The position numbers and the translations under genes are program-made. Below the pieces are notes generated by a model, which saw only the letters and a list, made by a program, of their open reading frames with translations, was not told the DNA's origin and made no database searches. Shown here one piece after another: positions 1-64,000 of a DNA stretch of 64,000 bases. Source of the DNA: Verrucomicrobiota bacterium JB024 (lineage in GTDB: Bacteria > Verrucomicrobiota > Verrucomicrobiia > Opitutales > Cerasicoccaceae). The first letter of the stretch is position 1; each line of letters starts with the position of its first letter. The DNA lies in the NCBI GenBank assembly GCA_030673825.1, contig JAUTCS010000088.1, positions 62,001-126,000 on the forward strand, read 5' to 3'.

Positions 1-492
1 GATATCTGGGTGGTCATCGTGATCGACCTCTTTCCGGCCTTCCTCGTGCCCTTCGCCCTACGCTGGTACTGGGAGCGGTTCAACGGAGCGGGCTTCACCA
101 TCGGTGTGGGGGCGGGGTTCATCACCGCGCTCGTCGTCAGTACCGCCGGCCGCGGCTGGGAGCTGAGCGAGGTGGGCATGCTCGGCCTCATCACCGGCGT
201 CTCGCTCGCGGCCTCGCTTCTGGGCACGCTCCTCACCCCCGAGACGCCCCTCGCCGTGCGGGAAGCCTTTTACCAGAAAATCCGCCCCTGGGGCCGCTGG
301 AACCCCGCGTGGAAACGCCCCGACCGCGACGAGCACACCGGCGACTTCGTCCGGCTGGCCGCCGCCCTGCTGTGGCAGGTGACGACCTTTCTGCTCCCGA
401 TGGCGGCTGTCCTCCACGCCTGGAGCGCCTGCGCAGTGCTCCTCGCGCTGTGGCTGCTGAGCGGTTGGCGACTACTGCGCGACTGGCGTTGA
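1..492 (+). CDS. Sodium:solute symporter, C-terminal part (partial)
   Basis: The reading frame is open from the first base, so the gene is cut by the window start; only about 163 C-terminal residues are seen. They hold at least four hydrophobic helices (two before and two after a charged loop), and the loop carries FYQKIRPWGRW followed by a proline-rich basic stretch. That loop between the last helices is typical of SSS-family sodium:solute symporters of Bacteroidota and Verrucomicrobiota, which import sugars, sugar acids or other solutes with sodium across the inner membrane. The substrate cannot be read from this fragment. The AraC regulator and FAD oxidoreductase next door hint at a catabolic cluster. 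The family call is from pattern recognition of the tail only. Confidence 0.72.
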   Translation, partial: DIWVVIVIDLFPAFLVPFALRWYWERFNGAGFTIGVGAGFITALVVSTAGRGWELSEVGMLGLITGVSLAASLLGTLLTPETPLAVREAFYQKIRPWGRWNPAWKRPDRDEHTGDFVRLAAALLWQVTTFLLPMAAVLHAWSACAVLLALWLLSGWRLLRDWR

Positions 493-530
493 GCGCATCC
501 AAGTGTCGGAACAGCACGCGAAGTTATGCG

Positions 531-1391
531 CTACGGCGACGAGGGCCGGTTGCGTCCCGCGCCCGGCGTGTGCCCGTAGACGTCCCGGTAGCAGCGGATA
601 AAATAGTTGGGGTCGGTGTAGCCGCAGGCACGGGCCACCTGACCGACGTTCATGCCTGGAACCTCCAAGAGCTCACGCGAACGCTGGAGCCGGAGATTAC
701 GGACGTAAGTGTTGAAGGACTCCCCGCAAAAGCGCCGGAACAGCCGAGCGAGGTGATTCGGGTGAACCTGCAAAAAATCCGCCACCTCTTGCCGTCCCAG
801 CGGACGGTGCAGGTTCTCCTCCAAAAAATGACAAGCCGCCTGCCACGTGAGGGTGGCCTTGCCCGTCACCTGCCCGCCCGCCTCCAGCGTTCGGGCCGCG
901 AGCAATAGCACCACCTTCCCCAGCGCAGCGGGCAAGAGGGCCTCCGGCGGCTCCGAACGGCAGTTTTCCAGCGCGGTCATCGCGTGCCAGCCGTCCGTGC
1001 CCAGCGGAGCGGGGGCGTGATGCACGAGCAGGAACCGGTGCCCATGCGAACGGCTGTTGTGCCCCAGCAGAAACCGCGTCATCTCCGGATGGAAAACCAG
1101 CCCAAGCGATATATATTCGGCCCCCGCAAAGGGAGCCAGCGCACAGCCCGGCAGCGTGCACACGCCATCCCCGCGACCGAGCGCCAGCTCCCGCACGCCG
1201 CCCTCGCCACGTACCCGGTACACCGCCTTGCCCCGCAGGCAAACGTTCAGCCGCGGCCACTGCATGAGCGCCGCCTGGCTGATTTCGGGTACATAGCCGC
1301 GTTCCTGGACGAAGTGCATCCGCCCCGGCCAGTCACGCCGTGCCAGCCGTAGGATCAGTCGATTAAGATACTGCTCGGGCTTTCTGACCAT
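531..1391 (-). CDS. AraC family transcriptional regulator
   Basis: A 286-residue protein with an N-terminal cupin-like sensing half and a C-terminal AraC DNA-binding half. The latter shows both helix-turn-helix units: VADFLQVHPNHLARLFRRF, then NVGQVARACGYTDPNYFIR, followed by the usual F-x-x-x-x-G-x-TP end (YGHTPGAGR). AraC proteins of this layout bind a small ligand, often a sugar, and activate adjacent catabolic genes. The gene is divergent from the FAD oxidoreductase at 1519, and the 127-base AT-rich space between them contains a direct repeat that fits AraC binding. ATG at 1391 is the first in-frame start. The effector is unknown. Confidence 0.93.
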   Translation of the reverse strand: MVRKPEQYLNRLILRLARRDWPGRMHFVQERGYVPEISQAALMQWPRLNVCLRGKAVYRVRGEGGVRELALGRGDGVCTLPGCALAPFAGAEYISLGLVFHPEMTRFLLGHNSRSHGHRFLLVHHAPAPLGTDGWHAMTALENCRSEPPEALLPAALGKVVLLLAARTLEAGGQVTGKATLTWQAACHFLEENLHRPLGRQEVADFLQVHPNHLARLFRRFCGESFNTYVRNLRLQRSRELLEVPGMNVGQVARACGYTDPNYFIRCYRDVYGHTPGAGRNRPSSP

Positions 1392-1410
1392 TTGTTACAT
1401 ATATGCTATA

Positions 1411-1452
1411 AATGTTCCGCATTTCGACTATAAAAAACTGATTTAATGTTCC
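1411..1452. promoter_or_regulatory. Direct repeat AATGTTCC, candidate AraC operator
   Basis: AATGTTCC occurs at 1411-1418 and again at 1445-1452, 34 bases apart (about three helical turns), in the AT-rich space between the divergent AraC gene and the FAD oxidoreductase gene. AraC regulators commonly bind direct repeats on one face of the helix. That the repeat is an operator is inference. Confidence 0.35.
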
Positions 1453-1518
1453 ATAATTACTCCCATCAAACAACCCCGCCTGTTGCGTTCGGCGGATGCA
1501 ACCCCAACTCCGTTTCCC

Positions 1519-2835
1519 ATGAGTACATCCCACGTTTTCCAGGAACCCGCCCGCGCCCTGCCCGTCATCGCCGACGCGGATGTCATCGTGTGCGGTGGTG
1601 GCCCCGCCGGTGTCGCCGCCGCCCTCGCCGCCGCCCGTAACGGCGCGAACACGCACCTTTTTGAAATGCACACGTGCCTGGGCGGTGTGTGGACCAGCGG
1701 TCTGCTGACCTATATTTTTGACTTCGCCAAGCCGGGCCTGACGCAGGAGATCATCCACCGGATGGAGGCGCTCGATGCCCTGCGCGGCGAGAACCGGGAC
1801 CGCTTCGTGTACGAGCCCGAACCCATGAAAGCCCTGCTGGAGCAGATGTGCCAGGAAGCCGGGGTGCACATCCACCTCCAGTCGCGCCTGTGCGCCGCCT
1901 ACCGAACCGGGCGGCGGCTCGACACCATCGTGACCGAGTCGCGCTCCGGGCGCCAGGCCTGGCGGGCCCGGGTCTTCATCGACGCCACCGGCGACGGCGA
2001 CCTGGGGATGCTTGCCGGGTGCGGCTGGGAGATCGGACGCCCGGAGGACGGCGCCTGCCAACCCCTGACCATGAACGCCATCGTCACAACCCCGGATGTA
2101 CAGGCGCTCGCCCCGTATATTTCCTTTTTCGGGACCGACTCCATGCCCGGGCATGTTCAGGCGACGAAAAACATTGTAGCCGACATGCGGCGCGCAGGTG
2201 TCACCCCTTCCTACGGGATGCCGACGCTTTTCCAGATTCGCGACAATCTGCTGCTGGCGATGTTCAACCACGAGTACGGTGTGCGCCCCGACAGCGAGCC
2301 GCAAATGACCGAGGCGACGCTGCGTTCCCGTGCCGAAGTTCACCATCTGGTGGAAGCACTGGAAAAGCTCGGCGGCCCCTGGCGGGGCCTGCATCTCGCC
2401 TCGACAGCAGACCAGATCGGCGTCCGCGAGGGGCGTCGCATCCACGGCCTGTACGAGTTGACACGGGAGGACTTGCGCCAGGGAAGCAGCTTCGAGGACG
2501 GGGTCACCCGGGCCACCTTCTGCGTGGACATCCACGCCCCCAGTAAAAAGGAAAACGAGCAGGCGGCCATCACGCACAGCGATTTCCACATGCGCAGCTA
2601 TGAGATTCCGCTGCGCGCGCTCATCGCCCGGGATGTGGACGCGCTGATGATGGCGGGCCGCTGTATCAGCGGGGACTTCATCGCCCACGCCAGCTACCGG
2701 GTGACCGGCAACGCCGTCGCCATGGGCGAAGCCACCGGTGTGGCCGCCGCGCTCAGCGCCGCCCGGGATATCCTCCCCCAAGAGCTGGCCTGGGACGACC
2801 TCGCCCCCCGCCTGCCCTACCGATCCCAGGCCTGA
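1519..2835 (+). CDS. FAD-dependent oxidoreductase (FAD_oxidored family)
   Basis: A 438-residue protein that opens with a Rossmann dinucleotide fold: DVIVCGGGPAGVAAALAAAR at residues 21-40, an acidic residue ending the second strand (HLFEM), and the later FIDATGDGDLG motif typical of the FAD_oxidored family (PF12831). The C-terminal part carries the second FAD contact (GRCISGDFIAHASYRVTGN). Members are often uncharacterised oxidoreductases in sugar or polyol catabolism clusters of Verrucomicrobiota and Planctomycetota; the substrate is not readable here. ATG at 1519 is preferred over an upstream TTG at 1483 because the Rossmann strand begins about 20 residues later. It is divergent from the AraC gene, its likely regulator. 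Confidence 0.88.
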   Translation: MSTSHVFQEPARALPVIADADVIVCGGGPAGVAAALAAARNGANTHLFEMHTCLGGVWTSGLLTYIFDFAKPGLTQEIIHRMEALDALRGENRDRFVYEPEPMKALLEQMCQEAGVHIHLQSRLCAAYRTGRRLDTIVTESRSGRQAWRARVFIDATGDGDLGMLAGCGWEIGRPEDGACQPLTMNAIVTTPDVQALAPYISFFGTDSMPGHVQATKNIVADMRRAGVTPSYGMPTLFQIRDNLLLAMFNHEYGVRPDSEPQMTEATLRSRAEVHHLVEALEKLGGPWRGLHLASTADQIGVREGRRIHGLYELTREDLRQGSSFEDGVTRATFCVDIHAPSKKENEQAAITHSDFHMRSYEIPLRALIARDVDALMMAGRCISGDFIAHASYRVTGNAVAMGEATGVAAALSAARDILPQELAWDDLAPRLPYRSQA

Positions 2836-3047
2836 GTCGCCCGGACGCGACGGCCCTATCGAGCCAATTCACTGTTGCCCAACCGGAGCGCTGTGACCGG
2901 GCAGATCACTGTGCCTAAAACGGGCCGGTATGCGGGACGGCGATCTCACAGAGTGACCCCGCAAAAGGCGTTCCGCTAATTGCCGGGTGATTAGGGTGTT
3001 GACTCGGAACTACGAGCCACTTGCTTATAGCCGTAACAAAACTTATC

Positions 3048-6000
3048 ATGCCCATAAGCAAGCCAATCGCCCTGATCCTTTCTTCGCTGTTGTTTCTCCT
3101 GTGCGCCGACCTCTCGGCTCAAAAAGTGGACTGGGACAAGGCTCCGCTGAACCCGATCGGCGTCAAGTACAAGGCCGAGCACTTCAACCTCAAGGGGCCC
3201 GTTTTTTCGGCGGACAAGAAGGTCTTCGACGAGCAGGGCCTGTTGATCAAGGACATCGTTTACGTGAGCTACGAAAACGGCCTGCCGACCGGCAAGGGGG
3301 ATGTCATCTGGGAAACCGACGCCGAGGGTAATATCACCCGGGAGACCTTCCCGAGCGGACGCGTGAGCAACTACATCTATCGCGACGGTCTGCTCGTCGA
3401 GGAGAGCTACACCTATGACAAGCAAAAGGGCACGAAGCGCTACAGCTACGATGAGTCCGGACGCCTCGCCCGCCTGGAGCTCGAAAACAACGGCCAGACG
3501 GAAACTACCACCTATGCCTACACGGCGGACGGCGACAGCGTAAACGTCACCGAGAACTTTCAGCGTGAGAACGGCACGGTCAAGCGGAGCGTCAAGACCT
3601 ACAAGGGCGGCTATCTCACCGCCTCACGCACTGAGGGCGAGCCTATCGAGCTGAATGTCGAGTACACCTTCGACACGTACGGCAACCCCGTCGAGTGGGT
3701 TTACGCGCAGAATAACGGTGTGCGCGACGATTTTGTCGCCCGTTACCAGTACTACCCCGAGCTGCGGCAGGCCAACCAGCTCACCTACGGTTCCGTCTAC
3801 GACGACAAACTCTACCCCTCCCTCATCTTCCGCAATGGCCAGATCGCCGAGGATGTTTCCTATGCGAAGCGCTCGGACGAAAGCGGCTATGTCATCTACG
3901 ACGATTTCAGCAACAGCTACTACCTCGCCGAAATCGACCCCGACCGCAAGCCCGGCGACCGGATCGAGGCCCGCCTGATCGCCGAAAACTTCGATACGAT
4001 CGCTTTCTTCAAAGACTACAAAATCCAGCCCTTTTACAAGGGGGAGACGATTTTTGACAACTCGAAGAACACAAACTCCGTGACCTTGAACGGCGACATC
4101 ATCACCTACTCCAGCCACCAGCGCCTGAAACGGCACACCTCGCTGTTCTTCGATCTAGAGCCCAACCAGTTGGTCCTCAAGGGCCACCTGCTCGCCCAGA
4201 CGCGCCGCTACTTCGCCAGCCATATGTTTTATTCGGTCAGCGACGAAGGGGAGCTGGAGCTCTTCCTCAACGCCAAGCGCATCCCGGATGTTTCTCAAAT
4301 GCGGATGGGCAAGATGGGCGAGAACGACCTCGTCCTCTACGTCAACGACAAGCCCTGCTACGTGCTCTACGGGGCTCTGGCCGAGCCGAGTCCGGGCGTC
4401 TATATGGCCCGCTACTACGAGAAGGACCGTGACAGTGTAGAGCCGCTTCCGGACGATTTCGTGCTCACCTTCAGTCACACCAAAGCTAAAGTTGAATCTG
4501 AGGGTGAGGCCGTCCCCGGCTACTCCGAGCAGGACGTGGCCGCCCTCTACACATTTACCCCCGAGGACATCAGCTCCCGTGTGCGCCCGTATGTGAACCG
4601 TACCGCCGCTCCCCTGAACCCGGTCACCTCCGTCGGCGGGGTGTACGATCTCAATCTCGACGGCGACATCGCCTATGCCTTCTACGACGGCGGCAGTTAC
4701 TATTTCGACGAGGACGGCCAGCGCATTAACCCGAAACAGGACGTCTTCACCGACGAGGAAACCGCGCGGCGCGAAAAGGCCACCTACTGGCTCTTTGACG
4801 ACGCCAACAAGCTCCTCCTGCATCGGGGGTTTTATCCCGCTGGCTGGGACAGCATCTACAAGTACAACCCCGACGGCACGCTACGGGCCACTTACATCAT
4901 CGATGACGGTCAGGTCACCGGCTGCTATACCTACGAGTACGACAAGGACCGGCGTCTCGTGAAAAAGGTGCTGCAAACCGGCAAAGAAACCACCACCGAG
5001 ACCTACAGCTACCGCGAAGAAGACGGCCAGCTCCACATCACCTCGAAGGAGACCGGCCCCGATGGCGAGATTGCCCGCAGCTATGTCTATGGCAATGGCC
5101 GGGAGGTCAAGTTCACCCAGAGCGGCAGCAATCCCGTGAACAAGACCTACCAGTACATGAACGACGATTCCGGTAATCCATACGTCCGCCTCGATCAGGA
5201 CGGCGTGGAGACCGAGCTGCGCTACTACTACCACACCGACACCTGGCAGCTCGACCGCTGGCACTGGATCAACGAGAAAGTCTTCGGTCAGTACAACCCG
5301 GCCCTCTATGTGGACGACCGACGGGTGGGCACGCTCTATGGCAGCTACACGGAGGAGACCCCCTTCGCCCACGGCGTCTTCTACGAGCCGATCGGCCAGA
5401 ACTACCTCATCGCCGAGAATGCCCTGCTGCCCGCCACCCGCAAAGATCCCGACGCGCGGGGCAAGATGCAGCTCAAGGTATCCGCCCCTGCCATGCTCTA
5501 CCTGACTGCCACGGGACAGTTCCGTTTTTACGTGTACGGCAGACTTGAGGACGACCTCAAACAGTTCCGGCTGGGGCAAAACCTGGTCTTATACAACAAC
5601 CGGAACGGACACACCTATCTCATTCAGGATTTCGACACCGGGGCGGAGAGATTCTTCCCGGTCGAAGACCTCGGCTCCGATGTCGCCACCTGGTTCCGGG
5701 CCAGCAAAGAAAGTGATTTCATCTTTATTGAAAATGGTGAGGTCCCCACGGGGCTGGGCAATGGCGGCTTCTATGCCAACGGCGACCTCCTTGTCAAAAA
5801 GGACGGGCAGCCCTGGGGCATCCTCGAAGCCGCCGATATCAAAGGCTCCACCGACAAGGTCTATATAATGACCCACTACAGCGGTCGCGGCCTCCCCGGC
5901 GAAACCCCGCCACCGTCGAAGACCCCCACCGTCACCATCCAGAAGTACGGTTTCGGCGTCCCCATCACCTTGGAGCGTGAAGCGGGCAAGTACCGTTTTT

Positions 6001-6560
6001 ACCAAAAGGGCCAGCCGATCTTCGAGCCCAAGGCCTTCGTGGTCGGCGATTCCGGCAACGCCTTTGCCTTTTACGACACCACCAGCTACCACCTGTTCAA
6101 GCAGGCCAAAGGGCTTCCCTCCGGCCAGACCTTGCTGGAGGAAAAGATGATCATCGACCCGCTGCTGGTCGAGAACAACGGTTCGCAGACCCGTGTCTGG
6201 TGGGAGGGCGAACTTGTACCGGAAAGTGAATACAAGCTTTTCCCCTGCGACAACGGCAGCCGCTTCCTCTACCTGAGCAAGATCAAAAAGTACTACGAGC
6301 TCAAGGGCTGGAGCAGCTATCTCAACTATCAGGTCGGCTCGGGTGTGGGATCACCAAACGTCCTGATCAAAAACAGCGATGGCACCCTCGATGTCATCAC
6401 CCGCGGCGTCGCCGAACCCAGGGAGGAGATATCTGGCTACATGCAGGGTGACGAGTATCAGATCTATCTCGGCTCAGACCCTACCTATGTGATCCGCGAC
6501 CTCGACTCGACCGACGAACTCGCGCCGGGCATCTACCCGCTGTACGACTTCAGCTACTAG
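3048..6560 (+). CDS. Large secreted protein with YD/RHS-like repeats
   Basis: A 1170-residue protein. An N-terminal signal peptide (lysine near the start, hydrophobic core ALILSSLLFLLC, likely cut after LSAQ) sends it across the inner membrane. Two clusters of YD-like repeats are visible, about residues 105-235 and 610-720, with units such as YSYDESGRLARL, YTFDTYGNPVEW, YKYNPDGTLRAT and YEYDKDRRLVKK. The rest is rich in beta-forming Tyr/Asp/Gly segments (for example FYDGGSYYFDEDGQ). Such repeats occur in RHS/wall-associated proteins, but there is no RHS core, toxin end or membrane anchor. I know no characterised match; a surface or periplasmic beta-rich protein is the furthest I would go. ATG at 3048 starts the signal peptide; a TTG at 3021 is upstream. 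Confidence 0.8.
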   Translation: MPISKPIALILSSLLFLLCADLSAQKVDWDKAPLNPIGVKYKAEHFNLKGPVFSADKKVFDEQGLLIKDIVYVSYENGLPTGKGDVIWETDAEGNITRETFPSGRVSNYIYRDGLLVEESYTYDKQKGTKRYSYDESGRLARLELENNGQTETTTYAYTADGDSVNVTENFQRENGTVKRSVKTYKGGYLTASRTEGEPIELNVEYTFDTYGNPVEWVYAQNNGVRDDFVARYQYYPELRQANQLTYGSVYDDKLYPSLIFRNGQIAEDVSYAKRSDESGYVIYDDFSNSYYLAEIDPDRKPGDRIEARLIAENFDTIAFFKDYKIQPFYKGETIFDNSKNTNSVTLNGDIITYSSHQRLKRHTSLFFDLEPNQLVLKGHLLAQTRRYFASHMFYSVSDEGELELFLNAKRIPDVSQMRMGKMGENDLVLYVNDKPCYVLYGALAEPSPGVYMARYYEKDRDSVEPLPDDFVLTFSHTKAKVESEGEAVPGYSEQDVAALYTFTPEDISSRVRPYVNRTAAPLNPVTSVGGVYDLNLDGDIAYAFYDGGSYYFDEDGQRINPKQDVFTDEETARREKATYWLFDDANKLLLHRGFYPAGWDSIYKYNPDGTLRATYIIDDGQVTGCYTYEYDKDRRLVKKVLQTGKETTTETYSYREEDGQLHITSKETGPDGEIARSYVYGNGREVKFTQSGSNPVNKTYQYMNDDSGNPYVRLDQDGVETELRYYYHTDTWQLDRWHWINEKVFGQYNPALYVDDRRVGTLYGSYTEETPFAHGVFYEPIGQNYLIAENALLPATRKDPDARGKMQLKVSAPAMLYLTATGQFRFYVYGRLEDDLKQFRLGQNLVLYNNRNGHTYLIQDFDTGAERFFPVEDLGSDVATWFRASKESDFIFIENGEVPTGLGNGGFYANGDLLVKKDGQPWGILEAADIKGSTDKVYIMTHYSGRGLPGETPPPSKTPTVTIQKYGFGVPITLEREAGKYRFYQKGQPIFEPKAFVVGDSGNAFAFYDTTSYHLFKQAKGLPSGQTLLEEKMIIDPLLVENNGSQTRVWWEGELVPESEYKLFPCDNGSRFLYLSKIKKYYELKGWSSYLNYQVGSGVGSPNVLIKNSDGTLDVITRGVAEPREEISGYMQGDEYQIYLGSDPTYVIRDLDSTDELAPGIYPLYDFSY

Positions 6561-6601
6561 GGAATAAGGAAACAACCGCACGCGCATCGGCGGGCTCGGC
6601 G

Positions 6602-8143
6602 CTACAGATACATCCCGATCCCCTCCCGGTGGCGTGCCTGAACGCAATTGGGAGCCAGCCCGTCACCGCAATAGGGATAGGTGAAACGCGCCCCCTTCTG
6701 ATAGGGCGGATAGTTTTCGTACTTCACAGTCTGCTGCGTCGTCACCGCCCGCTGGGTCTCGATCAGCCACTCCAGCAGCTTGCGGCGGCAGGTTTCTATC
6801 AGCTCGCGGCGTTCCTCGTCGTGGTAAAGGTTACGAGTTTCTTCCGGGTCATTTTCGATATCGTACAGTTCTCCGACATCCTGCCCCGCAAAGGCCTTCT
6901 GCTGATAATGGACAAAGCGCCAGTTCTCCCATCGCAAGGCCTTGCTCCACACGTTCTCCGTCACCGCGATCTCCCTGACCGCGTCCGATGAACCCGCCAG
7001 CAAGGACGAGATATCGCAGCCGTCCGCCATTTCCATCGACGGCAGGCCGCACAGAGACGACAGGGTCGGGGCCATATCCACGTTCTCCACAAGCTGCCGG
7101 GAAGCTTTACCTGCGGACGTCACCCCCGGCACACGCCAGAGCATCGGCACACGGCAGACGGCGTCCGAGCAGATGCCCGGCGCTTTTTCCAAGATGCCGT
7201 AATGGCCGTGGTAGGCACCATGATCACTGCCAAAGACCACGATGGTGTTTTCCTCCAGACCGCTCGACTTCAGGAAGTCCAGCAACTGCCCAAACACATA
7301 ATCGATCTGGCTGACACAGGCGAGTGTGCCCCGCCAGGACCGGCGGACAAAGTCCTCGAACGAGTCGCCCTCCCGGCCGAACTCGGGCTGGTACTCCCGC
7401 CACTCCTCCCAGCGTTGCTGAAAATGCGGCGGGCGGGTTTCCGGGGAAAGGTCCCAGGTACTGGGCAGGTCCAGATCCTCCGGGTACAGGTTCCAGAAGC
7501 GCTCGTTGGGCAAGAGCGGATGATGCGGCTTCTGGAAAGCGACCTGGATGCAGAAGGGCTGCTCATGGTCCTGCTGCATAAAGTCCATCGCCTTTCGCAC
7601 GCACCACATTTCCTGTGTTTCCTCCAGCGGCAGTTGCGATGGCATGGCGTCGATGGCGATGCTCGGCTTGCCGTAGTTGTTTTCGTTGTGCCAGCTATCC
7701 TCCAGGTCCCGCAGGCCTTTGCGCTCCAGCCCATCCAAAAACTCCGACTCCCCAAACACGCCGTCCGCGGTCTCGTAGGTATCGCCAAACTCGTCCACAT
7801 CGTCCGCAATCCAGTTGCGGGGCGCTTCGGGCAGATGCAGCTTCCCGTAGGCAGCCGTGCGGTAACCGTGACGGCGGAAGTGGCGAAACAGGTTGTCCAG
7901 TTTCGCCGGGGCCGGTCCGGAGAGACCGTAGTAGCCATGATTGTGGCAGTACTGGCCGGAGAGAATGCTCACGCGACTCGGTGTACAAATCGGGTTCTGG
8001 CAATAGGCACTGTCGAAACGCATGCCCGTGGCCGCGAACGCATCCAGGCGCGGGGTCAGGGCCTGCGGATGACCCGCACACCCCAGCCAGTTGGCGTTCA
8101 GTTGGTCAGCCAGGACCATAACAACGTTCATCTTCTGTTTCAT
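6602..8143 (-). CDS. Sulfatase (arylsulfatase/N-sulfoglucosamine sulfohydrolase type)
   Basis: A 513-residue type I sulfatase. The formylglycine site is CTPSR with Cys53; the metal-binding start is VLADQ near residue 12, and the late motif FGSDHGAYHG supplies further metal ligands. It hydrolyses a sulfate ester, probably on a polysaccharide fragment, given the GH71-like neighbour 4 bases upstream in the same operon. No signal peptide is evident, so it may act in the cytoplasm on imported fragments, or the cell may use another route. ATG at 8143 is chosen because AAGGAG lies just upstream (8151-8156) and the protein begins with a typical KQKMNVVMVLADQ. It needs a sulfatase-maturing enzyme encoded elsewhere. 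Confidence 0.93.
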   Translation of the reverse strand: MKQKMNVVMVLADQLNANWLGCAGHPQALTPRLDAFAATGMRFDSAYCQNPICTPSRVSILSGQYCHNHGYYGLSGPAPAKLDNLFRHFRRHGYRTAAYGKLHLPEAPRNWIADDVDEFGDTYETADGVFGESEFLDGLERKGLRDLEDSWHNENNYGKPSIAIDAMPSQLPLEETQEMWCVRKAMDFMQQDHEQPFCIQVAFQKPHHPLLPNERFWNLYPEDLDLPSTWDLSPETRPPHFQQRWEEWREYQPEFGREGDSFEDFVRRSWRGTLACVSQIDYVFGQLLDFLKSSGLEENTIVVFGSDHGAYHGHYGILEKAPGICSDAVCRVPMLWRVPGVTSAGKASRQLVENVDMAPTLSSLCGLPSMEMADGCDISSLLAGSSDAVREIAVTENVWSKALRWENWRFVHYQQKAFAGQDVGELYDIENDPEETRNLYHDEERRELIETCRRKLLEWLIETQRAVTTQQTVKYENYPPYQKGARFTYPYCGDGLAPNCVQARHREGIGMYL

Positions 8144-8147
8144 CAAT

Positions 8148-11100
8148 TCACTCCTTTGAGCCAGCTCCGCTCTGCCAGATAAAGTTAGCCATGCTACCGG
8201 CAAAGCCGTCCGCTTTTTCCGGAGAAACGGCGCCGATGTAGGGGGTCGAATGCGACCTCACGATCTCCGGCGGCACATTGGCTGTGCCGGCAGGCTTACC
8301 GTCAATCTCCAGCGATAGAGACTCCAGATCGTAGCTGAGCCGGACATGATGCCAGCGGCCCGCCGTTAACCGATCCGTTGAAAGCACCCGATACGGATCA
8401 TCGCGGGTCACGTCGCGCTCGACCTTGATCCTGCCGTCGGGGAGCACGATCATTTGCAGCGGGCCCTTGTTTCCGCCGATATCCGTGTCGCTGACGATCC
8501 GCTGGGTTCTGCCCAGCTCGTCGAGCTTGATATCGAAATCCAGGGTGTAGGAACCGGCCAGCCCACTGCGCGAGCGGATGGACAAGCGGCTCGTCCGGGT
8601 GAAATGCAGCACCGGACGCTCCAGCTCCTCATCGATCACCCACTGCGAATCCTCCGCGCCGGGGCCGACCCATTTTTTCGCGGGCCGGTCCATGACACCG
8701 GAGCGCCACCCCCACCCCGTCGACATGTAACTGCCGCTGCCGCCGACCAGCCAGCCGATGCCCTCGTCCATGGGGAAATCCACACTCATCAAGCGCCAGA
8801 CGGGCAGCTCCACCTCCCGAATCTGCTCTGGCGCATAAGGCTGATGAGGCGCGAGCGTGTGTTTCGGGAATGCCTTTTCATAGCCGCTGACGTCCTGTGT
8901 AATCTCCATCACGCTGGTCGCCGCCAACTCGTCGTAAGGCTTCCCGGTCTGGACGACTTGCACCACCTTACGTTGCTCCCGGGCGCTTTCATCCGCACGA
9001 ACCCACACATAGGGGCGGGAGAAGAAAACCGAACCGTCGGCCAGTTGCCCGGAAAGCGAGAGCACGCGGTAAGGTTCGTTGGACTGCACAGCCGGTAAGA
9101 CGACGCTGCCTGCCACGTGTTTGCCCATGGGCTCCGGCATGCGGTTGAGGACATGACCATCCTCCATCAGACGCACGCGCAGCGAGGTGTCCGCCTGCTG
9201 ACCGGGCAAGATCACATCACCGGCAAACAAACTCGGCAAAGGGATCGTGTGCTCATCGCCGTCCGCCAGTTCGCTCGAAACGACTTCGACCGTGGTCCCG
9301 GTGATGTCCCCTGTCGTAAACGCCAGTACCGCCGCCGGTGTATCCCGCCGCACGGCTACGGCTTTTTTCACGGCGATGGGGACGGTTATCTCGTCGCCCT
9401 GTCCCTCCGTCACGGAATCCTTCCAGGCCTGGGCGGAGCCATCGCTGCCGACGGCAGCAGACTTCGCGAGCGTGACGGCGGGATCCTGGGAAGTGTGATA
9501 GAGCCAGCGCCAGTGCGCGAGGCCCTTGAGCCGCAAGCTCACCGTTTCGTCCAGCCCCCAGTTATCCAGTCCCAGATAAAGATCATCGCCGCCGTCCGCC
9601 TCCCGGATATCTTCCAGAACCAGCACACCATCCATGACCTGCATCTGGGCCACAGGAGAAGCAGCCTCGACGTCATAGGACAGCCTGACAGGCGGCGTCG
9701 CCACCCCCGACAGGTCCAACGGCTCCACCTTTATCTCGACCTCCGGCGCGGCGACTTTATCCAGCGCGATCGTCAGCGGGCGATTCGTCCGGATGCGGCC
9801 GACACGCACGTTGACAGGAGGCAAGCGCTTCTGCACACCCTGCGCATCCACGATAACCGGCGAAAGCGCCACGGGGATGTCTGCGTCCAGATCAGGGGCG
9901 TACTCCACAGCCACGACCTCGGGCGCCTCGCCCACGACACCGCTCAAGCTAACAGCCTGACGCCACCGCACCTGGCCCGCGCTATCCTCCAGCCGCACCT
10001 CACCGCTCCAGGCCTCCTCATCAGCACCGTATCCAGGAAGCACTACAAATTGCATTTCAAAGCGATCCCCGAGCAAGAGTTCCGGATGGTAGGCCACTAC
10101 GACTTGCGCGGCCTCATTGACGGATGCTTCCTGCGCGTAAAGACTGCGGTAGTAGCGGATAATTTCCTGGTACCCATAGGGAGAGGCCCACGAGGGATAG
10201 GAAGCGGTTTCGCTGAGGTCGTTCCAGGTGACCAGCACCATCTCCGTCAAGCCCTGCGTCAGCCCGGCGTTGAGGCTATCGAGCAGCGTACGCATGCCGC
10301 GGTAGGGGACGTAATCCTGCGTAAAGATCCGCTGCCCGTTGTCATAGCCCGCGCGGATGGTGCCGACGACCTCGAACTCGTCACCGGCCTTGGCCGCGTT
10401 TCTCTGGCTGCTGGCAATGCCTTCGGGATCCAGGTCCACCGACCAGGAGTTGACCCCGTCAAAAGCCTCGTAGGACAAGCCCACCGGAAAGTCTCTCGTC
10501 GTGGTGGGCACCCAGAAAAACGTTAATCCCTCGCTGGCCAGTTCCTGACGCAGCCGGGAAAAATCCTCGTAGTACGGAAGGTATCCCCATGACGAAATCA
10601 AGGGCTTGCCGTGGCTGCGAGCGATACGGGGATTGTCACCGTAGCGGACGAGATAATCCTTTACCGCCACCTTCAAATCCTCATAGGTCGGATAAAAGCC
10701 GCTTGCGGCCACCTGCGGCTTGATTTCGAAATCCGGATCCACCCCCATCCGGTCCAAAGCGTCAATCCAGCGCTCCGCCGCCGCGAAGGTGGGCCATACC
10801 TCGAAACCATCGAGCCCGTAAGCCTGCGCCTGCCGGACTTCTGCGGCGCGTGTCTCGTCGCTCTGCCCCTGATAACGAAGCAGGGGAAAGGTATCGGTGC
10901 CGGGAATCTGGGAGGCACCCCGCGGATAAACCGGACCGAAAACCTCCATGTAGTTGCCCCAGAAGCGAACGGTCTGCGGGGCCGCCGTGCCATTATCGAC
11001 CACAGTCGCCTCAGCGTTTCCCTGCGGCTTGTTACCCGCCGGAGAGCTGGCTTCATCCGGTTTCTGAGTGCAGGAGCTCACCCCACCAAGGCTGGCAGCC

Positions 11101-11174
11101 AATAATGCCACAGCCAGCAGGCAAGGCCTCACGGAGCCCGCTCGATGATTCGGTGAAAAAAGGACGTGCTTCAT
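8148..11174 (-). CDS. GH71-like glycoside hydrolase lipoprotein with C-terminal LamG domain
   Basis: A 1008-residue protein. The N-terminus is a lipoprotein signal peptide (hydrophobic CLLAVALLAASLGGVSSC, lipid-carrying Cys about residue 35). Residues about 60-350 resemble GH71 (alpha-1,3-glucanase) domains: FPLLRYQGQSDE, YGLDGFEVWP, KPLISSWGYLPYY, FFWVPTT and VTWNDLSETASYPSW. The middle is a chain of beta-sandwich-like segments; the last about 170 residues look like a concanavalin/LamG fold (YTLDFDIKLDELG, WHHVRLSYD, LSLEIDGKPAG). It probably cuts or binds a polysaccharide at the cell surface or in the periplasm. The start lies one base after the pseudopilin stop, so the two are likely translationally coupled. 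Exact glycan specificity is unknown; GH71 assignment is by motif only. Confidence 0.75.
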   Translation of the reverse strand: MKHVLFSPNHRAGSVRPCLLAVALLAASLGGVSSCTQKPDEASSPAGNKPQGNAEATVVDNGTAAPQTVRFWGNYMEVFGPVYPRGASQIPGTDTFPLLRYQGQSDETRAAEVRQAQAYGLDGFEVWPTFAAAERWIDALDRMGVDPDFEIKPQVAASGFYPTYEDLKVAVKDYLVRYGDNPRIARSHGKPLISSWGYLPYYEDFSRLRQELASEGLTFFWVPTTTRDFPVGLSYEAFDGVNSWSVDLDPEGIASSQRNAAKAGDEFEVVGTIRAGYDNGQRIFTQDYVPYRGMRTLLDSLNAGLTQGLTEMVLVTWNDLSETASYPSWASPYGYQEIIRYYRSLYAQEASVNEAAQVVVAYHPELLLGDRFEMQFVVLPGYGADEEAWSGEVRLEDSAGQVRWRQAVSLSGVVGEAPEVVAVEYAPDLDADIPVALSPVIVDAQGVQKRLPPVNVRVGRIRTNRPLTIALDKVAAPEVEIKVEPLDLSGVATPPVRLSYDVEAASPVAQMQVMDGVLVLEDIREADGGDDLYLGLDNWGLDETVSLRLKGLAHWRWLYHTSQDPAVTLAKSAAVGSDGSAQAWKDSVTEGQGDEITVPIAVKKAVAVRRDTPAAVLAFTTGDITGTTVEVVSSELADGDEHTIPLPSLFAGDVILPGQQADTSLRVRLMEDGHVLNRMPEPMGKHVAGSVVLPAVQSNEPYRVLSLSGQLADGSVFFSRPYVWVRADESAREQRKVVQVVQTGKPYDELAATSVMEITQDVSGYEKAFPKHTLAPHQPYAPEQIREVELPVWRLMSVDFPMDEGIGWLVGGSGSYMSTGWGWRSGVMDRPAKKWVGPGAEDSQWVIDEELERPVLHFTRTSRLSIRSRSGLAGSYTLDFDIKLDELGRTQRIVSDTDIGGNKGPLQMIVLPDGRIKVERDVTRDDPYRVLSTDRLTAGRWHHVRLSYDLESLSLEIDGKPAGTANVPPEIVRSHSTPYIGAVSPEKADGFAGSMANFIWQSGAGSKE

Positions 11175-11175
11175 T

Positions 11176-11892
11176 TCAATAGAGTCTGCCGTTTGAGTCC
11201 GAGTAGTTCCGGTCCTCGACCTCATCTTCGCGCAGCGATTCCACATGCCCGTCCACGAACAGGAAATTCGCCCGGTCCTGATGCCAGTAGCCGACAAAGC
11301 CTCCGTTCTCCTCCGAATGCAGCTGGGCCAGCGTGAATACCCCTGCCCTACCCGCCGGGTAAGGAATACCCTCGCACAGCAGCAGGGTGTCTGCGGGTTC
11401 CGGCACGGCACTCAGGTAAACTGTCGACTGGTTGGGTAAGTTCATCAGGGGCAGCAGCCGGGCGTTACCGGCATACGAGGAGGGCGAGCCGTTGGCCACG
11501 CGGACATTTAGGCCGCCACAGGCCTCCTCAAAGGCCGGACAGTAGAACTCGTCAAGATTGTGTCCGTAATAGACGGGTACCAGGTCTTCTCCCCCCAGGT
11601 AGGGAGCGATCGCGTTTTGCCAGTTCTCATTGTCTCCGGGCGCCTGGAGGATCGGCAAAACCTGAGCATGATCCTGAGTGTAGAGCAAGAACCCCACCGC
11701 CAGTTGACGCAAATGCTGCTGGCACTTCGTGCTGCCAGCGAGCTTTCTGGTGTGTCCCATCCCCACGAACAGCAGGGTCGACAAAATGGCGATCACGGCG
11801 AGCGCAGCCAGGACCTCAATCAAGGAGAACCCATCCGGGCGAACACGCCACCGACAGGCACCCCTTGAAACTGCGAGGTGGGATATCATCAA
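11176..11892 (-). CDS. Prepilin-type pseudopilin (DUF1559-like, H-X9-DG)
   Basis: A 238-residue protein with a class III prepilin signal: a basic leader, cleavage at G-F in DGFSLIEVLAALAVIAIL, Glu at +5, then one transmembrane helix. The body has QHLRQLAVGFLLYTQDH, and the C-terminus has the H-X9-DG signature (H, nine residues, then DGHVESL). Proteins like this are very numerous in Verrucomicrobiota, Lentisphaerota and Planctomycetota and are often coded beside glycan-degrading enzymes; they are thought to be secreted type-II/IV pilus-like components, with no settled role. It sits between the PEP-CTERM gene and the GH71-like gene in one operon. Confidence 0.9.
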   Translation of the reverse strand: MMISHLAVSRGACRWRVRPDGFSLIEVLAALAVIAILSTLLFVGMGHTRKLAGSTKCQQHLRQLAVGFLLYTQDHAQVLPILQAPGDNENWQNAIAPYLGGEDLVPVYYGHNLDEFYCPAFEEACGGLNVRVANGSPSSYAGNARLLPLMNLPNQSTVYLSAVPEPADTLLLCEGIPYPAGRAGVFTLAQLHSEENGGFVGYWHQDRANFLFVDGHVESLREDEVEDRNYSDSNGRLY

Positions 11893-11924
11893 CGATGTGG
11901 GGTAAGCAGGATCGTGTCGCGGAC

Positions 11925-12800
11925 TTAGTTACAGGCGCGGGTGGACACCTTTTTCCGAATCTTCCAAAGAGACATGACCAACAGGACAGCCAACCCCATC
12001 GAGAACGACATACCGGAAACTTCCGGAACCACCGTAATCGTCAGCTCGGGACGGAAAACCGCAGTGGGCGCTTCGGACGTCGAGAATATCACGACATTTC
12101 CCAAGGTCTCCTCATCCCCCACCCGCAAAAGCAATCCCGCATTAGACGACGGATCGGTAATCCAGGACTGAACCAGCGTCACCGGCAGGGAGATATTGTA
12201 GTAACTATCGGTCCCGTCCAGAACCGTAAAGCTGTCGATAAAGGTCGAGCCATAACCATCCCCGGGATTCCCCAAGCCTTCGCCCCCGTCCCACTGGACA
12301 CGATTGGGTGCGCTGTCATTGCCATCCGTGCCCGTGGCCAGACTCTTCCACGCCGCCGCACCGACCTCGATGGCACCACCCATGCCACTGCCCTGGATCC
12401 AGGCCGCATTGGAAGCATCAACCGCGTAGACCAGCACTTCGACGTCCTGCGTCTGCGCAGCAGGACTGCCGATGCGCAGCGTCAGGGTGACCGAGCTGAT
12501 ATTGGCGGCATCCCCTGAAGTCAGAACAGAATCCAGGTCCGAAAAGCGGATCAGCGACCGCGCCAGCTGGCCATTCGTATGCATACCGACAAAGGCATTA
12601 CTCTGGCCGCCGTAGTTGACGTTCTTGAGGGTCGTCCCCGTCAGGTAGGTGTCGGAAGTCCCGGTGTACGCATCGCCCCCGGAAGTCGGAGCAAAGCCCT
12701 GTTGAAAAGAATAGTCAACTTGACCAGAGGACAGATGAGGCAGCGACAAGCAAGCCACGAACAAAAGGAGCAGAGGGGATAGGGACAGGTTTTTATTCAT
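11925..12800 (-). CDS. PEP-CTERM anchored DNRLRE-domain protein
   Basis: About 291 residues: a signal peptide (NMNKNL then LSPLLLLFVACLSLP), a beta-sandwich domain with the DNRLRE/CBM96-like pattern (sequence about TYLTGTTLKNVNYGG, LARSLIRFSDLDS and SVTLTLRIG), and a C-terminal sorting tail VVPEVSG, hydrophobic helix, then WKIRKK. PEP-CTERM tails direct proteins to exosortase-dependent cell-surface processing. It leads the minus-strand operon with the pseudopilin, GH71-like and sulfatase genes, so a glycan-binding or matrix role is plausible. The start is uncertain: ATG at 12800 or 12809, neither with a clear ribosome site. Confidence 0.82.
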   Translation of the reverse strand: MNKNLSLSPLLLLFVACLSLPHLSSGQVDYSFQQGFAPTSGGDAYTGTSDTYLTGTTLKNVNYGGQSNAFVGMHTNGQLARSLIRFSDLDSVLTSGDAANISSVTLTLRIGSPAAQTQDVEVLVYAVDASNAAWIQGSGMGGAIEVGAAAWKSLATGTDGNDSAPNRVQWDGGEGLGNPGDGYGSTFIDSFTVLDGTDSYYNISLPVTLVQSWITDPSSNAGLLLRVGDEETLGNVVIFSTSEAPTAVFRPELTITVVPEVSGMSFSMGLAVLLVMSLWKIRKKVSTRACN

Positions 12801-12803
12801 ATT

Positions 12804-12944
12804 GAACATGTGTAATTTTTTAATTAAACTGTCAATATATTTGTGAGTCATGAAACCAAACAAACCTGTAAGTATATTAAAATATAGGCCTTTACATACT
12901 CAATAAAATCAGATAAAACCTTAAACGTAAGAATAAACATGTTC
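12804..12944. promoter_or_regulatory. Divergent promoter region with inverted GAACATGTKTA sites
   Basis: Two near-identical 11-base elements lie in opposite orientation at the two ends of this AT-rich space. GAACATGTGTA is at 12804-12814 beside the PEP-CTERM start, and its reverse-complement form TAAACATGTTC is at 12934-12944, two bases before the LacI-family start. Each contains the palindrome ACATGT. Their placement at both start codons fits control of the operon and autoregulation by the LacI-type protein. Binding itself is inferred. Confidence 0.42.
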
Positions 12945-12945
12945 C

Positions 12946-13983
12946 ATGATTTCGATAAGAGCATTAGCAGATGAGGTCGGGTATTCGTTTTCGACCGTCT
13001 CCCGCGCCCTGAAAGACGATCCGGCGATCAAGGCATCCACCCGCGATAAAATCCATGAAGCGGCCAATCGCCTGGGCTACCGTCCCAACGCGCTTGTCCG
13101 GGGAGTTACTGGGCGCCACAGCTGCATGATCGCGATGATTATCAGCAGCCTGAACAACGGTGGACTGGCACGCCAGGTCTCCCATACATCTGACTTTTTG
13201 AGGGCCAAAGGCTACCCGCTCATTATCCTCAACTCCGATAACGATCCGGTCCAGGAACGGGATTGCTTCCATCTGGCCGTCGATTATCGGGTAGCCGGGG
13301 TCATCCTGAATGGCGCGGTCCTGGACTCCTCAGCCAGTCACTTTGCGCAGTTGATCAATTCCAACATCCCGTTCGTCATCACCAAGGAATACTCCCCCCA
13401 ACTGAACGTCCCCCACGTCTATCGACATGACCGGGAAGCGATCGAGCAAGTCGTCGCCGAAGCGGTTGCCCTCGGGCACCGCCACTTCGCGCATATCGCC
13501 GGCCCCAAGGAGAGCCTGAAGAACAGCGTACGCTTGCAGGCCTACCGCATGGCCTTGAGCAAGATGGGGTTTCCCCTCAGCGAAGATGCCATCTACACCT
13601 CCGAATGGTCTTCGGAATCCGCCGAGCATGCGACTCTCAGGCTCTTGGGCGAAAAACCGCAGACCACTTTTATTTTCGCCGCCAACGATGTGGTCGCCGC
13701 CGGCGTCTACCGGGCCTGCTACAGGACCCACCGACGCATACCGGATGACATTTCCGTCCTGGGCTCGGGCAACCAGGATATCGGAAAATCGCTCTACCCT
13801 TCCCTATGCACGCTCGATCCCAAGCTGAAGGAGATAGCCATCGCCAGCTGTAACCTGCTTTTCGAGATGATCAACCAACCCTCGTTCAGCTACGCCAACA
13901 GTGATCCCTCTTCGGTCACGATCCCCGGTGCCTATCTTCCCCGTCAGAGCATCGGACCCGTGAAGGCTGCACAGACGGTGTGA
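12946..13983 (+). CDS. LacI family transcriptional regulator
   Basis: A 345-residue repressor-type regulator. The N-terminal helix-turn-helix and hinge are clear (RALADEVGYSFSTVSRALKD, then AANRLGYRPNALVRG), followed by a periplasmic-binding-protein-like sensor domain (about residues 60-335) with SDNDPVQERDCF and AANDVVAAGVYRA. It should bind a sugar-related ligand and control the divergent polysaccharide operon and perhaps itself. ATG at 12946 is immediately before the DNA-binding domain. The 3' end faces the nuo operon tail across 92 bases. Confidence 0.95.
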   Translation: MISIRALADEVGYSFSTVSRALKDDPAIKASTRDKIHEAANRLGYRPNALVRGVTGRHSCMIAMIISSLNNGGLARQVSHTSDFLRAKGYPLIILNSDNDPVQERDCFHLAVDYRVAGVILNGAVLDSSASHFAQLINSNIPFVITKEYSPQLNVPHVYRHDREAIEQVVAEAVALGHRHFAHIAGPKESLKNSVRLQAYRMALSKMGFPLSEDAIYTSEWSSESAEHATLRLLGEKPQTTFIFAANDVVAAGVYRACYRTHRRIPDDISVLGSGNQDIGKSLYPSLCTLDPKLKEIAIASCNLLFEMINQPSFSYANSDPSSVTIPGAYLPRQSIGPVKAAQTV

Positions 13984-14011
13984 GAACCTGCCGGTTGCTG
14001 ATCACGGATAG

Positions 14012-14031
14012 CGCCGCCCCGGAGCGCGGCG
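14012..14031. terminator. GC-rich hairpin between convergent lacI-type gene and nuoN
   Basis: CGCCGC at 14012-14017 pairs with GCGGCG at 14026-14031. It lies in the 92 bases between two convergent genes but has no T-run on either side, so it is at best a weak or factor-assisted terminator. Confidence 0.3.
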
Positions 14032-14075
14032 GGCTTCCATTCCCGGTCGAGTGATGAGAGAACGGCGAAGCCGCT

Positions 14076-15598
14076 CTAGAAACCTCCCCCGAAACCGCCC
14101 TGGTAGATGCCCAGCAGCACAGTGATGATGGCCAGCGCGGCCATGGCGACCTTGTGCGGGAGGCAGACCTTGATCGGGGCGAGCTGCTCTTCCTTGCCCT
14201 CGGGCCAGGTCTGTTCCTGGAAGAAGGCTTCGCGCATCCAGCCAAAGTAGTAGTAGATGGAGATCACTACACCGAGGATGGCCACACCGAGGAGCAGGTA
14301 GAGGTTCGCCTGGAAGGCGACCACAAAGAGGAAGACTTTCCCGATGAAACCGGCCAGCGGCGGAATCCCCGCGAGCGAGCCCAGCCCGATAGCAAGCACT
14401 CCCGCCAGGAACGGCTGACGGCGGGCGAGGTTCACGTAGTGATCGACCTCCTGGTTTTCGTCATCCGGACCAGCGAGGTGGGACATCACCCCGAAGACCG
14501 TGAAGGAGCCGAACAGGTAGGTAAAGAGGTAGAAAATCACGGCCCAGGCGGCCAGCTCGACACCCTGGATGAGCGCGACGATGCCCAGCAGCAGGTAGCC
14601 GGCGTGGGCGATCCCGGAGAGGCCCATGACGCGTTTGACGTTGCGCTGGCCCAGCGCCGTGAGATTACCGAAGAGGATCGTCACCACGGTGATGGCCGAC
14701 AGGAGCGGCACGGTCAGCGAGGCCATCGGCCCGAAGGGCCCGGTCACGAGGTTGATCAGGACGATGAAGCCCGCTGCCTTGGAAGAAACGGCGAGGAAGG
14801 CCGTCACCGGCGTGGGCGCGCCCTGGTACACGTCGGGGATCCAGATCTGGAAGGGAACGGCACCGATCTTGAAGCACACGCCACACAGCACGAGGACCAT
14901 CCCGACCTTGGCCAGGACATTGTTTGGGTTGGCGGCAAGGAACTGCTCCAGCGCGAGGAAATTGAGGGAGTCGCCCGAGTGCACGGGTAGGCTCGGGTCG
15001 CCCGCCGCCCCGTAGAGCAGCACGATGCCGAAGAGCAGGATGGCCGTGCTCGTGCCACCGAGCACGAGGTATTTCAGGCCGCCTTCGAGGGAGAAGATGC
15101 TGTTGCGGCCGTAGCTGACGAGGATGTAGAAGCCGATCGTGACCGTTTCCAGGGCGACGAAGAGCATGACGAAGTTCGAGCTCTGGCCCAGCAGCATGAG
15201 GGCCGCCGTCACGATCAGCGTCAGGCAGTAGAACTCCATCCGCGGCAGGTCTTGCTTGCGCAGGTAGAGCATGCCCAACCAACACACCAGGATCGAGGCT
15301 AGCAGGAAAAACAGCCGCATCACTTCGGAGAGCGTGGTCGGCAGGATCATTCCGCTAAAAAGCAGCCCGCTGTCGGCGGGATCGCAGGTGCCGAGCTTGC
15401 CCAGCAGGACGGCGAAGATCACGACCTGCCCCGCGATGGCCGCAAAGGGCACGGCCCGTGCGCGCAGGCGACCGGCAAAGAGGTCGATCAGCAGAACGAG
15501 CACGGCCAGCAGGGCCAGCGCGATTTCCGGCCAGAGGGCGCACCACTGGTTGGTGGAGACGTATTGCTCCGAGAGCTGGGTCAGAAGTTCAGAATGGT

Positions 15599-15602
<4 letters not shown>
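14076..15602 (-). CDS. nuoN: NADH-quinone oxidoreductase subunit N
   Basis: A 508-residue antiporter-like membrane subunit of complex I, last gene of the nuo operon. Around fourteen hydrophobic helices are visible, with the proton-translocating segment around ALETVTIGFYILVSYGRN and the conserved loop FKIGAVPFQIWIPDVYQGAP, in which the lysine and tryptophan are family hallmarks. With NuoL and NuoM it pumps protons or sodium ions as electrons pass from NADH to quinone. Its ATG overlaps the end of nuoM by four bases, so translation is coupled. Confidence 0.97.
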
Positions 15603-17184
<1,582 letters not shown>

Positions 17185-17188
<4 letters not shown>

Positions 17189-19122
17189 CGTAGCAATCCC
17201 AGAGCAAAGGCGCCAAAGAGAAGGACGCCGGCGATAAACCAATAAACATAACCGTGAATGCTGCCCACGTGGAGCGAGCGTGAAACCATCCCGACCAGCC
17301 CGGCGACCGCACCGGAACCGCGCACGACCAGCCCGCCGATGACGGCGGTGTCGATGAACGCCATAAAGTCGGCGATACGCCGCTGGATGTGGGAGACGTA
17401 GAAGTCGTAAATGTCGTCAAACCAGCCGTGGCGCTCGAACACATGGTAGAGGCCGGGGGCCTTGACCTGAAGCCGGTCCTGCGCCGGGCCGCGCCCGTAG
17501 AAGAAGAAGGTGAAGAGGAAGCCGCCGATGATGCAGCCCCAGCTCAGGTACTCGACCCAGTGCGCGCCCGACTCCTCAAAGAGGTGGTGGGCCGCTTCCC
17601 AGCCGCCGGCGGCGTGCGAGTAGCCGTCGATCATGAACTGCGCCACATCAGCGGGGACGAGGGCGTTCATCACGCCGTCGGCCCAGCCCCAGTGGTACAC
17701 GAACCAGCCCGCGCCCAGCGACATGATCCAGCCGAGCACCACGAGCGGCACCGACATCCACGGGCTGCTTTCGTGCGCGTGGGAGGCTTTTTCCGAGTTG
17801 GGCTTGCCGAAGAACACGACGAAGAGCATCCGGCCCATGTACAGGGCGGTCAGCAGCGCGCCCAGCATGGTGAGGCCAAAGGCCCACGCGTAGGCGTCCC
17901 CGTGCCCGGCGGCGAACTTGCCCCAGGCCCCGGCGATAATCGTGTCCTTACTGTAGTAACCGGCCGTGAACGGCACGGCGGAAATCGAGAGCGTGGCGAC
18001 GAAGAACGCCACGAAGGTGACGGGCATCTTCTTCCACAGACCGCCCATCTTGAACATGTCCTGCTCGTGGTGGCAGGCGTGAATGACCGAGCCGGAGCAG
18101 AGGAAGAGCGTGGCCTTGAAGCAGGCGTGCATGGCCATGTGCATGATGGCCAGCCCCGGGAAGCCCAGCCCAATGGCCGTGGCCATGTAGCCCAGGTGCG
18201 CCAGCGTCGAGTACGCGAGGGTCTTCTTGATGTCGTTCTGACCCAGGGCGCAGAAACCGGCGAAAACCGTCATGATCGCGCCCGACCACAGGATCCACTC
18301 CAGCGCGAAGGGCGTGAGCAGGAAGAACACCCGCACCATGAAATAGATACCGGCGGCCACCATGGTAGCGGCGTGGATGAGGGCCGAGACCGGAGTCGGG
18401 CCCGCCATGGCATCCGTCAGCCACACTTGCAGGGGGAACTGGGCGCTCTTGCCGATAAAGCCGCACATCAGGCACAGGCCGATGCCGGTCACGGTCTTGC
18501 TCGGGTCGGCCTTGATGATCGCGGTGATGGCCGAGATATCCGCCGTGCCGTAGTAGTGGTAGGCCCAGGCGATGCCGACGAGGAAACCGAAGTCACCGAT
18601 GCGGTTGACGATGAAAGCCTTTTTCGAGGCGGCGGCGGCGAAGTCCTTGTCCCAGTAGTGGGCGATCAGCATGTACGAGCTGAAGCCGACCAGCTCCCAG
18701 AAGACGAAGACCATGAACAGGTTGTCCGCGAGCACGATGCCGAGCATCGAGAACATGAAGATGGACAGCCCGCCGAAGAAGCGGCCCTTGTCCCGGTCGT
18801 CGTCCATGTAGCCCACGCTGAAGACGTGGATCCAGAACCCGACGAAGGCCACCACGGCCAGCATCGTGGCCGCCTCGTGGTTGAAGAGGAAGCCCAGGTC
18901 AAAAGAATAGTCCTGTCCCAGTTGCAGCCAGGTCAGCGAGCCAGTGATGGTCTGCCCGTCCCACTTGAGCAGGAAGACGAAGCTGAGCACCATGATGACG
19001 GCGGCCGCCACCACGGACACCGCCGAGGCCCAGTAGCCCCCGCGCCGCAAAAACAGGCAGATGATCGCCGCCGAAGCCAGCGGCGTGAGCAGAATGATCG
19101 CAAGCAGTTCCAAAGGGTTCAT
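17185..19122 (-). CDS. nuoL: NADH-quinone oxidoreductase subunit L
   Basis: A 645-residue subunit, the most distal antiporter-like pump of complex I. Typical segments are FMVFVFWELVGFSSYMLI (with the pumping glutamate), KSAQFPLQVWLTDAMAGPTP, SALIHAATMVAAGIY and the KTLAYSTLAHLGYM stretch. The C-terminal third contains the long lateral helix region and a final transmembrane anchor. The stop overlaps the start of nuoM by four bases, and the start abuts nuoK. Confidence 0.97.
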
Positions 19123-19430
19123 CAGTTGCTGAGGGCGTTGAGTTCCTCGACCTGGACGGTCCGGCGTTTACGGTACAGGGCGACGATGATGGCCAGCCCG
19201 ACCGCGACTTCCGCCGCGGCCACCGTGATGATGAAAAAGACGAAGAGGTTGCCGTCCATCGTGCGGTTAAACCGCGAGAAGGCCACCAGCGCCAGATTGA
19301 CGGCATTGAGCATCAGCTCCATGCACATATAAATGACCAGCGTGTTGCGACGCAGCAGCACCCCGAAAAACCCGAGGGCGAACAGCAGTCCCGCCACGAA
19401 AAGGTACGCGTTCAGACCGACTGTGCTCAT
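19122..19430 (-). CDS. nuoK: NADH-quinone oxidoreductase subunit K
   Basis: A 102-residue protein with three hydrophobic helices, standard NuoK size. The central [17 protein letters not shown] carries the conserved glutamate that takes part in the proton path; the second conserved glutamate is in the [12 protein letters not shown] helix. It lies between nuoJ and nuoL with overlaps on both sides, as in most nuo operons. Confidence 0.97.
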
Positions 19431-20017
19431 GACTGGCTAACCTCCGATTCGCGAATTTCCTGAGCCGAGGGCTTGCCCGCCTCGTTGCTGCCGGTGAGGC
19501 GCTTGCTCAGCACGATGACGCCGACCATCGCCACGAGCAGCAGAAAGCCCGCGACCTGGAACGGCAGCATGTATTTGGTGAAAAGTCCGTAGCCGAAGGC
19601 CCGCGAGGCCGTGGCGTACTCCATCGGGTTGGCCCCGCCGGGGACCTGCGGCACCGCCGCCATCGTCGCGGCGGTCGCGTCATGGCCGGTCAGGAAGAGG
19701 TATCCCATTCCGAAGGCCAGCAGCAGCACGGCCACCGAGGCGGCGACCACCGTGACCACATCCGGACGCACGCGGCTGGAGCGCTCGACATCGAGCAGCA
19801 TGATGATGAACAAAAACAGCACCATGACCGCCCCGGCGTACACCAGCACCTGGAGAATCGCCAAAAAGAAGGCGTCCAGCAGCAGGAACAAAGCGGCCGT
19901 GCCCACGAAGCTCACGATCATGAAGACGGCGCTGTTGACCGCATTCGGGCAGAGCACCACCAGAAGGGCGGTCAGCACCGTCAGCGCGGAAAAAAGATAA
20001 AAGAAAAAGTCATGCAT
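19427..20017 (-). CDS. nuoJ: NADH-quinone oxidoreductase subunit J
   Basis: A 196-residue complex I membrane subunit with five predicted helices; [21 protein letters not shown] is the NuoJ signature that includes the pi-bulge helix involved in coupling. It overlaps nuoK by four bases (ATGA). Upstream, 110 bases separate it from nuoI, the widest gap inside this operon, and that gap contains a stable hairpin. Confidence 0.96.
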
Positions 20018-20039
20018 AGCGTAATGCGTCCCCTCTCGC

Positions 20040-20057
20040 CGCCGGGTCGCCCCGGCG
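20040..20057 (-). other. Intercistronic hairpin with GCGA tetraloop, nuoI-nuoJ
   Basis: On the transcript strand CGCCGGG, loop GCGA, CCCGGCG makes a perfect 7-pair stem with a GNRA loop, in the 110-base gap between nuoI and nuoJ. There is no T-run after it, so it is not a standard terminator; mRNA processing or stability control is possible. Confidence 0.4.
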
Positions 20058-20127
20058 AAGCGGTGAAAGTCTCAGTATCGGTTTGGTCCTTTCAAGTCAA
20101 AATCCCCTGGCTGTCCGTTAATAAGTC

Positions 20128-20673
20128 CTAGTGATGGCCTCCGGCAGCGGCGCGCTCGGTGGCGGCTTTTTTCTTGTCCCATTTGTAGTGCTCATCGGGC
20201 AGCGTACCGCCCAACTCGTAAAGCTTCTGCTTGTGGTAGACGAACTCCTCGCGCGTCGTGCCGACGACCGAGTAGATGTCCTGCAAAAAGATAGCCTCCT
20301 CCGGGCAGACCTCCTGGCACATGCCGCAGTAGATGCAGCGCAGCATATTGATCTCGAAGTCTTCCGGGCCCTTTTCCACGTGGACGCTCTCGCTCTCCTC
20401 GGGGATCTCGCCCGGGGTGATGCGGATGGCCTTGGGCGGGCAGACAAACTCGCACAGCTGGCACGAGACGCACTTCTCGCGCCCGTTGGGGTCGCGCACC
20501 AGCGTGGGCACGCCGCGGTAGCCCTCCGGGATCGGGGGGCGCTCTTCGGGATACTGGAGGGTGACTTTCGGCCGGAAGGCGTTCTGGAGGGTGATTTTCA
20601 GCCCCCCGACGATCTGCGGCAGGTACGTTTTCTCCAGGAAAGTGAGCGGTTTGCGTTCGACGACTTTTGACAT
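20128..20673 (-). CDS. nuoI: NADH-quinone oxidoreductase subunit I
   Basis: A 181-residue ferredoxin-like subunit carrying two [4Fe-4S] clusters: CVSCQLCEFVCPPKAI and CIYCGMCQEVCPEEAI each supply C-x2-C-x2-C-x3-CP. It passes electrons from NuoG toward the N2 cluster of NuoB. The N-terminal amphipathic part (PLTFLEKTYLPQIVGG) attaches it to the membrane arm. It follows nuoH by 24 bases. Confidence 0.97.
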   Translation of the reverse strand: MSKVVERKPLTFLEKTYLPQIVGGLKITLQNAFRPKVTLQYPEERPPIPEGYRGVPTLVRDPNGREKCVSCQLCEFVCPPKAIRITPGEIPEESESVHVEKGPEDFEINMLRCIYCGMCQEVCPEEAIFLQDIYSVVGTTREEFVYHKQKLYELGGTLPDEHYKWDKKKAATERAAAGGHH

Positions 20674-20697
20674 GGCTGAGGAGAAGTTCCTGGGTGA

Positions 20698-21861
20698 TTA
20701 GGGAGCGGACTGGTTGATGATGGCAGGCGTGTCCTGCACATTCATGAACGTATCCCACGCCCCGATGACGATCGCGTAAAACACGATGCAGGCCAGGGCC
20801 ATGGGCAGGAGGTACTTCCAACCGATGGTCATCACCTGGTCGTAGCGGAAGCGCGGGAGTGTCCAGCGGATCCAGATGAAGAACACCATGAGCGCGTAGA
20901 GCTTGACGATGAAGAAAATCACGCTGACCACCGAGCCGATCCAGCCCCACGAGGCCCACGGGTTGGCCACCCACTCCGGCAGGAAGCCGAAGGTCGGCAG
21001 GAACTGCCAGCCCCCGAAAAACAGGATCGTGAACACGGCCGAGCCGATGACCATGTGGGCGTATTCACCGGTGAAGTAGAGACCGAACTTGAAGCCGCCG
21101 TACTCGGTGTGGAAACCGCCGACCAGCTCGGTCTCGGTTTCGGGCATGTCGAAGGGCAGGCGGTTTGTCTCGGCAAAGAGCGCGGTCAGGTACACGAAGG
21201 CCGGGATGGGCATCCAGATGACGTTCCACAGGGCCGTCTGCGAGGTGACGACGTTGAACAGCGTGAGGTCGCCGAGGCCGCCGGTCGGGCCGTTGGCCCA
21301 CATGAACACCGGCAGGATGCTCATACCCAGCGCGAGCTCGTAGGAGATCATCTGGGCCGAGGAGCGCACGCCGCCGAAGAAGGAGTACTTGTTGTTACCC
21401 GCCCAGGCACCGAGCACCACCCCGTACACGCCCAGCGAGCTGATCGCCAGGATGAAGAGGATGCCGATGTCCAGGTCGGCCAACACGAGCGGATGGGCCT
21501 GCCCGTCGATATAGTACACGCCGAAAGGCAACACCACCAGCACGACGAGCGCGGGCACTAGGGCCAGGCAGGGAGCGATGGTGTAGTACACCTTTTTGAC
21601 GTGCGCGGGGACGGGCTCTTCCTTGAAGAGGAACTTCAGGCCGTCGGCGGGGAGCTGGAAGATGCCCAGCTTGACCAGCGCCGTGCCCAGGACCGGGATG
21701 TCCGCGATGCCGGGGATGCGCGCGCGGTTCGGGCCGATGCGGCCCTGAATCCAGCTGGCGATCTTGCGCTCGGCCATGACCGAGTAGCCCGCGATGGTCA
21801 TCGTGACGACGACCACCAGCACGCAGTAGACAACTTTCAGTAAAATATCGATCCAGTCCAT
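20698..21861 (-). CDS. nuoH: NADH-quinone oxidoreductase subunit H
   Basis: A 387-residue membrane subunit at the joint between the two arms of complex I, helping to form the quinone site. Conserved pieces are MAERKIASWIQGRIGPNR, LGVYGVVLGAWAGNNKYSFFG, ETNRLPFDMPETETELVGGFHTEY (split here: ETNRLPFDMPE with ELVGGFHTEYGG) and WIRWTLPRFRYDQVM. Eight or nine helices. Only three bases separate it from the nuoG stop. Confidence 0.97.
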   Translation of the reverse strand: MDWIDILLKVVYCVLVVVVTMTIAGYSVMAERKIASWIQGRIGPNRARIPGIADIPVLGTALVKLGIFQLPADGLKFLFKEEPVPAHVKKVYYTIAPCLALVPALVVLVVLPFGVYYIDGQAHPLVLADLDIGILFILAISSLGVYGVVLGAWAGNNKYSFFGGVRSSAQMISYELALGMSILPVFMWANGPTGGLGDLTLFNVVTSQTALWNVIWMPIPAFVYLTALFAETNRLPFDMPETETELVGGFHTEYGGFKFGLYFTGEYAHMVIGSAVFTILFFGGWQFLPTFGFLPEWVANPWASWGWIGSVVSVIFFIVKLYALMVFFIWIRWTLPRFRYDQVMTIGWKYLLPMALACIVFYAIVIGAWDTFMNVQDTPAIINQSAP

Positions 21862-21864
21862 GAC

Positions 21865-23574
21865 TTAGAATTTCGAAGTGGCGGCCAGTTCGCGCTGCGG
21901 CTCGAAGTGCCAGCCGGAGCCCTCGCAGAAGGGCAGGCCCGCGTAGGCCGACCCGTCCAGCAGCAGGCCGGTTTCCGGAATCTTGTTAAATTTCACCTCG
22001 GCGAGGATATCGACCTTGGCGGCGAGGTCCTGCCAGATCTGCTCCAGCGTCGGGCGGCAGGGAGCGCCACCGGCGCACTCGGCCAGGAGCGCGTCGAGGA
22101 TGTACACGTCCGGCATCAGTCCCGCCGGGCCGGGCACGGCCTGGTAGAACTTTTGCAGGCGGAACTGCTGGTTGATAAAGGTGCCGGTCTTCTCGAAGAC
22201 GGTCAGCGTGGGCAGGAGCACACGGGCCACGTCCGAGGTGGCGTTGCGGTGGGTGCCCAGATAAACGAGGTTGGCTTTTTTCAGCAGCTCGGAGGGGATG
22301 CCGGCCTTGGTCAGGTCCTCGCCGTAGCAGACCACGGTCTTGATCTCGCCGGATTCGAGCTGGCGGCGCAGCTTGTCCAGCTCGGCCACCGGAAGCTCCT
22401 TGATCAGGCCGGTGACGAGCCCGCCGCGCACATTCGGCGTGCGGTCGTTGGTGATGAGGCGGCCGTCGCCCTCCTTGGTGTGGCCGACGAAAGTGACGGA
22501 GCCGGGCTCCTTCTCCACGAGCTTACGGAGCATGGCCTGCTCCTCGACGCTGAGGTGACCGGAGGCGACATAGGCGACCGGGCCGAGCTGGATCAGCTCG
22601 CGGGCGCGCAGGACGGCGTTACCCAGCGTGCAGACCTGCCCGTCGATGCGGAAGCGCTGCATGCGCGCCTCGGACTCGACCATCTTGTAAAGCATGCGGC
22701 CGGAGTCGGTCATCCACGAGTCGTTGACCTCGTCGTTGCGGCGCGGGGTCACGCGGTAAAGCTTGCCTTCGCGGCTCCAGACCTCGGTGTTCACACCCGC
22801 GCTGCTCTCGGTGCAGATGGACTTGGTCGGCTTGAGGAACCACACGCGCATCTTGAAGCGGAAGTCCGTGCTGGTCAGCGCGCCCACCGGGCAGATGTCC
22901 ACGGTGTTGAGCGAGTAGTTGCTGTCGAGCTGGGTGCCGGGGTAGCAGGTCAGCGTGGAGTGGCTGCCGCGCTCGGTGAAGCCGAGAACCGGGTTCTTGT
23001 CGATCTCGGCGCAGAAGCGTACGCAGCGACTGCACAGGATGCAGCGCTCGTTGTCGAGGGTGACGCGCGGCCCCAGCACCGTGCGCTTGGGCTTGACGTT
23101 TTTTTCCTCCACGTAGCGGCTGAACCCGCGACCGTAGTCGGTGGCAAACTCCTGCAGGCGGCACTCCCCGGCCTGGTCACAGATCGGGCAGTCCAGCGGG
23201 TGGTTGGCCAACAGGAACTCCATCACGCCCTCGCGGCAGCTCTTGGTCAGCTCGCTCTGGGTCTTGATGTGAACGCCGGGGGCGGCCTTGCTGGCGCAGG
23301 CGATGGCGGGCTTAGGCATCCAGCCGATCTTCTGCTTGCCGGTCTCGTCGTCCATGATGGGCTCGCCGGTGGCGCGGTCGCGCATGGGAGTCCCCATCTC
23401 GACCAGGCACATGCGGCAGTTACCCGACACCGAAAGATGCGTGTGGTAGCAGTAGTGCGGGACCTCGACGCCGACGCTCTCGCAGGCGTCCACCAGGTTC
23501 ATCCCCTCGGGAACCTCGAAGTCTTTCCCATCGATGTTGATGGGCACCATTTTGGTCTGTCCGTTATCTGACAT
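21865..23574 (-). CDS. nuoG: NADH-quinone oxidoreductase subunit G
   Basis: A 569-residue catalytic subunit. The N-terminus is a [2Fe-2S] ferredoxin domain (VPHYCYHTHLSVSGNCRMC), then the His/Cys cluster site HPLDCPICDQAGEC, then a [4Fe-4S] site CILCSRCVRFC with a later CPVGALT. The C-terminal molybdopterin-oxidoreductase-like domain is shorter than the about 900 residues of the enterobacterial protein, a common short form. It gathers electrons from NuoE/NuoF and hands them to NuoI. Confidence 0.96.
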   Translation of the reverse strand: MSDNGQTKMVPINIDGKDFEVPEGMNLVDACESVGVEVPHYCYHTHLSVSGNCRMCLVEMGTPMRDRATGEPIMDDETGKQKIGWMPKPAIACASKAAPGVHIKTQSELTKSCREGVMEFLLANHPLDCPICDQAGECRLQEFATDYGRGFSRYVEEKNVKPKRTVLGPRVTLDNERCILCSRCVRFCAEIDKNPVLGFTERGSHSTLTCYPGTQLDSNYSLNTVDICPVGALTSTDFRFKMRVWFLKPTKSICTESSAGVNTEVWSREGKLYRVTPRRNDEVNDSWMTDSGRMLYKMVESEARMQRFRIDGQVCTLGNAVLRARELIQLGPVAYVASGHLSVEEQAMLRKLVEKEPGSVTFVGHTKEGDGRLITNDRTPNVRGGLVTGLIKELPVAELDKLRRQLESGEIKTVVCYGEDLTKAGIPSELLKKANLVYLGTHRNATSDVARVLLPTLTVFEKTGTFINQQFRLQKFYQAVPGPAGLMPDVYILDALLAECAGGAPCRPTLEQIWQDLAAKVDILAEVKFNKIPETGLLLDGSAYAGLPFCEGSGWHFEPQRELAATSKF

Positions 23575-23588
23575 GGGAAAATTGACGC

Positions 23589-24950
23589 TTAGATCAGCGG
23601 GTATCCGTTCGGGTTGTAGCGGCCTCGACCGTCGCCCTGGCGGGCGATCTTATCGAGGTACTCGTCCTTGAATTTGTTATAGTGGCTCTGCGTGGGCCAA
23701 GCGACGGCCTCACCGTGGGCGCAGATAGTGCGGCCCTCGATCTGGTCGGCGATGTTCTTCATCAGATCGACGTCCTCGGTGCGGGCGCGGCCACTGCACA
23801 TGCGGGTGGTCATCTTGTTGAGCCACAGGGAGCCCTCGCGACAGGGCGTGCACTGGCCGCAGCTCTCGTGGCCGTAGAAGGCCATAAGATTGGCGATGGC
23901 CTCCATCATGTCGGTGGAGTCGTCCATCACGATGGCGCCGCCGGTGCCCAGAAAGGTGCCGCAGGCGCGCAGGCTGATGGCGTCCAGCGGGATGTCCTCG
24001 ACGCCCCAGTCAAAGGGTTCACCGGTGTTCGGGTGCTTGCCGGTGAAGCGTTCGCCGAAGCGCAGAATCTTGGTGGAGGAGCCGCCGGGGATGAGGGCCT
24101 TGAACTTCCGACCCGGCAGCGGACCGCCGCACAGGTCGTATAAAAGCTCGCCGAAGGTGGCCGAACCAGCCTCGACCTCGTAGTAGCCGGGCTTTTGCAC
24201 GTGGCCGCTGACCCCGAAAATGTGGGTGCCGGTGTCGCCCTTGACCCCGATCTTGGCGAACTCCGTCCCGCCCATCTGGATGATATGCTTCACCTGAGCG
24301 AGGGTTTCGACGTTGTTGACGATGGTCGGGCACTGGTACAGGCCGAGCACCGCCGGGAAGTACGGGGGCTTGATACGCGGGTAGCCGCGCTTGCCTTCGA
24401 GGGACTCGATCAGGCCGGTTTCCTCACCGCAGATGTAGGCCCCCGCGCCGCGGTGGACCACAATGTCGCAGGAGTAACCGGAGCCGCCGATATCCTCGCC
24501 AATGAAGCCCTTGGCGCGGGCCTCCTCGATGGCGTTTTCCAGGATGCGGGCGCCGTTGATGAACTCGCCGCGGATGTAGATAAAAGCCTGCTTGGCCTGG
24601 ATGGCGTAGGCGGAGATGGCCATGCCCTCGATCAGCTGGTGCGGGTCCTGGTAAATGATCTGGCGGTCCTTGAAGGTGCCCGGCTCGGATTCGTCGGCGT
24701 TGCAGACGAGGTAGATGGGCTTGCCCGACTTGCGGTCGAGGAACTTCCACTTCATGCCGGTGGGAAACCCTGCCCCACCCCGCCCGGTCAGGCCCGAGTC
24801 AAAGACTTCCTTGCACAGGTCTTCGGGCTTGGCCTGGAGCGCTTGCTTGAGCACTTCGTAGCCGCCGTGGCGCATATAGCAGTCGATATCCGCGGTGTAG
24901 CCCGGCTCATCGACGTGCTTGTAAATGATTCGGCGTTCCTGAATGGCCAT
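23589..24950 (-). CDS. nuoF: NADH-quinone oxidoreductase subunit F
   Basis: A 453-residue subunit with the NADH and FMN sites: GLTGRGGAGFPTGMKW is the glycine-rich binding loop and CNADESEPGTFKDR the FMN contact. ESCGQCTPCREG supplies three cysteines of a [4Fe-4S] cluster. It oxidises NADH at the tip of the peripheral arm with NuoE. The order E, F, G on one transcript is standard. It ends 15 bases before nuoG. Confidence 0.97.
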   Translation of the reverse strand: MAIQERRIIYKHVDEPGYTADIDCYMRHGGYEVLKQALQAKPEDLCKEVFDSGLTGRGGAGFPTGMKWKFLDRKSGKPIYLVCNADESEPGTFKDRQIIYQDPHQLIEGMAISAYAIQAKQAFIYIRGEFINGARILENAIEEARAKGFIGEDIGGSGYSCDIVVHRGAGAYICGEETGLIESLEGKRGYPRIKPPYFPAVLGLYQCPTIVNNVETLAQVKHIIQMGGTEFAKIGVKGDTGTHIFGVSGHVQKPGYYEVEAGSATFGELLYDLCGGPLPGRKFKALIPGGSSTKILRFGERFTGKHPNTGEPFDWGVEDIPLDAISLRACGTFLGTGGAIVMDDSTDMMEAIANLMAFYGHESCGQCTPCREGSLWLNKMTTRMCSGRARTEDVDLMKNIADQIEGRTICAHGEAVAWPTQSHYNKFKDEYLDKIARQGDGRGRYNPNGYPLI

Positions 24951-24993
24951 GGTTTCTAAAAATCTCTCTCTGTCGTTACAGGTTGCGCGTGTA

Positions 24994-25533
24994 CTAGCCC
25001 TTATAGGCGGGCGTCCCCGGCTCGGGTGCGGCGTGGTTGACTTTTTCCGCGCCGTTGGCGGCGGCTTCCTTGATCCGGGCGATCAGGTCCTCCAACTGGT
25101 CGGGCGTGCAGTTCTCGTAAAGGCGGTCATCGACCTGGACGACCGGGCCCTTGCCACAGTCGGCAATGCACTCGACAAACTCGATCGTGTAGTTGCCGTC
25201 CTCGGAGGTGCCCCCGCGCGAGCAGGCGAGCGCCTCTTCGAGCTTTTCGCAGGTCTTGTAGGCGCCATTGAGCGCGCACGAAAGGGTGCGGCAGACCTTG
25301 ACGTGGACCTTGCCGATGGGCTTGCGGCGGAACATCGGGTAGAAGCTCACCACTTCGAGCACCTTCATGGGCTCGATCTCAAGCTTGGCGGCGATCCATT
25401 TCATGGCCTCGTCCGAAAGATAACCCTGGTCCTCCTGCACGAGGTGGCACAGCGGCAGCGTCAGGCTGCGCTTATCCGGGTACTTCGGAAAGAGCGATTC
25501 GATCTTTTTCAGCGTTTCAGGAGCCAGATCCAT
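24994..25533 (-). CDS. nuoE: NADH-quinone oxidoreductase subunit E
   Basis: A 179-residue thioredoxin-like subunit with one [2Fe-2S] cluster: CRTLSC about two thirds of the way upstream and CIADCGKGP further on. It works with NuoF at the NADH-oxidising end. The start is set at ATG 25533; a TTG three codons upstream at 25542 is also in frame, and neither has a clear ribosome site. It lies 16 bases after nuoD. Confidence 0.95.
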   Translation of the reverse strand: MDLAPETLKKIESLFPKYPDKRSLTLPLCHLVQEDQGYLSDEAMKWIAAKLEIEPMKVLEVVSFYPMFRRKPIGKVHVKVCRTLSCALNGAYKTCEKLEEALACSRGGTSEDGNYTIEFVECIADCGKGPVVQVDDRLYENCTPDQLEDLIARIKEAAANGAEKVNHAAPEPGTPAYKG

Positions 25534-25549
25534 GATCAACAAATAGCAG

Positions 25550-26791
25550 TTAGCGGTCGCACTCGCCCATGACGAAGTCGAAGGAGCCGAGGACGACAGG
25601 GATGTCCGACATCATCATGCCGGGCAGGAGTTTGGGAAGGATGCTCAGCGAGCAGAAGCTCGCCCCGCGGATACGCAGGCGGTACGGCACGCCGCCGCCC
25701 TTGGAGTGGACGAAGAAGCCGAGCACGCCCTTCGGGTTTTCCGCCTCAAAGTACACCTCACCGGCGGGAATCTGCGGCCCCTCGGTCACGATCATGAAGT
25801 TCTGGATGAGTTCCTCCATGCTGGTGAGGACCTTGTCCTTCGCGGGCTTGAAAATCTTCTTGGCCTCCTCGGCGTACCAGGGGCCGTCGGGCATCTTGTC
25901 GATGGCCTGGCGAACGATGCTCAGGCTCTGGCGCATCTCTTCGAGGCGCACCAGGTAGCGGTCATAGCAGTCGCCGACGGAGCCGATCGGCACCTCGAAG
26001 TCGTAGTTTTCGTACCCCAGGTACGGGCAGTCGCGGCGCAGGTCCACATCCACCCCGGAGGCACGCAGGTTCGGTCCAGTGAAGCCGAAGCTGACCGCAT
26101 CTTCCTTGGAAATGGGAGCGATATCCTTCGTGCGATCGAGGAATATCTTGTTGCGCGTGAGGAGGTTATCAACCTCGTCGATGGCCGGCCCGAGCTGGTT
26201 GAGGAAGTCGTTCACGCGGCCCAGCCAACCGGCGGGGATGTCCCGCGCCAGCCCGCCGATGCGGGTGTAGCTGGTGGTGAAACGCGCCCCGGTCAGCTCC
26301 TCGAAGAGCGTGTAGAGCTTTTCGCGCTGGGTGTAGGTATAAAGGAAGACCGTCATCGCGCCGCAGTCCATCCCGTACACCCCAACACCGAGCAGGTGGG
26401 AGGACAGGCGGGCCAATTCGCAGCAGATGAGGCGGATCGTCTCGCAGCGCGGGGGCATCTTCAGGCCCGCGAGCTTTTCCACCGCCATGGCGTAACAGAC
26501 GTTGTTGGCCAGGGGGGCGAGATAGTCCAGCCGGTCCGTGTAGGGCACGAACTGGTTATAAGTCATGTTCTCGGCGATCTTCTCGTCCCCGCGGTGCAGG
26601 TACCCGATGACCGGGTCGCACGAGAGGATGTAGTCGCCGTCGAGTTCGAGCCGCAGCCGCAGCACCCCGTGCGTAGCCGGGTGCGAGGGGCCCATGTTCA
26701 GGCTCATGGTCTCGCCCTGCAGGTCATCCTGGTAGTCAGACGCACGGCGGACGGCATCGCCCACGGAAAGTTCTTTGATTTGAGTCGGCAT
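25550..26791 (-). CDS. nuoD: NADH-quinone oxidoreductase subunit D
   Basis: A 413-residue 49-kDa-type subunit related to the large subunit of NiFe hydrogenases. NMGPSHPATHGVLRLRLELDG is the hallmark N-terminal segment (here NMGPSHPATHGVLR), with PVIGYLHRGDEKIAEN and the C-terminal DFVMGECDR. With NuoB it forms the quinone-reducing chamber; the histidine in PATHG is a quinone ligand in studied enzymes. It is separate from nuoC, unlike the fused nuoCD of enterobacteria. Confidence 0.97.
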   Translation of the reverse strand: MPTQIKELSVGDAVRRASDYQDDLQGETMSLNMGPSHPATHGVLRLRLELDGDYILSCDPVIGYLHRGDEKIAENMTYNQFVPYTDRLDYLAPLANNVCYAMAVEKLAGLKMPPRCETIRLICCELARLSSHLLGVGVYGMDCGAMTVFLYTYTQREKLYTLFEELTGARFTTSYTRIGGLARDIPAGWLGRVNDFLNQLGPAIDEVDNLLTRNKIFLDRTKDIAPISKEDAVSFGFTGPNLRASGVDVDLRRDCPYLGYENYDFEVPIGSVGDCYDRYLVRLEEMRQSLSIVRQAIDKMPDGPWYAEEAKKIFKPAKDKVLTSMEELIQNFMIVTEGPQIPAGEVYFEAENPKGVLGFFVHSKGGGVPYRLRIRGASFCSLSILPKLLPGMMMSDIPVVLGSFDFVMGECDR

Positions 26792-26800
26792 GGTCGTGTC

Positions 26801-27424
26801 TCAGCTCTCGGAGGGCTTCTCCTTCTTTTCGTTCCAGCTCTGGTCGGCCGCGCGGGGCTCGCGGTCGGACATCTCCCCGCACTGCGGCGAGAAGAACGGG
26901 CCGCCCGCCATGGGAGCGGGAATGACCTTGGCGCCCGTGGCCTGGGCCACGTCGGCGGCCGGAAGTTCGACCTCGATCCCGGCCAGGGGGAACTCCTTGC
27001 GCAACGGGTGGTACGGATAGCTGTCCCACATGAGGATGCGGCGCATATCCGGGTGCCCGCTGAAGCGGATGCCCAGCATGTCGTAGGTCTCGCGCTCCAT
27101 CCAGTTGGCGATGCCGTAAAGGCCGGCCAAGCTGGGTGCCACGGGCTCCTCATCGCCCTCGCACTCGGTGACGATGCGCAGGTAAAGCTTGTCCCGGGTC
27201 GAGAAGAGCTGGGCCACCACGCTGAAGCGCGGGCTGGCCTCCTGGCCCCAGTCGATCCCGGTAGAGTCCGTCAGCAGGTCGAAATGCAGCTCGTCGCGCA
27301 GGACGCGGCAGGTTTCGACGTACTTGTCCGCCGGGACATTAATGGCCGGGTGATCGGCGCTCGAGCGCTCCGTGGCGTAGTCAAAGCGCTTGAGCAGGTC
27401 CTGAAGAAGTGTGTCTTGCGTCAT
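26801..27424 (-). CDS. nuoC: NADH-quinone oxidoreductase subunit C
   Basis: A 207-residue 30-kDa-type subunit. The family signature ERETYDMLGIRFSGHPD followed by RRILMWDSYPYHPLRKEFPL is present; the extra C-terminal 50 residues are low in conservation. It is a structural part of the peripheral arm beside NuoD. Its ATG overlaps the nuoB stop (TAATG), so it is translated by coupling. Confidence 0.95.
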   Translation of the reverse strand: MTQDTLLQDLLKRFDYATERSSADHPAINVPADKYVETCRVLRDELHFDLLTDSTGIDWGQEASPRFSVVAQLFSTRDKLYLRIVTECEGDEEPVAPSLAGLYGIANWMERETYDMLGIRFSGHPDMRRILMWDSYPYHPLRKEFPLAGIEVELPAADVAQATGAKVIPAPMAGGPFFSPQCGEMSDREPRAADQSWNEKKEKPSES

Positions 27425-27975
27425 TAGTGGGCAGCCGTCTGTGCGATGGCCTCGGGGGCCGGGTGCATGTCACGCTTGAGCAGGTTCGAAACCGAACGCT
27501 CGTGCATGATTTTCTCCTGCAGCTTCATGAGGCCGTCAAGCAAGGCTTCCGGACGAGGCGGGCAGCCGCTGATATAGACGTCCACCGGAACGATCCGGTC
27601 AACCCCCTGAAGCGTAGCGTAAGAGCGGTACATCCCGCCGGAGGAAGCGCACGCGCCCATCGCCACGACCCACTTGGGCTCGGGCATCTGGTCATATATG
27701 CGGCGCACGACCTCGGCCATCTTATAGGTGACGGTGCCGGCCACGATCATGCAGTCGGCCTGTCGTGGAGAAAAGCGCGTCACCTCCATGCCGAAACGGC
27801 TGATGTCGAAACGCGACGCCGCCGTCCCCATGAACTCAATGGCGCAGCAGGCCAAGCCCATGGGCATCGGCCAAACCGAGTTTTTGCGTACCCAGTTTAT
27901 CACCGCATCGAGCCTCGATACGATGACTTCCCCCTCTACTTTGCTGTTATAGCCGTATGAAGCCTCCGAACTCAT
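27424..27975 (-). CDS. nuoB: NADH-quinone oxidoreductase subunit B
   Basis: A 183-residue subunit holding the terminal [4Fe-4S] cluster N2: the tandem cysteines in [11 protein letters not shown], plus the later cysteines in [11 protein letters not shown] and [15 protein letters not shown]. It passes electrons to quinone. It is the first gene of the operon here; the usual nuoA is not upstream. AAAGG lies close before the ATG. A sigma-70-like promoter is readable about 100 bases upstream. Confidence 0.97.
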
Positions 27976-28076
27976 AAAAAACCTTTCTCTGACTAGGGAG
28001 CACTCCCCCCGGAATCAAACTTAATTAGAAATTTTGTGCAGTTTCAGCAGAACACAGGCCGGAACATAAGACATTT

Positions 28077-28105
28077 TTATAACACGCACAAGACCATCTG
28101 TACAA
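28077..28105 (-). promoter_or_regulatory. Sigma-70-like promoter of the nuo operon
   Basis: On the minus strand TTGTAC (28100-28105), a 17-base spacer and TTATAA (28077-28082) form a good -35/-10 pair. Transcription would begin near 28070, leaving a leader of about 95 bases before nuoB. Confidence 0.55.
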
Positions 28106-28175
28106 CTTCAGGAATTTATACGCTTTGGGATTGACTCCCCCACCCCCCGATGACTCACTCCCCGTTTCTTCAAAA

Positions 28176-28265
<90 letters not shown>

Positions 28266-28529
28266 CTGACTTTTTAGTGTTCGGCGTGGAAGCTTCTATT
28301 TTTCAGTAAGTTACACATCAACAACGCCTTAATATGGGTTTTTGTTGAAGTATTAAATGCTACTGGGTGCGACTCAGTGCTGCTGAAATCGCCCGAATTG
28401 CCTTAACTCAATCTTAATCGAGAGCTTGGCCTACGACCATGTAAGCTTCTACGACAGATAAAAACCCTGCTCTGGTTTATGTCACCCGTCGGAAATTAAA
28501 GGCATTGTTTGGCAAAATTTAGTGCAAAC
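28266..28529. other. Intergenic stretch after tRNA-Ser
   Basis: About 260 AT-rich bases between the tRNA and the promoter of the riboswitch-controlled exporter. I see no ORF of note, repeat or clear terminator; only a short T-run just after the tRNA that might end its transcript. Confidence 0.4.
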
Positions 28530-28558
28530 TTGCCTATCGTACATAAAGGACGTAAGAA
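28530..28558 (+). promoter_or_regulatory. Sigma-70-like promoter of the guanidine exporter
   Basis: TTGCCT (28530-28535), 17 bases, TAAGAA (28553-28558). Transcription would begin near 28565, a few bases before the first hairpin of the riboswitch, which supports both calls. Confidence 0.5.
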
Positions 28559-28573
28559 TGTTTGCTCTCGTAA

Positions 28574-28616
28574 GTGAGGACGACCTCGCCTTGCATTTAT
28601 AATGGGGACGACCCCG
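28574..28616 (+). promoter_or_regulatory. Guanidine-II (mini-ykkC) riboswitch
   Basis: Two small hairpins with identical ACGA loops stand in tandem: GAGG-ACGA-CCTC (loop 28580-28583) and GGGG-ACGA-CCCC (loop 28608-28611), each extendable by a G-T pair. Paired stem-loops with ACGR loops just before a start codon define the mini-ykkC class, known to bind guanidinium and to control SMR exporters. The gene 12 bases downstream is exactly such an exporter. No strong ribosome site follows the second hairpin (GGTAATCTCCCT before ATG), so how the signal reaches translation is not evident. Confidence 0.88.
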
Positions 28617-28627
28617 GTAATCTCCCT

Positions 28628-28954
28628 ATGATGCATTGGTTCATTCTTATTATCGCAGGTTTATTTGAAATCGGTTGGGCTGTTGGTCTCAAATACACCG
28701 AAGGATTTTCGCGTCTTTGGCCTACCGTCGGAACGGTACTGGCCATGACACTAAGCATACTTCTGCTTGGAACTGCAATGAAGTCACTGCCTATCGGTAC
28801 CGCTTATGCGGTGTGGGTGGGAATCGGCGTGGTAGGAACCACAATAGCCGGTATGCTCTTTTTAGGGGAGCCCACCAACCTACTTAAAGTGATATGCGTA
28901 CTGCTTGTCATGGCTGGTATTATCGGACTAAAAGTGAGCTCCCCCTCGGATTGA
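28628..28954 (+). CDS. gdx: SMR-family guanidinium exporter (Gdx/SugE type)
   Basis: A 108-residue four-helix inner-membrane protein of the small multidrug resistance family. The first helix LIIAGLFEIGWAVGLKY has the central glutamate, and GWAVGLKYTEGFSRLWPT matches the SugE/Gdx subgroup rather than EmrE; the last helix is CVLLVMAGIIGLKV. Gdx proteins export guanidinium in exchange for protons. The upstream mini-ykkC riboswitch supports this strongly. ATG at 28628 (or the next at 28631) is the start: an earlier in-frame GTG at 28574 lies inside the riboswitch. It is convergent with the HugZ-like gene. Confidence 0.92.
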   Translation: MMHWFILIIAGLFEIGWAVGLKYTEGFSRLWPTVGTVLAMTLSILLLGTAMKSLPIGTAYAVWVGIGVVGTTIAGMLFLGEPTNLLKVICVLLVMAGIIGLKVSSPSD

Positions 28955-28975
28955 GTGGAAGATGATGATTTTGAT

Positions 28976-29524
28976 TTAGTCGTCCTTGCGATGGCCGTTG
29001 CCATCCAGTCCTTTCAGGTGCTCGACTTGGGAAAGATCTGCGGAGATGGAATAAGCCCGACCAAAACCAAGCACGAGGCGACCGTCCTCAGGTTTGAGGC
29101 GAAAGAGATGGAAGTCCGCCATTCCCTTGAGGTGCTCAACGACCCGTCCGAATTTCTCCTCGAAGCGCCCGAGGATATCTTCCCAGTCCGGGCTACCGCG
29201 CTCGACTTCGACGGCCTGTGCCTTGAAGGAGATGCGCTTGCGGGCGAATAGCTGCCCTGCGGCGGACTCATCCTCGATCACCATGAAGGAAGCTTTCCCA
29301 TTGTCGAGCAGGTTGCCCGTGTGGCCAGCGATCTCACTAACGTAGATATAGAAGTTGCGCTCGTCATCGAGCACGGCGGGCGAGTAGCTGGCGGTGGGAG
29401 CGCCCTGCGCGTCCACGGTGGCAAGCTGCACACTCTGAAACGAGCCGATCAGTTGCTCATACTGATCTTGAATCTTGCCCAGGTCGCTGGTTGGAGAGGA
29501 AGGGGATGTTTCGGTTTTTGTCAT
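28976..29524 (-). CDS. HugZ-like pyridoxamine 5'-phosphate oxidase-fold protein
   Basis: A 182-residue split-barrel flavin/heme-binding-type protein. SVQLATVDAQGAPTASYSPAV, FYIYVSEIAGHTGNLLDN and ASFMVIEDE fit the HugZ/HutZ branch, and LVLGFGRAYSI matches its C-terminal GFGRAY motif. HugZ proteins bind and may degrade heme. No heme transporter genes are adjacent, so the physiological job here is unsure. It lies 60 bases upstream of the end of the NnrS-like gene on the same strand, so they may share a transcript. Confidence 0.85.
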   Translation of the reverse strand: MTKTETSPSSPTSDLGKIQDQYEQLIGSFQSVQLATVDAQGAPTASYSPAVLDDERNFYIYVSEIAGHTGNLLDNGKASFMVIEDESAAGQLFARKRISFKAQAVEVERGSPDWEDILGRFEEKFGRVVEHLKGMADFHLFRLKPEDGRLVLGFGRAYSISADLSQVEHLKGLDGNGHRKDD

Positions 29525-29586
29525 ATTATTTGGATACGTCTATTTATTTTAAAGAATAGTTGCAGAGAGATGCCTGCAGGCGCAGG

Positions 29587-31398
29587 TCAATGCTCGGAGC
29601 AGCAATCAGAACACTCACGATGCTCGGCTGCCCGGTTCAGTGCCTTGAGAAAAGTTTCCGGATCGACGCCCTTCATCCGGCAGCCTTGGCGGATCGACAC
29701 CTGGCGAGCGACGGTGCGGCGGAGCACGGGCCGCTTAACCAACCCGAAGCCGTGAGCGACGAAGACCTCCTCCAGTTCAGGGAACCAGCTCAGCGCGGCG
29801 GCCACTTTGTCATCCGGGCCGATGCGCTCAGGGGCGGGTCCCCAATCCGGCTCCGCCGTTTGGCGGTAGCGGCCCCGTCCGAGCATGACTCGGACAAGGT
29901 GCCCGGCCCAGATGGCCAGGCCAGTCCACTCCAGCATGCCGCTGAAGCCGATGACCTTAAAAAAGGCCGGGTCCCAGTCAGTCCCGATCTGCGCGACCAC
30001 CCGGAAGAGGCAGCCGAGGTTGATCAGGATAAAGGGCCAGTACAAGCGCGGCAGTTTTTCCGGCTCAATACCGCAGAGCGTGGGCACGACCTTGGCAGCC
30101 ATGCCGACGATGGTCAGCGAGATGAAGCCCACCGTGATAGCGTGCCGGATCGCCCCATAGTAGGCATGGCTGAACTCGATCCCGCTCACCACCCGGTACA
30201 CGGGTAAGAAGAGCAGCATGGCAAAGGAAATGAACAGCCACAAAAACGCTACCCGGACGAACTTCGCGCTGCGCTCGGACCCGACCGGCAGCGGACGCCA
30301 CAGGCGCCAAGGCAGCACAATCAGCCCGGCTCCAATCGGGAGCATCAACCACGGCAGCAGGAGAGCCGCTGCCAGGGCGTGGTTACCCGTCAATCGGTAG
30401 GCCAGAAACAGCCCCATTTCCAGCCCGAGCGCGGTCAGCAGGATTCCCAGCGCGGCCCAGCTCCGGCGCGCGGGGATCTCGGGCAGCCCGAAAATAGCGG
30501 GAAACATGCGCAGGCCCACCCCAAAGATCATGAGCATGGCCACGCCCTGCACCTGCAAATCGCGTAAGGGAGCCTGAAAAGTCGCAATCTGCGCCAGCAG
30601 GTCCGGGCGGTTGTCCGCCCGCAGGAGCTGATCGATGTGCCAGGTGCCGTAAACCGCCTGCGCCACAAAGCAGGCCAGCGCCGCGAAGATGAAGCCGACG
30701 TAGGGCTTGAACGACTCCTCACTGCGACGGAACACGCACAGCATTTGCGCGCCGAAGGCGCTGACCGCGAGAATCTCCAGCACACCGCCCGCCTGATGGA
30801 CGGGCAGCGCCCAACCCGAATCCGCAAACATCATGGCGGTGCTGCGCATCGTGATTCCCGCGAGTGTGGCCAGCCAGGCGACCACGGCCAGCCGAGGTGC
30901 GGGCAGCTCCACCTGCCACATCCGGGGGAAAGCCTGGTAGGCGAAGCCCATGATGAACAGTCCGACCCAGCCCATGATCTGCGCGTGCCCGTGGGCGTTG
31001 ACCTCGTGCACGGAGACACCGGTGAAGGAGCCGCCGAGGCCGATCTTCCACAGCAGGAGCACGCCCCAGGCCGCACCCGCCGTCAGCACCACCGTCATGG
31101 CCGCGAGGAAAAAAGGCCGGTAAATGGCATCAGCCAGGCGCGGAGCGGCGTCGGCGCGTAGTTGTTCGCGCGCCTCGCGGCGGGCCTGCTGGTTGTCCGC
31201 CAACCGCCGGATTTGCGCGATCAGTTCATCCAGCGCCACGCCGTGGGCGGAAGCGAAGAACCCGAGCGACTCTGCCGGGCCATGCGCGCCGCCACAGCCG
31301 CGTAGGCCATAGCGATTAAAAACGGTCCGGGCCTCCGGCAGCGCACGGAACAGCTCGGGCAGCGAGGTTTCGCTGTTAATGGAGTTGAGGGCGTTCAT
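29587..31398 (-). CDS. NnrS-like membrane protein with Ric-type N- and C-terminal domains
   Basis: A 603-residue protein with about twelve hydrophobic helices (residues about 95-525). Histidine-containing helices such as SVHEVNAHGHAQIMGWVG and HAYYGAIRHAITVGFISL match NnrS proteins, heme/copper membrane proteins of nitric oxide metabolism. The first 65 residues (TVFNRYGLRGCGG, then GVALDELIAQIRRL) resemble the ScdA_N domain of Ric; the last 60 (FPELEEVFVAHGFGLV to DPETFLKALN) resemble DUF1858 of the same superfamily. The tail ends HRECSDCCSEH. It is divergent, after the Rrf2 gene, from the NO reductase. Role: probably NO stress tolerance; mechanism unknown. Confidence 0.82.
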   Translation of the reverse strand: MNALNSINSETSLPELFRALPEARTVFNRYGLRGCGGAHGPAESLGFFASAHGVALDELIAQIRRLADNQQARREAREQLRADAAPRLADAIYRPFFLAAMTVVLTAGAAWGVLLLWKIGLGGSFTGVSVHEVNAHGHAQIMGWVGLFIMGFAYQAFPRMWQVELPAPRLAVVAWLATLAGITMRSTAMMFADSGWALPVHQAGGVLEILAVSAFGAQMLCVFRRSEESFKPYVGFIFAALACFVAQAVYGTWHIDQLLRADNRPDLLAQIATFQAPLRDLQVQGVAMLMIFGVGLRMFPAIFGLPEIPARRSWAALGILLTALGLEMGLFLAYRLTGNHALAAALLLPWLMLPIGAGLIVLPWRLWRPLPVGSERSAKFVRVAFLWLFISFAMLLFLPVYRVVSGIEFSHAYYGAIRHAITVGFISLTIVGMAAKVVPTLCGIEPEKLPRLYWPFILINLGCLFRVVAQIGTDWDPAFFKVIGFSGMLEWTGLAIWAGHLVRVMLGRGRYRQTAEPDWGPAPERIGPDDKVAAALSWFPELEEVFVAHGFGLVKRPVLRRTVARQVSIRQGCRMKGVDPETFLKALNRAAEHRECSDCCSEH

Positions 31399-31455
31399 TG
31401 GAGCTCAAGGAATAAGAAGGTTGGAAGGGTAAAGCCGTCGCGCCGCTCCTCACCC

Positions 31456-31905
31456 CTATGCCTGACTATCGACGGTGAGCGCGTCGCACAGGGGGCGTGA
31501 GGGGCTCTTTTCCGCTAAGAGGTCCGCGATGGTGGACGCGCCGAAGCTCTCCTCGATCGCGGCCATGGCATCGTCAATGCGCTTATGCATCGGGCACAGG
31601 CAGGTGCCGTGCGAAGCCAGCCCGAGCGGGCAGGTACGGATGCGCTGGATGGGGTCAACCGCGTTGATCACCTCCAGCACGGAAATCCCCTCCGGGTCGC
31701 GGATCAGGGTAAAACCGCCGTTGCTGCCGCGCTGGGCCGAGAGCACCCCGGCCTTGGCCAGGCTTTGCAGGGCCTTGATCAAATAACCGGGAGCGGCACG
31801 GGTGCCGTCGGCGATTTCCCGCAGCTTAAAAGTTTCGCGCGGCTGCTGGGCCAGCCAGACGACGGCCCGCAGGGCGTATTCGGAAGCGTCGGAGAGTAAT
31901 TTCAT
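31456..31905 (-). CDS. Rrf2 family regulator (NsrR-like)
   Basis: A 149-residue regulator with a winged helix-turn-helix (YALRAVVWLAQQP, APGYLIKALQSLAKAGVL, RGSNGGFTLIRDP) and three cysteines in RTCPLGLASHGTCLCPMHK that fit the [2Fe-2S] or [4Fe-4S] site of Rrf2 proteins. NsrR members lose or nitrosylate the cluster on contact with NO and release their targets. Position between the nnrS-like gene and the divergent NO reductase gene makes it the likely NO sensor of this block. It has no obvious ribosome site; the ATG at 31905 is the natural start. Confidence 0.9.
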   Translation of the reverse strand: MKLLSDASEYALRAVVWLAQQPRETFKLREIADGTRAAPGYLIKALQSLAKAGVLSAQRGSNGGFTLIRDPEGISVLEVINAVDPIQRIRTCPLGLASHGTCLCPMHKRIDDAMAAIEESFGASTIADLLAEKSPSRPLCDALTVDSQA

Positions 31906-31925
31906 GAGCTTGTGCGGAAAATTTA

Positions 31926-31946
31926 TTGACGAGACCGTATCTCAAG
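31926..31946. promoter_or_regulatory. Imperfect inverted repeat, possible Rrf2 operator
   Basis: TTGACGAGA-CCGTA-TCTCAAG is a partial inverted repeat (GAGA/TCTC inner arms, TTGA/TCAA outer) in the 108-base space between the divergent Rrf2 and NO reductase genes. A direct repeat GCTTTAAT GCTTTAAT lies 20-30 bases further. Location is suggestive only. Confidence 0.22.
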
Positions 31947-32013
31947 TCCACAAAGAAGTAAAGAAAGCTTTAATGCTTTAATACTTTTTTAAGAAATAAA
32001 ACCTCCCTTCGCT

Positions 32014-34383
32014 ATGAAAAAGAATTCCTATTTAAAGCTCTGGCTGGTCTTTGCCGCCGTGGTCATTGCCTCGTTTGCGGTGCTCGGCTACTATGGCACG
32101 GAGATCTACCGTAAAGCCCCGCCTTATCCGGATAAAGTCGCCACACCGGATGGGACAGTCATCACCACCGGCGAGCAGATTCTCAAGGGACAGGCCGTCT
32201 GGCAGTCCATCGGCGGCCAGCAGCTCGGCAGCGTCTGGGGGCATGGCTCCTATGTGGCCCCGGACTGGTCGGCGGACTGGCTGCACCGGGAGATTCTCTA
32301 TACCGCCGAGCAGCTTTCCCAACGTAGCTACGGCAAACCCTTCGCCCAGCTCACGGGCGGTGAGCGTGCCGAAGTCGAGCAGGCGGTGAAGGACGAATAC
32401 CGCACCAACACCTACGAGGCGGCCACCGACACGCTGACCGTTTCCACTGATCGCGGTGCGGCCATCGACGCCATGAACCGCTACTACGCGGCCATTTTTG
32501 GCGATGCCGAGAGCTTTGACGCGGACCTGCAATTTCTGGCCGACGGTGGCATGAGCCCGCCCGAGCTGCGCGACGCCTACGCCATCCCCGCCCACACGGT
32601 CAAGGACGCCGAGCGCCAGGCCGCGATGAACAGCTTTTTCTTCTGGGCCGCCTGGGCCTGCGGCACGGAGCGCCCGACAGACGGCGTAGCGACGGTCAAG
32701 GACGCCGACCTCATCACCTATACGAACAACTGGCCGCCCGAGCCGCTCATTAAGAACCAGCCCTCGGGGTCCGTCGTGGTGTGGTCGGTGCTGAGCTTTG
32801 TTTTCCTGCTGGCCGGAGTCGGCGCGCTGGCCTGGTATTATGCCGTGGCCAAACACCGGGAGGAGCCAAACAGTGAATTACCGGGAAGCGACCCACTTCT
32901 GGCCCTGAGCCCCACCCCCAGCATGCGGGCGACCCTCAAGTACTTCTGGATCGTGGCCGCGCTGATCGTCGTCCAAGTGATCCTGGGGGCCATCACCGCG
33001 CACTACGGCGTCGAGGGTGAAGGTTTTTACGGCTTTCCGCTGGCCGAGTGGCTGCCCTACTCGGTGACGCGCACCTGGCACACCCAGTTGGGCATCTTCT
33101 GGATCGCAACCGCCTGGCTGGCGACGGGGCTTTACATGGCCCCGGCGGTCTCCGGCTACGAACCAAAGTTCCAGCGCACCGGGGTTAACCTGCTCTTTGT
33201 CAGCCTGCTCATCATCGTGCTGGGCACGCTGTTTGGCACCTGGTACTCGACCCGCCAGGAAATGGGCCTGACGGCCAGCTACTGGTTCGGCCATCAGGGG
33301 CTGGAGTACGTGGACCTGGGCCGCTTCTGGCAGTGGTTCCTTTTCGTGGGGCTGTTTCTGTGGCTCGGGTTGATGACCCGCGCCATGTGGCCGGCCTTCC
33401 GCCAGCCCGGCGAGCACAAGAACCTGCTCGCGCTCTTTCTCATCAGCTCGCTTGCCATCGCCGGGTTCTACGGCGCGGGCCTGATGTACGGTCAGGGCAG
33501 TCACTACGCCATGATCGAGTACTGGCGCTGGTGGGTCGTGCACCTGTGGGTCGAGGGCTTCTTTGAAGTATTCGCCACCGTCGTGATCGCATTCCTCTTT
33601 ACCCGCATGGGCCTGCTAAGAACCGGCCTGGCCACTGCCGCCGTGCTCTTCAGTTGCAGCATTTTCCTCTTCGGCGGGATCATCGGCACTTTCCATCACC
33701 TGTATTTCACCGGCACGCCGACCGCCGTGCTCGCGCTGGGGGCGGTCTTCAGCGCGATGGAGGTCGTGCCGCTGGTGCTGATCGGCTTCGAGGCCTACGA
33801 AAACCTCACCCTCTCCCGCGCCAAGCGCTGGGTCTCGGCCTACCGCTGGCCCATTTACTTCTTCGTTGCCGTGGCCTTCTGGAACCTGGTGGGCGCGGGA
33901 CTGTTCGGCTTCCTTATCAATCCGCCCATCGCCCTGTACTACATGCAGGGACTCAACACCACACCCGTGCACGGCCATACCGCGCTCTTCGGGGTTTACG
34001 GCATGCTCGGCATCGGCCTGACGCTCTTCTGCCTGAAAGGGCTGACGCAGCACAAGCAATGGAAGACCGGCACGCTCAAATTCGCCTTCTGGACGCTCAA
34101 CTGGGGGCTGGCCCTGATGGTGCTGATCAGCGTCCTGCCGGTCGGGCTGCTCCAGACCGTGGCCAGCGTGGACCACGGCATGTGGTACGCCCGCTCGGCC
34201 GAGTTCCTCCAGGGGCCGGGCATGGACACGCTGCGCTGGTTGCGTGTGATCGGCGACACCATCTTCGCTGTCGGCATTCTGGCGCTGGGCTGGTTCATCG
34301 CCGGGCTTCACTTCGGCTGGTCGGTCCGCCGAGAGGACGACCCTGCCTTTGCCGACGAAGTTTCCCCAACCTCCGGTCACTGA
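32014..34383 (+). CDS. norZ: Quinol-dependent nitric oxide reductase (qNOR)
   Basis: A 789-residue fused NO reductase. The N-terminal helix is followed by a periplasmic cytochrome-c-like domain without a heme motif (QAVWQSIGGQQLGSVWGHGSY), which marks the quinol form; then about twelve helices carry the heme/FeB histidines, for example TRTWHTQLGIFWIATAWL, HLWVEGFFEVFATV and GTFHHLYFTGTP. It reduces two NO to N2O using quinol at the inner membrane. It is the first of a two-gene run with ric, divergent from the Rrf2 regulator. No other denitrification genes are in the window, so detoxification is likelier than respiration. Confidence 0.95.
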   Translation: MKKNSYLKLWLVFAAVVIASFAVLGYYGTEIYRKAPPYPDKVATPDGTVITTGEQILKGQAVWQSIGGQQLGSVWGHGSYVAPDWSADWLHREILYTAEQLSQRSYGKPFAQLTGGERAEVEQAVKDEYRTNTYEAATDTLTVSTDRGAAIDAMNRYYAAIFGDAESFDADLQFLADGGMSPPELRDAYAIPAHTVKDAERQAAMNSFFFWAAWACGTERPTDGVATVKDADLITYTNNWPPEPLIKNQPSGSVVVWSVLSFVFLLAGVGALAWYYAVAKHREEPNSELPGSDPLLALSPTPSMRATLKYFWIVAALIVVQVILGAITAHYGVEGEGFYGFPLAEWLPYSVTRTWHTQLGIFWIATAWLATGLYMAPAVSGYEPKFQRTGVNLLFVSLLIIVLGTLFGTWYSTRQEMGLTASYWFGHQGLEYVDLGRFWQWFLFVGLFLWLGLMTRAMWPAFRQPGEHKNLLALFLISSLAIAGFYGAGLMYGQGSHYAMIEYWRWWVVHLWVEGFFEVFATVVIAFLFTRMGLLRTGLATAAVLFSCSIFLFGGIIGTFHHLYFTGTPTAVLALGAVFSAMEVVPLVLIGFEAYENLTLSRAKRWVSAYRWPIYFFVAVAFWNLVGAGLFGFLINPPIALYYMQGLNTTPVHGHTALFGVYGMLGIGLTLFCLKGLTQHKQWKTGTLKFAFWTLNWGLALMVLISVLPVGLLQTVASVDHGMWYARSAEFLQGPGMDTLRWLRVIGDTIFAVGILALGWFIAGLHFGWSVRREDDPAFADEVSPTSGH

Positions 34384-34428
34384 CCCTCCTTCACCTTCAA
34401 AAACTTCACACTCAACCCAAGTAAAACC

Positions 34429-35154
34429 ATGACCAACCTTAACGTCCAAACCACCGTCGGCGAACTCGTGCGGGAGCGTCCCGCCCGCTCGCGCGTCTTC
34501 GAACAACACCGCATCGACTACTGCTGCGGCGGCAAGCGCCCCTTGGCCGAAGTCTGCGCCGAGCGCGGTCTCGACCTCGACAAAATCCTGAGCGAGCTTC
34601 AGGCCTCGGATCAGGCGGACACGCGCCTCGTGGACGCTGATGCCATGGGACTGGCCGAACTGGCCGATCACATCGTGGCCACCCATCACGCCTACCTGCG
34701 CGAGGAAATGCCACGTCTCGATTTCATGACGCGCAAGGTGGCCGCCGTCCATGGCGACACCGAACCGCGCCTGCGCCAGATACGCGAGGTGTACGTCGCC
34801 TTTCAGGAGGAGCTGACCGCCCACATGATGAAGGAGGAACAAATCCTCTTCCCCATGATCCGCGAGATTGAAACAGCCACCGCCGCGCCGCAGTTCCACT
34901 GCGGCTCGCTCGCCAACCCCATCGCGCAGATGGAGAGCGAGCACGACAGCGCAGGCGATGCCCTGGCGCAGTTCCGCTCGCTGACCGACGATTACACCCC
35001 GCCGGAGTGGGCCTGCAACACCTTCCGCGCCCTCTATGACGCGCTGGCCAACCTGGAGCAGAACATGCACCAGCACGTCCACAAGGAAAACAACGTCCTC
35101 TTCCCCAAAGCCCTCCGGCGCGAAGCCGAACTGACCAGCAGCACACTGGCATAA
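34429..35154 (+). CDS. ric: Iron-sulfur cluster repair di-iron protein (Ric/YtfE/ScdA)
   Basis: A 241-residue protein with the N-terminal ScdA_N domain (VGELVRERPARSRVFEQHRI, then YCCGGKRPL with the paired cysteines) and a hemerythrin-like four-helix bundle with di-iron ligands in ADHIVATHHAYL, HMMKEEQILFP, MESEHDSAG and HQHVHKENNVLFP. It helps restore iron-sulfur clusters damaged by NO or peroxide. It follows norZ by 45 bases and ends at a likely terminator. Confidence 0.95.
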   Translation: MTNLNVQTTVGELVRERPARSRVFEQHRIDYCCGGKRPLAEVCAERGLDLDKILSELQASDQADTRLVDADAMGLAELADHIVATHHAYLREEMPRLDFMTRKVAAVHGDTEPRLRQIREVYVAFQEELTAHMMKEEQILFPMIREIETATAAPQFHCGSLANPIAQMESEHDSAGDALAQFRSLTDDYTPPEWACNTFRALYDALANLEQNMHQHVHKENNVLFPKALRREAELTSSTLA

Positions 35155-35190
35155 ACGGCGCGCCGTCCTCATGCTTGAGCGCGTGGGGGC

Positions 35191-35220
35191 GGCGCATCGC
35201 TCCAGGCGCGATGGCCTTTT
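35191..35220 (+). terminator. Rho-independent terminator after ric
   Basis: GGCGCATCGC pairs with GCGATGGCC (one bulge) and is followed by TTTT. It begins 36 bases after the ric stop and lies just before the end of the convergent DUF488 gene. Confidence 0.55.
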
Positions 35221-35232
35221 ACCGATCAGCCG

Positions 35233-35622
35233 TCAGCCTTGCCGGACGTTCTCCAGGTAGTGCTTCAGCGCATACGCGTTGTTATGCTCGTGATCCTTGG
35301 CCCCGAAAAGCAACGTCACCCGTTGAGCCTTTGCCCACTCACGAATCTGACCGACAGCGAGGGCAGCTTCTTTTGAATGTTTGATTTCCGCGTAATAGCG
35401 CTTTCTAAACTCATCCCACCGAGCCGCATCGTGACCGAACCACTGGCGGAGTTCCTTGCTTGGAGCGACCTGCTTCAACCAGTGATCGAGCTTGGCCTCT
35501 TCCTTGCTCACGCCACGAGGCCAGATGCGATCCACCAGGATACGCACGCCATCCGCATTGGAGGGCTTCTCATACACGCGCTTGAGGACGATATCCAAAG
35601 TGCTTTTCCTTTTCCCTGACAA
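35233..35622 (-). CDS. DUF488 family protein (YeaO-like)
   Basis: A 129-residue protein with the DUF488 pattern: ILVDRIWPRGVSKEEAKLDHWL, LRQWFGHD, FRKRYYAEI and a final VTLLFGAKDHEHNNA. It is a small cytosolic protein of unknown function found widely in bacteria. It is convergent with ric and divergent from the PLP enzyme gene; there is no context for a role. Confidence 0.92.
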   Translation of the reverse strand: MSGKRKSTLDIVLKRVYEKPSNADGVRILVDRIWPRGVSKEEAKLDHWLKQVAPSKELRQWFGHDAARWDEFRKRYYAEIKHSKEAALAVGQIREWAKAQRVTLLFGAKDHEHNNAYALKHYLENVRQG

Positions 35623-35699
35623 AGATAAGATCTCTGCCTATATTAACGTGCCCAACCGGAAAATTCAACGCATTCGGCCACTAAACCCCAGACACCCCA

Positions 35700-36851
35700 A
35701 TGGCATCGACCAAGTACCTATCGCCCGGCCTCTCCACCCGCTGCGTCCATGCAGGCACTTTGCCCGATGCCTGCGCCGGAGGCGTCAACTCTCCGCTTTA
35801 CACCTCCACCGCCTATGCCTACCCCGGCCCGGCGAATGAGAATATCTATCAGCGTTATTTTAATACGCCGAACCAACAAGCGGTCGCCGACAAGCTGGCG
35901 GCACTGGAAGGCGCCGAAGCCGGACTAGTGTTTTCCTCCGGGATGGCTGCGATTTCCACGCTGCTGCTGACCTTTCTTCAGCCGGGCGACCATGCCGTTT
36001 TCATGAAGGGTCTCTACGGCGGCACCCATGCCCTGATCCAGGACTTCCTCGCCCGTCAGCAGGTTCGTATCAGTTGGGCGGATACACCGGATGCATTTGC
36101 CAGGGAACTTAAGAAAAACACGAAGCTGCTCTATATCGAGTCTCCCTCCAACCCGCTGCTGCGCTGCGTGGACATCGCCGCCGTCGCCCGGCTGGCCCGC
36201 GAAAGAGGGATTTTGTCCGTGATCGACAACACCTTTGCCACGCCGATCAACCAGCAGCCATTCAAGCTCGGCATCGACCTCTGCCTCCATAGCGCGACCA
36301 AATACCTGAACGGACACAGCGATCTCAACGCGGGCATCGTTGTGGCCTCGGACAAACACATCCGGCGCCTGCGCGCCTGCGCGACCAACCTCGGTGGCAT
36401 GCTCGATGCGGAGGTCTGCGCCCGTCTGGAGCGTGGGCTGAAGACGCTGGCCATCCGGGTCGAGCGTCACAATGCGAACGCGCTTCACCTCGCCCGCCAC
36501 CTGGCGTCGTTACCCGCCGTTTCGCGCGTTTATTACCCCGGTCTGGAGTCGAGCCCGGACCACGCCATCGCCTCCGCGCAGATGGCCGGATTTGGCGGCA
36601 TGCTTGGCGTGGAACTGGCCGAGGCCGCGCGCGTACCACAGGTTCTGCTCAGACTCCGTATCGCCAAACCGGCGCTGAGCCTGGGAGGGGTGGAGACACT
36701 GGTATGCGTGCCCGCCCATACGTCTCACTGCAATCTGTCTCCCCAACAGCGCGAGCAGGTCGGCATCTCCGACGGGCTGATCCGAATTTCCGTCGGCATT
36801 GAAGACAGCGACGACCTGCTGGAAGATTTTGATCAGGCAATCGGAAGCTGA
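35700..36851 (+). CDS. Cys/Met metabolism PLP-dependent enzyme (cystathionine synthase/lyase type)
   Basis: A 383-residue fold type I PLP enzyme. SSGMAAISTLLLTFLQPGD binds the cofactor phosphate, SVIDNTFATPINQQPF carries the PLP-ring aspartate, and the internal aldimine lysine is K201 in HSATKYLNGHSD. The end SLGGVETLVCVPAHTSH and ISDGLIRISVGIED is typical. The family covers cystathionine gamma-synthase, beta/gamma-lyases, methionine gamma-lyase and sulfhydrylases, which the motifs do not separate. The sulfite reductase gene nearby makes a role in sulfur amino acid synthesis plausible. Confidence 0.92.
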   Translation: MASTKYLSPGLSTRCVHAGTLPDACAGGVNSPLYTSTAYAYPGPANENIYQRYFNTPNQQAVADKLAALEGAEAGLVFSSGMAAISTLLLTFLQPGDHAVFMKGLYGGTHALIQDFLARQQVRISWADTPDAFARELKKNTKLLYIESPSNPLLRCVDIAAVARLARERGILSVIDNTFATPINQQPFKLGIDLCLHSATKYLNGHSDLNAGIVVASDKHIRRLRACATNLGGMLDAEVCARLERGLKTLAIRVERHNANALHLARHLASLPAVSRVYYPGLESSPDHAIASAQMAGFGGMLGVELAEAARVPQVLLRLRIAKPALSLGGVETLVCVPAHTSHCNLSPQQREQVGISDGLIRISVGIEDSDDLLEDFDQAIGS

Positions 36852-36889
36852 CGGATTCTTTTGGACTGGCCCATTCTTTTGCTTGAAAA

Positions 36890-36906
36890 GCATCGCTATA
36901 CGATGC
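36890..36906. promoter_or_regulatory. GCATCG-N5-CGATGC palindrome upstream of HPP gene
   Basis: GCATCG, spacer CTATA, CGATGC; outward AAA and TTT also pair across one mismatch. The core ATCG-N5-CGAT and spacing equal those at 39532 and 40546. It lies 44 bases before the preferred HPP start, and overlaps an alternative ATG at 36903. Likely site of a shared regulator, possibly the MarR protein at 40035. Confidence 0.5.
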
Positions 36907-36950
36907 ATTTTCGGCGCCTTTTTCCTCCCCTTGAAGGGAAAAGCGAGCAT

Positions 36951-37781
36951 ATGCATCAATTTATAAAATGGATCGGGATTGAACTGGACGTAGCCAGTCA
37001 GCGTGAAAAGTTTGTTTCACTGCTGGGTGGCGTGGCCGCGATCTGCGCGTTAATCTACATCGTCCACGATCTTTGCGAACTGCCGCTTGGGACCGGGCTC
37101 ATCGCTTCCATGGGGGCGTCCGCCGTGTTGCTGTTCGCCGTCCCCCACGGTCAGCTCTCCCAGCCATGGCCCGTCATAGCCGGGCATACCGTGTCCGCGC
37201 TCATCGGGGTTACATGCGCTCAATTTTTACCGGGGCCGACACTGGCGGCAGGGTGTGCGGTCGGCTTGTCCATCTGGGTGATGCACCAGATGAAATGCAT
37301 CCATCCTCCCGGCGGGGCCACGGCCCTGGTCGCTGTGCTGGGTGGAGAGGCCGTCCACAGCCTCGGTTATCAGTTTGTGCTGGCTCCGGTCATGGCGAAT
37401 GCGGTGATCATGGTCATACTGGCCGTTGCCTTCAACTATGGCTTTAAATGGCGACGTTATCCCGTCGGGCTAAGCGCGTCGCAGGAACCTGTTTCCTCAG
37501 GGGAAAACAACAGCAGCCTGAGCCATGAGCAAATCCTGCATGCTCTGCGTGAACTGGACCTCTTTGTCGATGTGGCCGAGGAAGATCTGGTCAAATTGAT
37601 TCAGGTCGTCAATACGGGTGATCCGCAACTGGCCAGGTCAAACCCGGCCCTTGGCAAGACAGGGACTGGAAACTCGGCAGTTAAGCAAGATACTGAAACA
37701 GTCGGCGATAGGCAAGATACGCAAACGAGCACAGTCTCAGAACGTGAAATACGGGACCCGTTCCCCGTTCAAATGAGATGA
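36951..37781 (+). CDS. HPP family membrane protein
   Basis: A 276-residue protein with four to five hydrophobic helices and the defining segment MKCIHPPGGATALVAVLGG (about residues 115-133). HPP proteins are integral membrane proteins; some cyanobacterial and plant members transport nitrite. After the membrane part comes a hydrophilic tail of about 95 residues with HEQILHALRELDLFVDVAEEDL, then low-complexity polar sequence. ATG at 36951 follows GAAGGGAA with 10 bases between; ATG 36903 and TTG 36861 are in frame upstream. An operator-like palindrome precedes it. Confidence 0.85.
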   Translation: MHQFIKWIGIELDVASQREKFVSLLGGVAAICALIYIVHDLCELPLGTGLIASMGASAVLLFAVPHGQLSQPWPVIAGHTVSALIGVTCAQFLPGPTLAAGCAVGLSIWVMHQMKCIHPPGGATALVAVLGGEAVHSLGYQFVLAPVMANAVIMVILAVAFNYGFKWRRYPVGLSASQEPVSSGENNSSLSHEQILHALRELDLFVDVAEEDLVKLIQVVNTGDPQLARSNPALGKTGTGNSAVKQDTETVGDRQDTQTSTVSEREIRDPFPVQMR

Positions 37782-37790
37782 ATCCCCCCG

Positions 37791-39521
37791 CTACCTGACA
37801 AGGGCTGCCTCGTCTACGTTCTGATGAAAATCACTTCCGTTGCCGCTGGCCTTAACATAAGCCTGGCGTATCGTAAAATCTCCAAAGTGCTCGCCAGGCA
37901 GCCGCTCTTTCGCGTAATGGGCCAGGATCGGGCGAAGGGCTTCAATGATCTGTTCATGCTCAAGGCTGCTTCGGTACAGTTTATTCATGCGCTGGCCGTT
38001 AAAGCCTCCTCCCAGATAGAGGTTATATTTTCCCGGCGAGCGACCGACCAGGGCGATCTCAGCCACATAGGGCCGGGCGCAGCCATTCGGGCAACCCGTT
38101 GAGCGAATGACGATTTCGTCCTGGGAGAGTCCGAGTTCGTCCAGAATAACTTCGAGTTCACTCAACAGGATCGGCAGGTATCTCTCCGACTCAGCGAGAG
38201 CGAGTCCGCAGGTCGGCAGGGCCACGCAGGAAACCTGATTACGCCGCAAACCGGAGATCCGGCGGTAGGCATCGAGCCGGTACTTCTCCACCAAAGCGTC
38301 GATGACAGCACGGTCTTCCGCCGCCACTTGCGCAATGATAAGGTTCTGATTAGCGGTGAGGCGGAAATCTCCCCGGTGGACCTTCGCGATCTCCCGCAGA
38401 CCGGTACGCAACGGCCCGCGCTTGTCGTCCACCACGCGTCCACTTTCCAGAAAAAGGGTCAGGTGATGTTTGCCGTCTGCGCCCTCTACCCAACCGTACC
38501 GGTCTCCCATGCTGGTGAACTCGAACTCGCGGGGTTCACCCAGCGCATAGCCGAGGCGTGTTTCTGTTTCCTGGCGTATCCAGTCTACCCCATGATCATC
38601 GACCGTGTACTTGAAGCGTGCGTGCGAGCGGTCTACGCGGTCACCAAAGTCGCGCTGCACGGTGACAATGCTTTCCGCCACCTCAAGCACTTGATCCACG
38701 GTACAAAAGGCCATGACATCGCCGAGGCGAGGAAAGGTCGCGGGCTTCCCATGCGTCATGCCCATTCCGCCGCCGACCGAGATATTGAACCCGGTGAGTT
38801 TACCGCCCTCTACAATCGCGATAAACCCCAGGCAATTGGTGAAAACGTCCACGTCGTTGACGGGCGGCACGGCGAAGGCGATCTTGAATTTGCGCGGCAG
38901 ATAAGTGCGCCCGTAAAGCGGCTCCTCGTCCTCCGCAGCGGGATACGATGCCACCGGCTCGCCATCCAGCCAGATTTCCGAATAAGCCCTTGTCTTGGGC
39001 TTAAGGTGGGCGCTGACGGACTCGACCACAGCCTGCATCTGCCGGTGGATATGGGACTGATGCGGATTGGGGTTGGCGATGACGTTGCGGTTATCGTCTC
39101 CACAGGCCGCCAGCGTCGTCATCATAGCCTCGTTGATGGTCTTGATGGTCGATTTCAGGTTGCTCTTGATGACTCCATGAAGCTGAAACGCCTGCCGGGT
39201 CGAGAGCTTGATCGTCTGGTAGCTGGTGTACTCCACGAGCCGGTCCACCGTCAGCCATTGCTCAGGCGTGCAGATACCTCCCGGCAGTCCGATGCGCACC
39301 ATGAACGAGTAAGCCTTGTCGAGTTTCTTCTTTCTGCGCTCACTGCGGACATCCCGGTCATCCTGAAGGTACGTACCGTGGAATTTGGTCAGCTTCTGGT
39401 CATCCGATGAGAGAGCCCCGGTGGACGAATCGGCAAGCCCTTCCAGAATGGTGCCACGCAGAAAATTACTGGCCTCCTTGAGCCCTTCATTGCTGTGGAG
39501 TTTTTGAGTCTCGGTTGGCAT
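37791..39521 (-). CDS. cysI: Sulfite reductase hemoprotein (beta) subunit
   Basis: A 576-residue siroheme/[4Fe-4S] enzyme. The cluster cysteines are in CVALPTCGLAL and GCPNGCARPYVAEIALVG; other signatures are AACGDDNRNVIANPNPHQS and SVGGGMGMTHGKPATFPRLG. It reduces sulfite to sulfide with six electrons in cysteine synthesis; the related siroheme nitrite reductases share the fold, so nitrite cannot be excluded. The reductase partner (cysJ) is not in the window. Start ATG at 39521 fits the conserved N-terminus; a palindrome sits 11 bases upstream. Confidence 0.94.
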   Translation of the reverse strand: MPTETQKLHSNEGLKEASNFLRGTILEGLADSSTGALSSDDQKLTKFHGTYLQDDRDVRSERRKKKLDKAYSFMVRIGLPGGICTPEQWLTVDRLVEYTSYQTIKLSTRQAFQLHGVIKSNLKSTIKTINEAMMTTLAACGDDNRNVIANPNPHQSHIHRQMQAVVESVSAHLKPKTRAYSEIWLDGEPVASYPAAEDEEPLYGRTYLPRKFKIAFAVPPVNDVDVFTNCLGFIAIVEGGKLTGFNISVGGGMGMTHGKPATFPRLGDVMAFCTVDQVLEVAESIVTVQRDFGDRVDRSHARFKYTVDDHGVDWIRQETETRLGYALGEPREFEFTSMGDRYGWVEGADGKHHLTLFLESGRVVDDKRGPLRTGLREIAKVHRGDFRLTANQNLIIAQVAAEDRAVIDALVEKYRLDAYRRISGLRRNQVSCVALPTCGLALAESERYLPILLSELEVILDELGLSQDEIVIRSTGCPNGCARPYVAEIALVGRSPGKYNLYLGGGFNGQRMNKLYRSSLEHEQIIEALRPILAHYAKERLPGEHFGDFTIRQAYVKASGNGSDFHQNVDEAALVR

Positions 39522-39531
39522 ATCGCCATTA

Positions 39532-39548
39532 ATATCGTAAAGCGATAT
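39532..39548. promoter_or_regulatory. ATATCG-N5-CGATAT palindrome upstream of cysI
   Basis: ATATCG, spacer TAAAG, CGATAT, 11 bases before the cysI start; two further base pairs flank it past one mismatch. The same 6-5-6 architecture recurs at 36890 and 40546. Placement over the leader suits a repressor. Confidence 0.6.
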
Positions 39549-39599
39549 AAATGAGTCAAGTAATTTTACTGCTCTGCCGGATGGCAAACAAGCGAAGCG

Positions 39600-39872
39600 C
39601 TACCTCTTCTTACGGCGCGTCATGTATGCGGCGACATACTCGCACCGCGACATGGCTACGTAGTTGCTGCGCTCGGCAAAGGAGAGTGCCGCTTCCGCCA
39701 ATTGTGCAGCAATTCCCTGTCCGCGCAAGCGTTCTGGAACTTCGGTATGCAGCACAATAAAGCGGCCGTCTTCGTCGATTTCGTAGGTCAGAAGCCCCCC
39801 ATTGACCCCGGCGAACCGTCTGTCCTCCGGGTGATGGATCACGGCGGCTGTGGCGTCCTTTTCTTCTTTCAT
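39600..39872 (-). CDS. GNAT-type N-acetyltransferase (YjdJ-like)
   Basis: About 90 residues, the short GCN5-related form (PF14542 type). AAVIHHPEDRRFAGVNGGL starts the domain, then FIVLHTEVPERLRGQGIAAQL holds the acetyl-CoA loop R-G-Q-G-I-A. The C-terminus has the usual short AERSNYVAMSRCEYVAAYM. The substrate is unknown. ATG at 39872 is given; a GTG at 39893 next to a G-run could extend it by seven residues. Confidence 0.88.
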   Translation of the reverse strand: MKEEKDATAAVIHHPEDRRFAGVNGGLLTYEIDEDGRFIVLHTEVPERLRGQGIAAQLAEAALSFAERSNYVAMSRCEYVAAYMTRRKKR

Positions 39873-40034
39873 GGTGAGATCTATGTAACGCACCCCCCAT
39901 AGGGATATCGAGACGAAACGACGGAGAAGTTGAAAGCGTGCAGCAGGAGGACATTCGCCGATTGATCAAATACCCGCCAGGTGCATGCTTGTGAATCGTT
40001 CGGACGCCTATAACCTTCACGCCACCTTAATAAG

Positions 40035-40505
40035 ATGCCTGCCAAGCTGACCAAAGATGACTACGAGTTCATTGCAGAATTTCGCTACACCCTGCGGAAG
40101 TTCCTGGGCTTCAGCGAAGCGGCGGCCATCGCTCATGGACTGACTGCGCATCAATACCAGGCACTGCTGGCGATTGAGGGATTCCCCGGGCGAAGCTGGG
40201 TTACTGTGGGCGAACTGGCCGAGCAGTTGCAGATCGTCCATCACAGCGCGGTGGGACTGGTCAACCGCATGGAAAAACTGGAACTGGTCTATCGCGAGAA
40301 ATCCACCGAAGACCGCCGCATCGTCCAGGTATACCTTGCTCCCAAGGGCAGGAAATTGCTCGAAAGCCTGTACCGCACCCACCGCACCGAACTGAAAACC
40401 ATCGGTCCCCGGCTGATCAAACTGCTCCAGAAAGCTTCGCTCGACATCTCCGAAAGTCGCGAGCCTGCCAGCCCGGTCTGTTACATGCCGCCGGTAGAGG
40501 AGTAA
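40035..40505 (+). CDS. MarR family transcriptional regulator
   Basis: A 156-residue winged helix-turn-helix protein: GLTAHQYQALLAIEG, VTVGELAEQLQIVHHSAVGLVNRMEKLELV and the wing REKSTEDRRIVQVYLAPKGR. MarR dimers bind short palindromes and usually respond to phenolics, oxidants or metabolites. The perfect 25-base palindrome right after this gene, and its relatives before cysI and the HPP gene, are candidate targets. The 3' end has PASPVCYMPP with a single cysteine, which could in principle sense redox state. Confidence 0.93.
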   Translation: MPAKLTKDDYEFIAEFRYTLRKFLGFSEAAAIAHGLTAHQYQALLAIEGFPGRSWVTVGELAEQLQIVHHSAVGLVNRMEKLELVYREKSTEDRRIVQVYLAPKGRKLLESLYRTHRTELKTIGPRLIKLLQKASLDISESREPASPVCYMPPVEE

Positions 40506-40541
40506 GCGTCCCTTTTATAAAGGAGTAGGAGCTTACCCAAA

Positions 40542-40566
40542 AATAATATCGTTTTACGATATTATT
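40542..40566. promoter_or_regulatory. Perfect 25-base palindrome between marR-type and ClC genes
   Basis: AATAATATCG, spacer TTTTA, CGATATTATT: ten perfect pairs on each side. Its core ATATCG-N5-CGATAT is the same as that before cysI. It ends 27 bases before the ClC start, so it likely controls that gene. It has no T-run, and its AT-rich stem argues against a terminator. Confidence 0.65.
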
Positions 40567-40593
40567 CTGGATTATTTCAGGCAAAGGCTTTTG

Positions 40594-42522
40594 ATGGCAA
40601 ACCTTCATGGTTTCAGAATCGACCTCAGAACATCGCAGTCCCTCAACGAACAGTCCGGCAGGGCTTTGTCCGCTCGCCTACGGTGTGGAAGCAGCACGCA
40701 AACCGCTCAAATGAAAGTGCATTCAAAACCCCACATGAACGGAAACGCGCCCGCCGCCATGACTGCCAACACTCAGCCCCCAACCGATAAGCGGCTGATA
40801 ATGCTGAGCGCGCTAGCCATTCCTGTCGCCCTTTTATCGACATTGTCCGCCAAAGGGCTGCTCCTGCTGATTGCGGGCATCACGCAGCTCATGTTCTACG
40901 GGCACTGGTCCTTCGAATGGATCGCGCCGGGTACATCCGTACGCGGTGCCTGGGTCATTCTGATCCCCACCTTCGGAGGCGGGGTGATCGCGCTCATGGC
41001 CCGCTTCGGCTCGCGGGCGATCATCGGCCACGGGATTCCGGAGGTGATGCAGCAAGTTCTGGCCAACCGCAGCCGGATATCCCCGCGAGTCGCTATTTTG
41101 AAACCGCTCTCATCCGCCATCTCCATCGGCACAGGCGGCCCGTATGGGGCCGAGGGGCCCGTCATCGCCACCGGCAGCGCGATTGGCTCGCTGATCGGGC
41201 AAGTCGTCACCGTCACCGCGGTCGAACGCAAAACCCTGCTTTCGGCAGGAGCGGCAGCGGGTATGACCGCTGTGTTCGGCTGTCCGGTAGCCGCCACACT
41301 TCTGGCGGTGGAGTTGCTGCTTTTTGAGTTGAACGCCCGGTCCATTGTCCCGGTCGCCATTGCCGCCGCGATTGCGCAGGCGCTCCGGTTTTCATGGGGC
41401 GGCCCCGCCGCCCTGTTTCCGCTCTCGACTTCGGACATCCAATCCAGCCCCGTTTCCTCGGCGGTTGCCTTCGCGCTCATCGGCATCTGTGCGGGCATAC
41501 TCGCTGTTGCGGCCAATGCGGCCGTACACCGCTCGGAGCATCTCTTCTCCCGGCTCCCGATTCACTGGATGTGGAGCCCGGTACTGGGCGGGCTGGCCGT
41601 GGGCTTGCTCGGATGGATCGAACCACGTATCTTCGGAGCCGGTTATGATGTCATCGAAGCGCTTCTGAGAGCAGAATATCCGCTCGCGGTTATCGCCCTT
41701 GTCTGCTGCCTGAAACTCCTGAGCTGGGTGCTGTCATTGGGCAGCGGCACGTCCGGCGGAACGCTCGCCCCCATGCTGATTATCGGCGGTGGGCTCGGCG
41801 CGCTGGTGGGGGCGGCGTGTAACTGGATCGGCGGTGTTGAGATGTCTTTGGGACTGGCCGCCCTGGCAGGGATGACAGCGTTTTTCGCCAGCGGCTCGCG
41901 GGCGGTTTTTGCCTCCATCGTTCTCGCCGTGGAGATCACACAAGAGGCGATGGTGCTCTGGCCCGTCTCAATCGCTGCGGCGGCGGCCCTCGGGGTCGCT
42001 TACCTGCTTTCCCATCGCTCAATCATGTCCAGCCCTGTCGAGGGCCGAGGCCTGCGTGTGCCGATGAGCTTCGACGCCGATATCTTCTCCCAACTCTCGG
42101 TTGGGCAGGTGATGGAACCGCCGGGCAACACGATTCCCGGCACCATGATGGTGTCGAAACTGGCAGCGGCAATTGCTGACCATGACCCCACGCTGAGTCG
42201 GCGCACGTCCCTGCTCGTGACGGACGACAAGGGGCAACTGGCGGGCATAATCACACGGAGCGATTTGTTCACCGCACTCCAGACTGGGCAGGCGCACGTC
42301 GAGATAAGCCATATCATGACCCGCGAGCTTGTTTGCGCCTTTCCCGACGAATCCCTGCACGCTGTCATCGACCGCATGCACACCCTTGGAATCGGCAGAG
42401 TCCCGGTGGTCACGCGTGATAATCCACAAAAGCTGGTCGGCTACCTCGGACGAACTGCTATCCTCGCGGCCCGCCAAAAACACTGGAGCGAACAGAACCA
42501 TCGAGAACGCGGCTGGCTGTAA
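40594..42522 (+). CDS. ClC family chloride channel/transporter with CBS domains
   Basis: Up to 642 residues. The ClC core (from about residue 65) has GHGIPEVMQQVL, GTGGPYGAEGPVIATGSAIG with the gating glutamate, and GSGTSGGTLAPMLIIGGGLG; ten or more helices. The C-terminal 140 residues are two CBS domains (VGQVMEPPGNTIPGTMM... and SHIMTRELVCAFPDESL). ClC proteins move chloride or other anions. ATG at 40594 has AAAGG six bases before it; ATGs at 40711, 40735 and 40759 would remove an unconserved leader of up to 55 residues and remain possible. A palindrome precedes the gene. Confidence 0.92.
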   Translation: MANLHGFRIDLRTSQSLNEQSGRALSARLRCGSSTQTAQMKVHSKPHMNGNAPAAMTANTQPPTDKRLIMLSALAIPVALLSTLSAKGLLLLIAGITQLMFYGHWSFEWIAPGTSVRGAWVILIPTFGGGVIALMARFGSRAIIGHGIPEVMQQVLANRSRISPRVAILKPLSSAISIGTGGPYGAEGPVIATGSAIGSLIGQVVTVTAVERKTLLSAGAAAGMTAVFGCPVAATLLAVELLLFELNARSIVPVAIAAAIAQALRFSWGGPAALFPLSTSDIQSSPVSSAVAFALIGICAGILAVAANAAVHRSEHLFSRLPIHWMWSPVLGGLAVGLLGWIEPRIFGAGYDVIEALLRAEYPLAVIALVCCLKLLSWVLSLGSGTSGGTLAPMLIIGGGLGALVGAACNWIGGVEMSLGLAALAGMTAFFASGSRAVFASIVLAVEITQEAMVLWPVSIAAAAALGVAYLLSHRSIMSSPVEGRGLRVPMSFDADIFSQLSVGQVMEPPGNTIPGTMMVSKLAAAIADHDPTLSRRTSLLVTDDKGQLAGIITRSDLFTALQTGQAHVEISHIMTRELVCAFPDESLHAVIDRMHTLGIGRVPVVTRDNPQKLVGYLGRTAILAARQKHWSEQNHRERGWL

Positions 42523-42781
42523 GGCATCCCTACCCTCCCAATCTGTTGCCAAAGCCCCGTCTACCGGGCCGGCCCGCCAGCAAGGAGAAGTCCATCTTTT
42601 TGAGGGGTTGTCGCTCCTGAATTACGCGCTATATCGAAGCCTTGCTCAGCTTGCCCCCCGTCTCTACTCGACGAGGCAATGGCCTTACCGGCAACTCTGC
42701 CAACGGGCGCTCACCCCAACCCCTGATCACCATCCGCACGAAATCCCGGTTCAGGAACAGATAAATAAGGGGGTGGAAAAC
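42523..42781. other. Intergenic stretch between ClC and SRPBCC genes
   Basis: About 260 bases between convergent genes. I see no convincing ORF or repeat here; the terminator-like hairpin at 42782 lies at its right end. Confidence 0.4.
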
Positions 42782-42797
42782 GGGCGCCGGAGCGCCC
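42782..42797 (-). terminator. Hairpin terminator after SRPBCC gene
   Basis: On the minus strand GGGCGC-TCCG-GCGCCC is followed by GTTTTCC, 24 bases after the stop of the SRPBCC gene. The T-run is short, so strength is uncertain. Confidence 0.5.
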
Positions 42798-42820
42798 ATC
42801 AACCACCTTCCTCTCGTGAA

Positions 42821-43279
42821 TCAGGGTTCGGGAATTTCCGCTTCGACCAACTGGGCCAACAGGACGAGCGATTCCTGCCAGCCCAGGTAGCAGGCCTCGA
42901 CTGGGATCTGAGGAGGAATGCCGTCCTGAACCGCGCGTAGTTCGGTGCCGCATGAGACGGCTTTGAGGCGGATCTCGCACTCCATCACGCCCGGCAGGGC
43001 CGGATCGTCGAACTCATCCGTGTAGCGGATCAGTTCGTTGGGCACCAGTTCGAGATACTCGCCCCCGAAGCTATGGCTCGCGCCGGTGGTGAAGTTTGTG
43101 AAGGACATCTTGAAGGTCCCGCCGACCCGCACATCCGATTCGTGGACGGTGGCGGTGAAGCCGTTCGGTGGCAGCCATTTGACGAGGGCAGCCGGTTCGA
43201 GAAAGACGCGGTAAACGCGTTCGGCCGGAGCCCGCAGCACACGGTGCAGTTCGACACGATGGGAAGTTGAAGTGCTCAT
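42821..43279 (-). CDS. SRPBCC/AHSA1 family protein
   Basis: A 152-residue START-like fold protein: HRVLRAPAERVYRVFLEP, ALVKWLPPNGFTATV, GGTFKMSFTNFTTG and the C-terminal GWQESLVLLAQLVEAEIP. Members bind hydrophobic ligands or assist Hsp90 and are often paired with VOC proteins or ArsR regulators; function here is unknown. ATG at 43279 begins the fold; it lies 20 bases after the VOC gene, so both are likely co-transcribed. Confidence 0.92.
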   Translation of the reverse strand: MSTSTSHRVELHRVLRAPAERVYRVFLEPAALVKWLPPNGFTATVHESDVRVGGTFKMSFTNFTTGASHSFGGEYLELVPNELIRYTDEFDDPALPGVMECEIRLKAVSCGTELRAVQDGIPPQIPVEACYLGWQESLVLLAQLVEAEIPEP

Positions 43280-43298
43280 CAATGATAGCTGTTTGGGG

Positions 43299-43733
43299 TT
43301 AAGCGCCAGCCGTCTGCTCAGCCTCGATATTGACCATCCAGGACACGCCAAAGCGGTCCTCCACCATCCCGAATAACGGCGACCAGAAGGTCTTGCTCAA
43401 CGGCATGTTTACCTTGCCGTCGGCGGCCAGATTATCGAACAGCCGCTTGGCCAGTTCCGCGTTCTTGAGATTGATCGAGAGCGAGATGCCTTCGAATTTA
43501 CCGCTTTCGCCGCAGCCATCGGAAAGCATGAGGACATTGCCGTGGACACGCAACGACGCGTGCATGATGTGCTCTCCGATTTCGTCCATATTCATCTCCG
43601 GCAACGGGTCAGGGCACTCCTTGAACCGCATCATCATCTCCACCTCGGCGTCAAGCGCCTGCCGGTAGAAGTTGATGGCGGCCTCGCATTGGCCATTGAA
43701 AACGAGGTAAGGCTGGATTTTGAGATCATTCAT
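43299..43733 (-). CDS. VOC family protein (PhnB-like)
   Basis: A 144-residue vicinal-oxygen-chelate fold protein of the PhnB-like group: QPYLVFNGQCEAAINFYRQAL, HIMHASLRVHGNVLMLSDG, and FGMVEDRFGVSWMV. These are often misnamed glyoxalase/bleomycin resistance proteins; the metal ligands of true glyoxalases are only partly present, so no reaction is assigned. It precedes the SRPBCC gene in a pair frequently seen in bacteria. Confidence 0.93.
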   Translation of the reverse strand: MNDLKIQPYLVFNGQCEAAINFYRQALDAEVEMMMRFKECPDPLPEMNMDEIGEHIMHASLRVHGNVLMLSDGCGESGKFEGISLSINLKNAELAKRLFDNLAADGKVNMPLSKTFWSPLFGMVEDRFGVSWMVNIEAEQTAGA

Positions 43734-44043
43734 GATTAAGGGAGGGTTCGTGTGAGAGGTCAGTCCGGGGGGTACCTGTCGATGGTGTCACACCGGTCGC
43801 ATAGAGTATGTAAACGAAGTCACCCGTGCCTACCATTTTTCAAAAATTTTCCGTCTTTTCACATAGGCACCCCAGATCGGCCCGGAAATTCACCCAGGAT
43901 ACCATTCGATTGGCTGTTTTTCCTGAAATGCCTCCGCCTTCTTACCAAGGAAGCCAGTGATGCCGCGGAGCGCTCGGCGGGAAAACACGGTAACAACGGG
44001 TGTACGTTCTGCCTCCAAAGACAGGCCGACCGTGTGACGTGAT
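43734..44043. other. Intergenic stretch between VOC gene and metR
   Basis: About 310 bases. It presumably holds the VOC promoter (on the minus strand). I see no ORF with family features, no strong hairpin with a T-run and no repeat. Confidence 0.4.
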
Positions 44044-44955
44044 TTACTTGCGGGCGCGTTTGAAGGCATCCTTGGCATGGCTGCGAGCCATCTCCAGAAA
44101 TGCCCGGATGTAGTCGATGTCGGCGTCGGCCTCGCGGATACCGAGAAAGATTTGCTTCTGCACGCCACCTTTCCCCAGTCGCACCGGGTAGACTGGAAAA
44201 CGGGAACGGTACTCCTCTACCAACCAGCGCGGCAAGGCGGCAACCCCGCGACCGCTCGCGACCATCTGGAGCATGATGTCGGTCGTTTCGATCTCTTTGT
44301 GCTGGCGCGGGCTGATTCCGGCGGGGGTGAGGAAGCGCGTGAAAACGTCCAGCCGGTCGGCGGGTACCGGATACGTGATAAGGACTTCGCCGGAGAGCTG
44401 CTCGGGCTTGGCGTAACGGGCGCGGCACAGCGGATGATCGTCGCCGACAACCAACACCTGCTCGTAGTCGAACACCGGCTCAAAGGTGAGCCCGGTTTTA
44501 TAGAGCGGGTCGGGGGAGACCAGCATGTCGATCTCGTAGCCGAAGAGCGCGCCAATGCCGCCGAACTTGAACTTCTGGATCACGTCCATATCGACGCCGG
44601 GCCAGGCCGCGAGAAAGGGCGAGGCGACCTTGAGCAGCCACTGGTAGCAGGGGTGGCACTCCATCCCGATACGCAGCGTACCGCGCTCCCCTTCTGCGAA
44701 CTGCCGCAGGCGCTTCTCGGCGTGCTCCAACTGCGGCACGAGGCGGTTCGCTATGGCCAGCAGGTACTCGCCCGCCTGCGTCGGACGCAACGTACGCCCC
44801 TCACGCAGCCAGACCTCGACGCCGAGCTGCTCCTCCAGTTTGCGCATGCTGTGACTGAGCGCGGATTGCGTCAGGTGGAGTTTTTTTGAGGCGGCGGTGA
44901 GGGAGCCGTGCTCCTCGACGGCGCGCAGGATTTCCAAGTGGATGCGTTCGATCAT
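44044..44955 (-). CDS. metR: LysR family regulator of methionine synthesis (MetR-like)
   Basis: A 303-residue LysR protein: the N-terminal winged helix-turn-helix is in LEILRAVEEHGSLTAASKKL and TQSALSHSMRKLEEQLGVEVW, followed by an effector domain (from about residue 95) with GECHPCYQWLL-like MECHPCYQWLLKV, which is characteristic of MetR. MetR responds to homocysteine and activates metE. It is divergent from metE with a perfect palindrome between. ATG at 44955 is chosen over 45000 because it starts just before the DNA-binding helix. Confidence 0.92.
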   Translation of the reverse strand: MIERIHLEILRAVEEHGSLTAASKKLHLTQSALSHSMRKLEEQLGVEVWLREGRTLRPTQAGEYLLAIANRLVPQLEHAEKRLRQFAEGERGTLRIGMECHPCYQWLLKVASPFLAAWPGVDMDVIQKFKFGGIGALFGYEIDMLVSPDPLYKTGLTFEPVFDYEQVLVVGDDHPLCRARYAKPEQLSGEVLITYPVPADRLDVFTRFLTPAGISPRQHKEIETTDIMLQMVASGRGVAALPRWLVEEYRSRFPVYPVRLGKGGVQKQIFLGIREADADIDYIRAFLEMARSHAKDAFKRARK

Positions 44956-44967
44956 GGCGTTTTTAAA

Positions 44968-44986
44968 CCATGAGCAAAACTCATGG
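44968..44986. promoter_or_regulatory. CCATGAG-N5-CTCATGG palindrome, candidate MetR operator
   Basis: A perfect 7-5-7 palindrome (spacer CAAAA) lies 13 bases upstream of metR and about 84 bases before metE. A second TGAA...TTCA pair lies closer to metE at about 44992-45014. Both fit LysR-type T-N11-A sites. Confidence 0.55.
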
Positions 44987-45069
44987 ATACGTGAAAACAT
45001 ACCATTTTACTTCATAGATTCAAGCTGGTATTATCGGGGCACATCCTAACCCGAAAGCATAACGAACCT

Positions 45070-47382
45070 ATGGCCATCACACACAATCTCGGCTTCCCGC
45101 GTATCGGCGCGAAGCGCGAACTGAAATTCGCCCTCGAATCCTACTGGAAGGGACAGTCCACCCGCGACGAACTCAAGGCGGCGGGCGCTCACCTGCGGCA
45201 GCGACACTGGCAGGATCAGACCGGGCTGGACTTCGTTCCGGTGGGCGATTTTTCCTTTTACGACCAGATGCTCGACATGAGCTTCACCCTCGGCAACCTG
45301 CCCGATCGCGTGCGGGACTTTGAGGGCGACCCGTTGGACAACTACTTCCGCGTCGCCCGTGGCCGCTCGGCCAAAAGCGCAGAATCCGAAACCTGCGGCT
45401 GCAGCGGCGTAGCCGCCGGGGAAATGACGAAGTGGTTCGACACGAACTACCACTTTATCGTGCCTGAGTTCGACGCTCAGACGGCCTTCAAACTCGACGC
45501 CTCCCGCCTGCTGGAGCAACTCGCCGAGGCCCGCGCCCAGGGCGTCCCGGCCAAGCCTGTCATCATCGGCCCAGTCACCTACCTCGCCCTCGGCAAGTCC
45601 AAGGACGAGACAAACAAACTCTCCCTGCTGCCCGGGTTGCTGCTCGTTTACCGTCAGTTGCTGAAAGAACTGGCCGCCCAGGGTGTCGAGTGGGTGCAGA
45701 TCGACGAGCCCGCGCTTGTAACCGAACTGGACGCCAACTGGCAGGATGCTTTCCAAACCGCGTATCAGACTTTGAATACAGGCCGTATCAAACTGCTCCT
45801 GACGACCTATTTCGGACAACTGAAAGAGAACCTGCCACTGGTGGCAAAGCTCCCCGTGCAGGGTGTGCATCTGGACGCGGTCAACGCCCGCGACGAAGCC
45901 GAGGTGCTGATCGAAAAGCTTCCTGCCAACCGCGTTGTTTCGCTCGGCGTGATCAACGGGCGCAACATCTGGAAAACGGACCTCAATGCCGCGCTTGATT
46001 GGCTGGAACCGATCGCACGCCAGTTGGGCGAACGCCTCTGGCTCGCCCCTTCGTGTTCGCTCCTGCACGTGCCCGTCGATCTGAAGAGCGAGGTGAAGCT
46101 CGACCCCGAGATTAAATCCTGGCTTGCCTTCGCTAAGCAGAAGCTGGACGAGTTGCTCGTCTTGTCCGTCGCGCTCAACGAGGGCCGCACCGCCGTTCGC
46201 ACCGAACTCGACGCCAACGCCGCCGCCATCGCCTCCCGCCGCCACTCGCCCCGTGTCCACAATCCCGCCGTGCAGGCCGCTCTCGGTAAAATCGACGCCC
46301 GCCTCGGCGAGCGCCAGAGTCCTTACCCGGAGCGCGCTGAAAAGCAACGCCCCCGGCTGAAGTTGCCTCTCTTCCCGACCACGACCATCGGCTCCTTCCC
46401 GCAGACGAAGGAAATCCGCCAGACACGCAGCGCCTTTAAAAAAGGCAAGCTCGACGAGGCCACCTACCGGGAAGCCATGCGCAAAGAGATCGCCCAGTGC
46501 GTCTGGCAGCAGGAAAAGCTCGGGTTGGACGTGCTGGTCCACGGCGAGCCCGAACGCAACGACATGGTGGAGTACTTCGGCGAACAGTTAGAGGGCTACG
46601 CTTTTAGTGAGTTTGGCTGGGTCCAGTCTTACGGTTCGCGCTGTGTAAAGCCCCCTATCCTCTTCGGCGACATCAGCCGCCCGAAACCGATGACAGTCGA
46701 GTGGATCACCTACGCCCAATCGCTGACCGACAAGCCGATGAAGGGTATGCTGACCGGCCCAGTCACGATCCTGAACTGGTCCTTCGTGCGCGACGACCAA
46801 CCGCGCTCGGTCTCGTGCCGTCAGCTCGCCCTGGCCATACGCGAGGAGGTGCTCGACCTGGAGAAGGCGGGCATACGCGTGATCCAGATCGACGAGGCCG
46901 CCCTGCGCGAAGGGCTGCCGCTGCGCCGGTCCCAGTGGCAGGAATACCTGGACTGGGCCGTGGAGGCGTTCCGCATCACCGGCAATGGCGTGGCTGACGA
47001 GACGCAGATCCACACTCATATGTGCTACTCGGAGTTCAACGACATCATCGCCTCTATTGCCGCCATGGACGCCGACGTCATCACGATCGAGACTTCGCGC
47101 TCGGACATGGAGCTGCTCGATGTCTTCGACCACTTCAAGTACCCGAACGAGATCGGCCCCGGCGTGTACGACATCCACTCGCCCAACATTCCAACCGTCG
47201 AGCACATGGTAAAGCTCATGCAAAAGGGGGCCGAACGCATTCCCGTCGAGCGTCTCTGGGTCAACCCCGACTGCGGCCTGAAAACTCGTCAGTGGACCGA
47301 GGTTATACCCTCCCTCACGCATATGGTTGTGGCCGCTCACGTCCTGCGCGAGCAGTTAGCCCCGGCGGAAACGGTCGGATAA
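45070..47382 (+). CDS. metE: Cobalamin-independent methionine synthase
   Basis: A 770-residue 5-methyltetrahydropteroyltriglutamate-homocysteine methyltransferase. The N-terminal half begins with the typical [21 protein letters not shown]; the C-terminal half has [19 protein letters not shown], the zinc ligands in [12 protein letters not shown] and NPDCGLKTR, and the substrate loop [13 protein letters not shown]. It makes methionine without vitamin B12. Neighbouring divergent MetR is its regulator. Length is the family standard. Confidence 0.98.
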
Positions 47383-47408
47383 CCATCGACCATCGCTAAC
47401 TGAAAAAC

Positions 47409-47434
47409 GGAGGGAGGATAGCCATCCTCCCTCC
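47409..47434. terminator. Bidirectional terminator, metE and 61-residue gene
   Basis: GGAGGGAGGAT, loop AGCC, ATCCTCCCTCC: an 11-pair stem, preceded by AAAAA on the plus strand and so followed by a T-run (GTTTTTC) on the minus strand. It lies between the converging metE and the small gene at 47444. Confidence 0.75.
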
Positions 47435-47443
47435 TGCTATGCA

Positions 47444-47629
47444 TCAGTGATAATTGCGCCGTGAAACTTCTTCGCGCCAGAGCTTGCGGGCTATCGGCGT
47501 CAGTTCGCCCGGCTTGATGCGCATGAGTTCTTTCTCGGGCATCTGCTGGTAAGTTTCACGCAACGTGTCCTCGGTCACCGACGAACCAACAAAAATGTCC
47601 ACCAGCGACTTCCAAAGTCGTTTAAACAT
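47444..47629 (-). CDS. Conserved-looking small protein, 61 residues
   Basis: A short protein with hydrophobic start (MFKRLWKSLVDIFVGSS) and a helical, charged rest with LRETYQQMPEKELMRIKPGEL and ARKLWREEVSRR. GGAGG stands 13 bases before the ATG and a strong terminator follows, so it looks like a true one-gene unit. I do not recognise the family; the N-terminus could be a membrane-touching amphipathic helix. Confidence 0.6.
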   Translation of the reverse strand: MFKRLWKSLVDIFVGSSVTEDTLRETYQQMPEKELMRIKPGELTPIARKLWREEVSRRNYH

Positions 47630-47745
47630 ATGATCTTGCCTCCGTTTGGCCTGTCCCCGGTCAGGGATTGGCCATGGGTTTTTGTCTGTCGATAAGATAC
47701 GGCTGAGCTGTCTCTACGATTTCGCAGTCGCAGTTCAGTCTACAA

Positions 47746-48159
47746 TCAGCTTGAACACAGGGGAGGGGCACGAGCCCGCCAAAGCTCGCTGAACGGCGAG
47801 TGTGGCAAAACAAAAACCACGCTGACCGTCGGGCGGCTGAGGCGACGCTGCAGGGGCGAAGGCATGTCCACCGCATCAGCGGGACCGGTCGAGATATCCG
47901 GGCCGGGCTTAAAGGCGGGTGGACGTTGTTCACGGGGATTCAGCCCGATCAACGGAGTCTCCGCCGGAAGCGAAGAAACTTCTTTCGGGTCGTGGGCATG
48001 AGGGAAAAATGCCGAGGTATTCTCGCCTGTGAATCCCCTGCCATCGTAGAAGAACTTGTAGCCCAGTACACCGAGCAAGCAAAACGCGAACCACAGCATC
48101 ACGACGCCCACATGGCGGCGTGATAAACCCGAACTTATCTGCAATCGCGGCTTCAACAA
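47746..48159 (-). CDS. Single-pass membrane protein, hypothetical
   Basis: A 137-residue protein with a basic N-terminus (LKPRLQISSGLSRRH), one membrane helix (VGVVMLWFAFCLLGVLGYKFF) and a hydrophilic, proline-rich outside part. The start is a TTG at 48159 preceded by GAGGA at a good distance. No family recognised. Gene density around it is low and the base use is normal, so I consider it real but unproven. Confidence 0.5.
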   Translation of the reverse strand: MLKPRLQISSGLSRRHVGVVMLWFAFCLLGVLGYKFFYDGRGFTGENTSAFFPHAHDPKEVSSLPAETPLIGLNPREQRPPAFKPGPDISTGPADAVDMPSPLQRRLSRPTVSVVFVLPHSPFSELWRARAPPLCSS

Positions 48160-48518
48160 TAAATCCTCAGACCGCCCATTCAGCGGAAGTCACCCGGCAT
48201 GGCAAGGCCCAATCCTTGCTGTCCGATGTCCTTTTTACGGCAACAGGAGTTCCTTCTTATACTGGCTTCGGACACAACATCCACAGGCATACGCCGTAAA
48301 CATATAGCAGGAGCGCACCTTCTAGGCTCAGTGCGCAAACCTGCTCATGTCATCAGGCTCGTTTACGGAGCCCGGCGGCGTAGCGGGATTCCCCCACGCA
48401 TGAATAGTCATGAGCGTGGCCATAATTTACACGAAACGCCATCATAAGCATCGTTTCTCACTTTTCTTTGAATGGCGAGGTACATAGGGTAGGTGGAAAC
48501 GACCTTGCTCTTTCACTC
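48160..48518. other. Intergenic stretch upstream of the sensor kinase
   Basis: About 360 bases without a convincing gene. An 82-codon plus-strand frame (48199-48447) has no family look and unlikely composition. It probably holds the promoters of the two divergent genes. Confidence 0.4.
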
Positions 48519-49622
48519 ATGCTGACACCAACTAATGCCGCCGAACGCCATCGCCTTTTCTGGGGTCTTCAGTGCGCCGGCTGGGGCGGGACCTTGTTAC
48601 TGGGCCTGGCCTTTGTCAGCACCGGCTACCTGCCGTGGCGAGATGCATTGATCATCGGCCTATTCCGGACCGGGTTTGGCTTCGGGGCAACCTGCCTTTT
48701 GCGACTGGGGTACCGTTGGTTGCGCCTGCATCCCGGCAACGTCTGGGCCTGGGGCGGGGGCATTTTTGTGTTCTGCGGGGTATTGGCGGGCATCGACTGT
48801 CTGCTGACAACGTCTGTCGTCGGGCAGGCCGGAGTCGATCTTTCCCATCCGAAAGTCGCCCAGTTCCTGGACGGAAGCCTGATCCTGCGCTGGCTGCTGT
48901 ACTGGCTGTGGTCGGTGCTTTACTTCGGCATCACTCACGCGCTGGATATGCAGCGCACCCGCGTCCGGTTGGCCGAGGCCGAAGCTGCCGCCCGTACGAG
49001 CGAACTGCAGGCACTGCGCGCTCAGATCAATCCGCACTTTTTGTTTAATGCGCTTGGTTCTATTCTGGCGGACTCGGAAAACGCCGCCACCGTCCGCCAT
49101 CTTACGCTGGCCCTGGCCGACTACCTGCGCTTTTCCTTCCAGGTGCGCGGAGACTATGAACCCTTGGGCACCGAACTGCACGCACTCGAAAATTACCTGC
49201 GCGTGGAAAAGGCGCGCTTCGAGGAAAACCTCGAATACCGGATCGATGTTCCGACCGTTCTCCGCCAGAGCCCAGTCCCGCCCGCGCTGGTCCTGCCCCT
49301 CCTGGAGAACGCCATCAAATATGGACAGCGCTCGAGCATCCGTCCCTTGCGCCTGGCGATTTCCGCGCAACTCGCCAACGGGGAACTCCATGTCGCGGTC
49401 ACCAATTCCGGCGAATGGATCGAAGAGACAGATGGTGCATCGACCCGCACCGGACTGGCGAACTTGCGTCGCCGCCTGGAACTGCTTTATGGGAACCGGG
49501 CTAGGCTGATCACGAAACACGGAAACGGGGAAGTCTGCGTCAGCGTCTTTCTTCCGTTAGCGGAGGGCAACGGCAAGGGTCAGGCCGCCCTTGATCACTC
49601 CCGGGAAGCCGCCGTATCATGA
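48519..49622 (+). CDS. LytS/AlgZ-type sensor histidine kinase
   Basis: A 367-residue membrane kinase. About four hydrophobic helices (residues 15-145) lead into a short coil (LAEAEAAARTSELQALRAQ) and the His_kinase domain: phosphorylated H173 in INPHFLFNALGS, then the ATP-binding N-box LLENAIKYGQ and the GLANLRRRLELLYG motif. It forms a pair with the LytTR regulator whose ATG overlaps its stop. The signal sensed is unknown; the start ATG at 48519 is set just before the first helix. Confidence 0.93.
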   Translation: MLTPTNAAERHRLFWGLQCAGWGGTLLLGLAFVSTGYLPWRDALIIGLFRTGFGFGATCLLRLGYRWLRLHPGNVWAWGGGIFVFCGVLAGIDCLLTTSVVGQAGVDLSHPKVAQFLDGSLILRWLLYWLWSVLYFGITHALDMQRTRVRLAEAEAAARTSELQALRAQINPHFLFNALGSILADSENAATVRHLTLALADYLRFSFQVRGDYEPLGTELHALENYLRVEKARFEENLEYRIDVPTVLRQSPVPPALVLPLLENAIKYGQRSSIRPLRLAISAQLANGELHVAVTNSGEWIEETDGASTRTGLANLRRRLELLYGNRARLITKHGNGEVCVSVFLPLAEGNGKGQAALDHSREAAVS

Positions 49623-50401
49623 AAGTCCTGCGCGCCCTGATTGTTGACGACGAACGTCCGGCACGGCGCTGGTTGCGCGACCTGCTGCTCGCCCATCCCG
49701 AGATTCAGGTCGTCGGCGAGGCCGACGGCGTCAACGCCGCCCTCGACCGGGCCGGTGAACTGAAACCGGACGTACTCTTCCTCGACGTGCAGATGCCGCC
49801 TGGCAGCGGATTCGATGTGCTGCCTCATTTGAAAATCCGCCCCCGGATCGTTTTTGTCACCGCCTACGAAACGTTCGCCGTCAGGGCTTTTGATGCGAAC
49901 GCCCTCGATTACCTGCTAAAGCCGGTCCATCCCGACCGCCTCGCTGAAACCGTCCGGCGCCTGGCCACTGACGTGGAAAAGGAAGCATTTACTGCGCTCC
50001 CCGGAGAAGTCGCTCCACCCGCCGAAGCCTCCCAATCGGATGAGACCCGACTCTCGCTCAACGATTATGTCCCCCTGCGCGATCGCGGGCTCTTGCGCGT
50101 TGTCAGTGTCGCCGACATTGCCGCGATCGAAGCCGAGGGCGCGTACTCGCGGATCATGATCAGTGGGCAGGAGCCGATGCTGGTGCTGCCTTCGATCGGA
50201 GAATGGGAGTGCCGCCTGCCCGCCCCGCCGTTTCACCGCCTCGATCGTTCCCGCCTGGTCAACCTCTCATTCGTGGCCGAAGTCAAAGCCCTCACCCGTG
50301 ATCGCGCGGATGTTACCCTGCGTGGAATCGCCTCCTCTCTGTCTTTGGGCCGCGCCGGCTCGCGGCGCCTGAGGAAGCTGTTGTCCCAGTTCCACGCCTG
50401 A
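49619..50401 (+). CDS. LytTR family response regulator
   Basis: A 260-residue response regulator. The receiver domain has acidic DDE near residues 10-12, phospho-acceptor D56 in VLFLDVQMPPGSG, and the conserved FVTAYETFAVRAFDANALDYLLKP end (split: FVTAYETFAVRAF, NALDYLLKPV). A LytTR DNA-binding domain follows (IAAIEAEGAYSRI, FHRLDRSRLVNLSFV). It is coupled to the LytS-type kinase by an ATGA overlap. Targets may be the sulfatase and beta-barrel genes downstream, but this is only from proximity. Confidence 0.95.
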   Translation: MKVLRALIVDDERPARRWLRDLLLAHPEIQVVGEADGVNAALDRAGELKPDVLFLDVQMPPGSGFDVLPHLKIRPRIVFVTAYETFAVRAFDANALDYLLKPVHPDRLAETVRRLATDVEKEAFTALPGEVAPPAEASQSDETRLSLNDYVPLRDRGLLRVVSVADIAAIEAEGAYSRIMISGQEPMLVLPSIGEWECRLPAPPFHRLDRSRLVNLSFVAEVKALTRDRADVTLRGIASSLSLGRAGSRRLRKLLSQFHA

Positions 50402-50617
50402 ACGGACGGTGAGGCCGCCGCAACCTGCCGGGCTGCGTGCCATTCGCTGGCTGATTCGTGCATGCCCGCGCCCGTTTCATGCAAGTTCTCGTGACAAATG
50501 GCCCTGTCGCAGTCAGGTACAGAGGTGTTCTGTTCTGCTTTCGCTCTCACAGCCCCGAGGGCAGTTTAATCACACATCCCGCAAGCCTCTCCGCCCTCTC
50601 TGAACGCACTCCAATCT

Positions 50618-52570
50618 ATGTCTCAGAAAAACGATTTCGGTTCGCTCAACCTCTCGCGCCGCAATTTCCTGCGTTCGTGCGCCGTCGTCGGGGCCGCTGC
50701 CGCAGGTGGCCCCCTCTTTAATATCTTCGTCCCCAGCGCCCGCGCCAGTACGGAGAACATTCCGCCCGCATCCTCCGGCATGAATCTGCTTATCTTCATC
50801 ACCGACCAGGAGCGGGCCCTGCAATGGTTCCCCCCGGGATGGGCCGCGACCAACCTGCCGGCGGTCACCTCCCTGCGGGCGAATGGCGTCTCCTTTGAGC
50901 GCGCCTACACGGTATCGGCCATGTGCACACCTTCGCGCAATGCCTTGTTCACCGGCCTCTTCCCCGCCCAGCACCGCTCTTACGACACGCTGACCGAGGG
51001 CTTCCCGCAGTCGGAGGCCGAGCACCAACTTGATCCCTCCCTGCCGAACCTGGCGACCATCCTGAAGGCCGCCGGCTACGAGGTCGTTTACAAAGGCAAG
51101 TGGCACCTGAGCAAGGGCGTCGAAGGCTGTGACGGCGACCTGCAAAGCGACGACATCTCCCGCTACGGCTTCGACCAGTGGGACGCCCCCGACGCGGGGC
51201 AGGACGTGAAAATCGAGAATTACGGCGGAGGCACCGCCAACAACGACACACGCTACGTGGACGATGCCATCGCCTACCTGGAGAGCAAACGCGACAACCC
51301 GGGCAACAAGCCTTTCTGCCTCGTCGTCTCTCTGGTCAACCCCCATGACGTGCTCGGCTATCCCGGCAACCACGGCGAGGGCGGCTACCAGGCTTCGGAC
51401 CTGCTGGGAGACATCGGTCTGCCGCCCAGCGTCTACGAAGATCTTTTTAGCAATTACAAGCCGTCCACGCACTATCAGTTGCTGGCCCGCCTGAACGGGC
51501 TGGGTCCGATCACCAACGACAACCAGCGCCTCAACTACATCAACTTCTACGGCAATCTTATGAAAACCGTGGACGGCCACCTGCAACGGCTGCTCGACGT
51601 GTTTGCCGAAAACGAAGACGGTGAGACCCTGCGCGCCAATACGCTCATCATGCGCACCTCCGACCACGGGGAAATGGGCATGGCCCACGGCGGCCTTCGT
51701 CAGAAGTCCTTCATGTGCTACGAGGAGGCCATCCGCGTCCCGCTGGTCTGGTCAAACCCCGAACTGTTCCCCACCGGACGCGTGTGCCCGCATCTGGTCT
51801 CGCACGTGGACCACATCCCCACCATCTGCTCGCTCCTGGGTGTCGCCAACTGGCAGCAGACCTACAGCTTCGCGGGGGTCGATTACAGCAGCCTGATCCT
51901 CGATCCGGGAGCGGCCGCGGTTCAGGATTACGTCCTTTTCACCTACGACGATATCTATGCCGGGCAATCCGCCGAGGGCACCGACGGCAACGGCATCCTC
52001 CCCCCACCCAACCGCATCCAGATGATCCGCGAGGATCACTACAAGTATGCGCGTTACTTCGACGGGCTCGGCGAGACCCCGGATCAGCAGGAGTTCTACG
52101 ACGTGCGCACGGCTGGCCTGGGGGGCACCGATACGGACCCCGCGACCGGCCAGCCGGTCGAGTTGCGCAACCTCTCCCTCTGGGCCGAGGCGCTGCGCCA
52201 GGCAGACAATGAGGACACCCTCGCCACCCCCGCCCAGGAGGCCAAGCGCGTCCAGATGATGCAGCGCCTTTCCGATGTGGTGGCCGAACGTCTGCAACCG
52301 GGTCCGCCGGTCCCCTCCCCTGTTCCGGCCGGAGACGTGAGCATCACCACAGTCACCGTCACCGACGAGGACAGCGAAGAGGACAACGACATGATCCAGA
52401 TAAAATTCCTCTCCTCCTGGGGCACCGATTACCAACTCCAATTCTCGGATGACCTGGAAAACTGGAGCGATATCGGAGATCCGCTTCCCGGCAATAACGG
52501 CCCCATCCTTTATTGCGAACCGCTGCCTGCCGGGACCGCTTTTTACCGCGTTGTCTCAACCTCCGCCTGA
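50618..52570 (+). CDS. Tat-exported sulfatase with C-terminal FYRV-type domain
   Basis: A 650-residue sulfatase with a Tat signal (LSRRNFLRSCAVVGAAAAGG, residues 12-31). The formylglycine site is CTPSR with Cys103; LIFITDQ near residue 62 and SDHGEMGMAHGG supply metal ligands, and YKGKWHLSKG is typical of choline/glycan sulfatases. The last about 75 residues form a separate module with YQLQFSDDLENWSDIGDPLP and a FYRVVS end, a tail I have seen in many secreted Verrucomicrobiota proteins. It removes sulfate from an extracellular or periplasmic substrate, unknown. Confidence 0.92.
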   Translation: MSQKNDFGSLNLSRRNFLRSCAVVGAAAAGGPLFNIFVPSARASTENIPPASSGMNLLIFITDQERALQWFPPGWAATNLPAVTSLRANGVSFERAYTVSAMCTPSRNALFTGLFPAQHRSYDTLTEGFPQSEAEHQLDPSLPNLATILKAAGYEVVYKGKWHLSKGVEGCDGDLQSDDISRYGFDQWDAPDAGQDVKIENYGGGTANNDTRYVDDAIAYLESKRDNPGNKPFCLVVSLVNPHDVLGYPGNHGEGGYQASDLLGDIGLPPSVYEDLFSNYKPSTHYQLLARLNGLGPITNDNQRLNYINFYGNLMKTVDGHLQRLLDVFAENEDGETLRANTLIMRTSDHGEMGMAHGGLRQKSFMCYEEAIRVPLVWSNPELFPTGRVCPHLVSHVDHIPTICSLLGVANWQQTYSFAGVDYSSLILDPGAAAVQDYVLFTYDDIYAGQSAEGTDGNGILPPPNRIQMIREDHYKYARYFDGLGETPDQQEFYDVRTAGLGGTDTDPATGQPVELRNLSLWAEALRQADNEDTLATPAQEAKRVQMMQRLSDVVAERLQPGPPVPSPVPAGDVSITTVTVTDEDSEEDNDMIQIKFLSSWGTDYQLQFSDDLENWSDIGDPLPGNNGPILYCEPLPAGTAFYRVVSTSA

Positions 52571-52701
52571 AAGCTCTGCGCACAGCGATAGGTTTAAAAT
52601 ACCTTGCCATCAGGAAGGGACGGCACGTAACGCTATCTCCCGATCTTAGACCGCAAAGCCCTGAAACGATTGTTAATATCAAGAAAGTGACGCCTCTTGC
52701 C

Positions 52702-53526
52702 ATGAGAACAGGCAGTTCGCTGAAATACCTCCGTTCCTTGCTTATAGGCGTCTGTTCGCTTGCCGTGAATGATTGCGTCGCGGCGGATACCGTCGAAACG
52801 GAGGCGGGCCCGTATATCGGCATATTCGGCGGGGTCGGCTCGTCCCCGTCAACAAGCCTGCGGCAGCAAGGGGCCGTTTACTTAAATCCGCCCAACAGCT
52901 TTCCCATGCTCCCCATTGATGCCAATGGCTCGACCGACGGCAGCAATGGCATCCCGGTAGCCGGCGCCCACATCGGCTACGAATGGGATCATTGGGAGAT
53001 TGCTCCCGGTTGGGGCCTTAAACCCGCCCTTGAACTTGAAGGGATTTATATCGGTGAACATTCGCCGGTCGGTACCATGCCGGTTCACCCCAGCTTCCTG
53101 GGCACGCAGTATGTGACGGTTCCCATCACCACCGGCGTCGTCCTGCCCAACGCGGTTCTTGTTCTTCAGACTCCGTACTCCGACAAGATTTTTCCTTACT
53201 TCGGGCTGGGAGCCGGAGGGGCCTTTGTCTCCATCAGCGGATCGGATTCCGCGAACCCATCCGAACCCGGCATCAACCATTTCAATTCGGCCCCGGACGC
53301 CTCCGACTTCGCCTTCGCGTGGCAGTTGAAAGCCGGCATCAAAGCTGAAATATTCAAAAACACCTACCTGTTTCTGGAATACCGGTACCTCTCGATCGAT
53401 CCGACCAGCTATACATTTGGCTCCACGGACTATCCCGGTGTTCACCTCCCGACCACGAGCTGGAACGTCAATCTTGGCCGCCAAGAATACAATTTGTTCA
53501 TCACCGGACTCCAATACAAGTTCTGA
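52702..53526 (+). CDS. Outer-membrane beta-barrel protein
   Basis: A 274-residue protein with a signal peptide (MRTGSSLKYLRSLLIGVCSL, cut likely after CVAA) and a pattern of alternating strands ending in YNLFITGLQYKF, the C-terminal aromatic end typical of barrels. PYIGIFGGVG, IGYEWDHWEIAPGWGLKPALE and FPYFGLGAGGAFVSIS fit the OMP_b-brl/OmpW-like group. It probably sits in the outer membrane. It starts 131 bases after the sulfatase stop. Substrate or function unknown. Confidence 0.85.
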   Translation: MRTGSSLKYLRSLLIGVCSLAVNDCVAADTVETEAGPYIGIFGGVGSSPSTSLRQQGAVYLNPPNSFPMLPIDANGSTDGSNGIPVAGAHIGYEWDHWEIAPGWGLKPALELEGIYIGEHSPVGTMPVHPSFLGTQYVTVPITTGVVLPNAVLVLQTPYSDKIFPYFGLGAGGAFVSISGSDSANPSEPGINHFNSAPDASDFAFAWQLKAGIKAEIFKNTYLFLEYRYLSIDPTSYTFGSTDYPGVHLPTTSWNVNLGRQEYNLFITGLQYKF

Positions 53527-53582
53527 CCCTTTATTCCTGTCCGATTGCCAGCCCTGCCGTGTATGCGGTTATCCATACGGGG

Positions 53583-53770
53583 TCAGCCCGATCGGGTACC
53601 TGCACGGCATCCGCATCGAGCGTGCGATAAAACCTCCTGCGCCACAGCGACCTGGTAATCGCCGCCATTGCAGAAGAAGTCGGCGAACACAACGCTATGT
53701 ACTTCTCCCGACTGTTCAAGCGCCTCATCGGCACAACCCCGAAGGTACTGCGGACACCACAAGGTCTAGA
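53583..53770 (+). pseudogene. Remnant of an AraC family DNA-binding domain
   Basis: Two adjacent frames spell a broken AraC C-terminus. First YLHGIRIERAIK, then, after one extra base near 53630, LLRHSDLVIAAIAEEVG followed by MYFSRLFKRLIGTTPKVLR. Read together these make a normal second AraC helix-turn-helix, but no N-terminal part and no start can be found upstream, so the gene is truncated and frameshifted. A sequencing error could explain the frameshift but not the missing front. Confidence 0.7.
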
Positions 53771-54160
53771 GCATCTTCGGTTTAAGGCGCGATTAGCGGA
53801 TCAACTTGACTTCTCACCTCAGTGCTGGCATAAATACCAAGTAACACTGCTGATGAAAGCATTCTGTCTCATATTTCTTAACGCACGGCAACGCCACCGG
53901 GTTCTGATTCGAACGGCCCGTCCTGGTTTGCCCGGCGCTGTCAACTGAGCAGAAGGAAGCCCACGTAAGGGTAATCCACGCATAAGAGACATCGCCGGGT
54001 AGCTCCGGCTTGGGTGTCTAACCCAGGGATACCGGCGCGAATACGTCTATCCAAGACCCCTTGGATATAGCCTTTGCCTATAGCAGTGCCGTCGCGGGCC
54101 TGCGTTTAACCGACTGCCAGCACAACTGGCGCATAATGCTTCATATTTACCATGATAACC
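53771..54160. other. Intergenic stretch after the AraC remnant
   Basis: About 390 bases with no recognisable gene; some short open stretches look like eroded coding sequence. No IS ends, no direct repeats and no attachment site are evident. It may be decayed remains of the same event that broke the AraC gene. Confidence 0.35.
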
Positions 54161-54604
54161 ATGAATACTAAACAAATATTTATATCAAAATCTGATTACC
54201 TCCGCATAAAAGCTCTCATCACTGATCCCGATTTTGCCTACATTCACAATGGCCGAACAGCCTCCCTCAAGGGCGAGTTGGAAAGAGCTGCCGTGGTCGA
54301 GGATTCCGAACTGTCTGCAAACCGGGTCGGACTAAACTCCAGAGTAGTGATCAAAGACCTGAGAACGCATGAGAAGGAGGAATACCAGCTCACTATGCCA
54401 GAGGATATGGAGGATGACGAAAGCAATATCTCTATCTTGTCTCCAATCGGAACCATCCTCCTGGGGTATGCTGCAGGAGATGAGATTACCTGCGACACCC
54501 CAGGCGGCTCCCGACAGATTCTTATCGAATCAGTTAAGCGAGGCACTCAGGTCCCCAGAAGTCAGCGCTCTGTCATCGACGAAATACTCAACAGAAGCCT
54601 GTGA
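54161..54604 (+). CDS. Rnk/GreA-GreB C-terminal domain protein
   Basis: A 147-residue protein with a short N-terminal part and a Gre-factor C-terminal domain: VVEDSELSANRVGLNSRVVIKD, EEYQLTMPEDME, then NISILSPIGTILLGYAAGDEIT, typical of Rnk (regulator of nucleoside diphosphate kinase). It binds RNA polymerase near the secondary channel in studied cases. It is the first of three genes running to 55644. ATG 54161 or 54152 could start it. Confidence 0.88.
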   Translation: MNTKQIFISKSDYLRIKALITDPDFAYIHNGRTASLKGELERAAVVEDSELSANRVGLNSRVVIKDLRTHEKEEYQLTMPEDMEDDESNISILSPIGTILLGYAAGDEITCDTPGGSRQILIESVKRGTQVPRSQRSVIDEILNRSL

Positions 54605-54646
54605 CCTACAGCTCGAAACTGCGAATAACCATTGAATGAATACCAT

Positions 54647-55006
54647 ATGAAAGCACACACCCTTTTTATACTAAAACCATGCGAGCTCAACGCGGAGAAA
54701 ATAACCGCCTACTGTAGGGATAGCGCGCAAGTCTTGGGCTTGTTCCAGTTCTTCCCCTACCTGAAGGATCATGTCGAGGTTCGTGTATTAAATGACCAAG
54801 AGCCCCGCACTGAACTGGTTCGCATGCTGGGCGGAAGCAACCAGTCCTGCCCCTTGCTATTACTCAATGCAGAACTGTCAGCAATACCGCCCCTCGTAAA
54901 TATCATGCAGGCAAATGGGCGCCGCTTCATCACGGGGACACAGCAAATTTCCCGATATCTGGCAGCTACCTACGGCTCCGCAGTTAATCAGGGGAAATCA
55001 GCATGA
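54647..55006 (+). CDS. DUF3088 family protein
   Basis: A 119-residue thioredoxin-fold-like protein: HTLFILKPCEL at the start, VLGLFQFFPYLKDHVEVRVL, NQSCPLLLLN and a final ITGTQQISRYLAATYG match DUF3088, a family of unknown function. Its stop overlaps the HAD gene start by four bases. ATG 54647 is the first codon before the fold. Confidence 0.75.
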   Translation: MKAHTLFILKPCELNAEKITAYCRDSAQVLGLFQFFPYLKDHVEVRVLNDQEPRTELVRMLGGSNQSCPLLLLNAELSAIPPLVNIMQANGRRFITGTQQISRYLAATYGSAVNQGKSA

Positions 55007-55644
55007 AGCATTTTCTTTTTGATCTCGACGGCACCCTTGGAAATACCCTTCCGCTGTGTATCCAAGCCTTCCAGGAATCCTTACAGTCGGTCACCGGACA
55101 GAGCTTCAGCGGAGAGGAGATTTCCGCAACCTTTGGTCCCTGTGAACTGGGGACAATTCGCGCACTCGCACCCAGCAAGGAAACCGAGGCCCTGGATAGC
55201 TATTTGAAGCGGTACCGCGCCCTGCACGCCAACTGGTCGAGGCCATTCGACGGAATCTGGGAAATAATGGATTACCTGCATGAGCGAAAGGCTTTTATCG
55301 GATTGATAACATCGAAAGGGTCCCCGAGCACACATATCACCCTGAAGCAATATGGAATGGAAGATACATTCAGGGCCGTAAAAACAGGGGTTCCCAACGG
55401 ACCCATAAAAGACCTACAAATCAAAGAGACATTGCGGGATTTCATGATGAGGCCGCAGGAAGTTTTGTATGTAGGAGACTCGCCGATCGACATCGCCGCC
55501 TCGCGTGCAGCAGGCATACGTGTCGCAGCCGCAGCTTGGGCTCCCACCTCTGACGCAGACCTTCTCCGTTCGAAGAATCCGGACTTCTTGTTCACCTCAG
55601 TCAAAGATTTCTATTCATTCATTAGAACGACGCTCCACGGCTGA
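55003..55644 (+). CDS. HAD family hydrolase (phosphoglycolate phosphatase-like)
   Basis: A 213-residue HAD phosphatase of subfamily IA. Motif I is FDLDGTLGNT with the nucleophile and general-acid aspartates, motif II is GLITSKG, and motif IV is VLYVGDSPIDIAASRAAG. The cap is the helical insert at about residues 15-80. It cleaves a small phosphoester; the substrate is not readable. It ends the three-gene run with the Rnk-like and DUF3088 genes, and a strong terminator follows about 100 bases on. Confidence 0.93.
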   Translation: MKHFLFDLDGTLGNTLPLCIQAFQESLQSVTGQSFSGEEISATFGPCELGTIRALAPSKETEALDSYLKRYRALHANWSRPFDGIWEIMDYLHERKAFIGLITSKGSPSTHITLKQYGMEDTFRAVKTGVPNGPIKDLQIKETLRDFMMRPQEVLYVGDSPIDIAASRAAGIRVAAAAWAPTSDADLLRSKNPDFLFTSVKDFYSFIRTTLHG

Positions 55645-55740
55645 ATACGGTTTGTTGGCGACGGGTCATTCATCAGAACCGCGTGACAACAGCTCATCGA
55701 TCTACCCGTTTTCAAAACCAGGTAGCAGCATCCAATAAAA

Positions 55741-55780
55741 AAAGGCCATCCATCAGAATTTAAACCTGTGGATGGCCTTT
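55741..55780. terminator. Bidirectional Rho-independent terminator
   Basis: AAAGGCCATCCA pairs perfectly with TGGATGGCCTTT (12 pairs) around a 16-base loop. An A-run precedes it and a T-run follows in each direction, so it can end the HAD operon (plus) and the 41-residue gene (minus, whose stop is at 55791). Confidence 0.82.
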
Positions 55781-55790
55781 GTATAGGCAT

Positions 55791-55916
55791 TTACTTCTTG
55801 TGCTTAGTCGTTTCGCGCGACCCCATCAACTCGATATGCTTGCGCTTCTTACTGCTAACTTTGGATGCACTTTGCTTGTTTTTCTTATTGATCGCCTTTG
55901 GTGATTTATCTCCCAT
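55791..55916 (-). CDS. 41-residue basic protein
   Basis: A short gene: MGDKSPKAINKKNKQSAS, then a Lys/Ser-rich part and a RETTKHKK end, with 15 lysine or arginine residues in 41. AGGAG lies eight bases before the ATG and a strong terminator follows. Proteins beginning MGDKSP and rich in lysine are a recurrent class of small bacterial proteins of unknown function; nucleic-acid binding is possible. It is too short for usual gene finding. Confidence 0.72.
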   Translation of the reverse strand: MGDKSPKAINKKNKQSASKVSSKKRKHIELMGSRETTKHKK

Positions 55917-55978
55917 TTTAGACTCCTGTTTTTAATGGTTTACTCGTGTATTGGATGATCAGGTCTGTGCTTACCTAA

Positions 55979-56566
55979 TCAGCGTTTCTTGAGGTTTGCC
56001 TCAGTGGAAAATGCGCCGGGAATCCAGTTCGCAATCGGCGGTGTAGTCCCTACGTTGCGCAGGTCCTCAATTGTGTAGAACGGTGTCGGCTCAAACTCGG
56101 ACAGTATGGCAAGAACACTCTTTAGTCGCTTACGCTTCGATATGACCAGGAATACGTTGACCTTTCCTTTCAGCCCGTCGGCATCCACAGAGGTCACACC
56201 AAAACCGTCCCCAGAAATGCGACTCCTGAGTTGTTCTTCATCGTTGCTCTGTGCAATTACGCGTATCAAAACATAGCCTAGAGCAAGTTTTTCTTCGATC
56301 CACATGCCAACGTAAGTTCCAGCCGAAAAACCGCCAGACCAAGCAAGAATTGACGCGATATTGGTTAGGTTTTCCATCACTTGTGTGATCGCCACTAACC
56401 AGATAGTTATTTCAATAAATGCTAATATCGGCACCGTTTTTTTCATTCCCCTGTAAATGAGAATATGCCGCAGCGTAGCCATGCTGACGTCTGTCAGCTT
56501 AGCGATAAAAATCAGTGCTGGAATAATAACCCAGCTTACATAATCAAATGAATATATATAGTCCAC
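55979..56566 (-). CDS. UPF0316 family membrane protein (DUF5698/DUF2179)
   Basis: A 195-residue protein. The first half (residues 10-105) has three hydrophobic helices with AKLTDVSMATLRHILIYRG and FIEITIWLVAITQVMENL; the second half is a soluble DUF2179 domain (GFGVTSVDADGLKGKVNVFLV, then FYTIEDLRNV), the fold also found in YitT-type proteins that may bind nucleotides. The role is unknown. It may share transcription with the 41-residue gene 62 bases downstream. Confidence 0.9.
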   Translation of the reverse strand: MDYIYSFDYVSWVIIPALIFIAKLTDVSMATLRHILIYRGMKKTVPILAFIEITIWLVAITQVMENLTNIASILAWSGGFSAGTYVGMWIEEKLALGYVLIRVIAQSNDEEQLRSRISGDGFGVTSVDADGLKGKVNVFLVISKRKRLKSVLAILSEFEPTPFYTIEDLRNVGTTPPIANWIPGAFSTEANLKKR

Positions 56567-57449
56567 TTTGAGGTAGAGTTAAAGTTAATATACCCCCAGC
56601 TTTCATGATGGCTATGGCAGCAATTTACGCCAGTAGGCCAGGACTGATCGTCCATCTGCTCTCAGAAGCTGCTCCAATTAACACAGTTCAAATACAGATT
56701 GAAAAGGGAACTCACTGATCGATCAGAGACCAGTGACGAATCCGCCAGGAAATCAATTATTAAATCCGATGAACACCAAGAAGAACGAACCAAGACTGCC
56801 TCGTCCTCAAGCGTTCAACGGCCAATCGCGAGAAAGATCAGATAGCATTTCTCACGTACAAGCCTGTAAAATATGTTAGTGGGAGGACTCATTCCAAACC
56901 TAATCCATATAATAAAAATACTAAGTCAAGAAATCATCATTAAAATGAACAATTATGTTCATATTAGGAAAGTAATAACCCCATACATTAGGGTGGTTCG
57001 TTTTTCTCTAAACGAAAATTAAGCGAGTGACATTTTCCGGAGGTTCCCCTGCCTTGCAGTATACTTAATTTGATTCTTTTAAGGATGTTGACGGAAGGCG
57101 GTCGGCGATGGAGCACAGCAGGCATGAGGTTTATATTTACGCCTGCCAGAAACGGGGCAATACATCGATATTTCGTTATGCAAGCAAACGACTATCGACC
57201 AGAATCCTTGGTGCGGAACTTCACGCGCTGAGGCCATGGGGCACCTGAACATGAGCATGCTTTCCGCGGACAGCAATTTGAAAGAAAAAGCTCTTAAGAA
57301 GTTCTTGAACAGCGACTTTTCTCGTCTCTGTGGTCATCAAATGATGGCAATTGCTGGAGTGGTAAGCTTGCCAAATGGATGGTATTTCCTTTCAGGGAAC
57401 ATTATTTTTAGCTTTATCTAATAATCTAGATTGTATTGTATCGTAATCT
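56567..57449. other. AT-rich stretch without a recognisable gene, upstream of jetA
   Basis: About 880 bases with lower GC than either neighbour. Frames up to 66 codons exist on both strands (57079-57276 minus, 57236-57421 plus) but resemble no family I know. A perfect palindrome AATCTAGATT lies about 20 bases before jetA. It could be remains of a mobile element or the leader of the defence operon. No tRNA, repeat pair or IS end seen. Confidence 0.4.
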
Positions 57450-58949
57450 ATGGAAACGGCACCGACGTTGGCTCGCAGGTTAATCGTTGAGCGACTAAAC
57501 CATCCGGCCTGGCTGCTGCTGGCTGCGACACGGGGACCACTCATGTTGGCCAGCCTGAAGCCCTTGTTTGAGAGCAGTTCATCTGAAATCACCTTGGAGG
57601 ATGCGCGCGAGCAATTGGCTAGCCTCCTGTCTCAACACGCGAACGACCCAACTTACGGCATCGACTCCGATGACTTCCGTGCGCTGGCGCGCCGGGAGTT
57701 GCGCGACTGGATCAAGCGCGGCTTGCTGGTTGAGCGAAGCGGTATCCTATTCGCGACCGACGCACTGCAGGCAACGTTTCGCTTCCTGGAAACGATTGAG
57801 CAGCGCGTAATGACAACGACGGCTTCGCGCTTGGCCACCGTCCAGCAAAAGATAGAAGTGCTGCAAGCCAATCTCAACCCTGATCGTGAATCACGCGCTG
57901 CTAATATTCAGCGCAAGATGACTGAACTCGAACAGGAGCTGGAGCGTGTACGACAGGGCTACTTTGAGGTCCTTGAAGGTGAGCGTGCGGTCGAGGAAAT
58001 CCGTGAACTCTACAGCCTGGCCATGAGCCTGCGGGCTGACTTTCAGAGAGTGGAGGACTCCTACCGGGAGGCCGACCGCAGCCTACGGCAGTCGATCATC
58101 GGGGATGAGCAAAATCGCGGCGAAGTGGTGGATAAGCTCCTCGCCACCGATGCTGCGCTTCTGGAAACGCCGGAGGGTCGTGTCTTCGATGGCTTTTACC
58201 GTCAAATCCAGCTTGGCACCGACCTAGATGTCATGCGAGGCCGCCTGCGCGCCATACTCGACCACAACGCCTCCATACGAGCCCTCGACCGTCGGCAAAC
58301 TCAGGACTTAAAGTTCCTGGTCTCTCACTTGATCGACGAATCCAAGAGCGTCCTCCAGGCGCGTTCGCAAGGTGAGCGCGACGTCAAAGGCTTTATCAAA
58401 TCAGGACTCGCAGCAGAGAATCACCGCGTCGGTCAACTGCTTCAGCAAGTGCTGGAGGCGGCACTCACCATGGACTGGGGAAAACAATCGGTGCGCCGAG
58501 CGCCCGCGCCGCTGCCTCCCATCGCGCCTTCTCTACCCAGCCTGCCGGTGGCGGGCAGGCTCTGTTATAAGGAGATAACGGATATCGAAGAAGCCGCTTT
58601 GAATCTTGAGCAGCAGCAAGGTAGCCTCGACCAGCTGGAAGAGGACTTTGTGGCCTGTGACGACGATCTGGATACCCTGGTGCTTTATCAAAACACCCTC
58701 GATTATTTGCGTAAAAACAGGAGCTCTCATCGCCTCAGTGAATTGGCCACCGCCTTGCCGCCGGAATATGATGTGGAGACATTGGCCTACTGGCTAGCAC
58801 TGGCACGTGAAGCGGAATGCCAAGTAGGGCCAGACATGGAAACCTTCACTCTTGAATATGAATACGAACGCGCGGTTGACTTTACCGCACCGCTTCTTGC
58901 TCTCGATGCAGAGGCTGTGAGCGCGGTTGACCCAGAACACTTGGTATGA
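57450..58949 (+). CDS. jetA: Wadjet type I JetA (MukF/MksF-like, DUF3375)
   Basis: A 499-residue protein with the DUF3375 layout: N-terminal RRLIVERLNHPAWLLLAATR and PLMLASLKPLFE, a winged-helix part (DDFRALARRELRDWIKRGLL), a coiled-coil centre (about residues 125-200) and a C-terminal region ending in a kleisin-like end. JetA is the kleisin that joins the JetC ATPase and contributes to recognition of small circular DNA. The order jetA-jetB-jetC-jetD with four-base overlaps is that of Wadjet type I. ATG 57450 is the only good start; its promoter was not found. Confidence 0.9.
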   Translation: METAPTLARRLIVERLNHPAWLLLAATRGPLMLASLKPLFESSSSEITLEDAREQLASLLSQHANDPTYGIDSDDFRALARRELRDWIKRGLLVERSGILFATDALQATFRFLETIEQRVMTTTASRLATVQQKIEVLQANLNPDRESRAANIQRKMTELEQELERVRQGYFEVLEGERAVEEIRELYSLAMSLRADFQRVEDSYREADRSLRQSIIGDEQNRGEVVDKLLATDAALLETPEGRVFDGFYRQIQLGTDLDVMRGRLRAILDHNASIRALDRRQTQDLKFLVSHLIDESKSVLQARSQGERDVKGFIKSGLAAENHRVGQLLQQVLEAALTMDWGKQSVRRAPAPLPPIAPSLPSLPVAGRLCYKEITDIEEAALNLEQQQGSLDQLEEDFVACDDDLDTLVLYQNTLDYLRKNRSSHRLSELATALPPEYDVETLAYWLALAREAECQVGPDMETFTLEYEYERAVDFTAPLLALDAEAVSAVDPEHLV

Positions 58950-59695
58950 ACGATTACTTCGACCAGCGACTACGATCACAGGAAATTCTGGATAGCAACA
59001 CCGGGGATCGCCCCGAAATGGACAGATCCCTCAATACCCAGGAAGAAAAGGATTCAATCGTCTCCCAAGAAACCGCTGCACAAATTAAAGCCGCAGTGCA
59101 GGAACTCCTCAAATACGGGTTGGTTGAAGCGTCGGCAAAGCCGAACATATACCGCGAACTCAAACAGAACCCTGAGACGATAAAGCGGACCCTGGAACCC
59201 TTCGATTTACAAATGGCCCTGGATGAGGTACGCGGGATTGCGTTTCTCGAAGTGCTACCCGCCGGGGAGGAGGCTGATGCCAACGATCCCTGGCAGCATC
59301 CTCTGGTCAGACGCCAGCGCCTGACCACGGAGCAATCTTTGCTGGTTGCCATACTGCGCCAGGCCTACGTTGCTTATGAGCAAACTCACGGCATTGGTGC
59401 TTCCGACGCCCGCATCGATTTCGAGGAGTTACTGGCCCAGTTTTCGGTTTACATGGGTTCCTCCGGCAGCGACAAAGCTGACACGGAGCGGCTCCGGCGC
59501 GTTCTTACCCAACTGGTAACACATGGCATCGCGAGTGAGCCGGACAAGGAAAACCAGGTTGCGATCCGCCCCATCATTGTGCATCTGGCCAATCCTGAGC
59601 ACCTAGCCCTGTTGCTGGAACACTTTCGCAAGCTGGCCAGCAACTCGCTCACCAGCCATACAGAGTCTGAGCCAAATGTGGGGGACGAGGCATGA
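58946..59695 (+). CDS. jetB: Wadjet type I JetB (MukE/MksE-like, DUF4194)
   Basis: A 249-residue protein of the DUF4194 family: AAQIKAAVQELLKYGLVEAS, IYRELKQNPETIKRTLEPFDL and DEVRGIAFLEVLPA, then a winged-helix region with QRLTTEQSLLVAILRQAYV and DTERLRRVLTQLVTHGIAS. JetB binds the kleisin JetA and stabilises the JetC complex. It overlaps both neighbours by four bases (ATGA), so the operon is translated as a unit. Confidence 0.92.
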   Translation: MNDYFDQRLRSQEILDSNTGDRPEMDRSLNTQEEKDSIVSQETAAQIKAAVQELLKYGLVEASAKPNIYRELKQNPETIKRTLEPFDLQMALDEVRGIAFLEVLPAGEEADANDPWQHPLVRRQRLTTEQSLLVAILRQAYVAYEQTHGIGASDARIDFEELLAQFSVYMGSSGSDKADTERLRRVLTQLVTHGIASEPDKENQVAIRPIIVHLANPEHLALLLEHFRKLASNSLTSHTESEPNVGDEA

Positions 59696-62600
59696 AATCA
59701 AGCGAAGAAGCCGTACTGTTCACCTTAGAGAGAGCCGCCTTTCAACTGCGTCGCTTCGAGGTTTTCAACTGGGGGCCTTTCTCCGGTATGCACGCCGCCG
59801 AAATCGATCCACAGGGGACGGCGATTATTGGGATGACCGGTAGCGGAAAAACTACCTTGATTGACGGCTTTGTTACCTTACTCACCGAGTATCCCAAATA
59901 CAATCTCGCTTCGACCGGCGGCCATGAAAGTGACCGCAGCCTCATGGCTTACGTGCGCGGCGTCGTCGGCTCCGGTAACGACAGCGGTGATGCTACTCAC
60001 ATCTCGCGCAAGGGCAAAACAATGACTGGGCTCTGTGCCACCTACAGCGACGGGCAGGAAGAGCTTCGGCTGGCCGCGATTATCTGGATAGATGGCACAA
60101 GCTTCGCTGTGAGCGATCTCAAACGTGCCTGGCTCTTTTCGCGTGATCCGCGTCACTCGTTGGAGCAATGGCTAAGCGTTCATAGTCAGGGAGGTCTGCG
60201 ACTTCTCAAGCAACAGCTACGCGATCAGGACGAAGCCCAGCTCTACGACGCGTCCAACGGAGGCAAGCGCGCCTATCTGGCACGCGTCCGCAGTTTCTTT
60301 GAAGTCTCCGATAACGCTTTCACCCTGCTAAACCGCGCAGCTGGACTCAAGCAACTCAACAGCATCGACGTCATTTTTCGTGAATCAGTGCTCGATGACC
60401 GATCGGCTTTTGACCGCGCTACAGAGGTTGCGGACGACTTTAATAACCTTGCGGAAATCCATCAAGAGCTTGAGACCGCAGAACGCCAACAGCAGTCGCT
60501 TTTACCCGTAAAAAAGCTTTTTGCGGATTATCATGCCATCAAAGAAGAACTCGCCCGCAAGCAAAAGTTGTCCGACCTGCTGACGGTTTGGTTCGCTTTG
60601 CAGGGAAAGCGCCTATGGCAGTCTCGGCTGGTCGAACTCGAAGCCAGCGAGCATGCCCGGAAAAAGGAACTCGACGAGGCGCAACAAGCAGTGGATAAGG
60701 CCAAGCGCGAGGTCGAGGTGTTGCAGGAAAAATACCTCAAGGCGGGAGGCAGCGACGTGGATTCACTACGACAGCTTATCGAAACCTATAGCAAGGACAC
60801 CGTTCGACTTAGAGGCAACGCAACGGACTATCAAGCCTTGTGCCAAACATTCGATTTGCCTCACGAGATTGCTGAAACGCCTTTCGCCAATGCGCAGGAA
60901 AAGGCAAAATCGATTTGCGAGCGATTGCACGGGGAGCAACTGACCGCGAGCGAGTTGGCTTACAAAACTGGCGGTGATTCAAAACAAGCCGACGCAAAAC
61001 AGGAAGAACTGCAATCCGAGCTGAAAGCGGCGCAGGCCAAACCTGACTCGAATATTCCCAGCCACTACCAACGCTTTCGCGATCTCCTGGCGGCGGAGTT
61101 GAATGTCGACACCGAAGCCCTACCCTATGCAGGCGAACTGGTGCAGGTTCGCGAAAGTGAAAGCAGTTGGCGTGGCGCGATTGAGCGTGCCTTGGGTGGC
61201 AACCGGCTTCGATTGCTCGTTCCGCAGGATAAACTAAAGACCGCGCTGCGCTGGGTAAATACCCACGAACACGGTCTGCATATTCGCCTGCTCGAAGCAG
61301 GCTCAAGCGTGAAATCAGCGGCGGACTTTTTCAACGACGGATTTCTCCGCAAGCTGGAATACAAACCGCATCCGCTGCGGGATGCCCTGAAAGTATTTTT
61401 GGCCTCCTACGACCTGCACTGCGTGGATTCGCCTGAGGAGTTGGAACGCACCCCACACGGACTGACCCGCGCGGGCCTCATCTCCGGAAAACGCGGGCTC
61501 TTTGAAAAGAAAGACCAGCGGCGGCTCGACCAGGACTGGTGCACGGGCTTCAGTAATCGCGACCGCCTGGCCAGCCTGAACCAACAGCTCACCGAGGCCA
61601 AGCGTCAGGCCGAGGCCGCAGACAAGGCGTTCTCGGATGCGCGGGAACATGACCAACGCCTTAAGCAGCAAATCCAACTCCTCGACACTTTGCTCAAGCT
61701 GAGCTTCGAGGAAATCGATTATCCTGCCTTAGAAGCAAAAGTTGCAGAAGGCGAAACGAAGCTCAAAGAGCTGACCGACCCACAATCAGATGCTGGACGC
61801 GCACTCAAGGATTACGAAGACAGTAAAAAGATAAAGGACGGTTTAGACAAGGCGCGCGACGAAGCACTGCTTGCGCATGATTCCGTGAAGCGAAAAGCCG
61901 ATGGCGCTCGAAAACAAATTGAAGCCTGCATAGAGCGTGTCGGCGATGGCTTCTCTATTGAAGACCAGCAACTGGCTGATGCACAGCTTTCCATCAGTAC
62001 TCGGGTCGAGGCAGAAAACCTGACAGCGGAAGAAAATCGTCAACGGACGGAATTGGCGTCAGCGATTCAGCAGCAGCAAAGTAAACTCAACGAACAGCAA
62101 AGCAGCCTTGTGCGCGCCATGATGAAAGCCAAAGAAGCTGATACTGGCGCGCTGGCCGAGGCAGGCACTGACATGGAAGACATCCCTGCCTATCTTTCCC
62201 GGCTTCGCGTGCTGACCGAAGAAGCCTTACCGGCCAAACGTAAACGCTTCCTGGACTACCTTACACGCTCCTCAGACCAGGGCGTAAACCAACTCCTGGC
62301 ATCTGTGGAAGAGGAAGTCGCTCGCATTGAGGAACGCATCCACGATCTCAACCAAAGCCTGGAGAGTGTGGACTTCAAGCTAGGGCGCTTCCTGAAGTTG
62401 GAGACGCAAAAGGTGGTGCATGAAAGCCTGCGCAGCTTCGAACGCGCCCGCAAACAGCTACGAGCGGCCGCGCTTCGCACCGAAGACAACGAGGGGCACT
62501 ACCGTGCGCTGCAGGCGATCATCCTCCTGTTGCGCGAAGCCGTGGACAAAAAACACACAGTCGGTGCGCGTGCCTTGCTCGATCCACGCTACCGAGTGGA

Positions 62601-63036
62601 GTTTCATGGCGTGGAAATCGAACGCTCAAGCGGCGAGGTGAAGGAGCGCTTCAAGGGCTCTCAAGGAGGCTCCGGAGGCGAGAAAGAGATTATTGCCAGC
62701 TACATCTTAACCGCGTCGCTCTGCTATGCCCTGAGCCCAGAGGGGGGACGATTCCCGCTGCATAGCACCATCGTGCTGGACGAGGCCTTTTCTAAAAGCT
62801 CTCGCGCAGTAGCCAACCGGATTGTCAATGCCTTGCGGGAGTTTAAACTGCACCCCATTTTCGTCACACCGAACAAGGAAATGCGCCTGCTGCGCACGCA
62901 CACACGCTCCGTGGTGTACGTCCACCGTAAAGAGTCGCGAGCAACCTTGGCCTCCATTAGCTGGCGCGAGCTAGAAGAACGTCTCGACAGGAAAAGCGTA
63001 TCACCCGAGGCGACGGATACCACAACCAAAACGTAA
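59692..63036 (+). CDS. jetC: Wadjet type I JetC (MukB/MksB-like SMC ATPase)
   Basis: A 1114-residue SMC-type ATPase. Walker A is GMTGSGKTT at residues 47-55; the ABC signature is QGGSGGEKE near residue 990; Walker B is STIVLDEAF with D1030 and E1031. Between them are two long coiled coils (about 300-390 and 630-900) around a hinge region near 455-600. JetC extrudes DNA loops with JetA and JetB; plasmid-sized circles are then cut by JetD. The size matches the family. The C-terminus is charged. jetD starts on its final stop (TAATG). Confidence 0.95.
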   Translation: MKSSEEAVLFTLERAAFQLRRFEVFNWGPFSGMHAAEIDPQGTAIIGMTGSGKTTLIDGFVTLLTEYPKYNLASTGGHESDRSLMAYVRGVVGSGNDSGDATHISRKGKTMTGLCATYSDGQEELRLAAIIWIDGTSFAVSDLKRAWLFSRDPRHSLEQWLSVHSQGGLRLLKQQLRDQDEAQLYDASNGGKRAYLARVRSFFEVSDNAFTLLNRAAGLKQLNSIDVIFRESVLDDRSAFDRATEVADDFNNLAEIHQELETAERQQQSLLPVKKLFADYHAIKEELARKQKLSDLLTVWFALQGKRLWQSRLVELEASEHARKKELDEAQQAVDKAKREVEVLQEKYLKAGGSDVDSLRQLIETYSKDTVRLRGNATDYQALCQTFDLPHEIAETPFANAQEKAKSICERLHGEQLTASELAYKTGGDSKQADAKQEELQSELKAAQAKPDSNIPSHYQRFRDLLAAELNVDTEALPYAGELVQVRESESSWRGAIERALGGNRLRLLVPQDKLKTALRWVNTHEHGLHIRLLEAGSSVKSAADFFNDGFLRKLEYKPHPLRDALKVFLASYDLHCVDSPEELERTPHGLTRAGLISGKRGLFEKKDQRRLDQDWCTGFSNRDRLASLNQQLTEAKRQAEAADKAFSDAREHDQRLKQQIQLLDTLLKLSFEEIDYPALEAKVAEGETKLKELTDPQSDAGRALKDYEDSKKIKDGLDKARDEALLAHDSVKRKADGARKQIEACIERVGDGFSIEDQQLADAQLSISTRVEAENLTAEENRQRTELASAIQQQQSKLNEQQSSLVRAMMKAKEADTGALAEAGTDMEDIPAYLSRLRVLTEEALPAKRKRFLDYLTRSSDQGVNQLLASVEEEVARIEERIHDLNQSLESVDFKLGRFLKLETQKVVHESLRSFERARKQLRAAALRTEDNEGHYRALQAIILLLREAVDKKHTVGARALLDPRYRVEFHGVEIERSSGEVKERFKGSQGGSGGEKEIIASYILTASLCYALSPEGGRFPLHSTIVLDEAFSKSSRAVANRIVNALREFKLHPIFVTPNKEMRLLRTHTRSVVYVHRKESRATLASISWRELEERLDRKSVSPEATDTTTKT

Positions 63037-64000
63037 TGAAGTCGCCTTCCGAGCTTGCCGCTAAGCTAGCCCGTCAATGGGACAATGCAGATCTGCGCGA
63101 GCAGCGTCTCACACAACCTCAGGCTTGGCCCCTTTCACTCAGTATCGGCAAACCAGGCGCTGCTGTGATTAGAAACGATTTGAACCGGGTCCGAACTCAC
63201 CTCCAGGCATGGCAAGCCTGCCCTATCGGTGAGGTCGAGTGGCATACAGTGAGTTACCGCGATGCGGCCGACAGTATCGTAGTCCCACTGAAATGGCAGT
63301 TGCGATCACCCTCGGAATGGATCGCCGCCAGCGGCCAGGCGTCCATTACCAATGAATACGAGACACTAAATGAACTCTGCCAAAAGACGAACCCACGCTA
63401 TCATCGGCTGTGGATGCGCCAACGCTCCTGGTGGCGAGGCAAGCCCATTGACGAAATACTACTAGCCAGTTCCCTGGCCGATCAACTCGGCCCCGGATGC
63501 GCTGCGGGCGCCCCCCTCAGAACACTCTCTGGCATCGGCAACGACACCAAATTCTTTGAGCGCAATCGGGCGCTCTTGCTTGCTCTGTTGGATCTTCGTT
63601 TCGAAGGCGAGGCTGGCAAGCTCGGCCTGGAAGGATTTCTCGGAGCCATGCCCGAAGGCGAACACTGGCTCCTGGTGGCCGATCTGGATGGCGCATTATT
63701 GCCCTTTGAACTATTACGTGTTCGTGCCTCTGAACTTGAAGGTGGAGCCATTTTACCCGGTCAACAGTTTCTGGTTGTGGAAAACGAGCGTTGCCTCTTC
63801 ATGCTTCCAAAGCTGCCAGGCGTTTTGGCTATACTGGGCAGCGGCCTGAACCTCCGCTGGCTCTCAGCTCCTGCCTTTACGGATCGCGAAATCGCCTACT
63901 GGGGCGATATGGACACCTGGGGTCTAACCATGCTCAGCATGGCCAAATCGTATCGCCCCAACCTGCGACCACTTTTGATGAACCGAGAACTGTTCGATAA
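63036..64000 (+). CDS. jetD: Wadjet type I JetD nuclease (partial, runs off the window)
   Basis: The frame opens with ATG at 63036, overlapping the jetC stop, and stays open for 321 residues to the window end. The N-terminal DUF3322-like part has WRGKPIDEILLASSLADQL and FFERNRALLLALLDLRFEG; the TOPRIM-type catalytic part follows, with E249 in VVENERC and D291/D293 in YWGDMDTWGL as likely metal ligands. JetD is the nuclease subunit that cuts circular DNA. About 60-90 residues are missing beyond the window. Confidence 0.93.
   Translation, partial: MKSPSELAAKLARQWDNADLREQRLTQPQAWPLSLSIGKPGAAVIRNDLNRVRTHLQAWQACPIGEVEWHTVSYRDAADSIVVPLKWQLRSPSEWIAASGQASITNEYETLNELCQKTNPRYHRLWMRQRSWWRGKPIDEILLASSLADQLGPGCAAGAPLRTLSGIGNDTKFFERNRALLLALLDLRFEGEAGKLGLEGFLGAMPEGEHWLLVADLDGALLPFELLRVRASELEGGAILPGQQFLVVENERCLFMLPKLPGVLAILGSGLNLRWLSAPAFTDREIAYWGDMDTWGLTMLSMAKSYRPNLRPLLMNRELFD

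Follow-up and report, generated by a model that had tools for sequence, protein, structure and literature searches.

An apparently intact type I Wadjet operon at the end of a tRNA-Ser-anchored island in a Verrucomicrobiota bacterium, with mosaic divergence from its copy in a second species

According to PMC10586767, the JetABC proteins of Wadjet are a dimeric SMC motor for which loop extrusion has been proposed, and JetD cuts the DNA once extrusion of a circle is complete, whereas linear DNA and circles larger than about 100 kb are spared. The same paper describes an IFDR motif at the N-terminus of JetB that contacts JetD. In the JetC protein of E. coli, replacement of R524, K591 and K601 by alanine is described as weakening obstacle bypass (PMC12647877). 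In MksG of C. glutamicum, cutting is reported to be crippled upon loss of E236 and D279, and the glutamates E349/E351 are also named (PMC10123090).

The operon described here occupies positions 57450-64196 and consists of four genes in the order jetA-jetB-jetC-jetD with overlapping reading frames. The window, which is the whole stretch of 64,000 nucleotides that was analysed, represents positions 62001-126000 of the 176,464 bases of contig C88 of Verrucomicrobiota bacterium JB024, a marine bacterium and probably a relative of Cerasicoccus, and the end of jetD was read past the window edge. All four genes lie on the forward strand. jetA (57450..58949, 499 residues) encodes a kleisin-like subunit with DUF3375, jetB (58946..59695, 249 residues, overlapping jetA by 4 bp) a KITE-like subunit with DUF4194, jetC (59692..63036, 1114 residues, overlapping jetB by 4 bp) an SMC-like ATPase, and jetD (63036..64196, or 13036-14196 of locus L002, 386 residues, overlapping jetC by 1 bp) a Toprim nuclease. 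The window, ending at 64000, holds 321 of the 386 residues of JetD, and the last 65 were taken from the host contig. The genes are full length both in the host and in genome G003, which belongs to a second species of the genus, with no internal stop codons in either.

The initial annotation had read this locus as a complete type I Wadjet system. This is borne out by the gene order, the overlaps, the profile matches, the nearest structures and the sequence motifs. The families DUF3375, DUF4194 and DUF3322 that it had named are all matched in Pfam: JetA matches DUF3375 with E=4.9e-86 (289.9 bits against a curated cut-off of 28.6), JetB matches DUF4194 with E=1.1e-27 (97.3 bits against 32.7), and JetD matches DUF3322 (4.5e-38) and also JetD_C (1.7e-24). 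JetC is matched by AAA_29 (5.1e-16) and SbcC_Walker_B (4.2e-16). The best PADLOC model for each of the four subunits is that of type I Wadjet, with E-values of 1.4e-186 for JetA, 2.7e-81 for JetB, 0 for JetC and 3.7e-134 for JetD. At E<=0.01, JetB and JetD match type I Wadjet models only, and JetA matches these models and, weakly, LmuB. The sole PADLOC match to type II or type III is a weak one of JetC to type II, scoring 21 bits against 1340 for type I, and these types were rejected. A search of NCBIfam with the four proteins gave no meaningful match. The nearest solved proteins in the PDB for all four are the JetABCD subunits of E. coli GF4-3 and P. aeruginosa PA14 (JetA against that of GF4-3, 2.7e-136). 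A chance or partial match is ruled out by the profile scores and the full-length alignments. These sequence tests make the operon a textbook case of type I Wadjet, from a host that has not been studied before.

The motifs of JetC were read directly and flank a long central region: Walker A at residues 47-54, the signature SGGEKE at 994-999 and Walker B, which was specifically looked for, as IVLDEAF at 1027-1033. In JetD, residues E249, D291/D293 and E363/E365 were likewise read directly, the last pair being the remaining expected residues in the part of the protein beyond the window, where the gene stops at 64196. Neither of the two defects that the initial annotation had named as counting against it, a JetD end without these residues or a JetC without Walker B, is present. 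E249 is aligned with the position mutated in the E248A structure 8q72, and D291 with the aspartate of the MksG motif GDLD, which is D279 by counting 43 residues from E236. From the LEQE motif we infer that E363/E365 represent the MksG glutamate pair, the alignment with MksG itself ending at residue 329. The hinge-channel charges of E. coli JetC, R524, K591 and K601, are represented here by R532, K600 and R610, as found by alignment and a direct check, and the hinge looks like an open channel capable of obstacle bypass as in E. coli JetC. JetB starts with MNDYFDQR; both species have YFDQ in place of IFDR, with the F and D kept, so that this motif matches in part.

The operon forms the right-hand part of a 10.4 kb block (53789..64198) that is 96% identical between the host and Verrucomicrobiia bacterium isolate 5_bin.45 (G003 contig C24, JAUIAM010000011.1) and that ends 2 bp past the jetD stop codon. 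The JetD proteins are 97% identical. Core DNA of the host and G003, in contrast, is 76-80% identical, and a horizontal transfer of the block is argued from this difference. Core genes of the respective genome are present on each of the two contigs, which argues against a binning error. Both genomes are assemblies of many contigs, so that a misjoin at the block borders is possible. The block is the last and longest of four collinear pieces shared with G003 contig C24, the others being 31280-37106 (94%), 41989-42141 (93%) and 42347-42522 (86%). In G003 these pieces start about 100 bases after tRNA-Ser(GCT), a tRNA differing from that of the host. Less similar matches (79%) to 36876-37595 and 39600-40489 are found elsewhere on the same contig.

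Four genes travel with the operon in both species: a Rnk/GreA-like gene (54152-54604), a DUF3088 gene (54632-55006) and a HAD hydrolase gene (55003-55644) on the forward strand, and a divergent DUF5698/DUF2179 gene (55979-56566) on the reverse strand. The latter is separated from jetA by an A+T-rich stretch without a listed gene (56567..57449), which is preserved at 94-98% in G003. Just before jetA no convincing sigma-70-type promoter or Shine-Dalgarno sequence was seen; a promoter scan gave 9 candidates against 4.4 expected, none of them directly upstream of jetA. At its left border the block cuts off the remnant of an AraC-type HTH gene (53640..53788, forward strand, Pfam HTH_AraC E=3.1e-7). 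The right end of the block in G003 runs into an integrase that lacks its C-terminal part and whose frame continues into the reverse strand of jetD. Transposition by means of terminal repeats was rejected, there being no exact match of at least 8 bp between the borders (60 bp outside and 40 bp inside) in either genome. The truncated genes at both borders, together with the lack of flanking repeats, suggest that the borders are illegitimate junctions in a larger island. A repeat of the tmRNA 3' end was also considered as an attachment site in G003; with up to 3 mismatches, the only match in 60 kb was the gene itself.

The DNA upstream of the operon had been described in the initial annotation as recently rearranged. 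This holds for the surroundings, which are a patchwork mobile island with a break at 53789 beside the AraC remnant, but not for the DNA directly before jetA, where there is no break and where positions 56567-57449 are conserved.

Within the operon the divergence between the host and G003 is far from uniform. The two differ by 1.45% in 57450-58833, 16.06% in 58834-59107, 0.73% in 59108-59656, 10.12% in 59657-61998, 1.12% in 61999-64048 and 12.16% in 64049-64196, the limits of these tracts having been picked by eye from the list of differences. In an independent maximal-segment scan, the strongest cluster came out at 60309-61957; it scored 81, and none of 200 permutations exceeded 13.9. In jetC, 19.0% of third codon positions differ in codons 1-769 and 1.2% in codons 770-1114. 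This jump in silent change indicates the import of a diverged allele, that is, mosaic recombination. At the start of jetB and in the tail of jetD, where many of the changes alter the protein, a loss of constraint may contribute.

Alternatively, the divergent tracts of jetB, jetC and jetD might have changed faster under relaxed or diversifying selection rather than by recombination, a proposal that bears on the mosaic reading alone and leaves the identification as Wadjet untouched. The 21 amino-acid changes in the first 46 codons of jetB and the 9 in the last 17 codons of jetD are of the kind that such selection would produce. However, selection at the protein level leaves the jump in silent change in jetC unexplained, and at the end of jetA (58834-58949) just one of the 10 differences changes the protein, making this alternative unlikely. 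If a diverged allele was imported, as is preferred here, either species may have received it, since the two outgroups lie about as far from the one version as from the other. A broader and rather improbable proposal is that Wadjet operons swap the JetC head-to-hinge region, the JetB N-terminus that contacts JetD and the JetD tail as allelic cassettes between related copies while the rest stays nearly identical, perhaps escaping plasmid-borne inhibitors. In the literature searched, no paper joins Wadjet JetC with gene conversion, and one, whose abstract deals with mobile elements and resistance, touches on both Wadjet JetA and mosaic recombination; it is not claimed that such mosaicism is unreported. 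The sharp patchwork can be used to ask whether Wadjet systems exchange internal modules.

A 36-kb stretch begins at tRNA-Ser(GGA) (28176..28265, forward strand) and has the operon at its opposite end. The 3' end of this tRNA gene, from 28249, is repeated exactly over 17 bp to the right of the window, at 64426-64442, and thus serves as the left-hand repeat of the island. When up to 2 mismatches were allowed on either strand, 114,464 bp of contig held no further copy. The core DNA to the left of the tRNA, from 19210 or 19554, is 87% identical to G001, a genome of the same genus, and 76-80% identical to G003 contig C11. The match to G001 (19554-28422, 87%) ends 157 bases beyond the tRNA; comparison of the remaining 86 kb of the contig with 49 kb of G001 gave no match of at least 60 bases.

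A tyrosine recombinase gene (64500-65931, or 14500-15931 of locus L002) is situated just to the right of the second repeat, and hence outside the repeats. An intact copy in host contig C95 (9652-11150 of locus L045) has a 479-residue frame and lies directly beside tRNA-Ser(CGA); compared with that copy, the gene at 64500-65931 differs in length by one base near 64880, which breaks its frame. The two host copies, one frameshifted and one intact, are 89% alike, and each adjoins the end of a tRNA-Ser gene. A relative in G007, a genome of the same family, adjoins tRNA-Ser(TGA). Such recombinases beside several tRNA-Ser genes suggest that these genes are repeated landing sites in the family. The broken integrase could be either part of a second, tandem element or common to two elements. 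No intact integrase was found between the repeats when the open reading frames were read by eye, and since the integrase is frameshifted in the assembly, the island may no longer move.

The island has further features. Next to its tRNA-Ser edge, the region 28572-28954 holds a Guanidine-II (mini-ykkC) riboswitch (40 bits, gathering threshold 32), directly followed by a small membrane-protein gene that we take to be an SMR-type guanidinium exporter; a stretch 75% alike to this region follows tRNA-Ser(GCT) in G001. A nitric-oxide cluster (29587-35154) encodes NnrS-like, nitric oxide reductase subunit B-like and ScdA/hemerythrin proteins, and a stretch 94% identical to 29416-35192 is present in G002. 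The G003 counterpart of 31280-37106 lies near the Wadjet operon of that genome. The 11 kb at 42523-53788 contain metE and a gene for a beta-barrel protein as well as, judged by eye, a LysR-type gene, a LytS/LytR-like pair and a sulfatase-like gene. This segment separates pieces that are adjacent in G003, and was thus either gained in the host or lost in G003. In G003, tRNA-Ser(GCT) is immediately followed by a repeat of about 60 bases (3097-3160 of locus L035), partial copies of which occur by the dozen in G001 and several times in both G002 and G000.

A phage origin was rejected after a search of viral_contigs for relatives of JetD with six short patterns, suited to close relatives only, gave one pattern-matched stretch and 0 confirmed relatives. 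A plasmid origin was likewise rejected, the best of 10 PLSDB records for JetD being 43% identical.

Given a fragmented island and a frameshifted integrase, the operon might be no more than a passenger in decay, its function lost. The AraC remnant truncated at the left border and the damaged integrases, frameshifted to the right of the host operon and truncated at the right end of the block in G003, agree with such decay. The jet genes themselves do not: they are full length in both species, the key residues are intact in the host, the imported tract of jetC carries mostly silent change, and jetA has a dN of 0.005 and a dS of 0.069 between the host and G003. Because internal stops are absent and dN is smaller than dS in all eight genes compared, the genes appear to be maintained, and decay is considered very improbable.

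DUF3375 is found in 11 of the 54 genomes searched, counting that of the host; within the genus, 3 of 4 genomes have it, G001 being the exception. Since few genomes have this family and a member of the same genus does without it, the operon is taken to be dispensable. Each of the 4 genomes of the genus, including that of the host, has one ScpA, and the operon is thus not the sole condensin-type system of the host. These findings, and the fit of all four subunits to type I Wadjet models as best by far, make it extremely improbable that the operon mainly organises the chromosome as an additional, MksBEF-like condensin and cuts plasmids only as a secondary role, despite a weak match of JetB to the MksE family (1.5e-4, below the cut-off) and the description of C. 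glutamicum MksBEFG as a MukBEF homologue that acts on plasmids too (PMC10123090).

In a JetD tree of 59 rows (of 66 loci, 6 were left out for want of a JetD frame of 250 residues or more, and 2 by a 330-residue filter), the sequences from the window, G003, G007 and Cerasicoccus fall together with support of 100/100. This group is placed among Pseudomonadota, together with a Pirellulales row, with weaker support (85/84). The copies in G002, G009, G041 and G029 lie far off on long branches. The copy on contig C58 of G002 (locus L037), a species of the same genus as the host, is a second, very different Wadjet for the genus, its JetD being 31% identical over 220 residues, which indicates more than one acquisition of such systems within the genus.

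There is little doubt about the reading preferred here, in which an intact type I Wadjet is cargo of an island anchored at a tRNA-Ser gene, would act by the Wadjet mechanism, was transferred horizontally and was partly allele-exchanged. By homology, JetA, JetB and JetC would form a dimeric SMC motor that loads onto DNA and reels it into a loop. If the DNA is a small closed circle, extrusion would run to completion and the two motors would meet, upon which JetD, held through JetB, would be switched on and cut the circle. The chromosome and large plasmids would escape, extrusion never being completed there. On this reading the operon came to two species of the genus by horizontal transfer, with parts exchanged with a related allele. 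Resistance of the host to small circular plasmids, which the initial annotation had proposed, is accordingly a prediction that follows from work on homologues, as described in PMC10586767.

The new content is the island context and the mosaic structure. It is of modest interest, and nothing is changed in the known Wadjet mechanism. That one operon is nearly the same in two species illustrates concretely how anti-plasmid systems spread on islands, and a lineage of the Verrucomicrobiota now contributes a type I Wadjet that is clean and of full length.

Among the known systems, JetABCD of E. coli GF4-3 (PDB 8AS8, 8BFN, 8Q72) has the same four subunits at full length, with residues 14-1101 of JetC aligned and an E-value of 1.4e-111 for JetD. 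The catalytic residues are the same, as are the hinge-channel charges, its K601 being an arginine here. It comes from a different phylum, and its JetB N-terminus reads FFDK as opposed to YFDQ. JetABCD of P. aeruginosa PA14 (PDB 7TIL, 8DK1-8DK3), also a type I Wadjet, shares the subunits and motifs, with scores slightly below those of E. coli for all four subunits; the strain name behind these entries is that given in PMC10586767 and PMC10123090. Within the same family, the Wadjet loci of Cerasicoccus frondis (G008, locus L060) and G007 form the sister group in the JetD tree, with JetD 61-63% identical. There, the DNA comparison matches jetABCD only and shows neither the island nor the four genes upstream of the operon. 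MksBEFG of C. glutamicum is far more distant, its MksG aligning with residues 30-329 of JetD, including the metal-binding E and D, at E=1e-13.
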